From: Saccharothrix sp. NRRL B-16348
GTDB taxonomy: Bacteria > Actinomycetota > Actinomycetes > Mycobacteriales > Pseudonocardiaceae
Assembly (NCBI RefSeq): GCF_001280085.1
Contig: NZ_LGED01000235.1
Span: 1 to 64,000, forward strand
Direction of reading: 5' to 3'
DNA: 64,000 nucleotides
Shown: positions 1 through 64,000 of the stretch, one piece after another
Position numbering within the stretch: the stretch's first letter is position 1
Layout: each line of letters begins with the position of its first letter
Notes under the pieces: generated by a model
What the model was told of the DNA's origin: nothing
What the model saw: only the letters and a program-made list of their open reading frames with translations
Database searches by the model: none
Position numbers and translations under genes: made by a program

Positions 1-316
1 ACCCTCACCCCGCCCACCCGCGGCCTGGCCACTCACACCCCGGCCGCCCACACCCTGCGCGCTCACACCGACGGCGGCAGCGCCCACATCAGCGGCACCC
101 ACATCGGCAGCACCCACGTCGGCAGGCCCGTCCGCCCTCACGCACCCACCGCCCGGACACACCAGAGGCCGGGGCGCCGCGCCTCCATACTTCCGGCAAC
201 AAAATCCGCGCTTCCATTCATCCCCGGAGCCCATGACGCGATCGGGTGATCTCCGAGCAGCGAGGCGAACAGCCGCGAAGCGAACGCGCGACCCGACGCC
301 GTCCACCGCCCCGCGA
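1..316. other. window edge, no confident gene
   Basis: This stretch lies downstream of the DUF58 gene. On the minus strand a frame beginning with GTG at 141 stays open to the window edge and would encode repeated Ala-Asp-Val-Gly units. It could be the start of a gene cut by the edge, but it has no convincing ribosome binding site. A short minus-strand frame ending at 138 overlaps the DUF58 gene and has GC-rich shadow composition. In related operons a transglutaminase gene often follows DUF58, but nothing here resembles one. Confidence 0.3.
77..121. repeat. three 15-bp tandem units
   Basis: Three 15-bp units, gcagcgcccacatca, gcggcacccacatcg and gcagcacccacgtcg, follow each other without a gap. 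The period keeps the reading frame, and on the minus strand the array reads as Ala/Asp/Val/Gly repeats, so it may be low-complexity coding sequence of a gene cut by the window edge. Confidence 0.5.
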
Positions 317-1465
317 TCACCGCGACACCGCCGTGTTCCAAGCGTCCAACAGCCCTTCGGCCTTCGCGTCACGCAACACCAACACCGACCCGACCGCCGA
401 AATCGGCCGCACCGCCCCGGGATCGACCGCCAGCACCACCCCCACCGACGCCCGCCCCGCCTCCAGCATCAACGCGGACAAGTCGGCGTTCGCCCCGCAC
501 ACCACCGCCACCACGTCCAAGTCCCGGATCGGCAACGAGCGCACCGCCGAAGCCCGATCAGCCGCCTTGAGATCCGCCAACACCGCCAGCACCACCGACG
601 CGTCCGCGTCCACCGCACCCGCCGGCAACTCCACGTCCACCGCACCCGACGACGACACCAGCCGCACCGGATGCCCCTCGGCGATCGCCACCGTCACCAG
701 CGACGCCGCCACCTCCACCGCGTCCTCGAGATCCTTGGCCTCCGCATACCCGTCCGCGTGATCATCGAGCACCACCGCCAGGTGCGGCCGGGCCGGATCA
801 GCGTCCTCCCGGATCATCAACGTCCCGGTCCGCGCGGACGTCGCCCAGTGCAGCCGCCGCAAGTCGTCACCGGGCACGTACTCCCGCAACCCCACCAAGT
901 CCGTCCCACCACGCTCCACCCGCTCATCGGCGCCGACGTGCCCACGCCGCACCCCGCCGGGCAGCCCGCGCACCGGCAGCACCCGCGGCACGACCCGCAC
1001 CTCCACCACATCACCCACCACCGTCCGGGCGTGCGCCAGACCCGCCAACCCACGACGGCTCAACGTCAACGGCCCGACCTTCAGCAACCCACGCGTGTGC
1101 GTCGGGATCGGGTACTCCACCTTCACCTTCTGCCCCGGCGCGAGCAGCGGGATGTCCACCGCCACAACCTCGCCCGCCACCTCGTCCGTCGCGTCGAACA
1201 CCACCGGGAACCGCCTGCTCGTGCCCGTCAGCTCCACCACACCGGTGCAGACGCCCAACCGCTGCACGGTCCGCGGCCGCACGATCCGCTTCGGCGCGAC
1301 CTGCGCCCGCGACAGCACCGACACCACACCCGCCACCACGAGCACCACCAGCGCGATGCCCAACCCCGCCACACCCGGATAACGCCACCACAACCCGAAA
1401 CCCACCAGCAGCACGCCCAACAGCGCCGCGCCGAACCCCCGCGCGGTCAGCCGCACCCTGGTCAT
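317..1465 (-). CDS. DUF58 domain membrane protein
   Basis: A 382-residue protein with two hydrophobic segments in the first 50 residues, so it is membrane-anchored. The conserved DUF58 core follows in the middle, including the stretch G-T-D-L-V-G-L-R-E-Y-V-P-G-D-D and then the R-R-L-H-W signature. DUF58 proteins have a von Willebrand A-like fold and are typically encoded beside a MoxR-type AAA ATPase, which is thought to act on them as a chaperone; the exact substrate is unknown. Its ATG overlaps the stop of the upstream moxR-type gene by four bases (ATGA), so the two are translationally coupled. The length is normal for the family. The family assignment is firm; the physiological role (envelope stress or complex maturation) is inference from context. 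Confidence 0.9.
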   Translation of the reverse strand: MTRVRLTARGFGAALLGVLLVGFGLWWRYPGVAGLGIALVVLVVAGVVSVLSRAQVAPKRIVRPRTVQRLGVCTGVVELTGTSRRFPVVFDATDEVAGEVVAVDIPLLAPGQKVKVEYPIPTHTRGLLKVGPLTLSRRGLAGLAHARTVVGDVVEVRVVPRVLPVRGLPGGVRRGHVGADERVERGGTDLVGLREYVPGDDLRRLHWATSARTGTLMIREDADPARPHLAVVLDDHADGYAEAKDLEDAVEVAASLVTVAIAEGHPVRLVSSSGAVDVELPAGAVDADASVVLAVLADLKAADRASAVRSLPIRDLDVVAVVCGANADLSALMLEAGRASVGVVLAVDPGAVRPISAVGSVLVLRDAKAEGLLDAWNTAVSR

Positions 1466-2448
1466 CGCGCGGCCGGTCTCGGCACCGCCACGCCCGCCAG
1501 GACGTCGGCCAGGACCTCCTCGGTCGTCGTGCCCGCCAACTGCGCCTCACGCGTCAGCACCAACCGGTGCGCCAACACCGGCACGGCCAACGCCTGCACG
1601 TCGCCCGGCACCACGAAGTGCCTGCCCTGCGCCGCCGCGTACACCTGCACGCACCGCACCAACGCGCGCAGCCCACGCGTGCTCGCACCCAACCGCAACC
1701 GGCTGTCCTCGCGCGACGCGACCCCGATGTCGCTGATGTAGTGCAGCAACGGGTCCGCCACGTGCAGCGTCGCCAGCCGACGGCCCTGCTCCGCGATCAC
1801 GTGCGGGTTGCTCACCGTCGGCACCGCGCCCACCTGCCCCGCACCGCTGCCGGGCCGCAGCACGTCGATCTCGTGCTCCACCGACGGGTAGCCGATGGAC
1901 GTGCGCAGCATGAACCGGTCCAGCTGCGCCTCGGGCAGCCGGTACGTGCCGTCCAGGTCGATCGGATTCTGCGTCGCCACCACCAGGAACGGCGCGGGCA
2001 CGGCGTGCGCGACGCCGTCCACCGTGACCGTCCGCTCCTCCATGACCTCCAGCAGCGCCGACTGCGTCTTCGCGGCGGCACGGTTGATCTCGTCCGCCAG
2101 CACGATGTTCGCGAACACCGGCCCCGGCCGGAACCTCACCTCACCGGTCTGCGGGTCGTACACCGACGTGCCGGTGACGTCGGACGGCAGCAGGTCGGGC
2201 GTGAACTGCACCCGCCGCGACACACCGCCCAACGCGCCCGCCACCGCACGCGCCAGCGTCGTCTTACCGGTGCCCGGCACGTCCTCCAGCAGCACGTGCC
2301 CACCGGCGAACATCGCCACCAGCACGAGGTCCACCACGTCCCGCTTGCCCCGCACCGCCGACTCGACCGCGTCACCGAGCCGAGCGTGCAGGGCGCGGAA
2401 CACCGCGATCTCGTCCTCGCCGATCGCGGGCACCGCCGTAGTCGTCAC
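1462..2448 (-). CDS. moxR: MoxR-family AAA+ ATPase
   Basis: A 328-residue AAA+ ATPase of the MoxR class. Walker A is G-T-G-K-T-T at residues 59-64. Walker B is V-L-A-D-E-I-N-R-A, followed by the family signature A-T-Q-N-P-I-D and the L-P-E-A-Q-L-D-R-F segment. MoxR ATPases act as chaperones that mature or activate partner proteins with a VWA/DUF58 fold, consistent with the coupled DUF58 gene downstream. It lies 13 bp after the membrane FN3 protein gene on the same strand, so the three genes probably form one operon. Nothing appears truncated. The specific client is not visible; the neighbouring FN3/propeller protein and DUF58 protein are the obvious candidates. Confidence 0.92.
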   Translation of the reverse strand: MTTTAVPAIGEDEIAVFRALHARLGDAVESAVRGKRDVVDLVLVAMFAGGHVLLEDVPGTGKTTLARAVAGALGGVSRRVQFTPDLLPSDVTGTSVYDPQTGEVRFRPGPVFANIVLADEINRAAAKTQSALLEVMEERTVTVDGVAHAVPAPFLVVATQNPIDLDGTYRLPEAQLDRFMLRTSIGYPSVEHEIDVLRPGSGAGQVGAVPTVSNPHVIAEQGRRLATLHVADPLLHYISDIGVASREDSRLRLGASTRGLRALVRCVQVYAAAQGRHFVVPGDVQALAVPVLAHRLVLTREAQLAGTTTEEVLADVLAGVAVPRPAAR

Positions 2449-2461
2449 TTCTCGCCCCTCG

Positions 2462-4633
2462 TCACTCCGACTCGCCGCGCCTCATCCGCCGGTTGCGCAA
2501 GGTCAACAACCACGCCGTCGCCAACAACCCGATGCCACCACCGACCAACTGATTGCTCTCGTCCGACGCGGGCACGCTCAGCGGCTGGCAGATCCGACCG
2601 CCACCACAGTTCTCGATCGGATCACGCACGGGCGCGTTGCGCACCGCCGATTGCACCGAGCCGGACGGTCCGTGCGCCCGCACGACGAGCACGTTGGGGC
2701 CGACTTCGACGGCGATCGTCACCGTGCCACCGGCACACGCGATCGGCACACCGAACTCGTAGGTCGTGTTGACGACCTCGCACGTCCCGCTGTGACTCGC
2801 CCAGTCCGCCGGCGGCGCCGTGGTCACCCTCCTCTCGTACTGGTGAGATCCCATACCGACCGTGCTGATCACAGCGACACCCGCAGTCGGCAACGGCGGA
2901 GGTGGCGGCGGCGTGGTCGTCGTCGTGACCACGGGCGGCTGAGTCGTCGTGGTGACCACAGGCGGCTGAGTCGTCGTCACCACCGGGGGCTGGGTGGTCA
3001 CCGGGGGCTGCGTCGTCGTGGTCCCGGCCGCCGGCCTGATGGTCCACGACGCCGCACCGGCCTCGCCCACCCCGAACCGGTTGTAGGCCGCCACCGAGAC
3101 GTCCAACTTCCCACTGGCGCAGAACGTCGACCCCGCGCACGGCAACACCAGCTCGGCCGACGTGCCCGCCACCCGCGTCTCCCGGGAACCACCGGTGAAC
3201 CCGCCGGTCGCCGTCACCGTGTACCCGGTGATGGGCTCACCACCGTCCGGCACCGCGCTCCAACTCACCGCCACGACCACCGACGTGCCGTTGATGCTGC
3301 GCTGCGACACCGTCACACCCGCCGGACGCCCCGGCACCGCACCCGACACATCGGCACTCGGCGTCGTCGTCACCGGCGGCACAGTGGTCTCCCGGCCCTG
3401 CGTGTTCTGCCCGTTGCCCCGGTTGTCCCGCGTCGGCGGGTCTGGACGCGGCGGCGGAGGACTGGGCACGCTCGGAATCGGCGACCGCTCCGGGTCCATC
3501 ACCGGCAACTCGGGACTGCGGATCACCACGTCCCGCGTGCGCCCGTCCGCGTCCACGATCACACCCGAGCCAGCGCCCGGCGTGTTGATGAACAGCTTGC
3601 CGTCGTCGAACACCAGCGCCGGGTCACCCGAATCACCGGTCTGCACATCGTCCGCGCCCCGCTGCCCCGTCCGGTCCAGCACCACGACCTTGCCGGAACC
3701 CAGGCACGGCACGTAGACCCGTTCGCGGAACACCGCCGGACGCCCGGGCCTGGGACAGTCGTACGGCCCCATGTCCACCGGGACCACCTCGTCACCGGTC
3801 ACCAGCACGACCGTCGACGCGTCCGGGATCGACGCCGGCACCAGACCGGTCGGACTCGTCTGCGCGGCCAACACCTCTCCCGCGAACGACTCGGTGCTCG
3901 CCGTGAGGTCGCGGCCGGCGCCAACGCGCACCACCACACCGCCCTCCAACCCGAGCAACGTCACGCCACGCTCATGCGGCACCAACGCCGTGCGCGGCCC
4001 AGCGCCCGACACCGCCTTGTTGGCCCGCTCCAGGAACTTCTCGTCTTCGTCGGACCACTCCAACGAGTGCAGGTTGCCGCCGTGGTCCACGGTCCACAGC
4101 ACACCGTCGTCATCCGCCACCACATCCGCCAACGGCTGCCCCGCGAGCCACGGCGACCCGATGTCGGCCAACGTCACCGGATCCGCGTTGTGCACGGACC
4201 CCGCCGCGCGGTCGACCACGAACACCCGGTCCGACGCGATGAGCACCTTCGCCGACGGCCCGGGAGGCGCCTGCCTGCGACCGGACGACAGCAACGTGGC
4301 CAGGTCGATCACCGTGATCTGCCCGGTCCGCCGATCGAGCACGATCAGCTTGTCGTCGGACTGCGCGATCTCCAACTGCGCGTCCGCACCACTGACCTGC
4401 AACCGCGTCTGCGGCTTCCCGGAGCTCGGGTTGACCTGCACGACCTCGCCGCGCTGGTCGTCGTTCAGCCAAGTGAGGCCGTCGGAAACCTCGACGGCCG
4501 TACGCGAGATGCCGTCGCCAAGCGCAGCGCCGACCAGCAACAACAGCCCTAACGCGGCGGCGCTGACACTGGCCGACTCACGCCGGCCCGCGCCGATGAC
4601 CCGACGCGCGATCCCGCCCAGCTTCGCTCCCAC
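2462..4633 (-). CDS. membrane-anchored propeller/fibronectin III protein
   Basis: About 723 residues from the chosen GTG. An N-terminal hydrophobic stretch (about residues 27-40) acts as signal or anchor. Next comes a long region of short beta-repeats with V-x-V-L-D-R-T-G-type turns, like a PQQ/WD-type propeller (about residues 50-390). Then follow a Pro-rich linker, one fibronectin type III domain, a Thr/Pro-rich stalk of repeated T-T-Q-P-P-V-V units and a C-terminal transmembrane helix ending in basic residues. The frame stays open upstream to 4903, but that part is Gly/Arg-rich and runs into a palindromic element, so it is unlikely to be translated. The GTG directly before G-A-K-L-G-G gives a sensible N-terminus, although its ribosome binding site is weak. 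It heads the operon with the MoxR and DUF58 genes and is probably a surface-exposed, wall-facing protein. No enzymatic role is visible. Confidence 0.75.
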   Translation of the reverse strand: MGAKLGGIARRVIGAGRRESASVSAAALGLLLLVGAALGDGISRTAVEVSDGLTWLNDDQRGEVVQVNPSSGKPQTRLQVSGADAQLEIAQSDDKLIVLDRRTGQITVIDLATLLSSGRRQAPPGPSAKVLIASDRVFVVDRAAGSVHNADPVTLADIGSPWLAGQPLADVVADDDGVLWTVDHGGNLHSLEWSDEDEKFLERANKAVSGAGPRTALVPHERGVTLLGLEGGVVVRVGAGRDLTASTESFAGEVLAAQTSPTGLVPASIPDASTVVLVTGDEVVPVDMGPYDCPRPGRPAVFRERVYVPCLGSGKVVVLDRTGQRGADDVQTGDSGDPALVFDDGKLFINTPGAGSGVIVDADGRTRDVVIRSPELPVMDPERSPIPSVPSPPPPRPDPPTRDNRGNGQNTQGRETTVPPVTTTPSADVSGAVPGRPAGVTVSQRSINGTSVVVAVSWSAVPDGGEPITGYTVTATGGFTGGSRETRVAGTSAELVLPCAGSTFCASGKLDVSVAAYNRFGVGEAGAASWTIRPAAGTTTTQPPVTTQPPVVTTTQPPVVTTTTQPPVVTTTTTPPPPPPLPTAGVAVISTVGMGSHQYERRVTTAPPADWASHSGTCEVVNTTYEFGVPIACAGGTVTIAVEVGPNVLVVRAHGPSGSVQSAVRNAPVRDPIENCGGGRICQPLSVPASDESNQLVGGGIGLLATAWLLTLRNRRMRRGESE

Positions 4634-4858
4634 GAGCCGGATGCTAACGGCCCTGTATGACAATTCTGAGACAACCCACGAGCCTGCTCCGCTCGGCCCA
4701 CGCCCCACTCGGCCGGATGCGTCCACATCGGACCAACCCTCCCCCACACGCGGGATGCCCTGGCCGCCCCGCCCGTCCACTGGAGCGCCCTTCCCCACAC
4801 GCAGAACGCCCCCAGCCGCACCCCGTCCACTGGCAGGCCTTCCCTCAAAGGGAGGGCT

Positions 4859-4994
4859 TCGTGTCATCCCGCCGACCTGGCTTTGCCCTACCGCGCGTGT
4901 CAAGGGGGCCGTTCACCTCTGCCCGCGGCTTCCACTGATGACCGCCCCCTTGATACGTGTGGTAGCCCGGAGGGAGGTCGGTGGGATGACACGA
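4859..4994. repeat. imperfect 136-bp palindromic element
   Basis: Two pairs of inverted arms are nested. The outer pair is 4859-4877 against 4976-4994 (18 of 19 matching). The inner pair is 4888-4909 against 4944-4965 (19 of 22). A central loop of about 34 bases remains. The element occupies most of the gap between the marR-type gene and the FN3 gene. The extent and nested symmetry resemble a MITE-like or transposon-derived element; it could also terminate marR transcription. No transposase or clear target duplication is visible. Mobility is inference. Confidence 0.6.
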
Positions 4995-5106
4995 AACCCG
5001 CACCAACGACGAGCCCGGCACAGAACCAGGCAGTCGGGGTCATCCTGCTGATCTGCCCGTCCGGCGAGGACAGCTTTGATCTTTGATCTCCCGAAGACGT
5101 CACCCC

Positions 5107-5601
5107 TCAGAGATCCGCGAACTCCTCACGCCGCACCTTCGCGCACTCCACCGTCAACCCCGCGTCCACCGCCCGGCTGATCTCCGCCAACGACTGCAAC
5201 TGCGCCGGCGTCAACACGTCGAACAGGTGCTCCCGCACCGCCGTCACGTGCCCCGCCGCCGCCTCCTCCAGCACCGCGAACCCGACGTCCGTCAACGCCG
5301 CGATGGAGCCACGCCGGTCCGACGGGCACGCCCGCCGCTCCACCCAGCCCTCCTTCTCGAGCCGGGCCACCGCGTGTGAGAGCCTCGATCGTGACGAGTG
5401 GCACACCGAAGCCAGCTCGCTCATCCGCAGCGAGCGCTCCGGCGCCTCGGACAGCGCCACGAGGATCTCGTAGTACGCCATCGGCATCCCGGAATCACGC
5501 TGCAACTGCCGGTCCAGGTGTTCGGTGAACTTGGTCACGGCGGTCATGAAGGCACGCCACACCTGCTGCTCTTCGGCGCTCAGCCACCGCACGTCGCTCA
5601 T
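5107..5601 (-). CDS. MarR-family transcriptional regulator
   Basis: A winged-helix regulator of about 164 residues. Helices around Met-Ser-Glu-Leu-Ala and the S-R-S-R-L-S-H-A-V recognition helix precede the wing, whose conserved tip S-D-R-R-G ends the DNA-binding domain; long flanking helices form the dimer interface. MarR proteins bind short palindromes and respond to small ligands or oxidants. It is divergent from the yceI-type gene, and two matching inverted repeats lie between them, so it most likely represses both itself and that gene. The ATG chosen precedes S-D-V-R-W, where homologues usually begin. Two in-frame ATGs 9 and 12 bases upstream are possible, and none has a well-spaced ribosome binding site. 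Confidence 0.9.
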   Translation of the reverse strand: MSDVRWLSAEEQQVWRAFMTAVTKFTEHLDRQLQRDSGMPMAYYEILVALSEAPERSLRMSELASVCHSSRSRLSHAVARLEKEGWVERRACPSDRRGSIAALTDVGFAVLEEAAAGHVTAVREHLFDVLTPAQLQSLAEISRAVDAGLTVECAKVRREEFADL

Positions 5602-5622
5602 GTCTCCCATCATACGGTCGTT

Positions 5623-5668
5623 GTTGAACCTTCAACCAGGATGCGCTATGTTCAGTTGAGAGTTCAAC
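5623..5668 (+). promoter_or_regulatory. yceI promoter with twin MarR operators
   Basis: Two 14-bp inverted repeats, gttgaaccttcaac (5623-5636, perfect six-base arms) and gttgagagttcaac (5655-5668, one mismatch), lie 32 bp apart start to start. A sigma-70-like promoter fits between and within them: TTGAAC at 5624-5629, a 17-bp spacer and TATGTT at 5647-5652. The upstream repeat covers the -35 box and the downstream repeat covers the expected transcription start. Bound dimers would block the yceI promoter and sit just upstream of the divergent marR gene. Confidence 0.75.
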
Positions 5669-5692
5669 CAGACCAACCCAGAAGGACCATCA

Positions 5693-6238
5693 ATGACCTC
5701 GCAGACTGTGCAGATCCCCGGCTACCTCGCGGGCACGTGGGCGATCGACCCGGTGCACTCGGACGTCTCCTTCGTGGTTCGCCACCTGGGCGTGTCCAAG
5801 GTCCGCGGCCACTTCGGCACCTTCGAGGGCACGATCGTGACCGCCGAGAACCCCTTGGAGTCCACGGTCACGGCGAAGATCGACGCCACCTCGATCAGCA
5901 CCCGCAACGACCAGCGCGACGCCCACGTCCGGGGCGAGGACTTCCTGGACGTCGAGAAGTTCCCCGAGCTCACCTTCACCTCCTCCGGCGTGCGCGCCCA
6001 CGGTGACGGCTTCCTCGTCGACGGCGAGCTGTCCCTGCACGGCGTGACCAAGTCCGTGGCCCTGGAGCTGGAGATCAACGGCTTCGGCGACGGCTTCGAG
6101 GGCGCGAAGGTCGTCGGCTTCTCCGCCTCCACCGAGATCAGCCGGCGCGAGTTCGGCGTGACCGGTGGCCCGGCCGGCGCGGCCGTCGGCGACAAGATCA
6201 CCATCCTGCTGGAGATCGAGGCCGTCAAGCAGGCCTGA
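5693..6238 (+). CDS. YceI-family lipocalin-like protein
   Basis: A 181-residue YceI-domain protein. It opens with the family pattern W-x-I-D-P-V-H-S-D-V-x-F and V-R-H-L-G, continues as an antiparallel beta-barrel, and keeps the D-x-R-D-A-H-x-x-x-x-D-F-L-D block. YceI proteins bind polyprenoid or amphiphilic ligands in a lipocalin-like barrel. No signal peptide is visible, so it is probably cytoplasmic, unlike the periplasmic E. coli protein. An agaagga ribosome binding site precedes the ATG at good spacing. It is expressed from the promoter overlapped by two MarR-type operators and ends at a strong hairpin, so it is a single-gene unit controlled by the divergent regulator. Confidence 0.93.
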   Translation: MTSQTVQIPGYLAGTWAIDPVHSDVSFVVRHLGVSKVRGHFGTFEGTIVTAENPLESTVTAKIDATSISTRNDQRDAHVRGEDFLDVEKFPELTFTSSGVRAHGDGFLVDGELSLHGVTKSVALELEINGFGDGFEGAKVVGFSASTEISRREFGVTGGPAGAAVGDKITILLEIEAVKQA

Positions 6239-6252
6239 CCCCAAGCTTCCCC

Positions 6253-6286
6253 GAAGGGGCCCGCCGACACACCGGCGGGCCCCTTC
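6253..6286. terminator. hairpin terminator after yceI
   Basis: A perfect 14-bp stem (gaaggggcccgccg paired with cggcgggccccttc) closes a 6-base loop 14 bases after the YceI stop codon. There is no T tract, as is usual in high-GC actinobacteria. Confidence 0.85.
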
Positions 6287-6614
6287 GTGCTGCCCTCCCT
6301 CGCGCAGCTCGCACGACCCACCCCTCCCCTACCCTGCGTAGGACAAGTCGCTAGACCGGGCGAACCCGAGCGTCATTCCATTTCACCGCGCATTTCGGTA
6401 GCTTCTGCCCTGCCGCCGCAACCTGTCTGAACCGCGCGCCGTCTCCACCCGTAGTAGGTCGTGAAACCAGAGTTTTGCTTCGATCGGCACTGAAGCTGTA
6501 GAACTCGATGCGGACACAGTCCGCTCACGGTCGGTAGACCACGTGGGTGATATCGGACGCACTCATGGCACCATCTGGCGTAGCACGCGCCGGACGCAGG
6601 CGAGGAGGATCGGT
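6287..6614. other. intergenic region with possible promoter
   Basis: No gene is seen here. TTGCTT at 6475-6480 and TAGAAC at 6499-6504, 18 bp apart, could be a weak sigma-70-type promoter for the RsbW-like gene. A clear gaggagg ribosome binding site sits at 6602-6608 just before that gene's GTG. Nothing else stands out. Confidence 0.35.
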
Positions 6615-7115
6615 GTGAACGCCCAGACCGAACAGGTCGACGACCTTCGACTCGTCGCGCTGCCCACGGCGGTGAACGTGGCGGACTTGTTCGTCCGCTT
6701 CTCGCTGGGCGAGTGGCGCCTGCGCGCGATGCAGGACGAGGCCGCGCAGACGGTCCGCCGACTGGTCGGCGCCGCGGTCGACGTGGCCGATCGGCGCGCG
6801 CCCGGCTTCCTCCTGGTGCGGCTGCGGCTGACCGGCACCTACCTGGTGGTCGAGGTCGAGGGCAACCGCGTCGCGCTGCCGCCGGAACTCGCCGGCACCC
6901 GCGCGGGTCTGGTCGACCTCACCGCGGGCGGCCACCTGGCGTGGTGCGAACTGGCCCTGCCGTCGGGCATGAACGCCTCGGCCGTGCCCCTCCCGCGCCG
7001 CGAACCCCGCCGCTCCCCCGCCGCCGAGGCACTGGGCGACGAGCCGGACGTGGACCCGGAGGTCATCCAGCGCATCCTCTACGGCTTGGGTGGCGGGGCT
7101 CACCGGCCGGACTAA
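6615..7115 (+). CDS. RsbW/HATPase-like protein
   Basis: A 166-residue protein from the GTG preceded by gaggagg at ideal spacing. Its first 100 residues resemble actinobacterial anti-sigma/serine kinase-like HATPase proteins: L-P-T-A-V-x-x-A-D-x-F-V-R, then an R-x-M-Q-D-E-A helix and a V-R-R-L-V-G-A-A-V-D-V-A helix at the place where active kinases carry the ATP-binding Asn box. Here the Asn is replaced (G-A-A-V-D) and no glycine-rich G-box follows, so ATP binding is doubtful. The last 40 residues are Arg/Pro-rich and probably disordered. It could be a degenerate anti-sigma-like scaffold. It stands alone, convergent with the EamA gene across a strong hairpin. The function cannot be assigned further. 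Confidence 0.65.
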   Translation: MNAQTEQVDDLRLVALPTAVNVADLFVRFSLGEWRLRAMQDEAAQTVRRLVGAAVDVADRRAPGFLLVRLRLTGTYLVVEVEGNRVALPPELAGTRAGLVDLTAGGHLAWCELALPSGMNASAVPLPRREPRRSPAAEALGDEPDVDPEVIQRILYGLGGGAHRPD

Positions 7116-7127
7116 AAGCTCTCAGAA

Positions 7128-7165
7128 CCGACGGGCCGGCGTTCACAGGAACGCCGGCCCGTCGG
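7128..7165. terminator. bidirectional hairpin terminator
   Basis: A perfect 17-bp inverted repeat starting ccgacgggccggcgttc encloses a 4-base loop (acag). It lies between the convergent RsbW-like and EamA genes and can terminate both. Confidence 0.88.
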
Positions 7166-7206
7166 TCTCGCCCAGGCCAAACCCACTCAGGCCGATCCCG
7201 CTCGGC

Positions 7207-8052
7207 TCACTTCCGCGCGAGCGCCACCAACGCGACCGCCAGCAGGCCCATCCCGCACCACGACACGAACGGCAGCCGTTCGTTCAGCACGACCACGCCC
7301 AGCACCGCCGCCACGGCGGGTTCCGCGAGCGTCAACGTGGTCGCCGCCGCCGCGCCCGTGTGCCGAAGCCCACGTGCGAACAACAGGTACGCGGCGAACG
7401 TCGTGAACACCGCGAGGTGAGCCGTCACCGCCAGCCCTGACGGACTCGCGACCCACCCCACCCCGACCACCAACAGCACCGGCAACGTCAGCGCCGACGC
7501 GCCGCCGAACACCACGCCCACCACGGCCCGTGACGGGTGCCCCAGTCCGATCAGGTGGGCGCAGACCACCGAGTACACCGCGTACGACAAGCCCGCGACC
7601 AGCGCCAACGCCACTCCGACCAGGTCGACTCGGGCGTCACCGCCGCCCAGCACGAGCGCCGTGCAGCCGACCACGGCGGCCGACGTGGGCAGCGGCCGGG
7701 ACCGCAGCCCCAGCACGATCGGCGCGGCGGCCAGCGCCACGGTGGTGCCCACCGCCACACCCGTGCGCGCGACCGCCGGGTAGAACGCGAGCACGTAGCC
7801 CGCCACGGTCACCGCGCCGAGCAACAACAACCGCCAGTCGGCGGTCCGCAGCACAGCACGCGTGCCGCCGGCGGTGAGGAACAGCAGGCAGCCGCCCACC
7901 ACCAGACCCGCCGCGCCCACGGCCGCGGCCGGTGCCGAGGCGGGTGCCAGTGAGCTTGCGGTGCCGGTGGTGCCCCACAGGACGCACGCGGCCAGGATCG
8001 GCAGCGGTCCGCGGGTGGAACGAGCACGTGTTTCCACGGCAAAGGTCGACAC
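7207..8052 (-). CDS. EamA-family (DMT) transporter
   Basis: A 281-residue membrane protein with about ten hydrophobic helices in two EamA repeats, typical of the drug/metabolite transporter superfamily (export of amino acids, metabolites or drugs). The first repeat opens with L-A-A-C-V-L-W-G-T-T-G; the second contains L-T-L-A-E-P-A-V-A-A-V-L-G followed by the usual E-R-L-P-F segment. The start chosen is the GTG with ggaga five bases upstream. The open frame extends 16 codons further but has no ribosome binding site there. The gene is divergent from the alarmone synthetase gene. The substrate cannot be predicted. Confidence 0.88.
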   Translation of the reverse strand: MSTFAVETRARSTRGPLPILAACVLWGTTGTASSLAPASAPAAAVGAAGLVVGGCLLFLTAGGTRAVLRTADWRLLLLGAVTVAGYVLAFYPAVARTGVAVGTTVALAAAPIVLGLRSRPLPTSAAVVGCTALVLGGGDARVDLVGVALALVAGLSYAVYSVVCAHLIGLGHPSRAVVGVVFGGASALTLPVLLVVGVGWVASPSGLAVTAHLAVFTTFAAYLLFARGLRHTGAAAATTLTLAEPAVAAVLGVVVLNERLPFVSWCGMGLLAVALVALARK

Positions 8053-8105
8053 GAGGTCTCCGTTCGCGAGACGAGAGGAAGAGGACGCGAACGGGCGCAC
8101 CGCGT

Positions 8106-8131
8106 GATCGGATCAGCTCGGATCGGATCAG
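8106..8131. repeat. two direct 11-bp repeats, 15 bp apart
   Basis: The sequence gatcggatcag occurs at 8106-8116 and again at 8121-8131, in the 204-bp gap between divergent genes. It could be a regulator half-site pair. No other signal is clear here. Confidence 0.35.
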
Positions 8132-8256
8132 GCAGGCGTGAAGGCGTGCGTCAGCGAGTGCGCCCGGTCAGGCGCACGGCGGCGGAAGGACCACGTGCCA
8201 GTGGGTGTTCACGACCGGCATCCTAGACGACCGGGCTCCCCGGTATCGTGGGGATC

Positions 8257-8871
8257 ATGGACATCGGCGTCGCGGATGACCTGCTGCGGCGGTCCCTCGT
8301 GGTCTACAAGTTCGCGGTCGACGAACTCATGACGAAACTGCGGATCCTCAGTGAGGAGTTCGACCTCGTTCACCGGCACGACCCGATCGAGCACGTCACG
8401 CACCGCGTGAAGCGGCCCGAGGCGATCCTCGACAAGCTCCGGCGCAAGGGGCTGCCGGCGGACTTGGCGCTGGCCGCCGAGCACCTGGACGACGTCGCGG
8501 GCGTGCGAGTGGTGTGCCCGTTCGTGTCCGATGTGTACCGGGTGCGCGACATGCTGGCGCGGCAGAACGACGTGGAGATCCTGCTGACCAAGGACTACAT
8601 CGCCGCGCCGAAGCCCAACGGGTACCGCAGCCTGCACCTCATCGTGCGCATCCCGGTGTTCCTGTCCGACCGGGTGGAGCACGTGAAGGTCGAGGTGCAG
8701 CTGCGGACCATCGCGATGGACTTCTGGGCCACCTTGGAGCACAAGCTGTACTACAAGTACGACGACCAGGTGCCCGCGGGTTTCGTCGAGGAGCTGACCG
8801 CCACCGCCGCCATCGCGGCCGAGCTGGACGCCCGGATGGAGTCGCTGCACCACGAGGTCCAGCGGGACTAG
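8257..8871 (+). CDS. small alarmone synthetase (RelA/SpoT domain)
   Basis: A protein of about 204 residues consisting only of a RelA/SpoT-type synthetase domain, the layout of RelQ/YjbM-type small alarmone synthetases, which make (p)ppGpp or related nucleotides from ATP and GDP/GTP. Visible motifs are the basic R-V-K-R-P-E-A-I-L-D-K-L-R-R-K segment that binds ATP, D-D-V-A-G-V-R-V at 79-86, N-G-Y-R-S-L-H at 121-127 (substrate-stacking Tyr), E-V-Q-L-R-T at 146-151 and the W-A-T-L-E-H-K-L-Y-Y-K-Y block. There is no HD hydrolase or TGS/ACT domain, so activity would be set by expression or allostery. The ATG is chosen because family members begin near it; a GTG nine bases upstream is in frame. It is followed by the 22-bp tandem array. 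Confidence 0.9.
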   Translation: MDIGVADDLLRRSLVVYKFAVDELMTKLRILSEEFDLVHRHDPIEHVTHRVKRPEAILDKLRRKGLPADLALAAEHLDDVAGVRVVCPFVSDVYRVRDMLARQNDVEILLTKDYIAAPKPNGYRSLHLIVRIPVFLSDRVEHVKVEVQLRTIAMDFWATLEHKLYYKYDDQVPAGFVEELTATAAIAAELDARMESLHHEVQRD

Positions 8872-8882
8872 GCCCGAGCGCT

Positions 8883-9014
8883 GAGCGTTGAACTCACCCG
8901 TCGCGAACGTAGGACTCTCGCGCCCTGAACGTAGGACTCACGCGTTCTGAACGTAGGACACACGCGACCTGAACGTAGGACACGCGCGTTCTGAACGTAG
9001 GACACGCGTGGGGG
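8883..9014. repeat. 22-bp tandem repeat array
   Basis: Five consecutive units start at 8905, 8927, 8949, 8971 and 8993, all beginning gaacgtaggac and continuing roughly tcacgcgttct. The period is exactly 22 bp. A sixth, decayed unit at 8883-8904 matches the consensus at about 16 of 22 positions. The array fills the gap between the convergent alarmone synthetase and DUF1348 genes and reaches the latter's stop codon. There are no spacers, so it is not CRISPR. Twenty-two bp is close to two helical turns, so protein sites would lie on one face. Confidence 0.9.
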
Positions 9015-9446
9015 TCAGGAGAGGGGGAGGTCGGGTGGGCCGCCGGGCAGGCGGCGGTCCGCCGCCGCGATCGGCACGTCGTTGATGCTCGCCTCACGGC
9101 GGCGCATCAGCCCTTCCGGCGCGAACTCCCAGTTCTCGTTGCCGTAGCTGCGCCACCACTGGCCCTCGTCGTCGTGCCACTCGTACTGGAACCGGACCGC
9201 GATGCGGTCGCCGGTGAACGCCCACAACGACTTCCGCAGCACGTAGTCGTGCTCGCGCTGCCACTTCCGCGTGAGGAACGCGACGATCTCGTCGTGCCCC
9301 CGCACGAACTCGGACCGGTTGCGCCACACCGAGTCCGATGTGTACGCCGCGACCACCCGCTGGGGGTCACGGGTGTTCCAGACGTCCTCGGCCGCCTGGA
9401 CCTTCGCACGGGCGGACTCCTCGGTGAACGGTGGGACCAGCAGCAC
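9015..9446 (-). CDS. DUF1348 / NTF2-like protein
   Basis: A 143-residue protein of the nuclear-transport-factor-2-like fold, DUF1348 family. Diagnostic stretches are [29 protein letters not shown] and R-F-x-Y-E-W-H-D-D followed by G-N-E-N-W-E-F. Family members are small cone-shaped barrels of unproven enzymatic role, often induced in redox or stress regulons. The GTG start is fixed by agaaggag seven bases upstream; the frame is open 12 codons further back, through the operator. A 30-bp inverted repeat directly upstream suggests regulation by a TetR- or MarR-like protein, but no such regulator is adjacent. Confidence 0.9.
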
Positions 9447-9459
9447 GGCGCGACTCCTT

Positions 9460-9489
9460 CTAACGTTTACAAGCCAGCCCAAACGTTAG
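9460..9489 (-). promoter_or_regulatory. operator-like inverted repeat
   Basis: ctaacgttt at 9460-9468 and aaacgttag at 9481-9489 are perfect 9-bp inverted arms separated by 12 bases. Each arm contains the self-complementary aacgtt, and the arm centres are 21 bp apart. It lies immediately upstream of the DUF1348 ribosome binding site, so a bound repressor would block transcription or its start. Confidence 0.65.
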
Positions 9490-10077
9490 ATCGAACCCCT
9501 GACGGACGCAAGGCCGCCGCCCACCGGACCCGACCGAACCGCCCCGCGAACACTCTCCGCACAGACCCTCTCCGACACCCGAAGCACACCCACGCACGAG
9601 TCGTCACCCACCCCCGCACCCAGTAATCGGGCACGCGCCGCACGGCACTACCGACGTGCCACCGCCGCTACGCCCGAGTAACGTCAAACGACGCTCCACG
9701 ACAAAGGTTACGGTTGTCTCAAAACATCATCGAAAATCCATCTGAACGGAGCACGAAGATATTTCATGCCCACTTGATGGACAGCCTACGGACGCGTGCA
9801 ACCGCCACCCCGCACCCCCGCCCCACCCCTTGACACGCGACTGCGAATAACCCTCGCATACTGCAGGTCTTTACGAGACCAGTCGGTCCAAACCAGCCGT
9901 TCGAGTGAACCCTGGAAGTGCATCTTCTAACACGGGGTTACATCCCCTCAAAATGGGGAATAGCCTTTCCACGAATGCTCCGTTCGGCGGTCGCGACGAT
10001 CTCCCGGCGACCGCCAACGTTGGGCCCGCAGACCCGGTTACTCATTGACACTGTGGCTCATTCTCAGAGGATCACGC
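9490..10077. other. long leader upstream of the NRPS operon
   Basis: No supported gene. From about 9700 the sequence is markedly richer in A/T than its surroundings, as expected for the control region of the NRPS operon. A TTGACA hexamer lies at 9830-9835, but the best -10 candidate, CATACT at 9857-9862, is 21 bp away, so the promoter is uncertain. Nearer the gene, gggg (9934-9937), cccc (9944-9947) and gggg (9955-9958) could form two mutually exclusive small stems. The ribosome binding site agagga precedes the first ATG. No regulator gene is next to the operon. Confidence 0.4.
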
Positions 10078-11349
10078 ATGGACACCGACCGGATCTCCAA
10101 CCGATTAGCGGCGCTGGCCCGTGAGCACCTGGTGCCCGGGGCCCAGCTCGCCGTGCACCACGCGGGACGCACGTGGACGCACGAGGTGGGCAGCCTGGCC
10201 GCCGACGCGGCCGTGCCCATCGGCTCGATCACCAAGACGTTCACCGCGACCGTCGCCATGGCCCTGGTCTCCGACGGCGACCTCGACCTGGACGCGCCGC
10301 TGTCCGACCACCTGCCGGGGGTGGCCGACGAGCTCACGCTGCGCCACCTGCTCAGCCACACGAGCGGCCTGCCGTCGGACCCGGAGGACGTGCGCACGAC
10401 GTCCCTGCGCCACCACGTCCGGCAGGCGCTGCGCGAGCTGCACCCCCTGCACGAGCCCGGCGCGGGCTTCTCCTACTCCAACATCGGGTATTCGCTGATC
10501 GGTCACCTGATCGAGGTGGCGACCGGGATGACCTGGTCGGAGGCGGTGGAAGCGGTCCTGCTGCGCCCGCTCGGGCTGCGCGCCAGGTTCACCACGAGCC
10601 CGGACGCCGACGTGGTCACGGGCCACTCGGTCAACCCCGCCACGGGCCGCGTGGTGCCGGTGACGCAGTCGATCGCCACGGTCGACGCGCCGGCGGGCGC
10701 CCTGGCCGTCAGCGCCGCGGAGCTGGTGGCGTTCGGCCGGATGCTCGGCGGCGCCGCGCCGCACCTGATGAGCCCGGACGACCTCGCGGCGATGCGCGAG
10801 CCCGTGCGGCACGCCGAGCCGTTCGGCATGGCCGACGGCTGGGGCCTCGGCCTGGCGCTGTTCCAGCGCGACGGCGTCCGCTGGGTCGGGCACGACGGCA
10901 CCGCCGACGGCACGTCGTGCCACCTGCGGATCAACCCGGCCGACGGGACGGCGGTCGCCCTGACGACCAACGGGAGCAGCGGTTTCGCGCTGTGGCGCGA
11001 GTTCGTGCCGGAATTGGCCGATGCGGGCCTGCCGGTGGCCGATTACGACGGAATGCGGGGCCTGCGCCGCCGCATCGCCCCTCCGCCGGACTGCGCCGGG
11101 CACTTCCGCAACGGTGAGGTCGAATACGCGGTGCGCGCCGTGGACCGGGAGCGCCTGGCGCTCACGGTGGACGGCGAGCCGTTCGCGGACCTGTCGTTGT
11201 TCGACGGCCTGGTGTTCGCGATGCGTGATTCCGACACCGGCGACACCAACCAGACCGGGCGTTTCCTGCGCGACCCGGACGACGGCGGGATCCGGTGGAT
11301 CCAGATCGGCGGTCGACTGGCCCGCAGGCAGGTCGCGAAAATGGCTTGA
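10078..11349 (+). CDS. PBP-type trans-acting peptide cyclase/thioesterase
   Basis: A 423-residue serine hydrolase of the class C beta-lactamase/penicillin-binding-protein fold. Catalytic motifs are S-I-T-K (Ser50, Lys53), Y-S-N (Tyr133, Asn135) and H-D-G (His272 onward). The C-terminal hundred residues form a second, beta-rich lipocalin-like domain, as in SurE of surugamide biosynthesis. It has no signal peptide, unlike true PBPs. It is the first gene of the NRPS operon, 66 bp before the first NRPS gene, and those NRPSs lack any thioesterase and end in an epimerisation domain. This is the context in which PBP-type thioesterases release and macrocyclise peptidyl chains with a D-configured C-terminus in trans. 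The start is the ATG after agagga; the frame is open 11 codons further up. A self-resistance D-peptidase is the main alternative. Confidence 0.85.
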   Translation: MDTDRISNRLAALAREHLVPGAQLAVHHAGRTWTHEVGSLAADAAVPIGSITKTFTATVAMALVSDGDLDLDAPLSDHLPGVADELTLRHLLSHTSGLPSDPEDVRTTSLRHHVRQALRELHPLHEPGAGFSYSNIGYSLIGHLIEVATGMTWSEAVEAVLLRPLGLRARFTTSPDADVVTGHSVNPATGRVVPVTQSIATVDAPAGALAVSAAELVAFGRMLGGAAPHLMSPDDLAAMREPVRHAEPFGMADGWGLGLALFQRDGVRWVGHDGTADGTSCHLRINPADGTAVALTTNGSSGFALWREFVPELADAGLPVADYDGMRGLRRRIAPPPDCAGHFRNGEVEYAVRAVDRERLALTVDGEPFADLSLFDGLVFAMRDSDTGDTNQTGRFLRDPDDGGIRWIQIGGRLARRQVAKMA

Positions 11350-11415
11350 ATTTCACGTTTGAACCTCCGCGGAATGGGTAAGCCGCGCCCCTGAGCCAGA
11401 AAGGCACCTCTCGCG

Positions 11416-14400
11416 ATGACGCATGCCCGCACACTGCCGGAATTGATCGCCGCACAGGCGCTGCGCACTCCGGACGCACCCGCGGTCATATCGGCCGAGG
11501 GTGTGGTCGGCTACCGGGAACTCGACGACCGCGCGAACCGGCTCGCGCACCTGCTCCTCGCCAAGGGGGCGCGGCGGGAGCGCGTGGTGGCGGTGGCCAT
11601 GCCACGCTCGGTGGACAACGTGGTGGCGCGGCTCGCGGTGCTGAAGACCGGCGCCGCGTACCTGCCGATCGACCCGGACTACCCGGCCGACCGGATCGCG
11701 TTCATGGTCTCCGACGCCGAGCCGCTGCTCGTGCTCGACGGCCCGCCGGACCTCGCCGACCAGCCCGCCACGGCGCCGGACGTCACGATCCGGCCGGAGG
11801 ACCCGGCGTACGTGATCTACACGTCCGGGTCGACCGGTCGCCCCAAGGGGGTGGTGGTGCCACACAGGGGTTTACCCGCCTTCTCCGCCGCCGAGATCGA
11901 CCACTTCGACGTGCGCCCGGGCGACCGGGTGCTCCAGTTCTCGTCGCCCAGCTTCGACGCCTCGGTGCTGGAGCTGTGCATGGCGCTGCCCGCCGGCGCG
12001 GCGCTCGTGGTGCCGCCGCCCGGGCCGCTGCTCGGCGACCAGCTCGCCGAGGTGCTCGCCGGGTTCGGCGTCACGCACGCGCTGATCCCGCCGGTCGCGC
12101 TGGCCACCGTGCCCGACGTCGAGCTGCCCGCGTTCCGCACGCTTGTCGTCGGCGGTGACGCCTGCCCGCCGGACCTGGTGGCGAAGTGGGCGCCCGGCCG
12201 CCGCATGATCAACGCGTACGGGCCGACCGAGTCCACTGTGGTCACGTCGTGGAGCGAGCCGCTGGAGCCGGGCGGCACGCCGCCCATCGGCCGTCCCATC
12301 CCGGGCACGTCGGTCCGCGTGCTGGACGACGAGCTGCGCCCGGCCGCCGAGGGCGAGCTGTACGTGACGGGCGTCGGCCTGGCCCGTGGCTACCTGGGCC
12401 GGCCGGGGCTGACCGCGCAGCGGTTCGTGGCCGACCCGTTCGGCGAGCCGGGCGGCCGCATGTACCGCACCGGTGACGTGGTCCGCACCCGCGCCGACGG
12501 TCAGTTGGACTTCGTCGGGCGGGCCGACCACCAGGTGAAGATCCGGGGTTTCCGGGTCGAGCCGGGCGAGATCGAGGCGCTGCTGCGGCAGCAGCCCGGG
12601 GTGGAGCACGCCGTCGTGGTCGCGCGCGGCGAGCCGAAGCGGCTGGTGGCGTACGTGATCGGCGAGACCGCCGGGCTGCGGGAGCGGCTGGTCGCGAGAC
12701 TGCCGGACTACCTGGTGCCGTCCGCCTTCGTCGCGTTGGCAGCGTTCCCGCTCACGCCCAACGGGAAGCTGGACCGCGACGCGCTGCCCGAACCCGTCGT
12801 CGGAGACGTCCCGGCGGACCACGTCGAGCCGCGCACCGCGGCCGAGCGCCGGGTCGCCGAGGTGTGGTCGGGCGTGCTCGGCGTGCCCCGGGTCGGCGCG
12901 CACGACGACTTCTTCGCCCTCGGGGGCGACTCGATCCTGGCCGTGCGGGCGCTGTCGCGGCTCGGCGGGCTGCCGGTGCGGGCGATGTTCGACCACCGCA
13001 CGGTCGCCGCGCTCGCCGAAGCCCTGCCCGACGAGGACGGCGCGCCCATCCCCCGCGCGCCGCGGGACCGGCCGCTGCCGCTGTCGTCGGCGCAACGCCG
13101 GCTGTTCTCGCTGGACGGCACGGCCGAGCAGAACACCGCCGTCGGCATCCGGCTGACCGGGCCGCTGGACGTGCCACGCCTCGCCAGGGCGCTGGACGCG
13201 CTGGCCTGCCGGCACGACGCGCTGCGCACGACGTTCGACGTGGTGGGCGACGAGCCGGTGCAGGTCGTCGCGCCGCACGGCAAGATCCCGCTGCGCGTGC
13301 TGCCCGCGGTGTCCGGCCCGACCTCACCACGCCCCACCGACCGAACCCGCACCGAGCCGGACCCGACCGAGCCTGCTCCCGCCGACCCGGGTCTGACCGC
13401 GCCGGACCCCACCAACCCGCGCCTCACCGCGCCGGACACCACCACCTCGGGACTGACCGCGCCGGCTCCCACCTCCCTGGGCCTGAGCGAGCCGGACCCG
13501 ACCGACCTGGGCCTGGACGAGCCGTTCGACCTGCGGCGCGGACCGTTGACCCGTGCCGTGCTCAGCCCGCTCGGCCCGGACGAGCACCTGCTCGTCCTGG
13601 TCCAGCACCACATCGTCACCGACGGCTGGTCGGTGCAGGTGCTGCTGCGGGAGCTGGCCGAGCTGTACGCGGGCGACCGACCGGCCGAGCCCTCCGTGCA
13701 GTACCCCGACTTCACCGCGTGGGACCGGGCCAGGCCGGAGGGCGACCCCGCGTACTGGCGCGACCGGCTCGACGGCGTCGAGGCGCTCGACCTGCCCACC
13801 GACCGGCCCCGGCCGCCGCTGCGCACCACGTCCGGCGCGGTGCTGCGGCGGCCCCTGCGGGCCGACCTGGTGCGCCGGCTGACGGGCGTGGGCCGGGCGC
13901 ACGACGCCACCTTGTTCATGACGCTCACCGCCGCCGTGCAGGTGCTGCTGTCCGCCCGCAGCCGGCAGCGGGACGTCGCGGTCGGCACGGTCAGCTCCGG
14001 CCGTGACCGCGCCGACCTGGAAGGCACGGTCGGGTTCTTCGTCCGCACGCTCGTGCTGCGCTCCTGGGTCGACCCGGACCTGCCGTTCACCGCGTTCCTG
14101 GACCAGGTGCGGAACACCACGCTCGAAGCCTTCGCGCACGACGACGTGCCGTTCGACCGCGTGGTGGCGGAGGTGCGGCCCGACCCGGACCCCAGCCGCA
14201 CGCCACTCGTGCAGGCCGTCGTGGCGCTGCACCAGCCGCTGCTGCGCCAGGCGGGCTTCGGCGAGCTGACCGCGGCCGAGCACGACCTCCCGCGCCCGGT
14301 GGCCCGGTTCGACCTGGTGGTGGAGTTCTGGCCGCGCGGCGACGACCTGGCGCTGACCGTCGAGTACAACACCGACCTGTTCGACGCGGCCACGATCGAG

Positions 14401-17400
14401 TCGCTGAGCGACGACCTGGAAGCGTTGCTGCGCCTGGTGGTGGACGACCCGGACCGACCGCTCCGCGATCTCGTCCCCCTCGGCCGGACCTCGGGCGACA
14501 GGCCGGACGGCACGGTCCGCGTCCGGGGCGTCCGGGTCGACCTAGCCGAGGTCGAGCGGGCGATCCGGCGGCACCACGAGGTGACCGACGCCGTGGTCGT
14601 GGCCGACGCAGGCACCCGGCTCGTCGCCTACGTGACGCCACCGGTGAACCCGGCGGCGCTGCGCGGGTTCCTCGGCCAGGTGCTGCCCGCGCACGCCGTG
14701 CCCGCGACGTTCGTCGGCCTCGACCACCTCGACCGGGACGCGCTGCCCGCACCCCCGGAGGAACGCGCGGAAGTCCGTTACGTGGCACCGCGCACGCCCG
14801 TCGAAGCCGTGCTCGCGGACGTGTTCGCCGAAGTGCTCGGCGCGGCACGGGTCGGTGTGCGGGACAACTTCTTCGCCCTCGGCGGCGACTCGATCCTCGG
14901 CATCCAGGTGGTCACCCGCGCCCGCCGCGCCGGACTGGTGCTGACCTCGCGGGACATCTTCGCCCACCAGACCATCGCCGCCATCGCGCCGCACGTCACC
15001 CGCGACCTGCCGCCCACCGCCGACCAGGGCGCGGTGACCGGCGCGGCCCCGCTCACCCCGATCCAGCGCTGGTTCCTGGACAACCACGCCGTGCGGCCCG
15101 AGCACTTCGACCAGTCCGTCGTGGTCGACCTGGACCCCGACCTCGACGTGCCCGCCCTGCGCACCGCCCTGGCCGCACTGGTCGAGCACCACGACGCGCT
15201 GCGCACCCGGTTCGAGGCCGACCGCCAGGTGGTCGGCCCCGTCACGCACGCGGACCCGTTGGCGCCGGACCGCTTCGACATCACCCGAGGACCGCTGCTG
15301 CGGGCCGAGGTCGTCGACGCCGGCTCGGTCCGCCTGACCGCGCACCACCTCGTGGTGGACGGCGTGTCGTGGCGGGTGCTGGTCGAAGACCTGGCCACGG
15401 CCTACCGCCAGGCCCGCGCCGGCCAGACCGTCCAGCTCGGGCGCAAGACGACGTCGTTCCGCGACTGGGCGATCCGGCTCGCCGACCACGCCCGGCACGG
15501 CTTCGACGCCGAACTCGACCACTGGACGGCCGTGGCCGCCGCACCGCCCGACCTCCCGGTGGACCGGCACGGCCCGAACACGGTCGGCTCGCAGCGCGAC
15601 GTGACCGTGCGACTCACCGAACGGGAGACCGACGCGCTGCTGCGCGACGTCCCCGGCGTGTACCGCACGCAGGTCAACGACGTGCTGCTGACCGCGCTCG
15701 GCCGGGTGCTGGCCGACTGGACGGGCCGGGACCGCGTGCTGCTCGACCTGGAAGGCCACGGCCGCGAGGAGTTGTTCGCCGACGTGGACCTGTCCCGCAC
15801 GGTCGGCTGGTTCACCACCGTCTTCCCGGTCGCGCTCGACCTGCCCGACGGCGACTGGGGTGACGCGCTCAAGTCGGTGAAGGAGCAGCTGCGCGCCGTG
15901 CCCGGACGCGGCATCGGCTACGGCGCGCTGCGCCACCTGGCCCGCACCGCGCCCGCCTGCGACCCCCGGGTCTCGTTCAACTACCTGGGCCGGTTCGACG
16001 CGGACCAGCGCGACCTGGAGCTGTCCGCCGACCCGCGCGCACCGCGCCCGCACCTGCTGGACGTCGTCGGCCAGGTGCGCGGCGACCGGCTGGAGTTCAC
16101 CTTCCACTACAGCGGGAACACCCACGACCACGACACCGTCGCCCGCCTCGCCGACGGGTTCGCCGCCGCGCTGCGCGGCATCGTGGCGCACTGCGCCGAG
16201 CCCGGCACGGGTGGCCGCACGCCGTCGGACTTCCCGCTGGCCGACCTGACCCAGGCCGAGGTGGACCTGATCACCGGCGAGGACGCCTACCCGCTCACCC
16301 CGATGCAGGCGGGCATGGTGTTCCACGGCCTCGGCGACCAGGGCGTGTACTTCCAGCAGACCACGTTCGTGGTCGACGGGGTGACCGACTCGGCCGCGTT
16401 CGCCGCCGCGTGGCAGCGGGTGGTCGACCGGACGCCCGTGCTGCGCAGCAGCGTGCTGTGGGAGGGCGTGCGGCGGCCGTTGCAGGTCGTGCACGAGCAC
16501 GTCCGGGTGCCGTTCACGTTCCTGGACTGGAGCCACCTGGACGAGGCCGCCCGCGCCGCCCGGCTGCGCGACCTGCTGGCCGAGGACCGGGCCGAGGGCA
16601 TCGACCTGGCCTCGCCGCCGTTGACGAGGGTCGCCATCGCCCGCCTGTCCCCCACCAGCGTCCAGGTGCTGTGGACGTTCCACCACGTGCTGCTCGACGG
16701 CTGGAGCGTCTTCCACGTGCTGTCCGACGTGCTCGGCGAGCCGGCGGAACGGCGGCCGTTCCGCGACTACGTGGCCTGGACGGCCGAGCAGGACGCGGCC
16801 GAGGCCGAGGCGCACTGGCGGCGGGTGCTGGCCGGGTTCGACTCGCCGACACCGCTGCCCGCCGACCGCCCCGCCGAGCACGGCACGTCGTCGCAACGCC
16901 TGAAGGTCGAGCTGACCGACGAGGAGTCCGCGGGGCTGTACGAGTTCGCCCGCCGGCACCGCGTCACGCCGAGCGCGATCGTGCAGGGCGCGTGGGCGCT
17001 GCTGCTGGCCCGGTCGGCGGGCAGGCGTGACGTGTGCTTCGGCGCGACGGTCTCCGGCCGGCCCGCGGAGCTGCCCGGCGTGGACGCGATCACCGGCATC
17101 TTCATCAACACGCTGCCGGTGCGGGTCCGGGTCGACGGCGCGGCGCCCGTGGCCGACTGGTTGCGCGCCTTGCAGGACGCCCAGGTCGAGTCGCGGCGGT
17201 TCGAGCACGTGCCGCTGGCCGACGTGCAGGCGTGGAGCGAGGTCGAGCGCGGCACCGCCCTGTTCGACAGTGTGGTCGTGTTCGAGAACTACCCGGTCGA
17301 CCTGGCCGAGGACATGGGGCTGCGCGAGCTGGCCGCGGTCGAGACCACGAGCTTCCCGCTCAGCGCCACCGTCTACCCGGCCGAACGGCTCGGCGTGCTG

Positions 17401-19263
17401 CTCGGCTACGAGCCCGCGATGTTCGACCCCGGCACCGTGCGACGGCTCGGCGAACGGCTGCGCAGGCTGCTGGTCGGCCTCGTCGCCGACCCGGACCGGC
17501 CGGTCGCCGACGTGCCGTGGCTGTCCGACGACGAGGTGCGCCAGGTGCTGGTCGACTGGAACGGCACGGTGGTCGGCGAGCCGACCACCACGATCCCCGA
17601 GCTGTTCGCCGCCCAGGCGGCCCGCACGCCGGACGCGGTCGCGGTGACGTGCGAGGGCGAGCACCTGACCTACCGCGAGCTGGACGAGCGCGCGAACCGC
17701 CTGGCGCACCACCTCGTCGCGGCGGGCGCGGGCCCGGAGGCGCTGGTGGCGTTGCGGTTCCCGCGTTCGCTGGACCAGGTCGTGGCGGTGCTGGCGGTGC
17801 TCAAGTCGGGCGCGGCGTACCTGCCGCTCGACCCGGCGTACCCGCCCGAGCGGATCGCCGCCACGATCGCCGACGCCCGTCCGGTCGCCGTGCTGTCGGA
17901 GATCCCGGACCTGACCGGCCTGCCGGCCACGGCGCCGACGCCGGCCCTGCGCCCGGACCACCCGGCGTACGTGATCTACACCTCGGGCTCCACCGGACGG
18001 CCCAAGGGCGTGGTGATCCCGCACGGCAACGTGGTGCGGCTGTTCTCGGCCACCGACCACTGGTTCCGGCTCGGTCCCGACGACGTGGTGTCGATGTTCC
18101 ACAGCTACGCCTTCGACGTCTCGGTCTTCGAGCTGTGGGCCGCGCTGCTGCACGGCGGCCGGCTGGTGGTCGTGCCGCACGCGGTGTCGCGGTCGCCGCG
18201 CGACTTCGCCCGACTGCTGGCCGACGAGGGCGTGACCATCCTCAGCCAGACGCCGTCGGCGTTCTACCAGCTGATCCCGGAGCAGCCGACCGGGCTGAGC
18301 CTGCGCTGCGTGATCTTCGCCGGCGAGGCGCTCGACCTGCGCAAGCTGGCGGGCTGGGACGGGCCCGGCGCGTTGATCAACATGTACGGCATCACCGAGA
18401 CGACCGTGCACGTCACCTACACCGAGGCCGACGGCAGCATCGGCGTGGCCATGCCGGACCTGCGGGTCTACGTGCTGGACGAGGACCTCAACCCCGTGCC
18501 GCCGAACGTGCCCGGCGAGCTGTACGTGGCCGGGCCCGGGCTGGCCCGCGGGTACCTCGACCGGCCCGGGCTGACCGCGTCGCGGTTCGTCGCGAACCCG
18601 TTCGGCCCACCCGGTTCCCGCATGTACCGCAGCGGCGACCTGGCCCGTTGGGAGGACGGCGCGCTGCACTACTTGGGCCGCGCCGACCAGCAGGTGAAGA
18701 TCCGCGGGTTCCGGATCGAGCTCGGCGAGGTGGAATCGGTCCTCGCCGCGCATCCTGCCGTCGCCCAGGTCGTTGTAGTGGCGAACGAACAACGCTTGGT
18801 GGCGTACTTCGTGCCGGACAAGCCGACTACGGCGTCGGAGCTGCGCGACCACACGGCCAAGGTCCTGCCCGACCACATGGTGCCCGCCGCGTTCGTCGCA
18901 CTGGAAAGCCTGCCGTTGACCGTGAACGGCAAGCTCGACCGCGTCGCGCTCCCCGCGCCCGAGCGCGACGCGGTCACGTCCGGGGATTACGTGGCGCCCC
19001 GGACCGAGACCGAAGAGGCGATCGCCGCCATCTGGGCCGACGTGCTCGGCGTCGACCGGGTCGGCGTGGAGGACAGCTTCTTCACCCTGGGCGGCGACTC
19101 GATCCGCAGCCTGCACATCACGTCCCGGACCAAGGCGGCCTTCGGCGTCGACCTGTCCCCACGCGACGTCCTCACCGCCCGCACCGTCTCCGCCCTGGCC
19201 GACCTGGTCGAGGAACTGGTGCTCGCGGACCTCGAAGCCCTCGCTGCCGACACGGAGGCGTGA
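11416..19263 (+). CDS. NRPS 1: A-T / C-(A remnant)-T-E / C-A-T
   Basis: 2615 residues, modules 1-3. Module 1 starts directly with A (about 1-480; A10 N-G-K-L-D-R) and T (Ser506), a loading module without formylation or starter C. Module 2 has C (H-H-I-V-T-D-G at 731-737) carrying a tandem-repeat insert (about 636-699), a decayed A remnant (about 1031-1114), an intact T (Ser1159) and E (H-H-L-V-V-D-G at 1310-1316). Module 3 has a C of the type that follows E domains (H-H at 1756), A (about 2055-2520) and T (Ser2562). The protein ends in an acidic helix likely to dock on NRPS 2. Specificity codes read by hand: A1 DALLVGAVVK, closest in my memory to a tyrocidine Tyr code (8 of 10); A3 DVFSIAMVHK, not assignable, some Thr-like positions. 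The stop lies 6 bp before the next gene, whose ribosome binding site (ggagg) is inside this one. Confidence 0.95.
13321..13512 (+). repeat. in-frame 30-bp repeats inside C domain 2
   Basis: Units starting at 13393, 13423, 13453 and 13483 repeat with an exact 30-bp, ten-residue period (consensus L-T-A-P-D-P-T-x-x-G), preceded by about 70 bp of looser Thr/Pro-rich copies. The array ends in phase with the normal C-domain sequence L-D-E-P-F-D. It adds about 60 residues compared with the corresponding C domain at the start of NRPS 2, upstream of the H-H-x-x-x-D-G site. It is probably a solvent-exposed, disordered loop. Confidence 0.85.
14503..14757 (+). pseudogene. remnant of adenylation domain in module 2
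   Basis: Where a full A domain of about 500 residues is expected between C2 and T2, only the small C-terminal subdomain remains. It starts at a decayed A8 motif ([14 protein letters not shown] instead of [14 protein letters not shown]). Motifs A1-A7, including the ATP-binding loop and the whole substrate pocket, are absent. The catalytic-Lys motif A10 is also lost: normal copies read about six residues ending N-G-K before L-D-R-D-A-L-P, and here these are deleted. The reading frame is intact, so the C, T and E domains around it are still made. Confidence 0.92.
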
Positions 19264-19269
19264 CCCGTC

Positions 19270-22200
19270 ATGACCACGTCCAAGAACGACCGCATCTCCG
19301 CGTTGCCGGAACACCTCCGCGAGAAGCTCCGCGCACGGCTCGCCGGCCGGGACGCGCCCGCGGTCGACGTGATCCCTCCCGCCCCGCGGGACAAGCCGCT
19401 GCCGCTGTCGGCGGGTCAGCAGCGGCTCTGGTTCCTGGACCGGTTCCAGCCCGGGAGCACCGAGTACACCAGCGCGATCGCGTTGCGGCTCACCGGTTCG
19501 CTCGACCGGGCGAGGCTGACCGAATCGGTGCGCGGCCTGGTGCGCAGGCACGAGTCGCTGCGCACCACGTTCGACCAGGTGGACGGGCACCCGGTGCAGG
19601 TGGTGCACGACGACGTCCGGCTCGACCTCGTCACCGTCGACGACCTGGCCGAGGTGCTGGACGAGCCGTTCGACCTGCGGCGCGGACCGCTGTTCCGGGC
19701 CGCCCTGCTCGCCGAGTCCGCCGACGCGCACGTGCTGCTGCTGACCTCGCACCACATCGTCGTGGACGGCTGGTCCCTCGGCGTGCTGGCCCACGAGCTG
19801 GGCGTGCTGTACCGGGGCGAACCCCTGCCCCCGCCCCGGTTGCAGTACGCCGACTACGCCGTCTGGCAGCGCGGACGGCCGGTGGACACCGGGTTCTGGG
19901 TCGACCGGCTGGCCGGTGTCGCGCCGCTGGACCTGCCCACCGACCGGCCGCGACCGGCGGAGCGCACGTCGGCGGGCGCGACGCACGAGTTCACCGTGCC
20001 CGCCCGGCTGGCCGGCGACCTGGCGGAACTGGCCCGCGTGCACGAGACCACGCTGTTCACCACCCTGATGGCCGCCTGCCAACTGCTGCTGGCCCGCTAC
20101 ACCGGGCAGGACGACATCGCGGTCGGCACGGTCACCAGCGGGCGCGACCGGCCGGAGCTGGCCGGGCTGGTCGGCTTCCTGGTCGGCACCGTCGTACTGC
20201 GGTCCACTGTGGACACCTCGCGGTCGTTCGTCGAGTTCCTGGCGCAGGTCAACCGGACCGCGCTGGACGCGTTCGCGCACGACGACGTGCCGTTCGACCG
20301 GGTGGTGGAAGCCGTCGGCGCGCCACGCGACCCGAGCCGCACACCGCTGTTCGACGTGATGGTGGTCCTGCAGAACGCGCACCGCGCGCTCCCGGAACTG
20401 CCCGGCCTGCGCGTCGAGGAGCACCCGCTCACCCGAGAGCAGGCGAACTTCGACCTGAGCATCGACTTCACGCAGACCGACGGCGGCATCGACGGCATCG
20501 TGGAGTACAGCACCGAGCTGTTCGACGAGGCCACGGTCGACCGGATGGTGCGGCACCTGCTGGTGCTGCTGGCCGGCATCACGGCCGACCCGTACCGGCC
20601 GATGGCGGAGCTGTCGCTGCTGCTGGGCGACGAGCCCGCCGGCCGAGGCCCCGACCTCGCCGTCCCGGCCACCACCTTCCCCGCGCTGTTCCAGGCGCAG
20701 ACCCGCCGCACGCCGGACGCCACGGCGCTGGTGTGCGAGGACACCCGGCTCACCTTCGCCGAGGTCGACGCGCGGGCCAACCGGCTGGCCCACCACCTGC
20801 TGCGCGAGGGCGTCGGGCCGGAGCAGGTCGTCGCGCTGTCGCTGCCGCGCGGGGCCGACTGGGTGATCGGCATCCTGGGCATCCTCAAGGCAGGCGCGGT
20901 GTACCTGCCCGTGGACCCGGCGCTGCCCGAGGCGCGCAGGCGCTACCTGCTGGAGGACTCCGGTGCGGTGCGCGTGATCGACGCGCCGGTCGACACCACC
21001 GGCCTGCCCGGGACCCCGCCGGACGTCCCGCTGCGGCCCGAGCACGCGGCCTACGTGATCTACACCTCCGGCTCGACCGGCAAGCCCAAGGGCGTCGTGG
21101 TGGAGCACCGGCAGCTGGCGAACCTGCTGCACAACCACCGCGAGGAGTTCTCGGGCGAGCACCTGCGGGTCGCCGTGTCCGCCACGTTCTCCTTCGACAC
21201 GTCATGGGAAGGTCCCCTGCTCATGGCCGACGGCCACGAGCTGCACGTGCTCACCGACGAGGTCCGGCTGGAGCCGACCGCGCTCGTGCGGTACGTGCGG
21301 GAGCACCGGATCGACTTCCTCGACCTCACGCCGTCCTACGTGCGGCAGCTCCTCCCCGCCGGGCTGCTCGACGGCGAGCACCGCCCCCGCGTGCTGATGC
21401 TCGGCGGTGAGGCCCTGGGCACGGCGCTGTGGCAGGAACTGGCGCGGGCCGCCGTCGCCGCGCACAACTTCTACGGGCCGACGGAGACCACGGTCGACGC
21501 GGTGTCCCACCTCGTCACAGGCGACCGCCCGGTCATCGGCACGCCGCTGGCCAACCTCACCGCGCGGGTGCTGGACGAGAACCTGCGGCAGCTGCCCGTC
21601 GGCGTGCCCGGCGAGCTGTTCATCGCGGGGCCGCAGGTGGCCCGCGGCTACCTGAACCGACCCGGCCTGACCGCGGACCGGTTCCTGGCCGACCCGTTCG
21701 GCGAGCCCGGCTCCCGGATGTACCGCACGGGTGACAAGGTGCGCTGGCTGGCCGGCGACGAGGGACGGCCGGCGGTCCTCGAGTACCTGGGCCGCACCGA
21801 CGAGCAGGTGAAGATCCGCGGGTTCCGGATCGAGCCGGGCGAGGTCGAGGCCGCGCTGCTGAGCCACCCGGACGTGCGGGAAGCGGCCGTGGTCGCCCGC
21901 ACCGACAACGGGCACACCCGGCTGGTCGGGTACGTCGTCACCACCGGCCCGGCGAACCTCCGCGAGCACTTGCGGCGGTCGTTGCCCGACTACGCGGTGC
22001 CGTCGGCGTTCGTGGAGCTCGACCACATCCCGCTGACCGCCAACGGCAAGCTGGACCGGGCCGCGCTGCCCGCGCCGCAGGCGGCCGCGCACGGCGGGTT
22101 CGTCGCGCCGCGCACGCCCGTGGAAGCCGAGCTGGCCCGGCTCTGGGCCGAGGTGCTGGGCGCGGAGCGGATCGGCGTCGACGACAACTTCTTCGCGGTG

Positions 22201-25200
22201 GGCGGCGACTCGATCCTGTCCATCCAGCTCGTGTCGCGGGCCCGGCAGGCCGGGCTGCACCTGACCTCGCGGGACGTGTTCCGGCACCAGACCGTGGCCG
22301 AGTTGGCGCTGGTGGTGTCGGAGTCGGCCGGGACCGAGCCGGAGCCCGTGTTCACCGGTCCGGCGCCGCTCACCCCGATCCAGCGGTGGTTCTTCGCCGA
22401 GCACGGGCCCCTGCGGCACTTCACCATGTCGCTGCTGGTCGAGCTGGAGCCGGCGGTGGACGCGGAGGCGTTGCGCGACGCCGTGCGGACCGTGGTCGGG
22501 CACCACGACGCGCTGCGGCTGCGGTTCCGCGAGGTCGACGGGCGGTGGGCGCAGGAGGTCGCGGACACCGAGGTCGACGTGTTCCGGGTCGAGGCCGACG
22601 AGGACGTGGAGGCCGTCGCACGGCAGGCGCAACGCAGCCTGGACCTCGGCACGGGTCCGTTGCTGCGGGCGGTGTTCTTCCCCGGCGCACGGCCGAAGCT
22701 GCTGCTGACCGTGCACCACCTGGCGATGGACGGCGTGTCGTGGCGGATCCTGCTCGGCGACCTGGAGCAGGCCTACCGGGGCGTGCCGCTGGAGCCGGTC
22801 GGCACGTCGTTCACGCAGTGGGCGCACCGGCTGGCCGAGCACGTGCGGTCCGGCGCGTTGGACGGCGCGCGGGAGCACTGGGACTCGCTGCCCGAGCCCG
22901 AGGCGCTGCCCGTCGACCGGGACGGCGCGAACACCGCCGGGTCGACGCGCGTGGTGTCCGCGCGGCTGGACCCGGAGACCACGGAGGCGTTGCTGACCGC
23001 CGTGCCGCCGGTGTACCGGACGCAGGTCAACGACGTGCTGCTCAGCGCGCTCGGCCGGGCGTTGGCCGAGTGGACCGGGCGCGACGCGGTCAGCGTCACG
23101 TTGGAGGGCCACGGCCGCGAGGAGCTCGTGCCGGGCGTCGACCTCAACCGCACGGTCGGCTGGTTCACCACCCAGTTCCCGGTGGTGCTGGAGCCGTGCG
23201 ACGAGTGGGGCCGCACGCTGAAGTCGGTCAAGGAGTCGCTGCGCGCCGTGCCGCACCGGGGGTTGAGCTTCGAAGCCCTGGGCGGCGGGCGGCTGCCGCA
23301 GGTCTCGTTCAACTACCACGGCCGGTTCGACGTCGCCGACGGCGGCTTCTACCGCGCCCGGCGGGACGCGGTCGGCGAGGACTTGGCGGCCGACGAGGCG
23401 CGCACCCACCTGATCGAGGTGACCGGTCTGGTCGAGCGCGGCGAGCTGGAGCTGAGCTGGCAGTACTCCGAGCACGTGCACGACGAGCAGACCGTGCGGC
23501 GGCTGGCCGAGCGGACCCTGGACGGGCTGCGGGAGATCGTGGCGCACTGCGCGCAACCCGGTGTCGGCGGTCGCACGCCGTCGGACTTCCCGCTGGCCCG
23601 GCTCACGCAGGAACAGGTCGACGCGCTCGCCGGGCCGGACGTGGAGGACATCCTCCCGCTCACGCCGTTGCAGGCGGGCATGGTGTTCCACAGCCTGGTC
23701 GAGCCCGGCACGTACGTCGACCGGATGCGGCTGGTGCTGGCCGACGTGCGCGACCCCGCGGCGTTGCGGCAGGCCTGGCAACGGGTCGTCGACCGCACGC
23801 CCGTGCTGCGGTCGAGCGTGGTGTGGGAGGGCGTGGCCGAGCCGGTGCAGGTCGTGCGGCGGCACGTGGAGCTGCCGGGCGGGCCGGTGGACGCGCCGTT
23901 CGACCTCGGTGTCGCGCCGCTGCTGCGGGTCGAGGTGACGCCGCTGGACGACGACCGGGTCGAGCTGGTGTGGACGTCGCACCACGTGATCCTCGACGGC
24001 TGGAGCACCGCGCAGGTGTTCGGCGAGGTGCTGGAGCAGTACCGGGCGATCATCACCGGCACGCCCGCCCGGCTGCCCGCGCGGCGGCCGTTCCGGGACT
24101 ACCTGCGCTGGCTGGCCGAGCAGGACGGGGGCGCGGCCGAGGCGCACTGGCGGGCCGTGCTGTCCGATGTGGACGGTCCGACACCGCTGCCGTTCGACCG
24201 CGCGCCCACGCGGGCGCACCGCTCGGAGGCGTCCGCGTCGGTGCGGTGCTCGCTCGACCTGGACGACGCCGCGCGGCGCGCCGGCCTGACGGTGAACACG
24301 GTCGTGCAGGGCGCGTGGGCGCTGCTGCTGGCCCGTGCCTCCGGCGAGGCCGACGTGGTGTTCGGCAGCACGGTGTCCGGCCGCCCGGCCGAGCTGGCCG
24401 GGGTCGAGTCGATGGTCGGCATGCTCATCAACACCGTGCCGACCAGGGCGGTCGTGGACGGCGCCGCCGAGGTGGGCGCGTGGCTGCGCGACTTCCAGGC
24501 GGCGCAGAGCGAGTCGCGGCGGTTCGAGCACACCGCGTTGGCCGAGATCCAGTCGTGGGTCGGGACGAAGCTGTTCGACTCCGTGGTGGTGTTCGAGAAC
24601 TACCCGTTCGAACGCGACGGCGACGGGCCGCGCGTGGTGGAGGTCGACGCGGTCGACAACGCCACGCTGCCGTTGACGTTGAGCGCGTCCTTCACCGACC
24701 GGCTCGACCTCGACCTGGCCTACGACCCCGAGCTGTTCGACGCCGCCACCGCCGAGCGACTGGCCGGGTGGCTGCGCGAGCTGGTCCGGGCGATCGCGGC
24801 CGACCCGACGACCCCGATCGCGGACCTGCCGTGGCTCACCGAAGCCGAACGGCGCCAGGTGCTGGTGGAGTGGAACCGGACCGCGCGGGACGTGCCCCGG
24901 CAGCTGTACCCCGAGGTGTTCGCCGAGCAGGCCGGTCGCACGCCGGACGCGACCGCGCTGGTCCACCAGGACCGCACGGGGTCGCGCACGGCGTTGACGT
25001 TCGCCGAGCTGGACGCCCGAGCGAACCGGCTGGCGCACCACCTGCTCGCGCACGGCGCGGGCCCGGAGCGCACGGTCGCGGTCGTGCTGCCGCGCTCGGC
25101 CGACCTGGTGGTGGCCGTGCTCGCCGTGCTCAAGGCCGGTGCGGTGTACCTGCCGGTCGACCCGGAACTGCCCGCCGAGCGCATCGGCTTCCTGCTGCGC

Positions 25201-28200
25201 GACGCGAAACCCGCGTTCGTGCTGGACGCCGTGCCCGATCTCGCCGGTCTGCCCGACACGCCGCCGCCGGTCGTGTCGCGGCCCGAGCACGCCGCCTACC
25301 TGATCTACACGTCCGGGTCGACCGGCACGCCCAAGGGCGTCGTGGTCGAGCACCGGCAGCTCGCGAACCTGTTCCAGGCCAACCGCGCGGCCCTGATGCG
25401 GGAGCCGACCCGGTTCGCGGTCACGGCGACGTTCTCGTTCGACACGTCGTGGGAAGGCCTGCTGTTCCTGGCCGCGGGCAACGAGCTGCACGTGATCGAC
25501 GACGAGCTGCGGCTCGACCCGCCGGCGCTGGTCCGGTACCTCACCGAGCACGGCATCGGAACGGTCGACCTCACCCCGTCGTACGCGCGCCAGCTGGTGC
25601 AGGCCGGGCTGCTGGAGTCCGGGGTGCGCCAGCTCATGCTGGGCGGCGAGGCGGTCGACGCGGCGCTGTGGCGGGAGGTCGCCGCCTCACCGGTGGAGGG
25701 CTTCAACCAGTACGGCCCCACCGAGGTGGCGGTGGACTCGGTGGCGACGCGGGTCGTCGGCGAACGACCGGTGATCGGGCGGCCGCTGGCCAACCTCACC
25801 GCGTACGTGCTGGACGCCGACCTGCGGCCGGTGCCGCCGGGCGTGCCCGGTGAGCTGTTCCTCGGTGGCGCGCAGGTGGCGCGCGGCTACCTCGACCGGC
25901 CCGGGCTGACGGCTCAGCGGTTCCTCGCCGACCCGTTCGGCGCGGCCGGCGCGCGCATGTATCGCACGGGTGACCGTGTGCGCTGGCTGCCCGACGGCAC
26001 CCTGGAGTACCTGGGTCGGGCCGACGACCAGGTCAAGCTCCGCGGCTTCCGGATCGAGCCCGGCGAGGTCGAAGCGGCCCTGCTGGACGTGCCCGGCGTG
26101 CGGGAGTCGGCCGTGGTGGTCCGGCAGGACCGGCTGATCGGGTACGTGACCGGCACGCCGGAGACCGACCCGCGTGACGCGCTGGCCCGCGCGCTGCCCG
26201 ACTACCTGGTGCCGGCCGCGGTCGTCGTGCTGGACGACCTGCCGCTGACGCCCAGCGGCAAGCTGGACCGGCGGGCGCTGCCCGAGCCGGACCTGGCCGG
26301 CGGGTTCGTCGCACCGCGCACCGACGCCGAACGGGTCGTCGCCGACGTGATGGCCGACGTGCTCGGGTTGGCGCGGGTCGGCGCGCTGGACGACTTCTTC
26401 CGCCTCGGCGGCGACTCGATCCTCAGCATCCGCGTGACCTCGCGGTTGCGCGCGGCGTTCGGCGTGCAGCTGTCGCCGCGTGCCGTGTTCGAACACCCCA
26501 CGGTGTCCGGCCTCGCCTCCGCCATCAGCACCGGGGCGGGTTCCGGCCAGGATGAGGTGGACGCCATCCCGGTGATCCCGCGCGATGGCGTCCACCCTCC
26601 GCTCGTGCACCCGCAGTCGCCCGCGCAGCGGCGGTTGTGGTTCCTGGACCAGTTCGAGCCGGGCGGCACGGAGTACGTCACGCCCACCGCGTTGCGGCTG
26701 CGCGGACCGCTGGACCTGGACGCGCTGCGGCATGCCCTCGACGGCCTGGTGGCCCGGCACGAGTCGCTGCGCACCACGTTCGACGACGGCGTGCAGCTCG
26801 TGCACGAGCCGTTCGAGGTGCCGCTCACCGTGGAGGACACCGACTGGGAGGCGGTGTTGCTCGACGAGGTCGGCACGCCGTTCGACCTGCGCGAGGGGCC
26901 GCTGTTCCGGACCCGGCTGGTGCGCGTGGCGCCCGGGGACCACGTGCTGGTGCTGACGCTGCACCACATCGTCACCGACGGCTGGTCGACCGGTGTGCTG
27001 GCCCGCGACCTGGGCGCGCTGTACGCGGGCGAGGAGCCGCCGCCGCCCGCCGTGCAGTACGTGGACTACACGGCGTGGCTGCCGGAGCCCGCCGTCGACT
27101 ACTGGGCCGAGCACCTGACCGGGGTGCCGCCGCTGGAGCTGCCGACGGACCGGCCGCGCCCGGCAGTGCGCGGCACGACGGGCGCGATGCACGAGTTCAC
27201 CGTGCCCGTGCCGGTCGCGAAGGCCGTGAAGGCACTGGCCGCCGAGCACGGCGACACCCTGTTCACCACGCTGCTGGCGGCCACGAAGGTGTTGCTGGCC
27301 CGCTACACCGGGCAGGACGACATCGCGGTCGGCACGGCGGTGTCCGGGCGCGGGCGCGCCGAGCTGGACGACGTGGTCGGCCTGTTCGTGAACACCGTCG
27401 TGCTGCGGTCCTCGGTGGACCTGCGGCGGTCGTTCACGGAGTTCCTGGCCGACCTGCGGACCACCGTGCGGGACGGTTTCGCGCACCAGGACGTGCCGTT
27501 CGAACGGGTGGTGGACGCCGTCCGGCCGGACCGCGACCCGAGCCGCAACGCGTTGTTCGACGTCATGGTGCTGCTGCAGAACTTCAGCACCGAGGTGCCC
27601 GAGCTGCCAGGGCTGGACGTGGCAGACCTCCAGCTGCCGCTGCTGACCTCGATGTGCGACCTGACCTTCGAGTTCGGCGAGGTCGACGGCGAGCTGCGCG
27701 GCGCGGTCGAGTACAGCACCGACCTGTTCGACGCCGGGACGGTCGACCGGATGACCCGGCACCTGCTGACGCTCCTGGAGGGCATCACCGCGGCGCCGGA
27801 CCGCCCGTTGGGCGAACTGCCGCTGCTGCTCGGCGACGAGCCGGACGGGCGCGGCGTGCGGCTGGAGGTCCCCGAGACCACGTTCGCCGCCGTCTTCGCC
27901 GAGCAGGCGCGGCGCACGCCCGACGCGGGCGCGCTCGTGTGCGGCGACACCCGCCTCACCTTCGCCGAGGCCGACGCGCGGGCCAACCGGCTCGCGCACC
28001 ACCTGCTGGCGCACGGCGTCGGCCCGGAACGCGTGGTCGCCGTGTCGCTGCCGCGGTCGGCCGACTCGGTGGTGGCGATCCTGGCCGTGCACAAGGCGGG
28101 CGGGGTGTACCTGCCGGTCGACCCGGACCTGCCGAGCGAGCGGTTCGACTTCCTGCTCCGCGACGCCCGACCGGCGCTGGTGCTGGACGCCGTGCCGGAC

Positions 28201-31200
28201 CTCGCGGGCTACCCGGACACCCCGCCGGACGTGGCCGTGCGACCGGACCAGGCCGCGTACGTGATCTACACGTCCGGCTCGACCGGCGTGCCCAAGGGCG
28301 TGGTGGTCGAGCACCGGCAGCTGACCAACCTGATGCACAACCACCACCAGGCGTTCGACGACGACCCGATGCGGGTCGCGCTGACCGCCGTGTTCTCCTT
28401 CGACACGTCGTGGGAAGAGCTGCTGTTCATGGCCGGCGGCCACGAGCTGCACGTCCTGACCGACGACGTCCGCCTCGAACCGCACGTGTTCGTCGAGCAC
28501 GTCCGCGAGCACCGGATCGACCTCGTCGACGTGACCCCGTCGTACGCCCAGCAGCTCCTCCCGCTCGGTCTCCTCGACGGCGACCACGCGCCCAGGCACG
28601 TGCTGCTGGGCGGCGAGGCGCTGCCGGAGTCGCTGTGGCGGACGCTGGCCGCGTCGAGCACCACCGCGCACAACTACTACGGCCCGACCGAGGTGACGGT
28701 GGACTCGGTGTCCACCGTCGTCACGGGCGACCGCGCGCTGATCGGCCGCCCGCTGGCCAACCTGGTCGCCCACGTGCTGGACGAGGACCTGCGGCCGGTG
28801 CCGGTCGGCGTGCCGGGCGAGCTGTACCTCGGCGGCGCGCAGGTCGCCCGCGGCTACCACGACCGGCCTGGCCTGACCGCGCAGCGGTTCCTGCCCGACC
28901 CGTTCGGCGAGCCCGGCTCCCGCATGTACCGCACCGGCGACAAGGTGCGGTGGGTCGGCGACCGGCTCGACTACCTCGGGCGCAACGACGACCAGGTGAA
29001 GATCCGCGGCTTCCGGGTCGAGTTGGGCGAGGTGGAGACCGCGCTCCTGCACCACCCGGACGTGACCCAGGCGGCCGTGGTGGCGCGCGAGCACAACGGC
29101 CACCAGCGGCTCGTCGCCTACACCGCGGGCACGGCCACCGACCTGGCCGGCTGGCTCAGGCAGCGGCTGCCGGACTACCTGGTGCCGTCGGCGTTCGTGG
29201 CGCTGGACGGGCTGCCGATGACGCCGGCGGGCAAGGTGGACCGGCGGGCGCTGCCCGCGCCGACGTTCACCGAGGCCGGGTACGTGGCGCCCGAGCCCGG
29301 TGTCGCGGCCACGCTCGCCGCCATCTGGGCCGACGTGCTCGGCGTCGACCGGGTGGGCGCGCGGGACAACTTCTTCGCCCTCGGCGGCGACTCGATCCTG
29401 AGCATGCAGGTCGTGTCGCGGGCCCGGCAGGCCGGGCTGAAGCTGACGTCCAAGGACGTGTTCCTGCGCCAGACCGTCGGCGACCTCGCGCTCGCGGTCA
29501 CCGAGGACACCGGGACGGCGCACGACACCGTCACCGGGCCCGCGCCGCTCACCCCGATCCAGCGCTGGTTCTTCGCCGAGCACGGCCCGTTGGCGCACTT
29601 CACCATGTCGGTCGTGGTGGAACTCGGCGACGTCGAGCCGGCCGCGGTGCGTGACGCCGTGCGGGCCGTCGTCGCCCACCACGACGCGTTGCGCCTGCGG
29701 TTCACCCCGGTCGACGGCGGCTGGCGGCAGGAGGTGGCGGACGTCGAGTCCGCCGAGGTGTTCCACCTCGCCTCGGGCGACCTGGCCGCCGAGGCGCACC
29801 TCGCCCGCACGAGCCTCGACCTGCGGCACGGACCGCTGATGCGCGCCGTGCTGTTCGACGACGGCAGGCTGTTCGTCACCGCGCACCACCTGGTGGTCGA
29901 CGCGGTGTCGTGGCGGATCGTGCTGGCAGACCTGGACACCGCGCTCGCCAGCCGCGGCCTCGGGCCGAAGAGCACGGCGTTCACCGACTGGGCGCACCGG
30001 CTCGACCGGCACGTGCGCGAGGGCCGGTTCGACCACGCCCTGGAGCACTGGGCGGGCGTGCCGGTGGAGGAGCCGGTGCCGACGTCGGCGGGCAGCGCGC
30101 GCAGCGTGTCCGTGCGGCTGGGCAAGGCCGACACCGACGCGCTGCTGCACGCCGTGCCCGACGCCTACCGCACGCAGGTCAACGACGTGCTGCTCACCGC
30201 GCTGGCCTCGGCGTTCGCCGGGCGGGCGCTGGTGACGCTGGAAGGCCACGGCCGGGAGGAGCTGTTCGACGGCGTGGACCTGTCCCGCACGGTCGGCTGG
30301 TTCACCGCCGAGTTCCCGGTCGCGCTGGAACTGCCCGAGGGCGACTGGGGTGAGGCGCTGAAGTCGGTGAAGGAGCAGTTGCGCGCCATCCCGGACAAGG
30401 GTTTGGGCTACGAGGCCCTGAAGTACTGGGACCGGGGCGTGACGGGCGCGCTGCCGCGCGTGTGCTTCAACTACCTGGGCCAGTGGGACGGCGAGGTGGC
30501 CGACGTCGAGCACGGCCGCGAGGTGCCGGACGACGCCGTCCGCCCGCACCTGCTCGACATCAGCGCCGCCGTGTCGTCGGGCGAGCTGGTGCTGGACTGG
30601 GAGTACTCCACCGAGGCGCACGACGAGGCCGCGGTGCGGGCGCTGGCCGACCGGATGGTCGACGCGTTGCGCGGGATCGTCGCGTTCTGCGCCGGGCCGG
30701 ACGCGTGGGGCCGCACGCCGTCGGACTTCCCGCTGGCGAAGCTCACCGCCGAGCAGGTGGACCGGATCGTGGACCGGGACGTGGAGGACGTCTACCCGCT
30801 GACCCCGTTGCAGTCCGGCATGCTGTTCCACAGCCTGGTGGACGACGGCACGGCGTACGTGAACCAGCTGCGCGTGCGACTGTCCGGTGTGGACGATCCG
30901 GAGCGCTTCGCCCAGGCGTGGCAACGCGTGGTCGACCGCACGCCCATCCTGCGCACCGAGGTGGTGTGGGAGGGACTGGACGAGCCGGTGCAGGTGGTGC
31001 GGCGCGGTGTGACCGTGCCGGTGACCTACGCCGACGTGACGGACGAACTGGTGGCGGCCGACGCGGCGGCGGGCATCGACCTGACCACCGCGCCGTTGAT
31101 GCGGCTGGCGATCGGGCGGGTGTCGGACACCGAGGTCGACCTGCTGTGGACCTCGCACCACCTGCTGCTCGACGGCTGGAGCACCGCGCAGGTGTTCGGC

Positions 31201-34200
31201 GAGGTGCTGGGCGAGTACGCGGGCGGCACGGCTCCGGCACGGCGGCCGTTCCGCGACTACCTGGCCTGGCTCGCCGAGGTCGACCAGTCGGCCGTCGAGG
31301 CGTACTGGCGCGGTGTGCTGGCCGGGTTCGAGACGCCCACTCCCCTGCCGTTCGACCGGCCGCCGACCGAGGCGCACCGCGCCGAGTCGTCCGCGCAGGT
31401 CGTGCTGGACCTGCCCGCCGACCGGCTGGACGCGGTGGCCCGCACCCACGGCCTCACGGTGAACACGCTGGTCCAAGGCGCGTGGGCGCTGCTGCTGGCC
31501 CGCACCTCGGGTCAGCGGGACGTGGTGTTCGGCAGCACGGTGTCCGGCCGGCCGGCCGAGCTGCCCGGCGTCGAGTCGATCGTCGGCATGTTCATCAACA
31601 CCGTGCCGACGAGGGTGTCGGTGGAGTCCGACGCCGAAGTGGTGGAGTGGCTGCGCCGGCTGCAGGACGCGCAGACCGAGTCCCGGCAGCACGAGCACGT
31701 GTCGTTGGCGCAGGTGCAGACCTGGGTGGGCACGCGCCTGTTCGACAGCATGCTGGCGTTCGAGAACTACCCGGTCGAGGCGGACGCGCCGGGCGGCGCG
31801 CCGCGCATCGGCGAGGTGGACGGCCTGGACACCACCTCGTACCCGCTCACCGTGGTGGCGCACGTGCAGGACTCGCTGCACGTGGAGCTGACCTACGACC
31901 CGCGGCTGTTCGACGCGGCCACGATCACCGCGCTCGGCGACCGGCTGGCCCGGTTGCTCGACGCGATCGGCACGGACCCGCGCCGGCGGGTGTTCGAGCT
32001 GCCGTGGCTGTCCGACGCCGACCTGGACCACGTGATGGCGGCGTGGCGAGGGATGCCCGGCGACGTCGTCGAGGGCACGATCCCGGCGCTGTTCGCGGCG
32101 CAGGCCGCGCGCACACCCGACGCGGTGGCCGTGACGGGCGCGGGTGTCAGCCTGACCTACCGGGAACTGGACGAGCGGGCCAACCAGGTGGCGCACCACC
32201 TGATCGGGGTGGGCGCCGGACCGGACTCGCTGGTGGCGTTGCGGTTGCCGCGCTCCGCGGACCTCGTCGTCGCGGTGCTCGGCGTGCTGAAGGCGGGCGC
32301 GGCCTACCTGCCCCTGGACCTGTCGTACCCGGCCGAGCGCATCCGGTACATGATCGCCGACGCCCGGCCGGCGGTGGTCCTGGACGCCCTGCCCGACCTG
32401 TCCGAGCTGCCGACGACCGCGCCACGGGTGTCGCCGCGGCCGGAGAACGCGGCGTACGTGATCTACACGTCCGGTTCGACCGGCAGGCCCAAGGGCGTGG
32501 TCGTGACGCACGCCGGGCTGGCCACGTTCTCCGCCGCCGAGGTCGCGGGGTTCGCCGTGTCGCCGGGCGACCGGGTGCTCCAGTTCTCCTCGCCCAGCTT
32601 CGACGCCTCGGTGCTGGAGCTGTGCATGTCCCTGCCCGCCGGCGCCACCCTGGTCGTGCCGCCGCCCGGACCGCTGCTCGGCGACCACCTCGCCGCGGTG
32701 ATCGCCGAGTCCGGCGTGACGCACGCGTTCATCCCGCCCGCCGCGCTCGCCACCGTTCCGGACGTCGACCTGCCCACCCTCCGCACCCTCGTCGTCGGCG
32801 GCGAGGCGTGCCCGGCGGCGCTGGTCGACCGGTGGGCGCCCGGCCGGCGCATGATCAACGCCTACGGCCCGACGGAGTCCACCTCGCTCGCGTCGTGGAG
32901 CGACCCGCTCGCACCCGGTGGCGTGCCGCCGATCGGGCGGACGATCCCGGGCACGCGGGCACGGGTGCTGGACGACGAGCTGCGGCCCGTGCCGGTCGGT
33001 GTCACCGGGGAGCTCTACCTCGCGGGCGCCGGCCTGGCGCGCGGCTACCTCGACCGGCCCGGGTTGACCGCTCAGCGGTTCGTCGCCGACCCGTTCGGCG
33101 GTCCGGGCGACCGGATGTACCGCACCGGTGACCTGGTCCGCGTCCGCCAGGACGGCCAGTTGGCGTTCGAGGGCCGCGCCGACCAGCAGGTGAAGCTCCG
33201 CGGGTTCCGGATCGAACTCGGCGAGGTCGAGGCCGTGCTGACCGGGCACGACGCCGTGGCGCAGGCCGCGGTGGTGGTGCGGGACGGCCGGCTGATCGCC
33301 TACTACGTGCCCGTCGGGGTGGTGGACGCGGCCGGGTTGCGCGCGCACGTCGAGCGGGTGTTGCCGGACTTCATGGTGCCGGCGGCGTACGTGGCGCTGG
33401 AGCGGTTGCCGCTCAACGCCAACGGCAAGCTGGACCGGGCCGCGCTGCCCGCCCCGGAGCGGGAGGCGTCGGCGGCGGGCGGGTTCGTCGCGCCGCGCAC
33501 CGAGGCCGAACGGCTGGTCGCGGACGTGTGGGCCGACGTGCTCGGGCTGGCCGAGGTGGGCGTCGAGGACAACTTCTTCACCCTCGGCGGCGACTCGATC
33601 TCCAGCATCCGGGTGGTGTCGCGGCTGCGGTCGTCGTTCGACGTCTCGCCGCGCGACCTGTTCGACCACCCGACCGTGGCGGCGCTCGCGGCCCGGTTGT
33701 CCGGGTCGGTGCCAGGAGGATCGGGCCCGGACGGCGCGGTGATCCCCCGCGTCGACGGCGACGCGCCGTTGTCGTTCGCGCAGCAGCGGTTGTGGTTCCT
33801 GGACCAGTTCCAGCCCGGCGGCACCGAGTACGTGACGCCGCTGGCCGTGCGGCTGCGCGGCGAGCTGGACGTGCCGCGGCTGGAGCGCGCGCTGACGGCG
33901 CTGGTCGAGCGGCACGAGTCGCTGCGGACCACGTTCCCGGCGGTGGACGGCCTGCCGGTCACCGCGGTCCGGCCGGCGGACGTCACGCTGCCCGTGGTGG
34001 ACGAGATGCCCGCGCTGGAGCCGTTCGACCTGGCCGAGGGGCCGCTGTTCCGGCCCGTCCTGGTGCGCCGCGGGCCGGACGACCACGTGCTGGCGTTGAC
34101 GATGCACCACATCATCACCGACGGCTGGTCCGGCGGGGTCTTGCTGTCCGACCTGGCCGCGCTGTACGGCGGCGAGGAGCTGCCGCCGCTGCCCGTCCGG

Positions 34201-37200
34201 TACGGCGACTTCGCCGCCTGGCAACGGGAACAGCCGCTGGACGCCCAGCTGGACCACTGGCGCGACCAGTTGGCCGGCGTGCCCGCGCTGGAGCTGCCGA
34301 CGGACCGGCCCCGGCCGCCCGTGCAGACGACGGCGGGCGCGCAGACCGAGTTCGCCGTGCCCGCCGCGGTCGCGGAACGGCTGCGCGAGCTGGCGCGGGC
34401 CGTGGACGGCACGTTGTTCATGGCGTTGGTCGCGGCCTGCGAGGTGTTGTTCCACCGGTGGTCCGGGCAGGACGACTTCGCGATCGGCACGGTGGCGTCC
34501 GGGCGCGACCTGCCGGAGACGCAGGACCTGGTCGGGTTCTTCGTCAACACGGTGGCGCTGCGGGCGCGGATCGAGCCGTCGGCGACGTTCCCGGAGTTCC
34601 TGGCCCGCACGCGGGCGACCGTGCTGGACGCGTTCGCGCACCAGGACGTGCCGTTCGAACGGGTGGTGGACGCGGTGCAGCCCGACCGCGACACCAGCCG
34701 CACGCCGCTGTTCCAGGCCGTGGTGGCGTTGCAGAACGCGCCGCAGGCGGCGGGCTTCGCCGGGCTCGACGCGGAGGACGTCGCGCAACCCACATCGAGC
34801 AGCAACTTCGACGTCACGGTGGAGTTCACCGAGTCCCCCGACGGCGGGCTGCACGGGTCGGTCGAGTACAACACCGACCTGTTCGACGCGGGCACGGTCG
34901 AGCGGCTGGTCGAGCACCTCGGCGTGCTGCTGTCCGGCATCGCGGCCGACGCCGACCGTCCACTGTGGGCGTTGCCGGTGCTGCCCGACGCCGAACGGGA
35001 GTTGGTGCGGGCGTGGGGTTCGACCGGCCCGGCCGTCGACGGCCCCGGTTTCGTGGAGCTGGTCGAGGCGCAGGTCGCGCGCACGCCGGACGCGGTGGCG
35101 CTGACGGGTGCGGTCGACGTGACCTACGCCGAGCTGAACGCCCGCGCGAACCGGTTGGCGCACCACCTGATCGGGCTCGGCGCCGGGCCGGAGCGGATCG
35201 TCGCGCTGCGGCTGCCCCGGTCGGCCGACCTGCTGGTGGCGGAGCTGGCGGTGCTCAAGGCGGGCGCCGCGTTCCTGCCCGTCGACCCGGAGTACCCGGC
35301 CGAGCGGATCGCGTTCATGCTCGACGACGCCCGGCCGCTGGTGGTGCTGGACGGTCCGGTCGACGTGGCCGAGCAGCCCGACACGAACCCGCGCGTGGCC
35401 GTGCGGCCGGAGCACCCGGCGTACGTGATCTACACGTCCGGGTCGACCGGGCGGCCGAAGGGCGTGGTCGTGTCGCACGCCGGGCTGGCCACGTTCTCGG
35501 CGGCCGAGATCGCCCACTTCGAGGTGCGGCCGGGCGACCGGGTGCTGGAGTTCTCCTCGCCCAGCTTCGACGCGTCGGTGCTGGAGCTGTGCCTGGCGTG
35601 GCCGGCGGGCGCGGCGCTGGTCGTGCCGCCGCCCGGGCCGCTGCTGGGCGACCAGCTGGCCGAGGTGGTGACCACGTTCGGCGTGACGCACGCGTTGATC
35701 CCGCCGGTCGCGCTGGCCACCGTGCCGGACGTGCCGCTGCCGACGTTCCGCACGCTGGTGGTGGGCGGCGACGCGTGCTCGGCGGACCTGGTGCGCCGGT
35801 GGGCGCCCGGCCGGCGGATGGTCAACGCCTACGGCCCGACCGAGTCCACCGTCGTCACGTCGTGGAGCGAGCCGCTGGCACCCGGCGGCGTGCCGCCGAT
35901 CGGTCGGCCGATCCCCGGCACTCACGTCCACGTGCTGGACGGCGAGTTGCAGCCCGTGCCGGTCGGGGTGGCCGGTGAGCTGTACGTGTCCGGAGTCGGC
36001 TTGGCCCGCGGGTACCTCGACCGGCCGGGGCTCACCGCGTCGCGGTTCCTGGCGAACCCGTTCGGGCCGCCTGGGGCACGCATGTACCGCACGGGTGACG
36101 TGGTGCGGTGGAACGCGCACGGCGTGCTGGAGTTCGTCGGCCGGGCCGACGAGCAAGTGAAGATCCGCGGGTTCCGGATCGAGCTCGGCGAGGTCGAGAC
36201 CGCCCTGTTGCGGCACCCGGACGTGCGTGACGCGGTCGTCGTGGCCAAGGCGGACGCGCGGGGCCACAAGCGGCTCGTCGCGTACGTCGTCGGCGAGGTG
36301 GCGAAGCTGCGCGAGTTCCTGGGCGAATCGCTGCCGGACTACCTGGTGCCGTCGGTGTTCGTGCCGGTGGACGCGCTGCCGATCAGCCCCAACGGCAAGG
36401 TGGACCGGGCGAGGCTGCCCGAGCCGGACTTCGGCGCGCTCGTCGGCGCCGGGCACGTCGCGCCGTCCGGGCCGGTCGAGGAGGCGCTGGCGGCGGTGTG
36501 GGCCGACGTGCTCGGCGTGCCGCGGGTGGGCGCGGAGGACAACTTCTTCGCGCTCGGCGGCGACTCGATCCTGAGCATGCAGGTGGTGGCCCGGTCGCGG
36601 CAGGCCGGGTACCGGTTCGCCACCCGCGACCTGTTCGTGCACCAGACCGTCGCGTCGCTCGCGCCGCACGTCACGGTGGAGGTCGCGTCGTCGGCCGACC
36701 GGGCGCCGGTGGTGGGCGACGTGCCGCTGACGCCGATCCAGCACTGGTTCCTGACCTCCGGGCGGCGCAACCCGCACCACTTCAACCAGTCGCACCTGGT
36801 GGAGCTGGACCCGGCGGTGGACGTGGCGGCGTTGCGGCGCGCGCTGGGCGTGCTGGTGGCGCACCACGACGCGCTGCGGCTCCGGTTCACGTCGGTCGAC
36901 GGGGTGTGGCGGCAGCGCAACGACGACGTGGGCGACGTCGACGTGCTCACCGTCGTGGCCGGCGCGGCGGAGCTGGAGCGCGTTGCGGACGAGGTGCACG
37001 CGTCGTTCGACCTGGCCACCGGGCCGTTGTTCCGGGCGGTGCTGTTCCAGACCGACCAGCCGCTGCTGCTGCTGGTCGCGCACCACCTGGTGGTCGACGG
37101 CGTGTCGTGGCGAATCCTGCTGGACGACCTGGAGACCGCCTACCGGGGTGACGACCTCGGCGCCAAGACCACCTCGTACCAGGAGTGGTCGCGGCGGCTG

Positions 37201-37944
37201 GAGGCCCACGTGCTCGGCGGCGCGCTGGCCGACGAGGTCGAGCACTGGCGGCAGTCGTTCCCGCCGTTCCCGACGCCGTCCGGGACACCCGAGGCGGTGA
37301 CCGTGGAGCTGTCCGAGGAGGACACGGACGCGTTGCTGCGCGGCGCGCCCGCCGCCTACCGGACCCGGATCAACGACGTGCTGCTGGCCGCGTTGGCGTG
37401 GGCGCTGTCCCGGTGGACGGGGTCGTCGCGGGTCGCGGTCGACCTGGAGGGCCACGGGCGCGAGGACGTGCTGGACGTGGACCTCTCGCGGACCGTCGGC
37501 TGGTTCACCACTGTGTTCCCGGTGGCGCTGGAGGTGCCGGACGGCAGCTGGCGCGACCGGGTGAAGGCGGTGCGGCGGCAGCTGCGGGCCGTGCCGGGCA
37601 ACGGTTTCGGGTACGGGGCGCTGCGGCAGCACGGCCTGGTGCCCGACCGCGGGCGGCCCGCGGTGTCGTTCAACTACCTCGGCCAGTTCGGCTCGGGCCC
37701 GTCCGCCGCGGGAGACGAGGCGACCGGCCTGTACCGGGCGGTGCTGCCGTCGGTCGGCGTCGACCACGACCCGTCCGACGCCGGCGACCACCTGCTCGAC
37801 GTGGTCGGCGAGGCCGGCCGGACGTTGGGCTTCACCTGGTACTACCACCCGTCGGCGCACTCCGGCGCGGAGATCGGGGCGGTGGCCGCCGACTTCGCCG
37901 CCGCGTTGCGGGCGATCGCCGCGGATTGCCGGGGTGCGCTGTGA
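19270..37944 (+). CDS. NRPS 2: five modules, C-A-T-E alternating with C-A-T, terminal E
   Basis: 6224 residues, modules 4-8. A basic N-terminal helix (about 1-30) probably docks NRPS 1. Module 4 is C-A-T-E (C His 161, T Ser981, E His 1149). Module 5 is C-A-T (1571, Ser2383). Module 6 is C-A-T-E (2565, Ser3375, E site 3539, where the usual D-G reads D-A). Module 7 is C-A-T (3963, Ser4776). Module 8 is C-A-T-E (4946, Ser5766, 5938). C domains after E open with P-L-T-P-x-Q-x-G-M-x-F-H; the others are LCL type. Hand-read codes: A4 DTEDMGFVDK, A5 DTEDMGQVDK, A6 DTEDLGYVDK (acidic pockets, basic side chain suspected), A7 DALFVGASLK, A8 DALLVGAVVK, identical to A1. The protein stops after E8 with no thioesterase or reductase. 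Its stop overlaps the exporter start (GTGA). All five A domains keep N-G-K or an equivalent A10 Lys. Confidence 0.95.
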
Positions 37945-39158
37945 CGACGTCGTTGGCGCGCAACCGGAACTACACGCTGCTGTGGGGCGGTCAGGCGCTG
38001 GCCGAGGTCGGGTTCAGCGCCTCGATGCTGGCCCTGCCGCTGCTCGTGCTGGTGCTGACCGGGTCGCCGGTGCTGTCCGGTCTGGTGCTCACCGTGGACG
38101 CCACCGCGCAGCTGCTGGTGGGGCTGCCGGCCGGCGCGCTGGTCGACCGGTGGGACCGCCGCCGGATCATGCTGTGCTGCGAGGCGGCCCAGGTGTTGGC
38201 CCTCGGCGGGCTCGTGGCGGCGATGTGGGTCGACGCGGTCACGATCCCGCACGTCATGGCGGTCTCCGCGGTGCTCGGCGTGTGCCGGGCGTTGTTCGAG
38301 CCCGCGGAGGACGCGTGCCTGCCCCGGCTCGTGCCGGAGTCGCAGCTGGCGACGGCCGTGGCGATGAACAGCGCGCGGTCGTCGTTGGGGCAGATGTCGG
38401 GGACGGCGCTGGGCGGTGTGCTGATCGCCGTGGCGCGGTGGCTGCCGTTCCTGGTGGACATGCTGACGCACGTGGTGGCGTTCGTGGCGCTGCTGTTCCT
38501 GCGGGTGCCGCCGTCCGCGCCGGTCGAGTCGCACCCGCACCTGCTGCGGTCGATCGGCGAGGGCCTGCGGTGGGTGTGGAGCAGGCGGGAGATCCGGGTG
38601 ACGGCGCTGTGCGCGGTGGTGCTGAACCTGTTCTTCACCGCGTTCTACGTGGTCGTCATCGTGCTGGTGGAGGGCCGGGGCGCGTCGTTCGGCGAGATCG
38701 GCGTGATGGCGGCGATGCTCGGCGTCGGCGGCGTGCTCGGCGCCCTGGCCGCGCCGTGGCTGCACCGCGTGCTCGGGCCGCACCGGTCGATCGCGTCGGT
38801 GTTCTGGGTGCTGACCCTGCTGGTGCCGTGCGCGTTGCTGGTCGAGTCGGCCTACCTGATCGGGGTGCTGTTCGCCCTGATGAGCTTCCTGGCGCCGACG
38901 GCCAACACCACGATCAGCACCCACCAGCTGCTGCTCACCCCCGACGAGCTGCGCGGACGGCTCAGCGGGGTGATGGGTGTCGTCGTGGGCGGCGCGGGCG
39001 CGGCCGGTCCGCTGGTCGGCGGCGTGCTGACCGAGGCGCTGTCGGCCCGCACCGCCGTCGTGGTGTGCGCGGCGGGGATTTTGTCGATCACGGTTTTCGT
39101 CACGGTGAGCCCGACTCTGCGCGGGTACGCGAGAGCACAAGAGGAGAACAAGGCATGA
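37941..39158 (+). CDS. MFS exporter (EntS-like)
   Basis: A 405-residue major facilitator protein with about twelve hydrophobic helices. It shows the MFS loop motif D-R-W-D-R-R-R after helix 2 and the opening [13 protein letters not shown] typical of the EntS-like MFS_3 group, which exports siderophores, macrolides and peptides. The GTG start overlaps the NRPS 2 stop by four bases, and its own stop overlaps the MbtH start by four bases, so expression is translationally coupled to the synthetases. It most likely exports the NRPS product. No other resistance determinant is present in the operon. Confidence 0.93.
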
Positions 39159-39346
39159 GGGACGACATCACCTACCAGGTCCTGGTCAACGACGAGGGTC
39201 AGTACTCGTTGTGGCCCGCGCACCACGACGTGCCCGCCGGGTGGCGGTTCGAGGGCACCAAGGGCACCAAGGACGAGTGCTCGGCGCACGTCGACGAGGT
39301 GTGGACCGACATGCGGCCGGCGTCGTTGCGCGCGGCGATGGACTGA
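39155..39346 (+). CDS. mbtH: MbtH-family NRPS chaperone
   Basis: A 63-residue MbtH-like protein. It carries the family signature N-D-E-G-Q-Y-S-L-W-P, P-A-G-W-R and G-T-K-D-E-C followed by V-D-E-V-W-T-D-M-R-P. MbtH proteins bind A domains and are needed for their folding or activity; this one presumably serves the seven adenylation domains of the operon. The ATG overlaps the exporter stop (ATGA) and a gaggag ribosome binding site lies inside the exporter gene. It is the last gene of the operon, before a hairpin. Confidence 0.97.
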   Translation: MRDDITYQVLVNDEGQYSLWPAHHDVPAGWRFEGTKGTKDECSAHVDEVWTDMRPASLRAAMD

Positions 39347-39358
39347 GGGTCGTCGTGC

Positions 39359-39392
39359 CCCTGGTCCCGCTTTCAGAACAGCGGGACCAGGG
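39359..39392. terminator. hairpin closing the NRPS operon
   Basis: A 13-bp stem (cctggtcccgct pairing with agcgggaccagg, plus one more pair outside) with an 8-base loop starts 13 bases after the MbtH stop. The right arm contains the last codons of the convergent chrA gene, so the hairpin can terminate both directions. Confidence 0.85.
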
Positions 39393-40497
39393 CGCCGACG
39401 ACGCCGGCCGCGACCAGCGCGCTCACCACGCCCCGGCGCAGCACCAGCAGCCACAGCACGGCGAGGCCGAGCAGCACGAACTGCCACGGCTCGTGCAGCG
39501 ACCACGCCAGCGGCACCGTGGAGCCCGCGATCGCGCCGATCGCGGCGGCGCCGGCGCCGGTGAGGAACGCCTGGGCCCGGTCGTCGTCCCGCAGGCGTTG
39601 CAGCCGCGGCCCGCCCGCGATGACCATCACGAACGACGGCGCGAACGCCACGAACGCGGCCAGCAGCCCACCGCCCAGCCCCGCGGCGGCGTAGCCGACG
39701 ACCGCGACCGTCTGCACGACCGGTCCCGGGGTGATCTGCCCGAGCGCCACCGCGTTGAGGAACTGCGCGTCGGTCATCCACCCGTACGTCTGCACGGCGT
39801 CCTGCCGCATCAACGGGATGATCACGAACCCGCCGCCGTACGACAGCGCGCCGACCTTGGCCGCCACCCACGCCAACGCGCCGAGCCCTCCCCCGGCCGC
39901 GGGCAGGGCCAGCACCACGGGCCAGTGCGTGGCGCGGCCGGACGGCGTCCGCACCGCGATCTCCACCAGCCCGGCCGCGACGAGCACCAGCACCAGCCAC
40001 GGCCCGGTCACCGCCGCCGCCACCCCGCCGACCACCAGGTACGACGCCCACCGCGCCCGCGCCGCCAACGCCGTCCCGACGCGCCGGTAGCTGCCCGGGA
40101 TCAGCCCCCACGCCGCGTGCAGCGCCACCGCGGGCACCGCCGCGCCCGCGCCGGCCGCCGCACCGGTCACCCACGCGGGCGCGTTGTCGGCGAGGAACAG
40201 CACGGCCAGCGCCAGGATCAGCAGCAACCCCGGCACGATGAAGCAGACGCCGCCGACCACCGCGCCCGCCGCGCCGCGCAACCGCCACGCGCACAGGATC
40301 GCGAGCTGCGTCGAAGCCGGACCGGGCAGCAGGTTGGTGACCGCGATGCCGTCCTCGAACTCGCGGTCGGACAGCCACTCCCGCCGGGTCACGCACAGGT
40401 CCCGCAGCAACGCGATGTGCGCGGGCGGCCCGCCGAACCCGACGCACCCGATCCGCCCCCACTCCCGGGCGATGGTCGCCAACCCGACCCGGGTCAC
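39373..40497 (-). CDS. chrA: chromate transporter, ChrA family
   Basis: A 374-residue two-repeat membrane protein of the CHR family (long-chain type), which exports chromate by proton antiport. The repeats are seen as V-G-F-G-G-P with P-G-P-A-S-T-Q-L-A in the first half and L-S-Y-G-G-G-F with P-G-P-V-V-Q-T-V-A in the second, each followed by hydrophobic helices. The GTG start gives the usual short N-terminus before the first repeat; the open frame upstream is Arg-rich and lacks membrane character. The ribosome binding site is weak. It is convergent with the NRPS operon and unlikely to be part of it. Confidence 0.92.
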   Translation of the reverse strand: MTRVGLATIAREWGRIGCVGFGGPPAHIALLRDLCVTRREWLSDREFEDGIAVTNLLPGPASTQLAILCAWRLRGAAGAVVGGVCFIVPGLLLILALAVLFLADNAPAWVTGAAAGAGAAVPAVALHAAWGLIPGSYRRVGTALAARARWASYLVVGGVAAAVTGPWLVLVLVAAGLVEIAVRTPSGRATHWPVVLALPAAGGGLGALAWVAAKVGALSYGGGFVIIPLMRQDAVQTYGWMTDAQFLNAVALGQITPGPVVQTVAVVGYAAAGLGGGLLAAFVAFAPSFVMVIAGGPRLQRLRDDDRAQAFLTGAGAAAIGAIAGSTVPLAWSLHEPWQFVLLGLAVLWLLVLRRGVVSALVAAGVVGALVPLF

Positions 40498-40685
40498 GAC
40501 GCGTCCACGCGATCGACCGACGTGCCACAACTCACCGCAGCCAGCTCCCGGACGTGGAGGTCGTCTCGCATTCGGGGCAATCTTCACCGAGCCTCCCACC
40601 ACAAGCAAACCGCCCGACACGAGGGCTTGCCCGGTCCGGCATCGCTGCCCGACACTGGCCACGGCACGGGTCGCGGGGAGGCGAC

Positions 40686-41180
40686 ATGGGGAAGTTCGCC
40701 GCCTGGGCGGTGTTGGCGTGGTTCAGCCTCGCGACGGCGATCTGGACCGCTCCCGTCTCGATGACCCACGTCGGCGGCGCCGTCCCGGAGCAGGAGTCGT
40801 TCGAGCACGCGTGCACCTTCGACGAGCCCGGGATGAAGAACTGCTCCGACACGTCGTCCTACCTGTGGCGGCTGTCCGGTGCACGCTCCCTCACCACGAC
40901 GTGGGAGCCCGGCCGGGAGGACATCAAGACCATCACCGGCACGCTCATCCACGAGCACACCGACTGCCCCGACAGCCGCATCGGGTGGACCATCGACGCC
41001 GGCGGCCGCACCGACGGGACGCTGACCTCCGGGAGTCCCACCGCCAAGTTGGACATCGCCGTGCGTCAGCCGCTGCGCGAGATCACGCTGACCGTCCGCC
41101 GACTGGACACCGCGACCTGCGCCGGCGCGCTGCGGTGGAGCGATCCCCGGCTGAAACCCCCGTACAAGCTCCTCCCCTGA
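40686..41180 (+). CDS. secreted hypothetical protein
   Basis: A 164-residue protein with an N-terminal signal peptide (a hydrophobic run in residues 4-20, then T-A-P-V-S), followed by a small domain with four cysteines (Cys43, 53, 94, 145) that could form two disulfides. The second half has beta-strand-like alternation. I do not recognise the family. The start is the ATG with gggagg six bases upstream; the frame is open 44 codons further but without a binding site. It is followed by the methyltransferase gene on the same strand after a 53-bp gap. Confidence 0.7.
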   Translation: MGKFAAWAVLAWFSLATAIWTAPVSMTHVGGAVPEQESFEHACTFDEPGMKNCSDTSSYLWRLSGARSLTTTWEPGREDIKTITGTLIHEHTDCPDSRIGWTIDAGGRTDGTLTSGSPTAKLDIAVRQPLREITLTVRRLDTATCAGALRWSDPRLKPPYKLLP

Positions 41181-41233
41181 CCCCGCGCGGACGGGTCGCC
41201 GCACGTGCGAGGTGGCCCGCTAACGTCTCGGCG

Positions 41234-41875
41234 GTGAGCGCAGACGACTGGCTGGCCGACACCAGGACTTCCTACGACACGGTGGCCGACAGCTACCTCG
41301 ACTTCACGCGGGAGGCGTTGGCGAAGACGCCGTTGCTGCGCGGCGTGCTGGCGATGTTCGCCGAGGCGGCCCGCGAGGTCGGCGGACCGGTCGCCGACGT
41401 CGGCTGCGGACCCGGCCTCATCACGTCCCACCTGCACGGGCTCGGGCTGGACGTGTTCGGCGTCGACCTCTCGCCCCGGATGGTCGAGATCGCCCGCCGG
41501 CACCACCCGGACCTGCGGTTCCAGGTCGGCTCCATGACCGACCTCGACCTGGCCGACGGCTCGGTCGGCGGCGTGCTGGCGTTCTACTCGGTCATCCACG
41601 TCCCGGACGCGGAGGTCCCGACGGTGTTCGCGCACTTCCACCGCGTGCTGCGGCCCGGCGGCGTCGTCATGGTCGGCTTCCACGTCGGCGACCGCGAGCG
41701 CCTCAAGACCGAGGGTTACGGCGGGCACCCGATGTCGGTGCGCGTCCACCGGCGTCCGGTCGAGCGGGTGACCGGCTGGCTGCGCGACGCCGGCTTCACC
41801 ATCGAGGCGCAGGTCCTGGTCGGGCCGGACGAGGAAGTGCCGGGCGGGATGCTGATCGCCCGGACCAAATCCTGA
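41234..41875 (+). CDS. SAM-dependent methyltransferase
   Basis: A 213-residue class I methyltransferase (methyltransf_11-like). Motif I is V-A-D-V-G-C-G-P-G at residues 53-61. The acidic end of strand 2 is V-D-L-S, then comes an R-F-Q-V-G-S-M motif and the post-motif V-L-R-P-G-G-V-V-M-V. The substrate is unknown. The GTG is the first codon after a possible -10 box (taacgt at 41221-41226, seven bases upstream), so the transcript may be leaderless; there is no ribosome binding site. It is about 1.9 kb beyond the MbtH gene, with chrA in reverse orientation between, so it is unlikely to belong to the NRPS operon. Confidence 0.85.
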   Translation: MSADDWLADTRTSYDTVADSYLDFTREALAKTPLLRGVLAMFAEAAREVGGPVADVGCGPGLITSHLHGLGLDVFGVDLSPRMVEIARRHHPDLRFQVGSMTDLDLADGSVGGVLAFYSVIHVPDAEVPTVFAHFHRVLRPGGVVMVGFHVGDRERLKTEGYGGHPMSVRVHRRPVERVTGWLRDAGFTIEAQVLVGPDEEVPGGMLIARTKS

Positions 41876-41918
41876 TCGACGGGGTCGCGAGGTGCCGGAC
41901 CTGCTCGGCGGGTCCCGA

Positions 41919-42788
41919 TCACACCTCGGCGACGTTGCCGCGCAGCGCCGCCGCCGTGCGGACGAGTGACGCGACCGCCGGTGAGCGGCTGCCCGGCGGC
42001 CAGGCGATCACCGTCGTGACCTCCGGCGCGTCCACGACGGGCACCGCGACGTGATCGGGCCACTGCCAGGCACGGCTGGAGGCCGGGATGACGAGCAGCG
42101 TCCTGCCGAGCGCCACGAGCTGGGCCAGCTGCGACTGCGTGCGCACCTCCGGCCCGGGCCCGTCCGGGTACGACCCGTCCAGCCGGGGCCAGCGGGCGAT
42201 CGGCAGGCCCGGCACGTCGCGGACCTCCGCCAGCGTCAGCCGGTCGCGTGACGCGAGCGGGTGCGCCGCCGGCAGGAGCGCCACCTGGCCCTCGACGTGG
42301 AGGTCTTCGGTGTCGAACCCGGCGAGGTCGTCGTACGGGCGGTGCATGAGCGCGACGTCGGCACGCCCGTCGCGCAGCAGCCCTGCCTGCTCGCCGACCT
42401 CGCACAGGAGCACTTCGACCGGCGCCGCGCCGGGTTCGCCCGCGAGCGCGTCGAGGAGCCGTTGCAGCAGCTCGTGGGACGCGCCGGCTTTCGTCACGAG
42501 CACCAGCGGCCGCTGCGGGTCACCGGCCCGCCGCGTCCGGCGAGCGGCGGCCGACACCGCGTCCAGTGCCGCCTTGGCCTCGCGCAGCATCACCCGGCCG
42601 GCATCGGTGAGCGCGGCGCCACGACGGTCCCGGTCGAAGAGCCTGACGCCGAGCCGCTGCTCCAGTTGGCGGATCGCGCGGGACAGGGGAGGTTGGGCGA
42701 TCCCGAGCCGATCGGCGGCACGTCCGAAGTGCAACTCCTCGGCCACGGCGACGAAGTAGCGCAGTTCGCGGGTCTCGAGGTCGTGCAC
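41919..42788 (-). CDS. LysR-family transcriptional regulator
   Basis: A 289-residue LTTR. The N-terminal helix-turn-helix covers about residues 8-65 (L-R-Y-F-V-A-V-A-E-E-L-H-F-G-R-A-A, then P-P-L-S-R-A-I-R-Q-L-E). A linker helix and a two-lobed substrate-binding domain follow. It is divergent from the short-chain dehydrogenase gene with an 82-bp gap that contains a perfect 11-bp inverted repeat, the expected LTTR arrangement: autorepression and ligand-dependent activation of the neighbour. The ligand is unknown. Confidence 0.93.
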   Translation of the reverse strand: MHDLETRELRYFVAVAEELHFGRAADRLGIAQPPLSRAIRQLEQRLGVRLFDRDRRGAALTDAGRVMLREAKAALDAVSAAARRTRRAGDPQRPLVLVTKAGASHELLQRLLDALAGEPGAAPVEVLLCEVGEQAGLLRDGRADVALMHRPYDDLAGFDTEDLHVEGQVALLPAAHPLASRDRLTLAEVRDVPGLPIARWPRLDGSYPDGPGPEVRTQSQLAQLVALGRTLLVIPASSRAWQWPDHVAVPVVDAPEVTTVIAWPPGSRSPAVASLVRTAAALRGNVAEV

Positions 42789-42800
42789 GGCACGAGCCTA

Positions 42801-42829
42801 CGCCCTGATACCCCAGGAGTATCAGGGCG
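42801..42829. promoter_or_regulatory. LysR operator in the divergent gap
   Basis: cgccctgatac (42801-42811) and gtatcagggcg (42819-42829) are perfect 11-bp inverted arms with a 7-base spacer. The inner part reads ATAC-N7-GTAT, the form of a LysR recognition site (T-N11-A). It lies 13 bases from the regulator start and about 42 bases from the dehydrogenase start. Confidence 0.8.
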
Positions 42830-42870
42830 TACCGAATCGATCTTGGACACGGGCGCGCACCCGGCCGAGC

Positions 42871-43596
42871 ATGGGTCGCGTGAACGACACGAAGATCGCG
42901 CTGGTCACCGGCGCGAACAAGGGAATCGGTTTCGCCATCGCCTGGGGACTCGGCGCGCTCGGCTGCACGGTCGCGGTGGGCGCGCGCGACGGGGGCAGGC
43001 GCGAAGCGGCCGTCGAACGGCTGCGCGCGGAAGGCGTCGACGCGTTCGGGATCGCCCTCGACGTCACCTCCGACGACAGCGTCACCGAGGCGGCGGCCAC
43101 CGTCGAACGGACCACCGGACGGCTCGACGTGCTCGTCAACAACGCCGGCATCGGCGGCCGGGTGGACGGCGGCGCGCAAGACCCGACGACGCTCGACCTC
43201 GACGTCGTCCGCACCGTGCTCGACACGAACGTGTTCGGCGTCGTCCGGGTGACGAACGCGATGCTCCCGCTGCTCCGCCGCGCCGGGTCGCCGCGGATCG
43301 TCAACTTGTCGAGCAACATGGGCTCGCTGACCCTGCGGACCGGACCCGTCATGGCCGCGTACGCACCGTCGAAGTCGATGCTCAACAGCGTCACGGCGCA
43401 GTACGCGCGCCGGCTCGCCGACACGAACGTCATCGTGAACGCCTGCTGCCCCGGCTACGTCGCGACCGACTTCACCGGCTTCACCGCGCCGCGCACGCCG
43501 GAGCAGGGTGCCGCGATCGCGATCCGCCTCGCCACCCTGCCGGACGACGGCCCGCGCGGCGGCTTCTTCGACGACGACGGGCCCATCCCCTGGTGA
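42871..43596 (+). CDS. short-chain dehydrogenase/reductase
   Basis: A 241-residue classical SDR. The cofactor motif T-G-A-N-K-G-I-G is at 13-20. N-N-A-G is at 90-93, the catalytic Ser at 147/148, and Tyr164 with Lys168 form Y-A-P-S-K. G-A-R-D after strand 2 suggests NADP(H). This resembles the carbonyl-reductase-like SDRs often controlled by a divergent LysR gene. The substrate is unknown. The ATG is used as start; a GTG nine bases later (before N-D-T-K) is equally plausible since neither has a strong ribosome binding site. Confidence 0.92.
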   Translation: MGRVNDTKIALVTGANKGIGFAIAWGLGALGCTVAVGARDGGRREAAVERLRAEGVDAFGIALDVTSDDSVTEAAATVERTTGRLDVLVNNAGIGGRVDGGAQDPTTLDLDVVRTVLDTNVFGVVRVTNAMLPLLRRAGSPRIVNLSSNMGSLTLRTGPVMAAYAPSKSMLNSVTAQYARRLADTNVIVNACCPGYVATDFTGFTAPRTPEQGAAIAIRLATLPDDGPRGGFFDDDGPIPW

Positions 43597-43618
43597 ACCA
43601 CGCGGGCGCACGGCTTGG

Positions 43619-43659
43619 CTGAGCCGCCCGGCGGCGCTCGGCCACCGCCGGCGGCTCAG
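43619..43659. terminator. hairpin between convergent genes
   Basis: A stem of 15 pairs with one bulged C (ctgagccgcccggcgg against ccgccggcggctcag) and a 10-base loop lies between the SDR and phosphoesterase genes and can stop transcription from both sides. It is followed by the duplicated 12-mer tcaggtcaccgg. Confidence 0.78.
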
Positions 43660-43668
43660 GTCACCGGA

Positions 43669-44160
43669 TCAGGTCACCGGCACGATCCGCGCCGAGACCA
43701 GTTCGCCGTCCTCGATGTCGAGCAGCCCGATGGTCCCGCGCGGCTGGCGGCGGCGGTCCGTGGGCGAACCCGGGTTGAACACGCGCACCCCGTCGCCGGT
43801 GACGTCCATCGGGATGTGGGAGTGGCCGAACACCACCAGGTCCGCCTCCGGGAACCGGCGGCGCATCCGCGCGGTGCGGCCGGTGGCCTGGCCGCTGTCG
43901 TGGATCATCGCCACGCGCAGCCCGGCCAGGTCGAGTTCGACGGTCTCGGGCGCGCCCCACTCGACCACGTCCGGCCCGTCGTTGTTGCCGCACACGGCGG
44001 TCACCGGCGCGTACTGCGCCAGTTCGTCCAGCACGGACGCCACGCAGACGTCACCGGCGTGCAGGATCGCGTCCGCGTGGCGCAGGTGTGCGGCCACTTC
44101 CGGGGGACACGACTTCCACCGCCGGGGCGCGTGGGTGTCCGACAGCACGACTACCCGCAT
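43669..44160 (-). CDS. YfcE-type metallophosphoesterase
   Basis: A 163-residue calcineurin-like phosphoesterase. The dinuclear metal ligands are all present: Asp8 and His10 in D-T-H, Asp37 in G-D, Asn59/60 in G-N-N-D, His87 in I-H-D, and His113/His115 in G-H-S-H. This is the YfcE/MJ0936 type, acting on phosphodiesters in vitro; the natural substrate is usually unknown. It ends at a hairpin facing the SDR gene. The next gene upstream on the same strand is the small helical protein, separated by 64 bp. Confidence 0.92.
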   Translation of the reverse strand: MRVVVLSDTHAPRRWKSCPPEVAAHLRHADAILHAGDVCVASVLDELAQYAPVTAVCGNNDGPDVVEWGAPETVELDLAGLRVAMIHDSGQATGRTARMRRRFPEADLVVFGHSHIPMDVTGDGVRVFNPGSPTDRRRQPRGTIGLLDIEDGELVSARIVPVT

Positions 44161-44224
44161 GGCGCGGAACCTACCGTTCGCGGGCCCAGGTCAGGGCTTC
44201 AGGTCAGAGGCTTTGGTCACTGCT

Positions 44225-44467
44225 TCAGGTCACGGCCGGGCCCGCGTCGCCGCTCGTCGCCAACTCCTTGAGGAACTCGTGGCACTGCTTGGCGCGCGCG
44301 GAGTCCTCCTCCATCACGCGGCGGAAGAAGTCGGCGATGTCCCGCTTGCCCGCGTTCTCCGCGTCCCGGACGTACTGGCCGTAGTCGTGGCCCGCCTTGA
44401 GCGCGTGGTACTGCACGGAGATCAGGTCGTAGCTGACGTCGTCGAAGCCGGTCTCCCCGGTAGCCAT
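44225..44467 (-). CDS. small helical hypothetical protein
   Basis: An 80-residue, mostly helical protein. Regularly spaced Tyr, His, Glu and Asp (Q-Y-H-A-L-K-A-G-H-D-Y, then F-F-R-R-V-M-E-E-D) recall one helix pair of ferritin-like proteins, but no complete metal site can be shown. The ribosome binding site gaggagggg before the ATG is strong. It probably shares a transcript with the downstream phosphoesterase gene. The function is unknown. Confidence 0.75.
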   Translation of the reverse strand: MATGETGFDDVSYDLISVQYHALKAGHDYGQYVRDAENAGKRDIADFFRRVMEEDSARAKQCHEFLKELATSGDAGPAVT

Positions 44468-44646
44468 GGGACCCCTCCTCGGTTGATGGTCGGTCGTCCT
44501 GTGCCATACCCGGCAGCCGCGCCGCCAACCACCCGGACGTGCTCACGCCGAGTGGCAGGGGTCGGGGGTTGCTTGTAGCGTGCGAGCGGGGTTGAGACGA
44601 CAGCCTTTGTCTGGCGCGAGCCGTTTCGCCGGCTGGAGGAACACCC

Positions 44647-45819
44647 ATGAGAATCGCGGTCGTCTCGGCACATGCGAGCCCGTTGCCCGTGCTCGGCGAG
44701 GCCGAGGAGGGCGGTCAGGACGTCCACGTCGCCGACCTGTCGGCTGCCCTGGTCGCGGCCGGGCACGACGTCGTGGTGCACACGCGGCGTGACTCCCCCC
44801 GTTCACCTGACGTGGTGCGCACCCGGCTCGGTTACGACGTCGTGCACGTGACGGCGGGTCCGCCGAGCCAGGTTCACCCGGACGAGCTGCTGCCTCACCT
44901 GGACGAGTTCACCCGGTTCCTGCGCGCGCAGTGGCGGGCCGACCCGCCGGACGTCGTGCACGCGCACTACTGGACGTCGGGCGTGGCGTCGGTGCTGGCC
45001 GCCAACGGCCTCGACGTGCCGGTGGTGCAGACGTTCCACTCGTTGGGCGTGGTGGCACGGCAGGCGGGGGACGAGGGCGTGCCGGAGGCGCGGCTGTCCA
45101 CCGAGCGGCTGATCGGGCGTGAGGCGAGCCGGGTCGTGGCCCAGTGCACGGAGGAGAAGTCGCAGCTGGTGCACATGGGCGTGCCGCGGGCACGGCTGGC
45201 CGTCGTGCCACCGGGGGTGGACGTCGAGCGGTTCAAGCCGGAGGGGCCGCGGCTCAACCGGCCGCTGCCGCACCGGCTGGTGTCGCCCGCGGCCGGCGCG
45301 GAGGACGTGATCACGGCGTTGCGCTCGGTGTGGGACACGGAGCTGGTGGTCGTGGGCGGTCGGGCGGAGGACGTGCGCAGGTTGCGCGAGCACTCGCGGG
45401 TGTCGGGTGTCGGCGACCGGGTCCGGTTGGTCGGTCGGGTGCCGCAGGTGGCGATGCCGGCGTTGCTGCGGTCCGCCGATGTGGTGGTCTGCGCCGGGTC
45501 TGTCTGCGCGGGTGTCACGCCGTTGGAGGCCATGGCGTGCGGTGTGCCGGTGGTGGCGGCGAGCGTCGGCGGGTCGACGGACACGGTCGTGGACGGCGTC
45601 ACGGGACTGCTGGTGCCGCCGGACGACCCGCGCACCCTGGCTCGCGCGCTGCGTCCCCTGCTGTCCGACGACGCCCGCCGTGAGGCCTACGGCATCGCCG
45701 CCGCCGATCGCGTCGAGGCCCGGTACAGCACGACCAGGATCGCCACCGAGACGGTTCGCGTGTACCACCAGGCGACCGGGCGTTCGGAGACGGTGGAGGC
45801 CTCGGTCAACGACGGGTGA
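44647..45819 (+). CDS. GT4-type glycosyltransferase
   Basis: A 390-residue GT-B glycosyltransferase of family 4 type, like MshA and sucrose-phosphate synthase relatives. The N-domain shows G-G-Q-D-V-H-V-A-D-L and H-A-H-Y-W. The C-domain has V-P-P-G-V-D-V-E-R-F and L-E-A-M-A-C-G-V-P-V-V-A. The EX7E pair that usually contacts the donor is incomplete: the second Glu is present, but the first position reads Val in the segment G-S-V-C-A-G-V-T-P-L-E, which may change donor use or reduce activity. An aggagg-like ribosome binding site precedes the ATG. It stands alone; donor and acceptor are unknown. Confidence 0.85.
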   Translation: MRIAVVSAHASPLPVLGEAEEGGQDVHVADLSAALVAAGHDVVVHTRRDSPRSPDVVRTRLGYDVVHVTAGPPSQVHPDELLPHLDEFTRFLRAQWRADPPDVVHAHYWTSGVASVLAANGLDVPVVQTFHSLGVVARQAGDEGVPEARLSTERLIGREASRVVAQCTEEKSQLVHMGVPRARLAVVPPGVDVERFKPEGPRLNRPLPHRLVSPAAGAEDVITALRSVWDTELVVVGGRAEDVRRLREHSRVSGVGDRVRLVGRVPQVAMPALLRSADVVVCAGSVCAGVTPLEAMACGVPVVAASVGGSTDTVVDGVTGLLVPPDDPRTLARALRPLLSDDARREAYGIAAADRVEARYSTTRIATETVRVYHQATGRSETVEASVNDG

Positions 45820-45905
45820 GCTGCGCGCTGCCCTGGTCCACGGCGGGTCGGGGTCAGGGGGTCGGTGGTTGAGTTCCGTCCGATGGTCAACGCTCAAGTC
45901 CGGCT

Positions 45906-46035
45906 CGATTTGACATGGGGCCCTTACGGGCACTCCAGGCAGGCCAAAGCCGGGCAGGCCTGGCGGGAAGAGCGTCCGCCAGGCCTGCCCGGCTTCCTTC
46001 GACCAGCCTAAAGCACCCGAACCCATGTCAAATCG
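45906..46035. repeat. 130-bp nested palindrome
   Basis: Perfect 14-bp terminal arms (cgatttgacatggg at 45906-45919, its complement at 46022-46035) enclose a second perfect 20-bp inverted repeat (45947-45966 with 45976-45995) around a 9-base loop, gaagagcgt. It sits in the 321-bp gap between two convergent genes. The inner hairpin is an obvious bidirectional terminator. The outer arms, each containing TTGACA pointing inward, give it the form of a miniature inverted-repeat element. No transposase is present. The rest of the gap holds only short GC-rich direct repeats. Confidence 0.85.
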
Positions 46036-46140
46036 GGCCTAGGTGCGGGCGCTGCGGGTCCGATGTGCGGCCGGTGGGGTGAGGGCTGACCGGAGTTGGC
46101 GCGGGTCGGTGTCCCAGCCGGCGTCACGGGCCGGTCGGTG

Positions 46141-46548
46141 TCACGGCCGGTAGGTGCGGAGGCGGTCGGTTAGGTCGTCTGGGGAGCCGTAGGCGCGCAG
46201 GCGGATAGGCCTTGGGTCGCCGGGGTGGTCGCCGCGCCTCAGTGCCGCCACGTAGGCGGCGACCTCCGAGGCAGGCGGCAGGACGTCGCCGCCCCGGTAG
46301 GTGATCACTACCGGTGGGTCGGTCGGGAGGGTTCGGACGGCGGCGGCCCAGCCGTACTCCTCGTCCCACAGCAGGGCGAAGTCGCGGTCCGGGAACGACG
46401 GCAGGTTTCCGTCCACCGCCAGGTAGGCCGTCGCGGGTGGGCCGGGGTTGGCGTGCCAGCACTCGGCCGCCAAGCCCAGTTCGACCGCGACGGCCCGCAC
46501 GTAGCGCTGGAGGCCACCGGTCGGTGTGTCCTCGGAGCCGTGGTCCAC
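46141..46548 (-). CDS. DUF6292 family protein
   Basis: A 135-residue soluble protein. The core L-Q-R-Y-V-R-A-V-A, A-Y-L-A-V-D-G-N-L-P and F-P-D-R-D-F-A-L-L-W-D-E-E-Y-G-W-A-A-A-V matches what I recall of the DUF6292 family, common in Pseudonocardiales and without known function. It begins 10 bp after the DUF4383 gene on the same strand, so the two are likely cotranscribed. The large nested palindrome lies just beyond its end. Confidence 0.8.
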   Translation of the reverse strand: MDHGSEDTPTGGLQRYVRAVAVELGLAAECWHANPGPPATAYLAVDGNLPSFPDRDFALLWDEEYGWAAAVRTLPTDPPVVITYRGGDVLPPASEVAAYVAALRRGDHPGDPRPIRLRAYGSPDDLTDRLRTYRP

Positions 46549-46558
46549 GGTCGCCGGT

Positions 46559-47008
46559 TCAGCCGGGTCCGGCGGGGCGGGGTGGGCGGCCCAGCGCGAA
46601 GCCGAGGGCGACCATGCCGACGCCCAGGAGCAGGTGCAGCCAGTTGTCGGCGGTGTTCACCGGTACGAAGTTGGCTGAGCTGTCGTGGTCGATGATGAGC
46701 CCGTACAACCACAGCAGCAGGTAGACGACACCGCCCGCGACCAGGTACAGGAACGCGTTGCGCATCGTCTTCGCCATGAGCAGGCCGAGGACGCCGAACG
46801 CCAGGTGCACGGCGTTGTGCAGGATCGACACGGCGAAGACGCCGAAGAGCTTGGCCTGCGACTCGTGCCCCGCGAACTGGATCGAGTCGTAGTCGGTGGT
46901 GATGCCGGGGATGAACCCGGCGATCCCGACCACGAGGAACACCGCGCCCACCACGGTGGCGGCCAGTTGGACCGGTGTGCGTGTCGTCGCTGTGCCGGGT
47001 CTGGACAT
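46559..47008 (-). CDS. DUF4383 membrane protein
   Basis: A 149-residue protein with four transmembrane helices. The first helix is followed by P-G-I-T-T-D-Y and then F-A-G-H-E-S-x-A-x-L-F-G; the second contains H-N-x-V-H-L, and N-T-A-D-N-W-L-H-L precedes the last helix. These features define DUF4383, a small actinobacterial membrane family of unknown role. It forms a probable two-gene unit with the DUF6292 gene downstream. Confidence 0.9.
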   Translation of the reverse strand: MSRPGTATTRTPVQLAATVVGAVFLVVGIAGFIPGITTDYDSIQFAGHESQAKLFGVFAVSILHNAVHLAFGVLGLLMAKTMRNAFLYLVAGGVVYLLLWLYGLIIDHDSSANFVPVNTADNWLHLLLGVGMVALGFALGRPPRPAGPG

Positions 47009-47086
47009 GGTCGACTCCCGTCGCCTCGCGGAAACCCACTTCGGTTGCCGTCCGACTACCCGGCGTGGGTGCGGGCAAACGACTCC

Positions 47087-47584
47087 TCAGCGCGGCGGTT
47101 CGAAGCGGGCCAGCCACGCGGTGAGGATCTGTTCCAGCCGGGCGGCGTCGGCGGCGTCGAGCGCGTCGAGCAGTTGCCGCTCGTTGGCCATGTGCTCGGT
47201 GAACGCCTGGTCGATCACGCGCTTGCCCGCCTCGGTCAGCGCGACCACGCGCCGCCTGCCGTCGTCCCGCCCCGGCCTGCGCGTCACCAGGCCGTCCCGC
47301 TCCAGCCGGTCGATGCGCTTGGTGATCGCGCCCGTGGTCACCATGGTGTGCTGCGCCAACTCCCCCGGCGCGCGCTCGTACGGCGCGCCCGCCCGGCGCA
47401 ACGCGGCGAGCACGTCGAACTCCCCCTCGCCCAGCCCGTGCCGCCGGTACACGACGGCCAACTGCTCGGTCAGCACGGCCGCGAGCCGGTGCAGCCTGCC
47501 GATGACGCCCTGGGGCGAGACGTCGAGGTCCGGCCGTTCCCGAGCCCATTCGGCCTGGATGCGGGCCACGCGGTCGAGTTCCAT
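47087..47584 (-). CDS. MarR-family regulator of the EamA exporter
   Basis: A 165-residue winged-helix regulator: F-D-V-L-A-A-L-R-R-A-G leads into the helix-turn-helix (T-M-V-T-T-G-A-I-T-K-R-I-D-R-L) and the wing with R-D-D-G-R-R. It is divergent from an EamA exporter with only 41 bp between the starts, and an 18-bp palindrome lies in that gap. A possible -10 box, TATGCT, ends eight bases before the ATG and no ribosome binding site is seen, so its mRNA may be leaderless. Expected role: repression of itself and of the exporter until a toxic ligand binds. Confidence 0.92.
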   Translation of the reverse strand: MELDRVARIQAEWARERPDLDVSPQGVIGRLHRLAAVLTEQLAVVYRRHGLGEGEFDVLAALRRAGAPYERAPGELAQHTMVTTGAITKRIDRLERDGLVTRRPGRDDGRRRVVALTEAGKRVIDQAFTEHMANERQLLDALDAADAARLEQILTAWLARFEPPR

Positions 47585-47592
47585 GGCACCAC

Positions 47593-47633
47593 AGCATAGC
47601 TTCCACGGAAGCTACAATGTCTTCCGTGGAAAC
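47593..47633. promoter_or_regulatory. shared MarR operator and leaderless promoters
   Basis: tagcttccacggaagcta (47597-47614) has perfect 8-bp arms. A weaker second copy built on ttcc-gt-ggaa is centred 21 bp downstream. TACAAT at 47613-47618 is a good -10 box seven bases before GTG 47626 of the exporter gene. On the other strand TATGCT (47598-47593) lies eight bases before the regulator ATG. Both promoters overlap the operator. Confidence 0.7.
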
Positions 47634-48555
47634 TATCCGGTGGGGGCTGGTCACCGCGATCGCCCCGGTCGCGTGGGGCTCGACGTACTACGTCACGCAC
47701 CACTTGCTGCCCGCCGACCACCCGCTGTGGGGTGCGGTGCTGCGCGCGCTGCCCGCCGGTGTGCTGCTGCTCCTGTTGTGCCGCAAACGTCCTCGTGGCC
47801 GGTGGTGGTGGCGGTCGCTCGTGCTCGGCACCTTGAACATGGGCGCGTTCTTCGCGCTCGTCTACCTCGCCGCGCAGCTGCTGCCGACCAGCCTGGCCTC
47901 GACGATCATGGCCACGTCACCGGTCGCGATGATCGCCCTGGCGTGGCCGCTGCTCGGTGAACGACCGCGTGGCCGGGCGGTGCTGGGCGCGCTCACCGGC
48001 ATCGCCGGCGTGGTGCTCATGCTCGCTGCGGGCGTGGACGCCGTCGACCCGCTCGGGGTCGTCGTGTCGGTCGCCGCGATGGCGATGTCCGCGTTCGGCC
48101 ACGTCCTCACCAAGCGCTGGGGCGCGGGCGCGGCCGTGCTGTCGGTGACGTCGTGGCAGCTCGTCGCGGGCGGCGCGGTGCTGGTCGTGCCGGCGCTCGC
48201 GGTCGAGGGCGCCCCGCCGGCGCTCACCGGCGCCAACCTGCTCGGCTTCGCGTTCGTGTCCGTGGTCGCGACGGCGGTCGCGTTCGTCGCCTGGTTCACC
48301 GGCCTGCGCCACCTCGACGCGGGCACGGTGGGGTTGATCGGCCTGCTCAACCCGGTGACCGGGGTCGTGCTCGGCCTGCTGCTGGCGGGCGAGTCGCTGG
48401 TCGCGCACCAGGTGTTGGGGATCGTGCTCGTGCTGTCCGGTGTGCTGCTCGGCCGGCACCGCCCGGCGCCGGCTGCGGGAAGGCGGGCGCGGATCGCCGC
48501 CCGTTCGTGGACGCGGACTCAGCGCTCGGGGCGCGCCACCAGCGACCACAGGTAG
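47626..48555 (+). CDS. EamA-family exporter under MarR control
   Basis: A ten-helix drug/metabolite transporter of about 309 residues with two EamA repeats (V-A-W-G-S-T-Y-Y in the first; L-L-N-P-V-T-G-V-V-L-G-L-L-L-A-G-E in the second). The GTG start is preferred because it follows a -10 box by seven bases, as in leaderless genes; an ATG nine bases earlier overlaps that box. The divergent MarR gene and shared palindrome mark it as an inducible efflux pump. The last 37 bases overlap the end of the convergent HTH gene. The substrate is unknown. Confidence 0.9.
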   Translation: METIRWGLVTAIAPVAWGSTYYVTHHLLPADHPLWGAVLRALPAGVLLLLLCRKRPRGRWWWRSLVLGTLNMGAFFALVYLAAQLLPTSLASTIMATSPVAMIALAWPLLGERPRGRAVLGALTGIAGVVLMLAAGVDAVDPLGVVVSVAAMAMSAFGHVLTKRWGAGAAVLSVTSWQLVAGGAVLVVPALAVEGAPPALTGANLLGFAFVSVVATAVAFVAWFTGLRHLDAGTVGLIGLLNPVTGVVLGLLLAGESLVAHQVLGIVLVLSGVLLGRHRPAPAAGRRARIAARSWTRTQRSGRATSDHR

Positions 48556-49055
48556 CTCAACGGTTCGCCGTCGGCCTCGTCGCGCTCGACGAACTCGGTG
48601 ATCAGCGCGATCATCCGGGCGTTCAGCTCCGCCTGGGACGCCGCGCCGAGGCGCAACGTGCCCCGCGCGGTCTCCCGGTTGGCGTTCGGCCCGGCCTCCA
48701 GCACCTCGGCCCGGTGCGCGGCGAGCATCGCCAGGTCCACCTGCCGGGCCAGGCCCTCGCCCTCGACGTCGACCAACCCCAGCCGCCACGTCCGGCCGGT
48801 CGCCCGGTAGGGCCGCTCCAACGCGCCGCGCGTGCCGCTGCGCACCGGTTCGGCGGCCAGGAAGTCCTGCTTCACCAGCGCCCGCACGTGCCGCAGCACG
48901 GTCGCCGGCGCGACGCCGAGCCGGTCCGACAGCTCCTTGTTCGTCAACGCCCGGTCCCAGCACAACCGCAGGATGCGCCAGCGCAACGGGTGCGCGAGCG
49001 CCTTCAGCTCCTCGACCGTGGCGTCGCGGGCGGGGTGATCAGGTGGAGCCGGCAC
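48519..49055 (-). CDS. winged-helix (ArsR-like) regulator
   Basis: About 178 residues. The N-terminal winged helix (V-E-E-L-K-A-L-A-H-P-L-R-W-R-I-L-R-L, then L-T-N-K-E-L-S-D-R-L and A-T-V-L-R-H-V-R) is of the ArsR-like type common in actinobacteria. It continues into a helical C-terminal half ending S-Y-L-W-S-L-V-A-R-P. No metal-binding cysteines are visible, so it is not a classical metal sensor. The GTG chosen sits seven bases after a possible -10 box (tagcct), so it may be leaderless; the longer frame upstream has Gly-rich shadow composition. It is divergent from the S9 peptidase gene, which it could control. Confidence 0.85.
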   Translation of the reverse strand: MPAPPDHPARDATVEELKALAHPLRWRILRLCWDRALTNKELSDRLGVAPATVLRHVRALVKQDFLAAEPVRSGTRGALERPYRATGRTWRLGLVDVEGEGLARQVDLAMLAAHRAEVLEAGPNANRETARGTLRLGAASQAELNARMIALITEFVERDEADGEPLSYLWSLVARPER

Positions 49056-49149
49056 GCCGCAGAGGCTAACCCACCCGCCCTTGCCGTGCCCGGCAGTGGT
49101 TTGGTTGACTGCTATCGATTGCGCCAAATGAAATCACTTGGGGGCGACC

Positions 49150-50958
49150 GTGGTGAGCTGGACCGACTTCGAGTGGCTGACCGGCGCCGAGCCGAGCCCG
49201 GACGGCAAGGCCGTGGTGTACGTCAGCGACGCCTCCGGCCGGCCGCAACCCTGGGTGTTGCCGCTGGGCGGAACCCCTCGTCGGGTGGAGGTGGCCGGCT
49301 CGGTCCACCGGTGCGTGTGGCGGCCGGACGGCGCGCGGCTGCTCGTGCTGACCGATCTCGACGGCGGTGAGGACCACCGGCTCGCCGAGGTCGACCCCGT
49401 GACGGGCGACGTGGAGTGGCTGGTCGCCGAGGAAGGCGTGCGGTGCGAGATCGGCACGCCCTACGGCACCAACGGCCGCCCCTACAGCCCGGACGGGGCG
49501 CTGCTCGCCTACGCGTCCAACGCCCGTGACCGCGAGGTGTTCGACGTGCTGGTGCGAGACCTGCGCACCGGCGACGAGCGGATCGTGCTGCACGGTGACG
49601 ACCGCTACCTGCCGATCGGCTTCTCCCCCGACGCACGGCTGCTGCTCGTGCTGCGGCTGCACCAGAACACCGAGCAGGACCTGTTCGTCTGCGACCTCGC
49701 CACCGACGACGTCCGACTGCTCACACCGCACGACGGACCGGCGAAGTACCACCCGGTCGCGTGGCTGCCCGACTCGTCGGGCGTCTACCTGTGCACGACC
49801 CAGGGCCGTGACTTCCTCGGCCTCGCCGCGCTGTCCCTGGACGGCGGTCTGACCTGGATCGACACCCCGGAGTCCGATGTGGAGGGAGCCGCTCTCGCAC
49901 CGGGCGGCACGCGGCTCGCGTGGGGCGTCAACGAGAACGGCTACACCCGACTGCGGTGGGCCGACCTCGGCAGCCCGCCCGCCGACGTCACCGGGCTGCC
50001 GCGTGGCGTCGCGGTCGCCGAGTTCGGCCTCGACGGCTTCACCCCGCGGTTCACGGCGTCCGGTGAGCTCCTGGTGCAGCTCGCCAGGCCGGACGCGGCG
50101 ACCGACCTGTTCCTGCTGGACCTCGACCGGGACGAGGCCGAGCAGCTCACCGACTGCGGCGCACGGCTGCCGGGCGCGGTCGTGACGCCGACCGTCGTCC
50201 ACACCACGAGCGCCGACGGCGAAACCGTGCCGTCCCTGCTCTACCGGCCGCCGACGGCGGGCGCGGACCGCAAGGTGCCGGTGGTCGTGACCGTCCACGG
50301 TGGACCGGAGGTCCAGGCGAAGCCGGGGTTCGACCCGCTGGTGCAGGCGCTCCTGGCACGCGGGATCGGCGTGCTCGCGCCCAACATCCGCGGGTCCTCC
50401 GGGTACGGGATGCGCTACCAGCGGCTGATCTACCGCGACTGGGGCGGCGGCGACCTGGTCGACCTGGAGGCGTCGGCGCGGCTGCTCGACGACGTGCCGT
50501 GGGCCGACACGACACGGCTCGGCGTGCACGGCGCGTCCTACGGCGGGTTCGCCGCGCTGGCGTGCCTGACCCTGCTGCCGCACCTGTGGCGGGCCGGTGT
50601 GAGCGAGTGCGGGCCGTCGGACCTGCTCAACGACATCCGGGGGTTCCCGCCGACCTGGCGCAAGCGGGCGGTCGACTGGATCGGCGACCCCGACGACCCG
50701 GCCGACGTCGCCCGCCTCACCGCGCGCAGCCCGCTCGAACACGCCCACCAGCTCACCGCGCCGGTGCTGATCATGCACGGCGAGAACGACCGCAACGTGG
50801 ACCCCGCGGAATCCGAGCGGATGTACCACAGGCTGCGCGAGCTGGGCAAACCGGCACAGCTCGTACTGCACCCCGGCGTCGGGCACGGGTGGGACCGGGC
50901 CGGGCTCGCCGCCACCATCGACCTGATCGTCTCGTGGTTCGCCGACCACCTCGGGTGA
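49150..50958 (+). CDS. S9-family prolyl oligopeptidase-like hydrolase
   Basis: About 602 residues. The N-terminal half is a seven-bladed beta-propeller of TolB/DPP type (repeated P-D-G-x-x-L-x-x and D-L-x-T-G-D-E patterns). The C-terminal alpha/beta hydrolase domain (about residues 370-602) has the triad Ser463 (G-A-S-Y-G-G), Asp547 (H-G-E-N-D-R-N-V) and His579 (G-V-G-H-G-W). This is the dipeptidyl-/acylaminoacyl-peptidase group that trims short peptides. No signal peptide is seen, so it is cytoplasmic. The start is one of two adjacent GTGs after ggggg; a TTG 12 bases upstream is possible. It converges on the monooxygenase gene with a 7-bp gap. Confidence 0.9.
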   Translation: MVSWTDFEWLTGAEPSPDGKAVVYVSDASGRPQPWVLPLGGTPRRVEVAGSVHRCVWRPDGARLLVLTDLDGGEDHRLAEVDPVTGDVEWLVAEEGVRCEIGTPYGTNGRPYSPDGALLAYASNARDREVFDVLVRDLRTGDERIVLHGDDRYLPIGFSPDARLLLVLRLHQNTEQDLFVCDLATDDVRLLTPHDGPAKYHPVAWLPDSSGVYLCTTQGRDFLGLAALSLDGGLTWIDTPESDVEGAALAPGGTRLAWGVNENGYTRLRWADLGSPPADVTGLPRGVAVAEFGLDGFTPRFTASGELLVQLARPDAATDLFLLDLDRDEAEQLTDCGARLPGAVVTPTVVHTTSADGETVPSLLYRPPTAGADRKVPVVVTVHGGPEVQAKPGFDPLVQALLARGIGVLAPNIRGSSGYGMRYQRLIYRDWGGGDLVDLEASARLLDDVPWADTTRLGVHGASYGGFAALACLTLLPHLWRAGVSECGPSDLLNDIRGFPPTWRKRAVDWIGDPDDPADVARLTARSPLEHAHQLTAPVLIMHGENDRNVDPAESERMYHRLRELGKPAQLVLHPGVGHGWDRAGLAATIDLIVSWFADHLG

Positions 50959-50965
50959 GCGGGCA

Positions 50966-52459
50966 TCACCGCTTCTCCCGCAAGGGTTCCCGGTGCACGG
51001 CCGTGGCCGGATCGGTCGTCAGCTCGTAGTCGCGCAGGCGCACCGAGCGGAGCAGTCGGCGGTAGGCCAGGGTTGAGCCCGGGTAGAGCACCGTCCCGGC
51101 GGGCGAGTCGTCGTGGTACCAGGTCCGGCAGCCGCCCACGGCCCAGATCGTGCGCGCGAACTTCCGGCGCAGCCACTCCTGGAAGCGCCGCTCCGCCTCC
51201 GGCCGGACGACCAGCGCCACGGCGCCGGCCGCGCGCACCGCCCGGATCGCGCGGACGACGTACCGCGACTGGGCCTCGATGGTGACGACCGCCCCCGTGT
51301 AGGGCACGGCGCTGTGCGGGCCGAGCAGCAGGAACGCGTTGGGGAACCCGGACACCGCCACACCCTGGTAAGTGGACGCGCCCGTGCGCCACACGTCGCT
51401 CAACAGGCGTCCGTCCACGCCCTCGACCTCGATGTGGTGGAACGACCCGGTGACGTCGAACCCGGTCGCGTAGACCACCACGTCGACCTCGTGCTCGTTC
51501 CCGGTCTCGTCTACGACGGCACGCGGGCGCAGGGCGGTGGGACCGCCGGCGACGACGTGGACGTTGGCCCGGTTGAGCGCCGGGTAGTACTCGTTGGAGA
51601 ACAGCACCCGCTTGCAGCCGAGCCGGTACCGCGGGGTGAGCTTGTCCCGCAGCTCCGGGTCGTCCACCTGGGCGGCGATCTGCCGGAGCACCACCGGTTC
51701 CGCGGCCGCGAGCGCGTCCGGGCGGTGGTGGAAGCCGAGCCCCCGCTTCTCCCGGCGCAGGTAGATCCTCAGCCGGTGCAGCGACTGCGCCCACGGCAGC
51801 AGGCGGAACAGCCGCTTGCGCCACGCGGACACCGGCGCGTCGGCCTTCGGCAGCACCCACGCCGGCGTGCGCTGGAAGACGGTCAACGCGGCGGCGCGTT
51901 CGGCCAGGTGCGGCACGAGCTGGACGCCGGACGCGCCCACGCCGACCAACGCGACCCGCTTGCCGGTGAGGTCCACGTCGTGGTTCCAGCGCGAGGAGTG
52001 CCAGGCGTACCCCTCGAATACGCCCGGCAGGTCCGGCACCTTCGGCGTGTGCAGGCCACCGACGCCCAGGACGAGAAAGCGGCTGGTGTAGGTGGCGCCG
52101 GCCGAGGTCGACACCACCCACGTCCCGCTGTCTGCCTGCCACCGCGCCCCGGTGACCTCCGTGCCGAACCGGATCGAGGGCCGCAGGCCGCGTCGCCGTG
52201 CCACGTCCCGCAGGTAGGCGAGGATCTCCGGCTGGGTGGCGTAGGTGGAGCTCCACCGCGGGTTGCGGTCGCGGGCGTAGGAGTAGAGGTCGGACTCCAC
52301 GTCGCACGACGCGTCGGGGTACGTGTTGTCGCGCCACGTGCCCCCGAGGTCGGCCGCCTTCTCCAAGACGAGGAAGTCGATCCCCGCCGCGGCCAGGTCG
52401 GCGGCCTGGCGCAGACCGGACATGCCTGCCCCGACGACGAGCACCTCGGTGGCGGTCAT
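50966..52459 (-). CDS. Baeyer-Villiger-type flavin monooxygenase
   Basis: A 497-residue FAD/NADPH monooxygenase. The FAD motif G-A-G-M-S-G is at 10-15, the NADPH motif G-V-G-A-S-G at 173-178, and G-G-T-W near residue 40 is typical of the class. The Baeyer-Villiger fingerprint F-x-G-x-x-x-H-x-x-x-W is present at 148-158, with Asn instead of the usual Pro or Asp after the Trp. Its ATG overlaps the stop of the PKS gene by four bases, so it is translationally coupled to the PKS and probably oxygenates its product (ketone to ester, or a heteroatom oxidation). The frame continues far upstream only as an antisense-like shadow of the PKS. Confidence 0.9.
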   Translation of the reverse strand: MTATEVLVVGAGMSGLRQAADLAAAGIDFLVLEKAADLGGTWRDNTYPDASCDVESDLYSYARDRNPRWSSTYATQPEILAYLRDVARRRGLRPSIRFGTEVTGARWQADSGTWVVSTSAGATYTSRFLVLGVGGLHTPKVPDLPGVFEGYAWHSSRWNHDVDLTGKRVALVGVGASGVQLVPHLAERAAALTVFQRTPAWVLPKADAPVSAWRKRLFRLLPWAQSLHRLRIYLRREKRGLGFHHRPDALAAAEPVVLRQIAAQVDDPELRDKLTPRYRLGCKRVLFSNEYYPALNRANVHVVAGGPTALRPRAVVDETGNEHEVDVVVYATGFDVTGSFHHIEVEGVDGRLLSDVWRTGASTYQGVAVSGFPNAFLLLGPHSAVPYTGAVVTIEAQSRYVVRAIRAVRAAGAVALVVRPEAERRFQEWLRRKFARTIWAVGGCRTWYHDDSPAGTVLYPGSTLAYRRLLRSVRLRDYELTTDPATAVHREPLREKR

Positions 52460-55400
52460 CGGTCCACCTCGCCGAGGAAGTCCGCGATCCGCGGCCAGAG
52501 CGCGGTCCACGCCTCGTCGGCGTGGTCGTTGTCGTGGCCCAGGCCGGGCACGGTCACCAAGCGCGCGGGCAGGCTCGACCGCCGTGCCCGGTCCACCAGG
52601 TCCAACGCCTGCGTCACGGGCACCACCTCGTCGGCGTCGCCGTGCACGACCAGGAGCGGCGCCTCGACGGCGTCGAGCCTGGCCAACGGCTGCCGCACGG
52701 GGTCGGCGAAGTGCGCCTCGACCTCCTCCGGCCCGACATCGGGACGGCCGGTCAGCAGGGCGCCGGGACGGGAGCGCTCGGCGTCGACCAGCAGCGCCGG
52801 GTCGTACAGCCCCATGAGCAGCACGGCCCGGTGCCACAACGACGGTTCACGGGCCAGCGCGAGGAGCGCGGAGTACGCGCCCCGGCTCGTGCCGAGGACG
52901 CTCAGCCTCGCCGGGTCGACCTCGGGCAGGCCGGCCAGGTGGTGGGCGGCGGCCACGACGTCGTCGATGTCCCGGCCGCCCATTTCGGCCAGCGCGCGGT
53001 ACTCGGCGCCGTGCCCCGGCGCCCCGCGCTGGTCGACCGTGAACACGGCGAACCCCGCCGCGAGCAGCGGTCCGTGCTCGCTCACGCGGGCGTAACGGCC
53101 CTGGTCGTCCAGGGCACCGCCCTCACCGGAGGTGCACACGACGACGGCCGGGTGCGGCCCGGGACCGTCGGGCAGGCTGAGGTGGCCGTGCACGACCACG
53201 CCGTCCGCCGAGGTGAACTCGTGGGCGGTGATGCGCTCGGCGGGCCGCGACGGGGTGTTCGGCGCCCGGTCCAGCTCCTCGGCCAGCAGGTCGACCAGGC
53301 CGCTCACGGTCAGGTTCCGCTGGAGCTTCACGGCGGGCACCGACACGCCGAGCGCGTTCTGCAACCCGACCCTCAGCTCGACCGCCACCAGGGAGTCGAT
53401 GTCGACCGCCTGCTCGTCCGCCAACTGCTGCCCGGTCAGGCCGGTGGTGCGCTCCAGGAGCGGGGTGACGAGCGTGGACAGCAGGTCGACGCGTTCCGCC
53501 GCGGTCGCGTCGCGCAGGCGCTGCACGACCGTCGAGTGCGCGTCGCCGTCCGAGGTGTCGGCGGGCACCAGCTCCTCGTACCGGGGCAGCCGGGCCAGTT
53601 GCGGGTTGGCCCGCGCCCAGCGCGACCAGTCGACGTCGGCCACCGACACCTCCACGGGTCGGGTGCGCAGCAGTGCTCCCAGCTCCGCCACCAGCCGGGC
53701 GGGCGACAGGCCGACGTGGCCGTTGCGGCGCAACGCGTCACCGACCGCGCCGTCGCGGCTGACCGCGACGCCCACCTCGTCGACCATGCCCCAGCCCACG
53801 GCGATGGCGGGCAGTCCCTTGAGGTTCCGGTGCCGCGCCAGCGCGTTGAGGAACTCGTTGGCGGTGGCGTACGCGCCCGCCGCGGCGGCGCCGAGCTGGG
53901 CGGCGACCGACGAGAAGAGCACGAAGAAGTCCAGGTCGTCCGCCTGCGTCGCCAGGTGCAGGTGCCAGGCGCCGTCCGCCTTCGGCCGGGTGGCGGCGAC
54001 CAGGCGGGCCGCGTCGGTGTCCGCCAGCACCACGTCGTCGAAGTCCGCCGCGGCGTGGACGACGCCCCGCACCGGGGGCAGCTCCTCGCGCAGCAGAGCG
54101 AACATCCGCTCGACCGCGCCGCGGTCGGCGACGTCGACGCGTTCGACGCGGACCTCGACGCCCCGCCCGGTCAGCTCGGCGACCACCCGCTCGGCCTCGG
54201 GCGTGACGACGCCGCGCCTGCCGACGAGCACCAGGTGGCGTGCGCCGCGGTCGGCCAGCCACCCGGCCACCACGAGCCCCAGGCCGCCCAGGCCTCCGGT
54301 GACCACGTAGGCGCCGTCGGGCCGGATCGGCGAACCGGGCACGGAGGCCGCCGGCACCGACACCGGTTCCCCCGCGACGCGCACCACGACCTTGCCGACG
54401 TGATCACCGCGGGTCATCGCGCGGAACGCCACGTCGACCTGCCCGGCGGGCACCTCGGTGACCGGCAGCGGGTCGAACCCGCCGTCCTCGTGCAGGGCGA
54501 CCACGTCCAGCATCGACGCGCGCACCAGCCCGGGGTCCAGCAGCATCATCCGGTCGTAGTCGAACGCGTGGAACGACAACGCGCGGTGGAAGGGCGCCAG
54601 GCCCAGCGAGTGGTCGGCGGCGATGTCGACCTTGCCCAGCTCGACGAAGCGACCGAAGGGCCGCAGCAGCCCCAGGCTCTTGCGCAGCAGTTCCCCGGAC
54701 AGCGAGTTGACCACGACGTCGACCCCCTCGCCGCCGGTCCAGCGCTGCACGTCGTCGGCGAACGCCGTGGACCGCGAGTCGGACACGCCCGCCACGCCCT
54801 CGCGGCGCAGGAACTCCCGCCGCTCGTCGCTGCCCGCGGTCGCGTACACCCGCGCGCCGAGCCGGGTCGCGATGCGCACCGCGGCCAGACCCACGCCGCC
54901 CGCGGCGGAGTGGACGAGCACCGTCTCACCCGGTCGCACCCGGGCCAGGCGCACCAACGCCTGGTGGGCCGTGACCACGGGGAGCAGCGAAGCGGCCTGG
55001 GCCAAGGACAGGGTCGACGGCTTGCGCACCACGCGCACCGCGTCGACCGTGACGTGCGAGCCGAACAGGTCGGCGGCGTGCACGAAGACCTCGTCGCCGG
55101 GACGCAGGTCCGCCACGTCCGCGCCGATCCGCACGACGGTGCCGGAGCACTCCAGGCCGAGCGCCTGCCGGGAGAGGCTGCCCTCCAACGCCTCCGGGGT
55201 GAGCAGACCCGTCACCTTCAGCACGTCCTTGAAGTTGAGGCCCACGAAGGAGACCTCGACCTCCACCTCGGTGGCCCTGGGTGCGCGGCGGGCCGTCGCG
55301 GCGAACCGCAAGCCCTCCACGCCCTGGCCGTCGGCGCGCAGGCGCACGGGGGTCTCGCCGGCCCGGCTGGTCACGTGGTGCAGCGCGGACCGGTCACCCG

Positions 55401-58400
55401 CCCGTTCGAGCCGGCGGACGTACCGGGCGTCGCCGCGGAGCACCACCTCGTCCAGCCCGGTGCGGGTCAGTTCGTCGGCCAGGGCCGCGGCGGGGGTTTC
55501 CGGCGTGACGTCGACGAGCCGGCAGCGGAGGTCCGGCCGCTCGGCGCCGACCACGCGGCCGAAGCCCCACAGGGCCGCCGCGAACGGGTCGGTGGTGTGG
55601 TCGTCCGCGGTGGCGCTCTGCGCGCCGGACGTCACCAGGAACAGCGGTGCGGCGGTGTCGGTCAGGGCTTGCACGAGCCGCAGCGGTGAGGCGACCGGCG
55701 CGCACGCGGCCGCGTCGTCCCGCTCGGTGCCGTTGACGTAGACCACGCCGCGGCACGGCGAGCCGACGCCGGCGCGGACAGCGTCGAGCCAGTTCTCGTC
55801 TTCCGGTGACGTGCGCAGGACGTCACCGCCCCGCGCGGTCAGTTCGGCGGCCAGGGCCGAGGACACCGGTGAGGACCCGATGACGACCCAGCGGCCCTCC
55901 GCCTCACCGGAGGGCTCCAGCGGTTCCGCGCGCCACGCGTGCTCGTAGTAGAGGTCTTCGGATCGGGACGACGGCCCGTCACCGTCCTGGACGAGCCGCT
56001 GGGCGCGCAGGCCGATCACCTCGGCGACCACCTCGCCGTCGTCGGTGAACAGGGTCAGGTCGCACTCCAGCCGCCCGGGAGCGGTGGCGCCGCGGTCACG
56101 CCCGTGCAGCCACAGCGTCCGGCCGGGCGAGCGGTGGAAGCGGAGTTCGGCGATGCGCGCGGGCACGTAGGTCACGCCGTCCTCGCCGGACAGCCGCAAC
56201 GACCCGGCGATCACCGCCTGCAGCGCCGCGTCGAGCAGCGCCGGGTGCAGCCGGTGGCCCGCCGCGTCGACCGCGTCGACCCGGACCTCGGCGAACACCT
56301 CGCCGGTCGCCTCCCGGAACCACAGCCTCTCGACCCCGCGGAACGCCGGCCCGTAGGTCAGGTTGCTGCGGTCCAGCAGCGCGTACACCTCGTCCCGGCC
56401 GAACTCCGGCAGCGACCGCGTCGACTCCGCCAACGCCTCGGCACGTCGTGGCGCGGGCCGCGGGCGCAGGACGTCCGGTCGGCGCATCCGCGCGTGCGAC
56501 GTCCAGCCGGCGTCGTCGCCCTGCCCGCGGCTGTGCAGCGTCACGAGGCGCCGGCCGGGGTCGTAGGCGACGCGGAGCGTCGTGACAGAACGCGGCTGGA
56601 GCGCGAGAGGCCGCTGGAAGACGACGTCCTCGAAGAAGCACGGCTCGTCGTCGGGGAACAGGGCCAGCGCCGCTTCCAGGTAGCCGGAGCCGGGGAAGAC
56701 CACGGTGTCGCCGATTCGGTGGTCGGTGAGGTAGGGCAACTCGCTCTCGGACAGCTCCACGTCCCGGGTGGGGTCGACCGCCGGCACGGTCCGCCCGGCC
56801 AGCCGCAGGCCGCCGCCGCCCAGCCTGGCCTCCCGCGCGGCGGCCGACTCGACCCAGTGGTGTTCCCGCTGCCACGGGTACCGCGGCAGGTCCAGGTGCT
56901 CGCGCGGCCCGGGGTGCACGCCCTCCCAGTCGGGGTCCACCCCCGCCGCGTAGAGGGCGCCCAGCGCTTCGAGCAGCTGCTGCCGCTGGGGGCGGTCCCG
57001 GCGCAGCGACGCCACCCGCACGACGTCGCCGTGCCCGGCCAGCCCTTCGTCGATCGCCGCGGCCAGCACCGGGTGCGGTCCGACCTCGACGACCGCCGCC
57101 GGGGCGGACGACAGCACCCGCCGCAGCGCCGCGGCGAACCGGACCGGCCTGCGCACGTTCTCCCACCAGTAGGCGGCGTCCAGCTCGACACCGGTCACCA
57201 GGTCACCCGTCACGGTCGACACGAGCGGGACCCGTGCCTCGCGCGGCGTGATGCCGCTCAACGCCGCCAGCAGCGGCTCGCGGATCACGTCCATGTGCCG
57301 GCTGTGGTAGGCCACCTCGACCCGCAGCGGCTGCACCGACGCGCCGGCCGCGCGCAGTCGCCACGTGACCTCTTCGACGGCGGCCGGGTCGCCGGCCAGG
57401 GTCGTCGCGGTCGCGCTGTTGACGGCGGCCACCTCCACCCCGTCCACCAAGTGGGGCTCCACAGCGTCCGCGGCCAGGTCGACCGCCACCATCGCGCCGC
57501 GACCGGCCAGGCCGGCCTGGAGGCTCGCCCGGTGGAACGCGACCGTCAGCGCGTCCGGCAGGGAGTACACGCCCGCCGCGTACGCCGCGGCCACCTCGCC
57601 GACGCTGTGGCCCACGACCGCCGAGGGTTCGACGCCCCAGGCACGCCAGAGCGCGGTGAGACCCGCCTGCACGACGAAGTTGGCGACCTGCGCGTAGACG
57701 GTCTCGGTCAGCCGGGACTCGTCCCGCTCGCGCAGCAGCTCGTCGGCGATCGACAGGCCGAAGCGCGCCAGCACCGCGTCGCACTCGGCGACCACCTCGG
57801 CGAACCGCGGCTCGGTCCGCAGCAGCTCGCGCCCCATGCCCCACCACTGCGGGCCCATGCCGGTGTAGACGAAGGCCACGCCGCTGCGCGTCGCCCGGCG
57901 CGGGGCGGGCTCCAGCCGCCGCAGCTCCTCCACCGCGCCCGCCACGTCGACCGCCACGACCGACGTGCGGAGGGGGTGGTGGTCGCGCTGCCGTGAAGCC
58001 GCACGGGCGAGCCGCCGCAGCGCCGGCGCGTCCGGGCGTTCCAGCAGGTCCGCGTACCGCGCGGCGAGCGCGCGCAAGGCCTCCGGACTGCGTGCCGATA
58101 GCGGGAGCACGTGCGGTCGGCCGTCGTCGCCCTCCTCGTCGGCGGTCGCCGGTGCTTGGGGCGCCTGCTCCAGGATCGCGTGCGCGTTGGTGCCGCCGAA
58201 GCCGAACGAGTTCACCCCCGCCCGGCGCGGGCCCGGCAGGTCGGGGAACGGCACGATCCCGGTCGGCACCCGCAGGGGCAGCCGGTCGAACGGGATGCGG
58301 GGGTTGGGCCGCTCGAAGTGGAGGTTCGGCGGGATGAGACCGCGCTCCAGGCACAGGCTCGCCTTGATCACGCCGGCGACGCCCGCCGCGGCCTCGGTGT

Positions 58401-59511
58401 GGCCGATGTTCGACTTCACCGAGCCGATCCAGTGCGTCCGGTCCGATCCACCCAGGACCTCGCCGATGGCGGTCGCCTCGATGGGGTCGCCCACCGCGGT
58501 GCCCGTGCCGTGCGCCTCGTAGTAGCCCACCGAGGCGGGGTCGACGCCGCCGGACCGGCACGCCTGCCGGATGACCGCGCGCTGCGCCCGGGCGCTGGGC
58601 ACGGTGATGCCGGGGGTGCGGCCGTCCTGGTTCACCGCGGTTCCGCGCACCACCGCGTACACCCGGTCGCCGTCGCGCTCGGCGGCGGCGAGGGGCTTGA
58701 GCACGACGACACCCGCGCCCTCACCGCGCGCGTACCCGTTGGCGCGGTGGTCGAACGACTTGCTGCGGCCGTCCGGGGACAGGAACTGCCCCTTCGACAT
58801 CAGGATCGTGGTCACCGGGTTGACCATCACGTTCACCCCGCCCGCCACCGCGACCTCGCACTCGCCCCGGGACAGGGCCGCGCAAGCGTGGTGGAACGCC
58901 ACCAGGGACGAGGAGCAGGCGGTGTCCAGGGTCAGGCTCGGACCGTGCCAGTCGAAGGTGTACGACAACCGTGCGGCCAGCATGGTCATGCTCACCCCGG
59001 TCGGCGTGGCCGTGCCGACGAGGTGCCGGTTGGCGTCGGAGAGCTGGTGGGTCGCCGCGTCGAAGGTGAACCCGCCCATGTAGACGCCGACCTCACGGCC
59101 CGCGGTCGTGGCGAGCGGGATCCCGGCGTCCTCGAACGCCTCCCAGGTGACCTCCAGCAGCAACCGCTGCTGCGGGTCGAGCGCGGCGGCCTCCCGCGGC
59201 GGCATCCCGAAGAAGGCCGCGTCGAAGCGGTCGACGGGCCGGTCGAGGAAACCGCCTTGGCGGACCGTCATCCGCCCCGGTGTGGCGGGATCGGGGTCGT
59301 AGAACGCGTCGGCCCGCCACCGGTCCGGCGGGATGTCCCCGACGGCGTCCGTGCCGGAGGCGATCAGGTCCCAGAAGCCCCCGGGATCCTCCACACCGCC
59401 GGGGAACCGGCACCCCACGCCCACGAGCGCGACGGGTTCGATCGGGGACACCCGTCCGGCAGGCGCGTCACCGTCGTGCGCGTCCGTCGTGCCGGTGGGA
59501 TTCGGGACCAT
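52456..59511 (-). CDS. highly reducing type I PKS with C-terminal hydrolase
   Basis: A 2351-residue single-module PKS. Order: KS (about 20-440, Cys199 in D-T-A-C-S-S-S; E-A-H-G-T-G-T; N-I-G-H-T-E), AT (about 540-850; G-H-S-V-G-E; specificity site Y-H-S-R-H, neither the usual malonyl H-A-F-H nor methylmalonyl Y-A-S-H), DH (about 915-1180; H-R-I-G near 931 and H-P-A-L-L-D-A), structural KR half (about 1195-1370), ER (H-S-A-A-G-G-V-G), KR (T-G-G-L-G-G-L-G; Ser and Tyr present), ACP (Ser2040 in D-I-D-S-L) and an alpha/beta hydrolase (about 2100-2351; Ser2209 in G-T-S-R-G; Asp in H-G-D-A-D-E; His in G-L-G-H). One complete reducing loop plus its own release domain suggests iterative synthesis of a saturated or partly reduced chain. 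The ATG follows ggagg at seven bases. The frame is open 672 codons further upstream, but that is antisense shadow. Confidence 0.93.
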   Translation of the reverse strand: MVPNPTGTTDAHDGDAPAGRVSPIEPVALVGVGCRFPGGVEDPGGFWDLIASGTDAVGDIPPDRWRADAFYDPDPATPGRMTVRQGGFLDRPVDRFDAAFFGMPPREAAALDPQQRLLLEVTWEAFEDAGIPLATTAGREVGVYMGGFTFDAATHQLSDANRHLVGTATPTGVSMTMLAARLSYTFDWHGPSLTLDTACSSSLVAFHHACAALSRGECEVAVAGGVNVMVNPVTTILMSKGQFLSPDGRSKSFDHRANGYARGEGAGVVVLKPLAAAERDGDRVYAVVRGTAVNQDGRTPGITVPSARAQRAVIRQACRSGGVDPASVGYYEAHGTGTAVGDPIEATAIGEVLGGSDRTHWIGSVKSNIGHTEAAAGVAGVIKASLCLERGLIPPNLHFERPNPRIPFDRLPLRVPTGIVPFPDLPGPRRAGVNSFGFGGTNAHAILEQAPQAPATADEEGDDGRPHVLPLSARSPEALRALAARYADLLERPDAPALRRLARAASRQRDHHPLRTSVVAVDVAGAVEELRRLEPAPRRATRSGVAFVYTGMGPQWWGMGRELLRTEPRFAEVVAECDAVLARFGLSIADELLRERDESRLTETVYAQVANFVVQAGLTALWRAWGVEPSAVVGHSVGEVAAAYAAGVYSLPDALTVAFHRASLQAGLAGRGAMVAVDLAADAVEPHLVDGVEVAAVNSATATTLAGDPAAVEEVTWRLRAAGASVQPLRVEVAYHSRHMDVIREPLLAALSGITPREARVPLVSTVTGDLVTGVELDAAYWWENVRRPVRFAAALRRVLSSAPAAVVEVGPHPVLAAAIDEGLAGHGDVVRVASLRRDRPQRQQLLEALGALYAAGVDPDWEGVHPGPREHLDLPRYPWQREHHWVESAAAREARLGGGGLRLAGRTVPAVDPTRDVELSESELPYLTDHRIGDTVVFPGSGYLEAALALFPDDEPCFFEDVVFQRPLALQPRSVTTLRVAYDPGRRLVTLHSRGQGDDAGWTSHARMRRPDVLRPRPAPRRAEALAESTRSLPEFGRDEVYALLDRSNLTYGPAFRGVERLWFREATGEVFAEVRVDAVDAAGHRLHPALLDAALQAVIAGSLRLSGEDGVTYVPARIAELRFHRSPGRTLWLHGRDRGATAPGRLECDLTLFTDDGEVVAEVIGLRAQRLVQDGDGPSSRSEDLYYEHAWRAEPLEPSGEAEGRWVVIGSSPVSSALAAELTARGGDVLRTSPEDENWLDAVRAGVGSPCRGVVYVNGTERDDAAACAPVASPLRLVQALTDTAAPLFLVTSGAQSATADDHTTDPFAAALWGFGRVVGAERPDLRCRLVDVTPETPAAALADELTRTGLDEVVLRGDARYVRRLERAGDRSALHHVTSRAGETPVRLRADGQGVEGLRFAATARRAPRATEVEVEVSFVGLNFKDVLKVTGLLTPEALEGSLSRQALGLECSGTVVRIGADVADLRPGDEVFVHAADLFGSHVTVDAVRVVRKPSTLSLAQAASLLPVVTAHQALVRLARVRPGETVLVHSAAGGVGLAAVRIATRLGARVYATAGSDERREFLRREGVAGVSDSRSTAFADDVQRWTGGEGVDVVVNSLSGELLRKSLGLLRPFGRFVELGKVDIAADHSLGLAPFHRALSFHAFDYDRMMLLDPGLVRASMLDVVALHEDGGFDPLPVTEVPAGQVDVAFRAMTRGDHVGKVVVRVAGEPVSVPAASVPGSPIRPDGAYVVTGGLGGLGLVVAGWLADRGARHLVLVGRRGVVTPEAERVVAELTGRGVEVRVERVDVADRGAVERMFALLREELPPVRGVVHAAADFDDVVLADTDAARLVAATRPKADGAWHLHLATQADDLDFFVLFSSVAAQLGAAAAGAYATANEFLNALARHRNLKGLPAIAVGWGMVDEVGVAVSRDGAVGDALRRNGHVGLSPARLVAELGALLRTRPVEVSVADVDWSRWARANPQLARLPRYEELVPADTSDGDAHSTVVQRLRDATAAERVDLLSTLVTPLLERTTGLTGQQLADEQAVDIDSLVAVELRVGLQNALGVSVPAVKLQRNLTVSGLVDLLAEELDRAPNTPSRPAERITAHEFTSADGVVVHGHLSLPDGPGPHPAVVVCTSGEGGALDDQGRYARVSEHGPLLAAGFAVFTVDQRGAPGHGAEYRALAEMGGRDIDDVVAAAHHLAGLPEVDPARLSVLGTSRGAYSALLALAREPSLWHRAVLLMGLYDPALLVDAERSRPGALLTGRPDVGPEEVEAHFADPVRQPLARLDAVEAPLLVVHGDADEVVPVTQALDLVDRARRSSLPARLVTVPGLGHDNDHADEAWTALWPRIADFLGEVDR

Positions 59512-59772
59512 GGGGCTTCCTCCACGCTGAACAGCGACCTGCTCTGTCCCTCGCACTATCGGGAAGTCCTCCCTCCCACCGCACCGGCAGGAGCCGCGCA
59601 CCGCCCGAACGAACATGATCATTGCCCGATCGCACGCGTCCACGGCGCCGACGCGCATGACCCGCGGCGAGGTGCGGGCGGCGAGGTGCGGGCGGCGAGG
59701 AAGCTCTTTTGCGGACACAAACCGTCCGACCTTCGCTACGTTGGGCGATCCGATGGCCTTGAGGGAGAGCCT
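59512..59772. promoter_or_regulatory. divergent gap between PKS and NACHT genes
   Basis: This 261-bp gap must hold promoters for both genes; no convincing -35/-10 pair was found. It contains 2.6 copies of a 14-bp direct repeat (gcggcgaggtgcgg at 59664-59677 and 59678-59691, then nine bases of a third). Ribosome binding sites of both genes are clear at its ends. Confidence 0.5.
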
Positions 59773-62133
59773 GTGATCACTCCGCCCGTGAACGCGCAGC
59801 GCCACGTGGACGACCGCGAAGACCGGTTCGGCGCGTTGCTGCGCCAGTTCCGCCGGGAAGCCGGGTTGACCCAGGACGAGCTGGCCGCGCGGTCGGGGAT
59901 CGCGGTGCGCACCATCCGGCGGTTCGAGACCGAGGCACGCGCCAACCCGCAGCTGAGCACGGTGCGGCAGCTGGCGAAAGCGCTCGACCTGCCCCCGGCG
60001 GACCACGCGAACCTGCTGGCCACGGTGGCCCAGCCCGGCACGCCACCCACCGGGCCGTCCACAGCGGACTCCCCCGCGCCGCCCGTCGAACCGCCGGTCG
60101 TCGAGCCCGACCCGGGGCGCTACGTGACGGCGAACGAGCGCGAGCTGATCGAAGCGGCCGACGAGCTCGCCGACGTCGTGCGGGCCCGGTGGCAGCAGGA
60201 GGAGAGCCGGCGCCGGATCCACGACCCCGGCCCGTTGCCGCTGCGCTGGCGCTCGGCCGGCGCGGAGCTGACCGACCCCGACGCGCCGACCGACCTCGCC
60301 GGCGCGCTCGACGGGATCGTGGCCTGCTACCGACGCGTGCCGTCCGGGCGGCTCGTCGTGCTCGGCCAGGCGGGCGCCGGCAAGAGCATGCTCGCCGTGC
60401 GGCTCGTCCTGGACCTGCTCAACCCGTCGACCGCGGCCGGCGCGGTCCCGGTCGTCATCGGCCTCAGCTCGTGGCACCCGGACAAGACGTCCTTCCACGA
60501 GTGGCTGGTCACCCAGCTGACCCGGCACTACCCCGGCCTCGCCCGGCCGAGCCGCAGCGGCTCGACGCTCGCCGACCGGCTGATCGAGAACGGTCGGATC
60601 CTCCCGGTGCTCGACGGCTTCGACGAGATCGCCGACGGGCTGCACCGGTCGGCCCTCGTCGCCCTCAACCAGATCACCCTGCCGCTCGTGCTGACCAGCC
60701 GGCCCGACGAGTACCGGGACGCGGTCACGGGCGCCCGTGCCCTGCGCGGCGCGGCGGCGGTCGAGTTGGCCGACCTCACCGTCGCGGACCTCGCCGGCTA
60801 CCTGCCGCGCACCGCGCGCCGGAACGCGGGCGACGTCGCGACGGTGTGGGACCCGGTGCTGCGTGAACTGGCCGAGCAGCCGGACCACCCGCTGGCCGTC
60901 GCGCTCACCACCCCGCTCATGGTCGGCCTCGTCCGCGCCAACTACAGCGACACGACCGGCCGTGACCCGGCCGAACTGCTGGACGCCGAGAGGTTCCCCA
61001 CCGTGGAGGGGATCTCCGACCACCTGCTGGCCGGCTTCGTGCCGACCGCGTACCGGCGCCAGCCGCTCGATCGCGCCGTGGGCCTCGACCAGCGCTGGTC
61101 GGTCGAGGAGGCCACGCGCTGGCTGCGGTTCCTCGCCACGCACCTGAACAGGCGGCACACCACCGACCTCGCCTGGTGGGAGTTCGGCACCGCGCTGCGC
61201 CCCCGGTCGCGGACCCTGGTGCTCGGCCTGTTCGCGGGCGTCATGGCCGCCGTGGTCGACTGGCTGGTGGAAGGTGTCGCGGGCATCTTCGGGGTGCGGA
61301 TCGGCTCCAGCCCGTGGTTGCTCTCGGGGCTGCTGATCGGTTTCCTCGGCGCGGTGCTCATGGTGATCAGCTACGGGGTGACGGTCGGCCGCCAGGTGCC
61401 GACGCCGTTGTACCTCCGGATCAGCGTGTGGGGCGGTCGACGGCGGTTGAGCGCGGAGACGAGACGCCGGCTGCGGCTGGGCATCCTGTGCGGGTTCGTG
61501 TTCGGCGTCTGCCTCGGCACGGCACACCGGGCGCTCGACGTGGTGACGTCCCGGTCCACGTCCGCGCTCGGGTTCTGGGTGTTCGACGCGATGATGTTCG
61601 GGATCGTCTACGCGGTCGGGGTCGCGTTCGTGTTCTGGATCCTCGGCCTGATCGAGACCCCGGTGGACCTCACCTCGGCGAGCAGGCCCGCGGACCTGAT
61701 CCGGGCCAACCGCGCGCTGCTGGCCGGACCGGCGCTCGTGCTCGCGCCGCTGTTCGCCGGTTTCATCGTGGCCGTGCCCGAATTGTTGACGGCGCTCGAC
61801 GTCGGTCGCCCGTTCGGCATCGAGCTGGACTGGGAGCCGTCACTGGTCGTGGCGGCCGGCTTGGTCAGCGCGATCGCCGGCGGCGCCGGTTACGTGCTCG
61901 GCATGACCCCGTGGGGCCAGTGGCTGGTGTTCGCCCGGGTCTGGCTGCCGCTCACCGGCCGACTGCCCTGGGCGGTGGTGGCGTTCCTCGAGGACGCGTG
62001 CCGGCGCGGCGTACTGCGCCAGTCCGGGCCGTACTACCAGTTCCGGCACGCCCGCCTGCAAGCCCACCTCGCCGCCGCGGACGTCACCGACCGGAACGTC
62101 CGGGGGGCACCGGCAGGTCAAGAGGGCCGTTGA
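59773..62133 (+). CDS. XRE-NACHT membrane protein
   Basis: About 786 residues. An XRE/Cro-type helix-turn-helix is at about 19-80 (L-T-Q-D-E-L-A-A-R-S-G-I-A-V-R-T-I-R-R-F-E). After a Pro-rich linker comes a NACHT-type STAND NTPase with Walker A G-Q-A-G-A-G-K-S at about 198-205 and Walker B I-L-P-V-L-D-G-F-D-E-I at about 276-286. From about residue 480 there are several transmembrane helices, then a final soluble segment Y-Y-Q-F-R-H-A-R-L-Q. STAND proteins are signal-triggered switches; bacterial NACHT proteins include phage-defence factors. This one could instead regulate the divergent PKS gene. The GTG start follows gggag at five bases. Its 3' end overlaps the convergent gene by 50 bp. Confidence 0.85.
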   Translation: MITPPVNAQRHVDDREDRFGALLRQFRREAGLTQDELAARSGIAVRTIRRFETEARANPQLSTVRQLAKALDLPPADHANLLATVAQPGTPPTGPSTADSPAPPVEPPVVEPDPGRYVTANERELIEAADELADVVRARWQQEESRRRIHDPGPLPLRWRSAGAELTDPDAPTDLAGALDGIVACYRRVPSGRLVVLGQAGAGKSMLAVRLVLDLLNPSTAAGAVPVVIGLSSWHPDKTSFHEWLVTQLTRHYPGLARPSRSGSTLADRLIENGRILPVLDGFDEIADGLHRSALVALNQITLPLVLTSRPDEYRDAVTGARALRGAAAVELADLTVADLAGYLPRTARRNAGDVATVWDPVLRELAEQPDHPLAVALTTPLMVGLVRANYSDTTGRDPAELLDAERFPTVEGISDHLLAGFVPTAYRRQPLDRAVGLDQRWSVEEATRWLRFLATHLNRRHTTDLAWWEFGTALRPRSRTLVLGLFAGVMAAVVDWLVEGVAGIFGVRIGSSPWLLSGLLIGFLGAVLMVISYGVTVGRQVPTPLYLRISVWGGRRRLSAETRRRLRLGILCGFVFGVCLGTAHRALDVVTSRSTSALGFWVFDAMMFGIVYAVGVAFVFWILGLIETPVDLTSASRPADLIRANRALLAGPALVLAPLFAGFIVAVPELLTALDVGRPFGIELDWEPSLVVAAGLVSAIAGGAGYVLGMTPWGQWLVFARVWLPLTGRLPWAVVAFLEDACRRGVLRQSGPYYQFRHARLQAHLAAADVTDRNVRGAPAGQEGR

Positions 62134-62785
62134 CCGGGAGCGCGCTGTCGTAGTGCTTGATCGACGACGACCCGCGCATGGTGAACTCCTTCGCCAACCC
62201 CGCCGTGTGCAGACCGCCCAACTCGCGGTCGGTGAACGTCATCCCGGCGATCGTGGTCGCCTTGTCCCCGTCCCAGTTGTAGCGGTCGTACAGGTGGCTC
62301 TGGCAGTCGAGGGTGATGCGGGGCACCGCGCCCTCCGGGTTCGGGCGGTGCACCGTGACCACCCCGCTCACCGACGCGTGCACCGCGCCGATCGCCAGGA
62401 ACCAGTCCGGGTTGGTGCACTTGTACCCGTGCCAGTCCGACTGGAACGGGACCGGTTGGTCGTAGCCGGCACGCGCGGCCACGTCACCGGCGATCCGCTG
62501 GAGCACAGCGGTGACGATGCGGTCGATGTACGCCTTCAGCCCGGGCTCTTCACCGGCGATCCGGTCCGGGTCGAGCGTCAGGTCCTCACCGGTGTTGCTC
62601 AGGTAGTGGGACAGGTGACGGCTGGCGTTGTGCAGCCCCGCGGCGGCCGCGGCGACTTTCATCTTCACCGCGGTGTCCAGGAAGATCAAGTCGTCGCCGC
62701 GGCTGTACAGCGGCTGCGAACCGTGCGGACCCTGCCCGGGATCCACCGGTGGAGGTGGTGGCATCCCGGGGATTTGCGGCGCCAT
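62084..62785 (-). CDS. hypothetical protein downstream of the ESX-type gene
   Basis: A 233-residue protein: a Pro/Gly-rich opening (P-G-M-P-P-P-P-P), a helical segment rich in Ala and His (L-H-N-A-S-R-H-L-S-H-Y-L), then a beta-rich half with W-H-G-Y-K-C-T-N-P-D-W and D-C-Q-S-H-L-Y-D-R-Y-N-W-D-G-D-K. I do not recognise the family. It starts 52 bp after the WXG-type protein gene on the same strand, with a clear aaggggg ribosome binding site, so the pair is likely one operon. A toxin or enzymatic effector secreted with its partner is possible but not shown; the conserved His/Trp/Asp residues of the C-terminal half are the candidates. Confidence 0.75.
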   Translation of the reverse strand: MAPQIPGMPPPPPVDPGQGPHGSQPLYSRGDDLIFLDTAVKMKVAAAAAGLHNASRHLSHYLSNTGEDLTLDPDRIAGEEPGLKAYIDRIVTAVLQRIAGDVAARAGYDQPVPFQSDWHGYKCTNPDWFLAIGAVHASVSGVVTVHRPNPEGAVPRITLDCQSHLYDRYNWDGDKATTIAGMTFTDRELGGLHTAGLAKEFTMRGSSSIKHYDSALPVNGPLDLPVPPGRSGR

Positions 62786-62837
62786 GACGGGCCCCCTTCA
62801 TCACACTCGTGCGGCTTGCTCCGACCCTGTCCCCGAC

Positions 62838-63965
62838 TCACCTGACGAAGTCGATCCCCTCCTCCCACCAGGTGTTGTCGCCGAACCCGTATTTGCGCAC
62901 ACCCGGATCGGCCGCGACCCGGTCCTCGATCCGGAAGTCGTCCTCGTCGAACGACGGCGGGGTGCGGCCCGGCGTGTACTCCAGCGCGCGGGAAATCGCC
63001 TCGACCACGGCGGTCATCGCGCTGTGCCTCGACTCCGCCGACTTCTTCAGGTCATCGGCCGCCGAGACGATCTCCGACCTCATCGCCTGGTCGATCGGTC
63101 GGTGGATGTACGGCACCCACGCGCCGAGCGGGAACGTGGCGCCGAAGTAGGTCATCGGCCGCAGGACGGCACTGGTCAGACCTACCGCCTGGTTGTACGC
63201 CAAGCGCTCCAGGCAGGCGCCGCCGCTCTCGACGACCTTCGCCGCGCGGTCGAGCACGTCGCCTCGCTCGGCGATCGACCGCCCGAGGGCGTCCGCGCTC
63301 GCCCCGAACGTCCGCGAAGCGTCCCCCGACCACGCGCTCCGCAACCACGTGCTGCCGTTGACGACGTTCTCCGAGGTGATGTGGTCGTTGGTCCCGAGGA
63401 GCCCGATCCGCTTGCCCACGGCTTGCAGCGCCTCCCAGTCCGCCACCAACCCGGCGAGGTGGTCCGCGGCGGGCTTGACGCCGATCGCCTCCTCGAACCG
63501 CTCGTCGTAGACCGCGATCTGGGCGATGGCGGCGTCGACCACCTGGCGGACGGTGCACGGGTTCTCCGGCACCTCCGGCAGGCGGGGCAGTTGCACACCG
63601 CCGAACCGGCTGACGCCACGCGCGGCCGGGGACGAGCCGGCTGCCGAGCCGCCGAGGACGTCGGAGCCCACCGCCGAGATCGCCTTCGCCGACAGGTCGT
63701 CGGTCGACTGGTACGTCGTCCCGGCCGAGGCGACGTTCGCGCCGAGGTGGCCGATGGTGGTGAGGTCGGTTCGCTGGGCCGCGGACACCGCTGCCCGGAA
63801 GTTGTCGAACGACGGTGCCAGCGTGGCCATGAGCCCGGTCGATCCCGGGGGAAGGCGCACCGCCGCCAGCAGGCGCGCGGCGTTCGCCGAGAAGTTCGTG
63901 CCGAAGTCTTGGAGATCCAACTCGAATCCCGCGAGAGCGGCCGGGTCAACCGTGAAGTCGTCCAT
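62838..63965 (-). CDS. ESX/WXG100-type secreted protein
   Basis: A 375-residue, almost entirely helical protein. Residues 1-95 resemble an EspC-like type VII secretion target (helix, A-A-R-L-L-A-A-V, helix, L-G-A-N-V-A-S-A-G-T-T-Y-Q). A second unit at about 165-255 has the WXG hairpin form: W-E-A-L in the first helix and S-A-W-S-G-D-A-S-R-T-F at the turn. The C-terminal part is helical and ends with W-W-E-E-G. Such fusions are typical of type VII secreted proteins that carry or chaperone an effector. The ATG has an ideal ggagg site. The downstream gene is its probable partner. No ESX secretion machinery gene is in the window. Confidence 0.8.
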   Translation of the reverse strand: MDDFTVDPAALAGFELDLQDFGTNFSANAARLLAAVRLPPGSTGLMATLAPSFDNFRAAVSAAQRTDLTTIGHLGANVASAGTTYQSTDDLSAKAISAVGSDVLGGSAAGSSPAARGVSRFGGVQLPRLPEVPENPCTVRQVVDAAIAQIAVYDERFEEAIGVKPAADHLAGLVADWEALQAVGKRIGLLGTNDHITSENVVNGSTWLRSAWSGDASRTFGASADALGRSIAERGDVLDRAAKVVESGGACLERLAYNQAVGLTSAVLRPMTYFGATFPLGAWVPYIHRPIDQAMRSEIVSAADDLKKSAESRHSAMTAVVEAISRALEYTPGRTPPSFDEDDFRIEDRVAADPGVRKYGFGDNTWWEEGIDFVR

Positions 63966-64000
63966 GATGCCTCCGCGCCGGAGCGGGCTACCGGTCCGGC

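Follow-up and report, generated by a model that had tools for sequence, protein, structure and literature searches.

An adenylation-domain-less module conserved in Pseudonocardiaceae nonribosomal peptide synthetases and the domain that may charge its carrier

The DNA analysed here, referred to as the window, is a stretch of 64,000 nucleotides from Saccharothrix sp. NRRL B-16348 that forms part of contig C234 of genome G000. It contains an operon-like series comprising a gene for a beta-lactamase-fold protein, two nonribosomal peptide synthetase genes (NRPS1 and NRPS2), an MFS transporter gene and an MbtH gene:

10045 to 11349, plus strand: candidate PBP-type thioesterase/cyclase with a beta-lactamase fold (Pfam and structure comparison)
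11416 to 19263, plus strand: NRPS1, a single uninterrupted frame of 2615 amino acids
19270 to 37944, plus strand: NRPS2, 6224 amino acids
37941 to 39158, plus strand: MFS transporter gene (Pfam)
39155 to 39346, plus strand: gene for an MbtH-like protein (Pfam)

A motif scan gives the domain order of NRPS1 as A1-T1-C2-T2-E2-C3-A3-T3, with the following limits:

11440 to 12810, plus strand: A1, a complete adenylation domain with the signature DALLVGAVV (Pfam and signature; outer limits approximate)
12811 to 13035, plus strand: T1 carrier, LGGDS (motif)
13060 to 14451, plus strand: C2 condensation domain with HHIVTDG present (motif), nearest to C4, C6 and C8 (45–50%)
14503 to 14751, plus strand: A2 remnant, an A_sub piece with a changed A8, lacking the A10 loop with its lysine and the A core (Pfam and alignment)
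14752 to 15000, plus strand: T2 carrier of the type found before E domains, with the serine codon (TCG) of its GGDS motif at 14890-14892
15031 to 16245, plus strand: E2 epimerization domain, HHLVVDG and EGHGRE (motifs)
16273 to 17565, plus strand: C3 condensation domain of the type found after E domains, 49–51% to C5 and C7 and 28–32% to C2, C4, C6 and C8
17605 to 18945, plus strand: A3, signature DVFSIAMVH, variable among relatives and missing in Allokutzneria
18988 to 19215, plus strand: T3 carrier (motif)

NRPS2, whose layout is based on motifs and AMP-binding matches alone, reads C4-A4-T4-E4-C5-A5-T5-C6-A6-T6-E6-C7-A7-T7-C8-A8-T8-E8. The seven further adenylation domains counted in a preliminary description of this DNA are thus recovered as A1, A3 and A4 to A8. 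C2 of the window contains an in-frame insert rich in Pro, Thr and Asp that derives from a 30-base tandem array (13336-13524, ∼6.3 copies by TRF), and the distance from the start of C2 to the T2 motif is 601 residues compared with 526–567 in ten relatives. Inserts resembling it, of differing lengths, are present in P0011 and P0013.

Module 2 of NRPS1 has condensation, carrier and epimerization domains and no adenylation domain, as the preliminary description had proposed and as Pfam and the motif scan now bear out. C2 and T2 are separated by just an 83-residue A_sub piece. NRPS1 has two stretches matching the AMP-binding core as against three matching AMP-binding_C, and the region 14455-14850 matches only the latter (PF13193, E 8.3e-8). 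From the HHIVTDG motif of C2 to the GGDS motif of T2 there are 425 residues in the window versus 838–874 in eight modules with an intact A2. Aligned with intact-A2 relatives and solved NRPSs, the remnant corresponds to A_sub from A8 to just past A10 and ends at the LPxP linker. It does begin at a decayed A8 motif, as had been claimed, which reads RVRGVRVD in place of KIRGFRIE, and the alignment confirms the reported deletion of the catalytic lysine of A10: a loop of eight residues that includes it is absent, at the identical point in all five diverse remnant rows compared. Since this lysine is gone, the remnant is expected to be without adenylating power. The rest of the module is well preserved. 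C2 and E2 have intact HHxxxDG motifs, and T2 retains GGDS and is of the pre-E type, sharing 62–68% identity with T4, T6 and T8 versus 47–54% with T1, T3, T5 and T7, all in agreement with the earlier claims.

An AlphaFold model of the remnant together with T2 has a block of high confidence (pLDDT 87–96, residues 21–100) with strands and helices like those of A_sub, and a Foldseek search with this two-domain model gave LgrA, DhbF and SrfA-C as top matches. A model of C2, remnant and T2 had a mean pLDDT of 52.8 and was left unused. Rates of dN/dS were computed for 78 pairs formed among the window and 12 of the 19 other genus loci, this being the number available since the plus frame alone was read. 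The remnant has a median of 0.36, compared with 0.21 for the A_sub of A1, 0.39 for E2 and 0.34 for T1. The remnant sequence is not random, and by these values it appears to be under constraint, though not above its neighbours.

The source genome is a draft of 278 contigs, so that the A-less state might be thought an assembly collapse or a recent pseudogene. The preliminary description had argued against a collapse, and an explanation of either kind now has practically no probability. The NRPS1 frame is open throughout. When 5.8 billion proteins were searched with residues 1000–1140 of NRPS1, Saccharothrix, Actinosynnema and Lentzea contributed a block of orthologs. Full-length NRPS1 orthologs are ∼2500–2650 amino acids long, and those spanning C2 to T2 have no A domain in between. 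(A protein search with C2 was flooded by multi-module proteins at 34–50% identity, which we attribute to scores summing over several C domains.) Within the genus, 22 of 25 genomes, the window counted, give a match of near-equal length that covers the remnant and continues into T2; nine of the 22 are single-contig assemblies, and the A10 gap is common to the five remnant rows noted above. Genes upstream of the cluster are common to the four relatives read and downstream ones to two of these four (G002 and G021). Collapse is ruled out because independent genomes share the architecture, and with the open frame and the orthologs this led us to reject both an assembly artefact and a frameshift.

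The A-less module 2 is also found in six Pseudonocardiaceae genera beyond Saccharothrix. Of 200 family genomes, 14 align across the remnant region at ≥60% identity, and in eight more, read from DNA, C2 is directly followed by T2 (331–357 residues from HHxxxDG to GGDS) with no trace of an A domain. The A-less genomes include, by genus names that we infer, Saccharothrix, Lentzea, Allokutzneria, Actinokineospora, Actinophytocola and Kibdelosporangium. A script assigned 58 of 78 loci, the other 20 being left unclassified, to 10 with a remnant, six that are trace-free (one of them from Solihabitans fulvus), 38 with an intact A2 and four that were unreadable, having no readable C motif. Module 2 therefore occurs in three states, namely with an intact A2 in sister NRPSs (L035-L038, L080, L081, L086 and L087), with an A_sub remnant, and with no trace. 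In a sample of 190 other NRPSs picked by similarity to this one, 70 of 540 C-to-T spans were under 600 residues and 16 of these (∼3% of the 540) were true A-less modules when judged by eye from the printed T motif. A-less modules are thus uncommon, not unique. Five of the 16 retain part of an A domain, namely A_sub in P0196 and late pieces of the A core in P0162, P0184, P0195 and P0223. The ORF length and gap of L105 (JOAA01000003.1) are identical to those of the Kibdelosporangium locus L108.

In a tree of T2 and E2 all 21 A-less rows lie on one side of a branch with support of 93/93. A C2 tree also recovers an A-less grouping, with support of only 44/24 since Kibdelosporangium has no fixed place in it; the remaining 19 rows group at 91/91. 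In both trees the trace-free rows of Actinokineospora and Actinophytocola are placed among those with a remnant. Most simply, the A core and the A10 loop would have been lost once, and one or two lineages would then have erased the rest. A single loss is favoured by the T2-E2 tree, whereas the C2 tree taken alone does not fix the number, and a second loss in Kibdelosporangium is possible. A distant NRPS of G172 (L088 with L183, from G172:C1:3211819 onwards; one open frame of 7391 amino acids) has the order A1-T1-C-[A_sub piece]-T-E-C-T, with RGAVD at the expected NGKxD position and the lysine of A10 thereby replaced. It forms a very long branch in both trees and its placement is unsure, but its loss is apparently independent of the main A-less group and we have kept it as a separate case.

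The erosion has gone further in Allokutzneria. In all three genomes (L072, L073 and L074, corresponding to G114, G081 and G141) A3 is missing too, with 337–344 residues from the C3 motif to the T3 motif and no A3 between, and for two of them the profile searches give NRPS1 a single AMP-binding domain. Allokutzneria NRPS1 thus has three carriers and one A domain.

An A-less module can in principle be skipped, and module skipping is known in other NRPSs. The preliminary description had allowed for it, and in that case T2 and E2 would be relics and the chain would go from T1 to module 3. Several observations make this quite unlikely. Of 62 A-less sequences, among which three or more pairs have the same module-2 row, 59 satisfied a motif search that required HHxxxDG (C2), LGGDS (T2) and the E2 motif. 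In these 59, C2 reads HHxxTDG and E2 reads HHLVVDG throughout, EGHGRE (no condition of the search) is present in every one, and no NGK or SGK was found at the A10 position. The other three are two fragments starting past the C2 motif (P0038 and P0044) and P0029, in which the final glycine of the E2 motif is changed (HHLVVDV). T2 is the most constrained of six segments measured, with a median dN/dS of 0.134 versus 0.335 for T1, and module 2 persists in seven genera. In addition, C3 is similar to C5 and C7, both located after E domains, so that it should expect a D-residue from E2, and a bypass would mismatch C3 with its partner. By the tests run here module 2 is real and looks functional, and it is very probably used by the assembly line.

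The question is then which A domain charges T2. The preliminary description had named A1 as a candidate, and it is now the best one, although by elimination. Signatures were read at positions that we take to follow GrsA numbering. Position 278 was located by motif, with the first match taken, and cannot be relied on in domains that offer two candidate motifs. Read in this way, the A1 signature is DALL(V/I)GAVV in 38 of the 40 orthologs whose A1 could be read (window counted), the other two being DALVVGAVV and DALFIGAVI. All 13 A-less relatives read at the DNA level have it as well, L071 and L082 among them duplicating rows of the 40. With position 278 left out, DAL-(V/I)GAVV is found in 56 of 57 and GAVI in one. 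No substrate assignment for DALLVGAVV was found in the literature searched for A-domain signatures.

A3, by comparison, is not constant. It lies downstream of T2 in cis in the window and most relatives, so that it too could be thought to load T2, but it is missing in all three Allokutzneria although module 2 remains, and among 54 classified sequences (P0028 and L102 left out) the module-2 tree shows eight changes of its class, or 12 under cruder classes that put two DVWNIAMVH domains with the Ser-like ones, while T2 stays strongly conserved. A3 signatures among the relatives are Thr-like, Ser-like, DVF-type or A1-like. We take DVWHLSL(V/I)D to be a Ser signature and the DTED signatures of A4-A6 to be basic-residue ones, and DFWNIGMVHK is placed in the threonine section of PMC12283262. 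Charging of T2 by A3 is very unlikely, and A3 as a universal loader was rejected given its absence in Allokutzneria and its swaps in relatives. In A3 of P0006, from Saccharothrix deserti, a five-residue repeat SSGHD is present in about six copies.

Enzymes acting in trans usually have their gene within the cluster. Profile searches of five whole genomes and a motif scan found no free-standing A or A-T gene linked to the cluster. AMP-binding matches outside the cluster were absent within 26 kb downstream in all five and absent upstream as far as could be viewed (6–89 kb), the upstream view ending at contig ends in G114, G000 and G163. The nearest such matches are >110 kb away in G081. In G163 the next is >90 kb downstream, with none upstream to the contig end at ∼32 kb, and in G002 an NRPS lies ∼26 kb downstream while the 89 kb upstream are empty of AMP-binding matches. 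G114 has other NRPSs ∼45 kb downstream and none in the 6 kb upstream held by the contig. In G000 there is none in the 10 kb upstream, and downstream only a broken-looking 216-residue ORF with two partial AMP-binding stretches at ∼34 kb (G000:C234:73713-74090, outside the window).

The constancy of A1 does not by itself single it out, since A8 has the same signature and 76% identity to A1 over the compared core. In NRPS2 the final A domain has the signature DALLVGAVV both in the window and in six relatives (G002, G021, G008, G015, G081 and G114), with a partial reading of it in G163; position 278 is unreliable throughout this comparison, in which it gave scattered letters. This likeness makes A8, acting in trans, the main rival. 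A7, or a free-standing A or A-T enzyme whose gene is not linked to the cluster, would be variants of the same idea, the latter being conceivable given 83 AMP-binding matches in the source genome, and trans enzymes are documented for WS9326A (PMC7539972, in excerpt) and for syringomycin, ramoplanin and enduracidin (PMC8949500, in excerpt). On the other hand, A8 is on a separate polypeptide and six modules off, and none of the five genomes has a linked free-standing gene. We consider charging in trans, by whichever of these, rather unlikely, though the least so of the alternatives to A1. With A3 variable or missing and no linked free-standing A gene found in the five genomes, only A1 combines a place on the chain next to module 2 with a constant signature. 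Six intact-A2 sisters have readable signatures for both A1 and A2. In three (L081, L086 and L087) the two are alike, so that A2 could be lost from such a state with the product unchanged; in the other three (L037, L038 and L080) they are unlike, which counts against charging by A1.

We therefore propose that an ancestor inside the Pseudonocardiaceae lost the A2 of module 2, which is the most economical reading of the sequences and trees, and that module 2 would remain a working elongation module in which T2 is charged by A1, the complete A domain that belongs to the loading module on the same chain and that would charge T1 as well. C2 would couple residues 1 and 2, E2 would epimerize the dipeptidyl thioester and the D-type C3 would hand the dipeptide to module 3, steps that are suggested by the domain types. 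If A1 charges both carriers, residues 1 and 2 would be identical amino acids, the second of them in D form. The remaining A_sub piece would be a folded leftover that serves as a spacer between C2 and T2, and in Allokutzneria A1 would load T3 likewise. We put the probability of this explanation as a whole, with A1 serving T1 and T2 in cis after ancestral loss of A2, at about 0.6. A more active role for the remnant is a long shot. In this variant it would be an adaptor that docks T2 to A1, or to the A1 core in place of A1's own A_sub, one A core thus serving two carriers via two different small subdomains, and what the remnant has lost would be exactly the adenylation loop, its fold and much of the A8 thioester-transfer face being kept. 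If this were true, lineages without a remnant would dock by some other means.

A-less modules served by the A domain of another module are known already. In yersiniabactin synthesis three cysteines are incorporated, two of them loaded in trans, and HMWP2 is not known to belong to an A-domain erosion series. The precedent of HMWP2, invoked in the preliminary description, holds in that one A domain charges several carriers, one of them in cis (PMC7539972, in excerpt), but capreomycin is closer. In that system CmnA-A1 loads the carrier of the A-less CmnI (PMC12400406, in excerpt). As with CmnI, the module described here keeps its T domain and would be supplied by the A domain of a loading module, an MbtH partner is present, and the producer is a Saccharothrix. 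The two differ in that CmnI is a separate protein of T and C whose loading is proven, whereas the present module, known from sequence, is on the chain of its presumed loader and has an A_sub piece followed, after T2, by an E domain. As would be expected of the CmnI and HMWP2 kind, module 2 has C and T domains without an A core, and no dedicated free-standing A enzyme was found in the cluster in the five genomes searched here.

A-less modules of the fungal siderophore NRPSs SidC, SidD and Nps6 also depend on an upstream A domain (PMC12400406), but these are fungal and the excerpted description has no epimerization step. In WS9326A and himastatin, A-less modules of actinomycete NRPSs are served by A-T enzymes in trans (PMC7539972, PMC9943842, both in excerpt), and the third HtmL module of himastatin has an E domain like module 2. 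These differ from the present case in having a dedicated free-standing A-T gene, as do systems of the WS9326A and syringomycin kind generally in having an A or A-T gene within the cluster, and none was found near this one. Syringomycin (PMC7539972) and albicidin, ramoplanin and enduracidin (PMC8949500) are given in the excerpts as further cases. In albicidin and cystobactamid a decayed A domain likewise remains in the chain (PMC8949500), but it is a non-functional A domain combined with a stand-alone A-T enzyme rather than A_sub alone. Nerpa, by its excerpted description, works on the assumption that A-less modules can reuse the preceding A domain (PMC8541647), and for bonsecamin an A-less module was proposed to receive its chain by transfer (PMC8400726, in excerpt). 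Among the matches listed from the open-licence literature there was no paper describing this cluster, a result that argues only weakly against a published account.

The new elements are that the module is conserved across genera, that its A domain has been erased by degrees and that some relatives are A-less in two modules. A-less modules have mostly been seen as oddities of single clusters, and this one persists in no fewer than seven genera of one family. That related bacteria share the loss suggests a lasting arrangement that works, with the building block coming from another station, probably the first one. With A2 intact, half-erased or absent, and with some relatives lacking the A domain of the next module too, these NRPSs form a natural deletion series that shows where an A domain can leave the chain and how much linker must stay. 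They turn the reach of one A domain to two or three carriers on its own chain into a directly testable question. They also call for caution in product prediction, as 'no A domain' need not equal 'no residue'.

A shuttle type II thioesterase would be expected in a cluster of the WS9326A and syringomycin kind, and no match to the thioesterase family PF00975 was found in 28 stretches of the window besides the NRPSs (a subset of ORFs) that were submitted to Pfam. NRPS2 ends in E8, with no thioesterase seen in its motifs or translation. The product of 10045-11349 is closest to 8fek, named as the PBP cyclase Ulm16 (E 3.6e-63), and next to it matches 6ksu/6ksv (E 6.6e-61), listed as an alpha/beta hydrolase, which we take to be SurE. 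As in systems of the SurE and Ulm16 kind, the last module ends in an E domain without a thioesterase and an adjoining gene encodes a beta-lactamase-fold protein nearest to PBP-type cyclases. Release of an octapeptide, probably with cyclization, would fall to this neighbouring enzyme. If each module works once, the expected product would be a cyclic octapeptide with D-residues at positions 2, 4, 6 and 8. Elsewhere in the window, the minus strand has an ORF of 3023 amino acids at 52456-61527 with a third-position G+C of 0.91.
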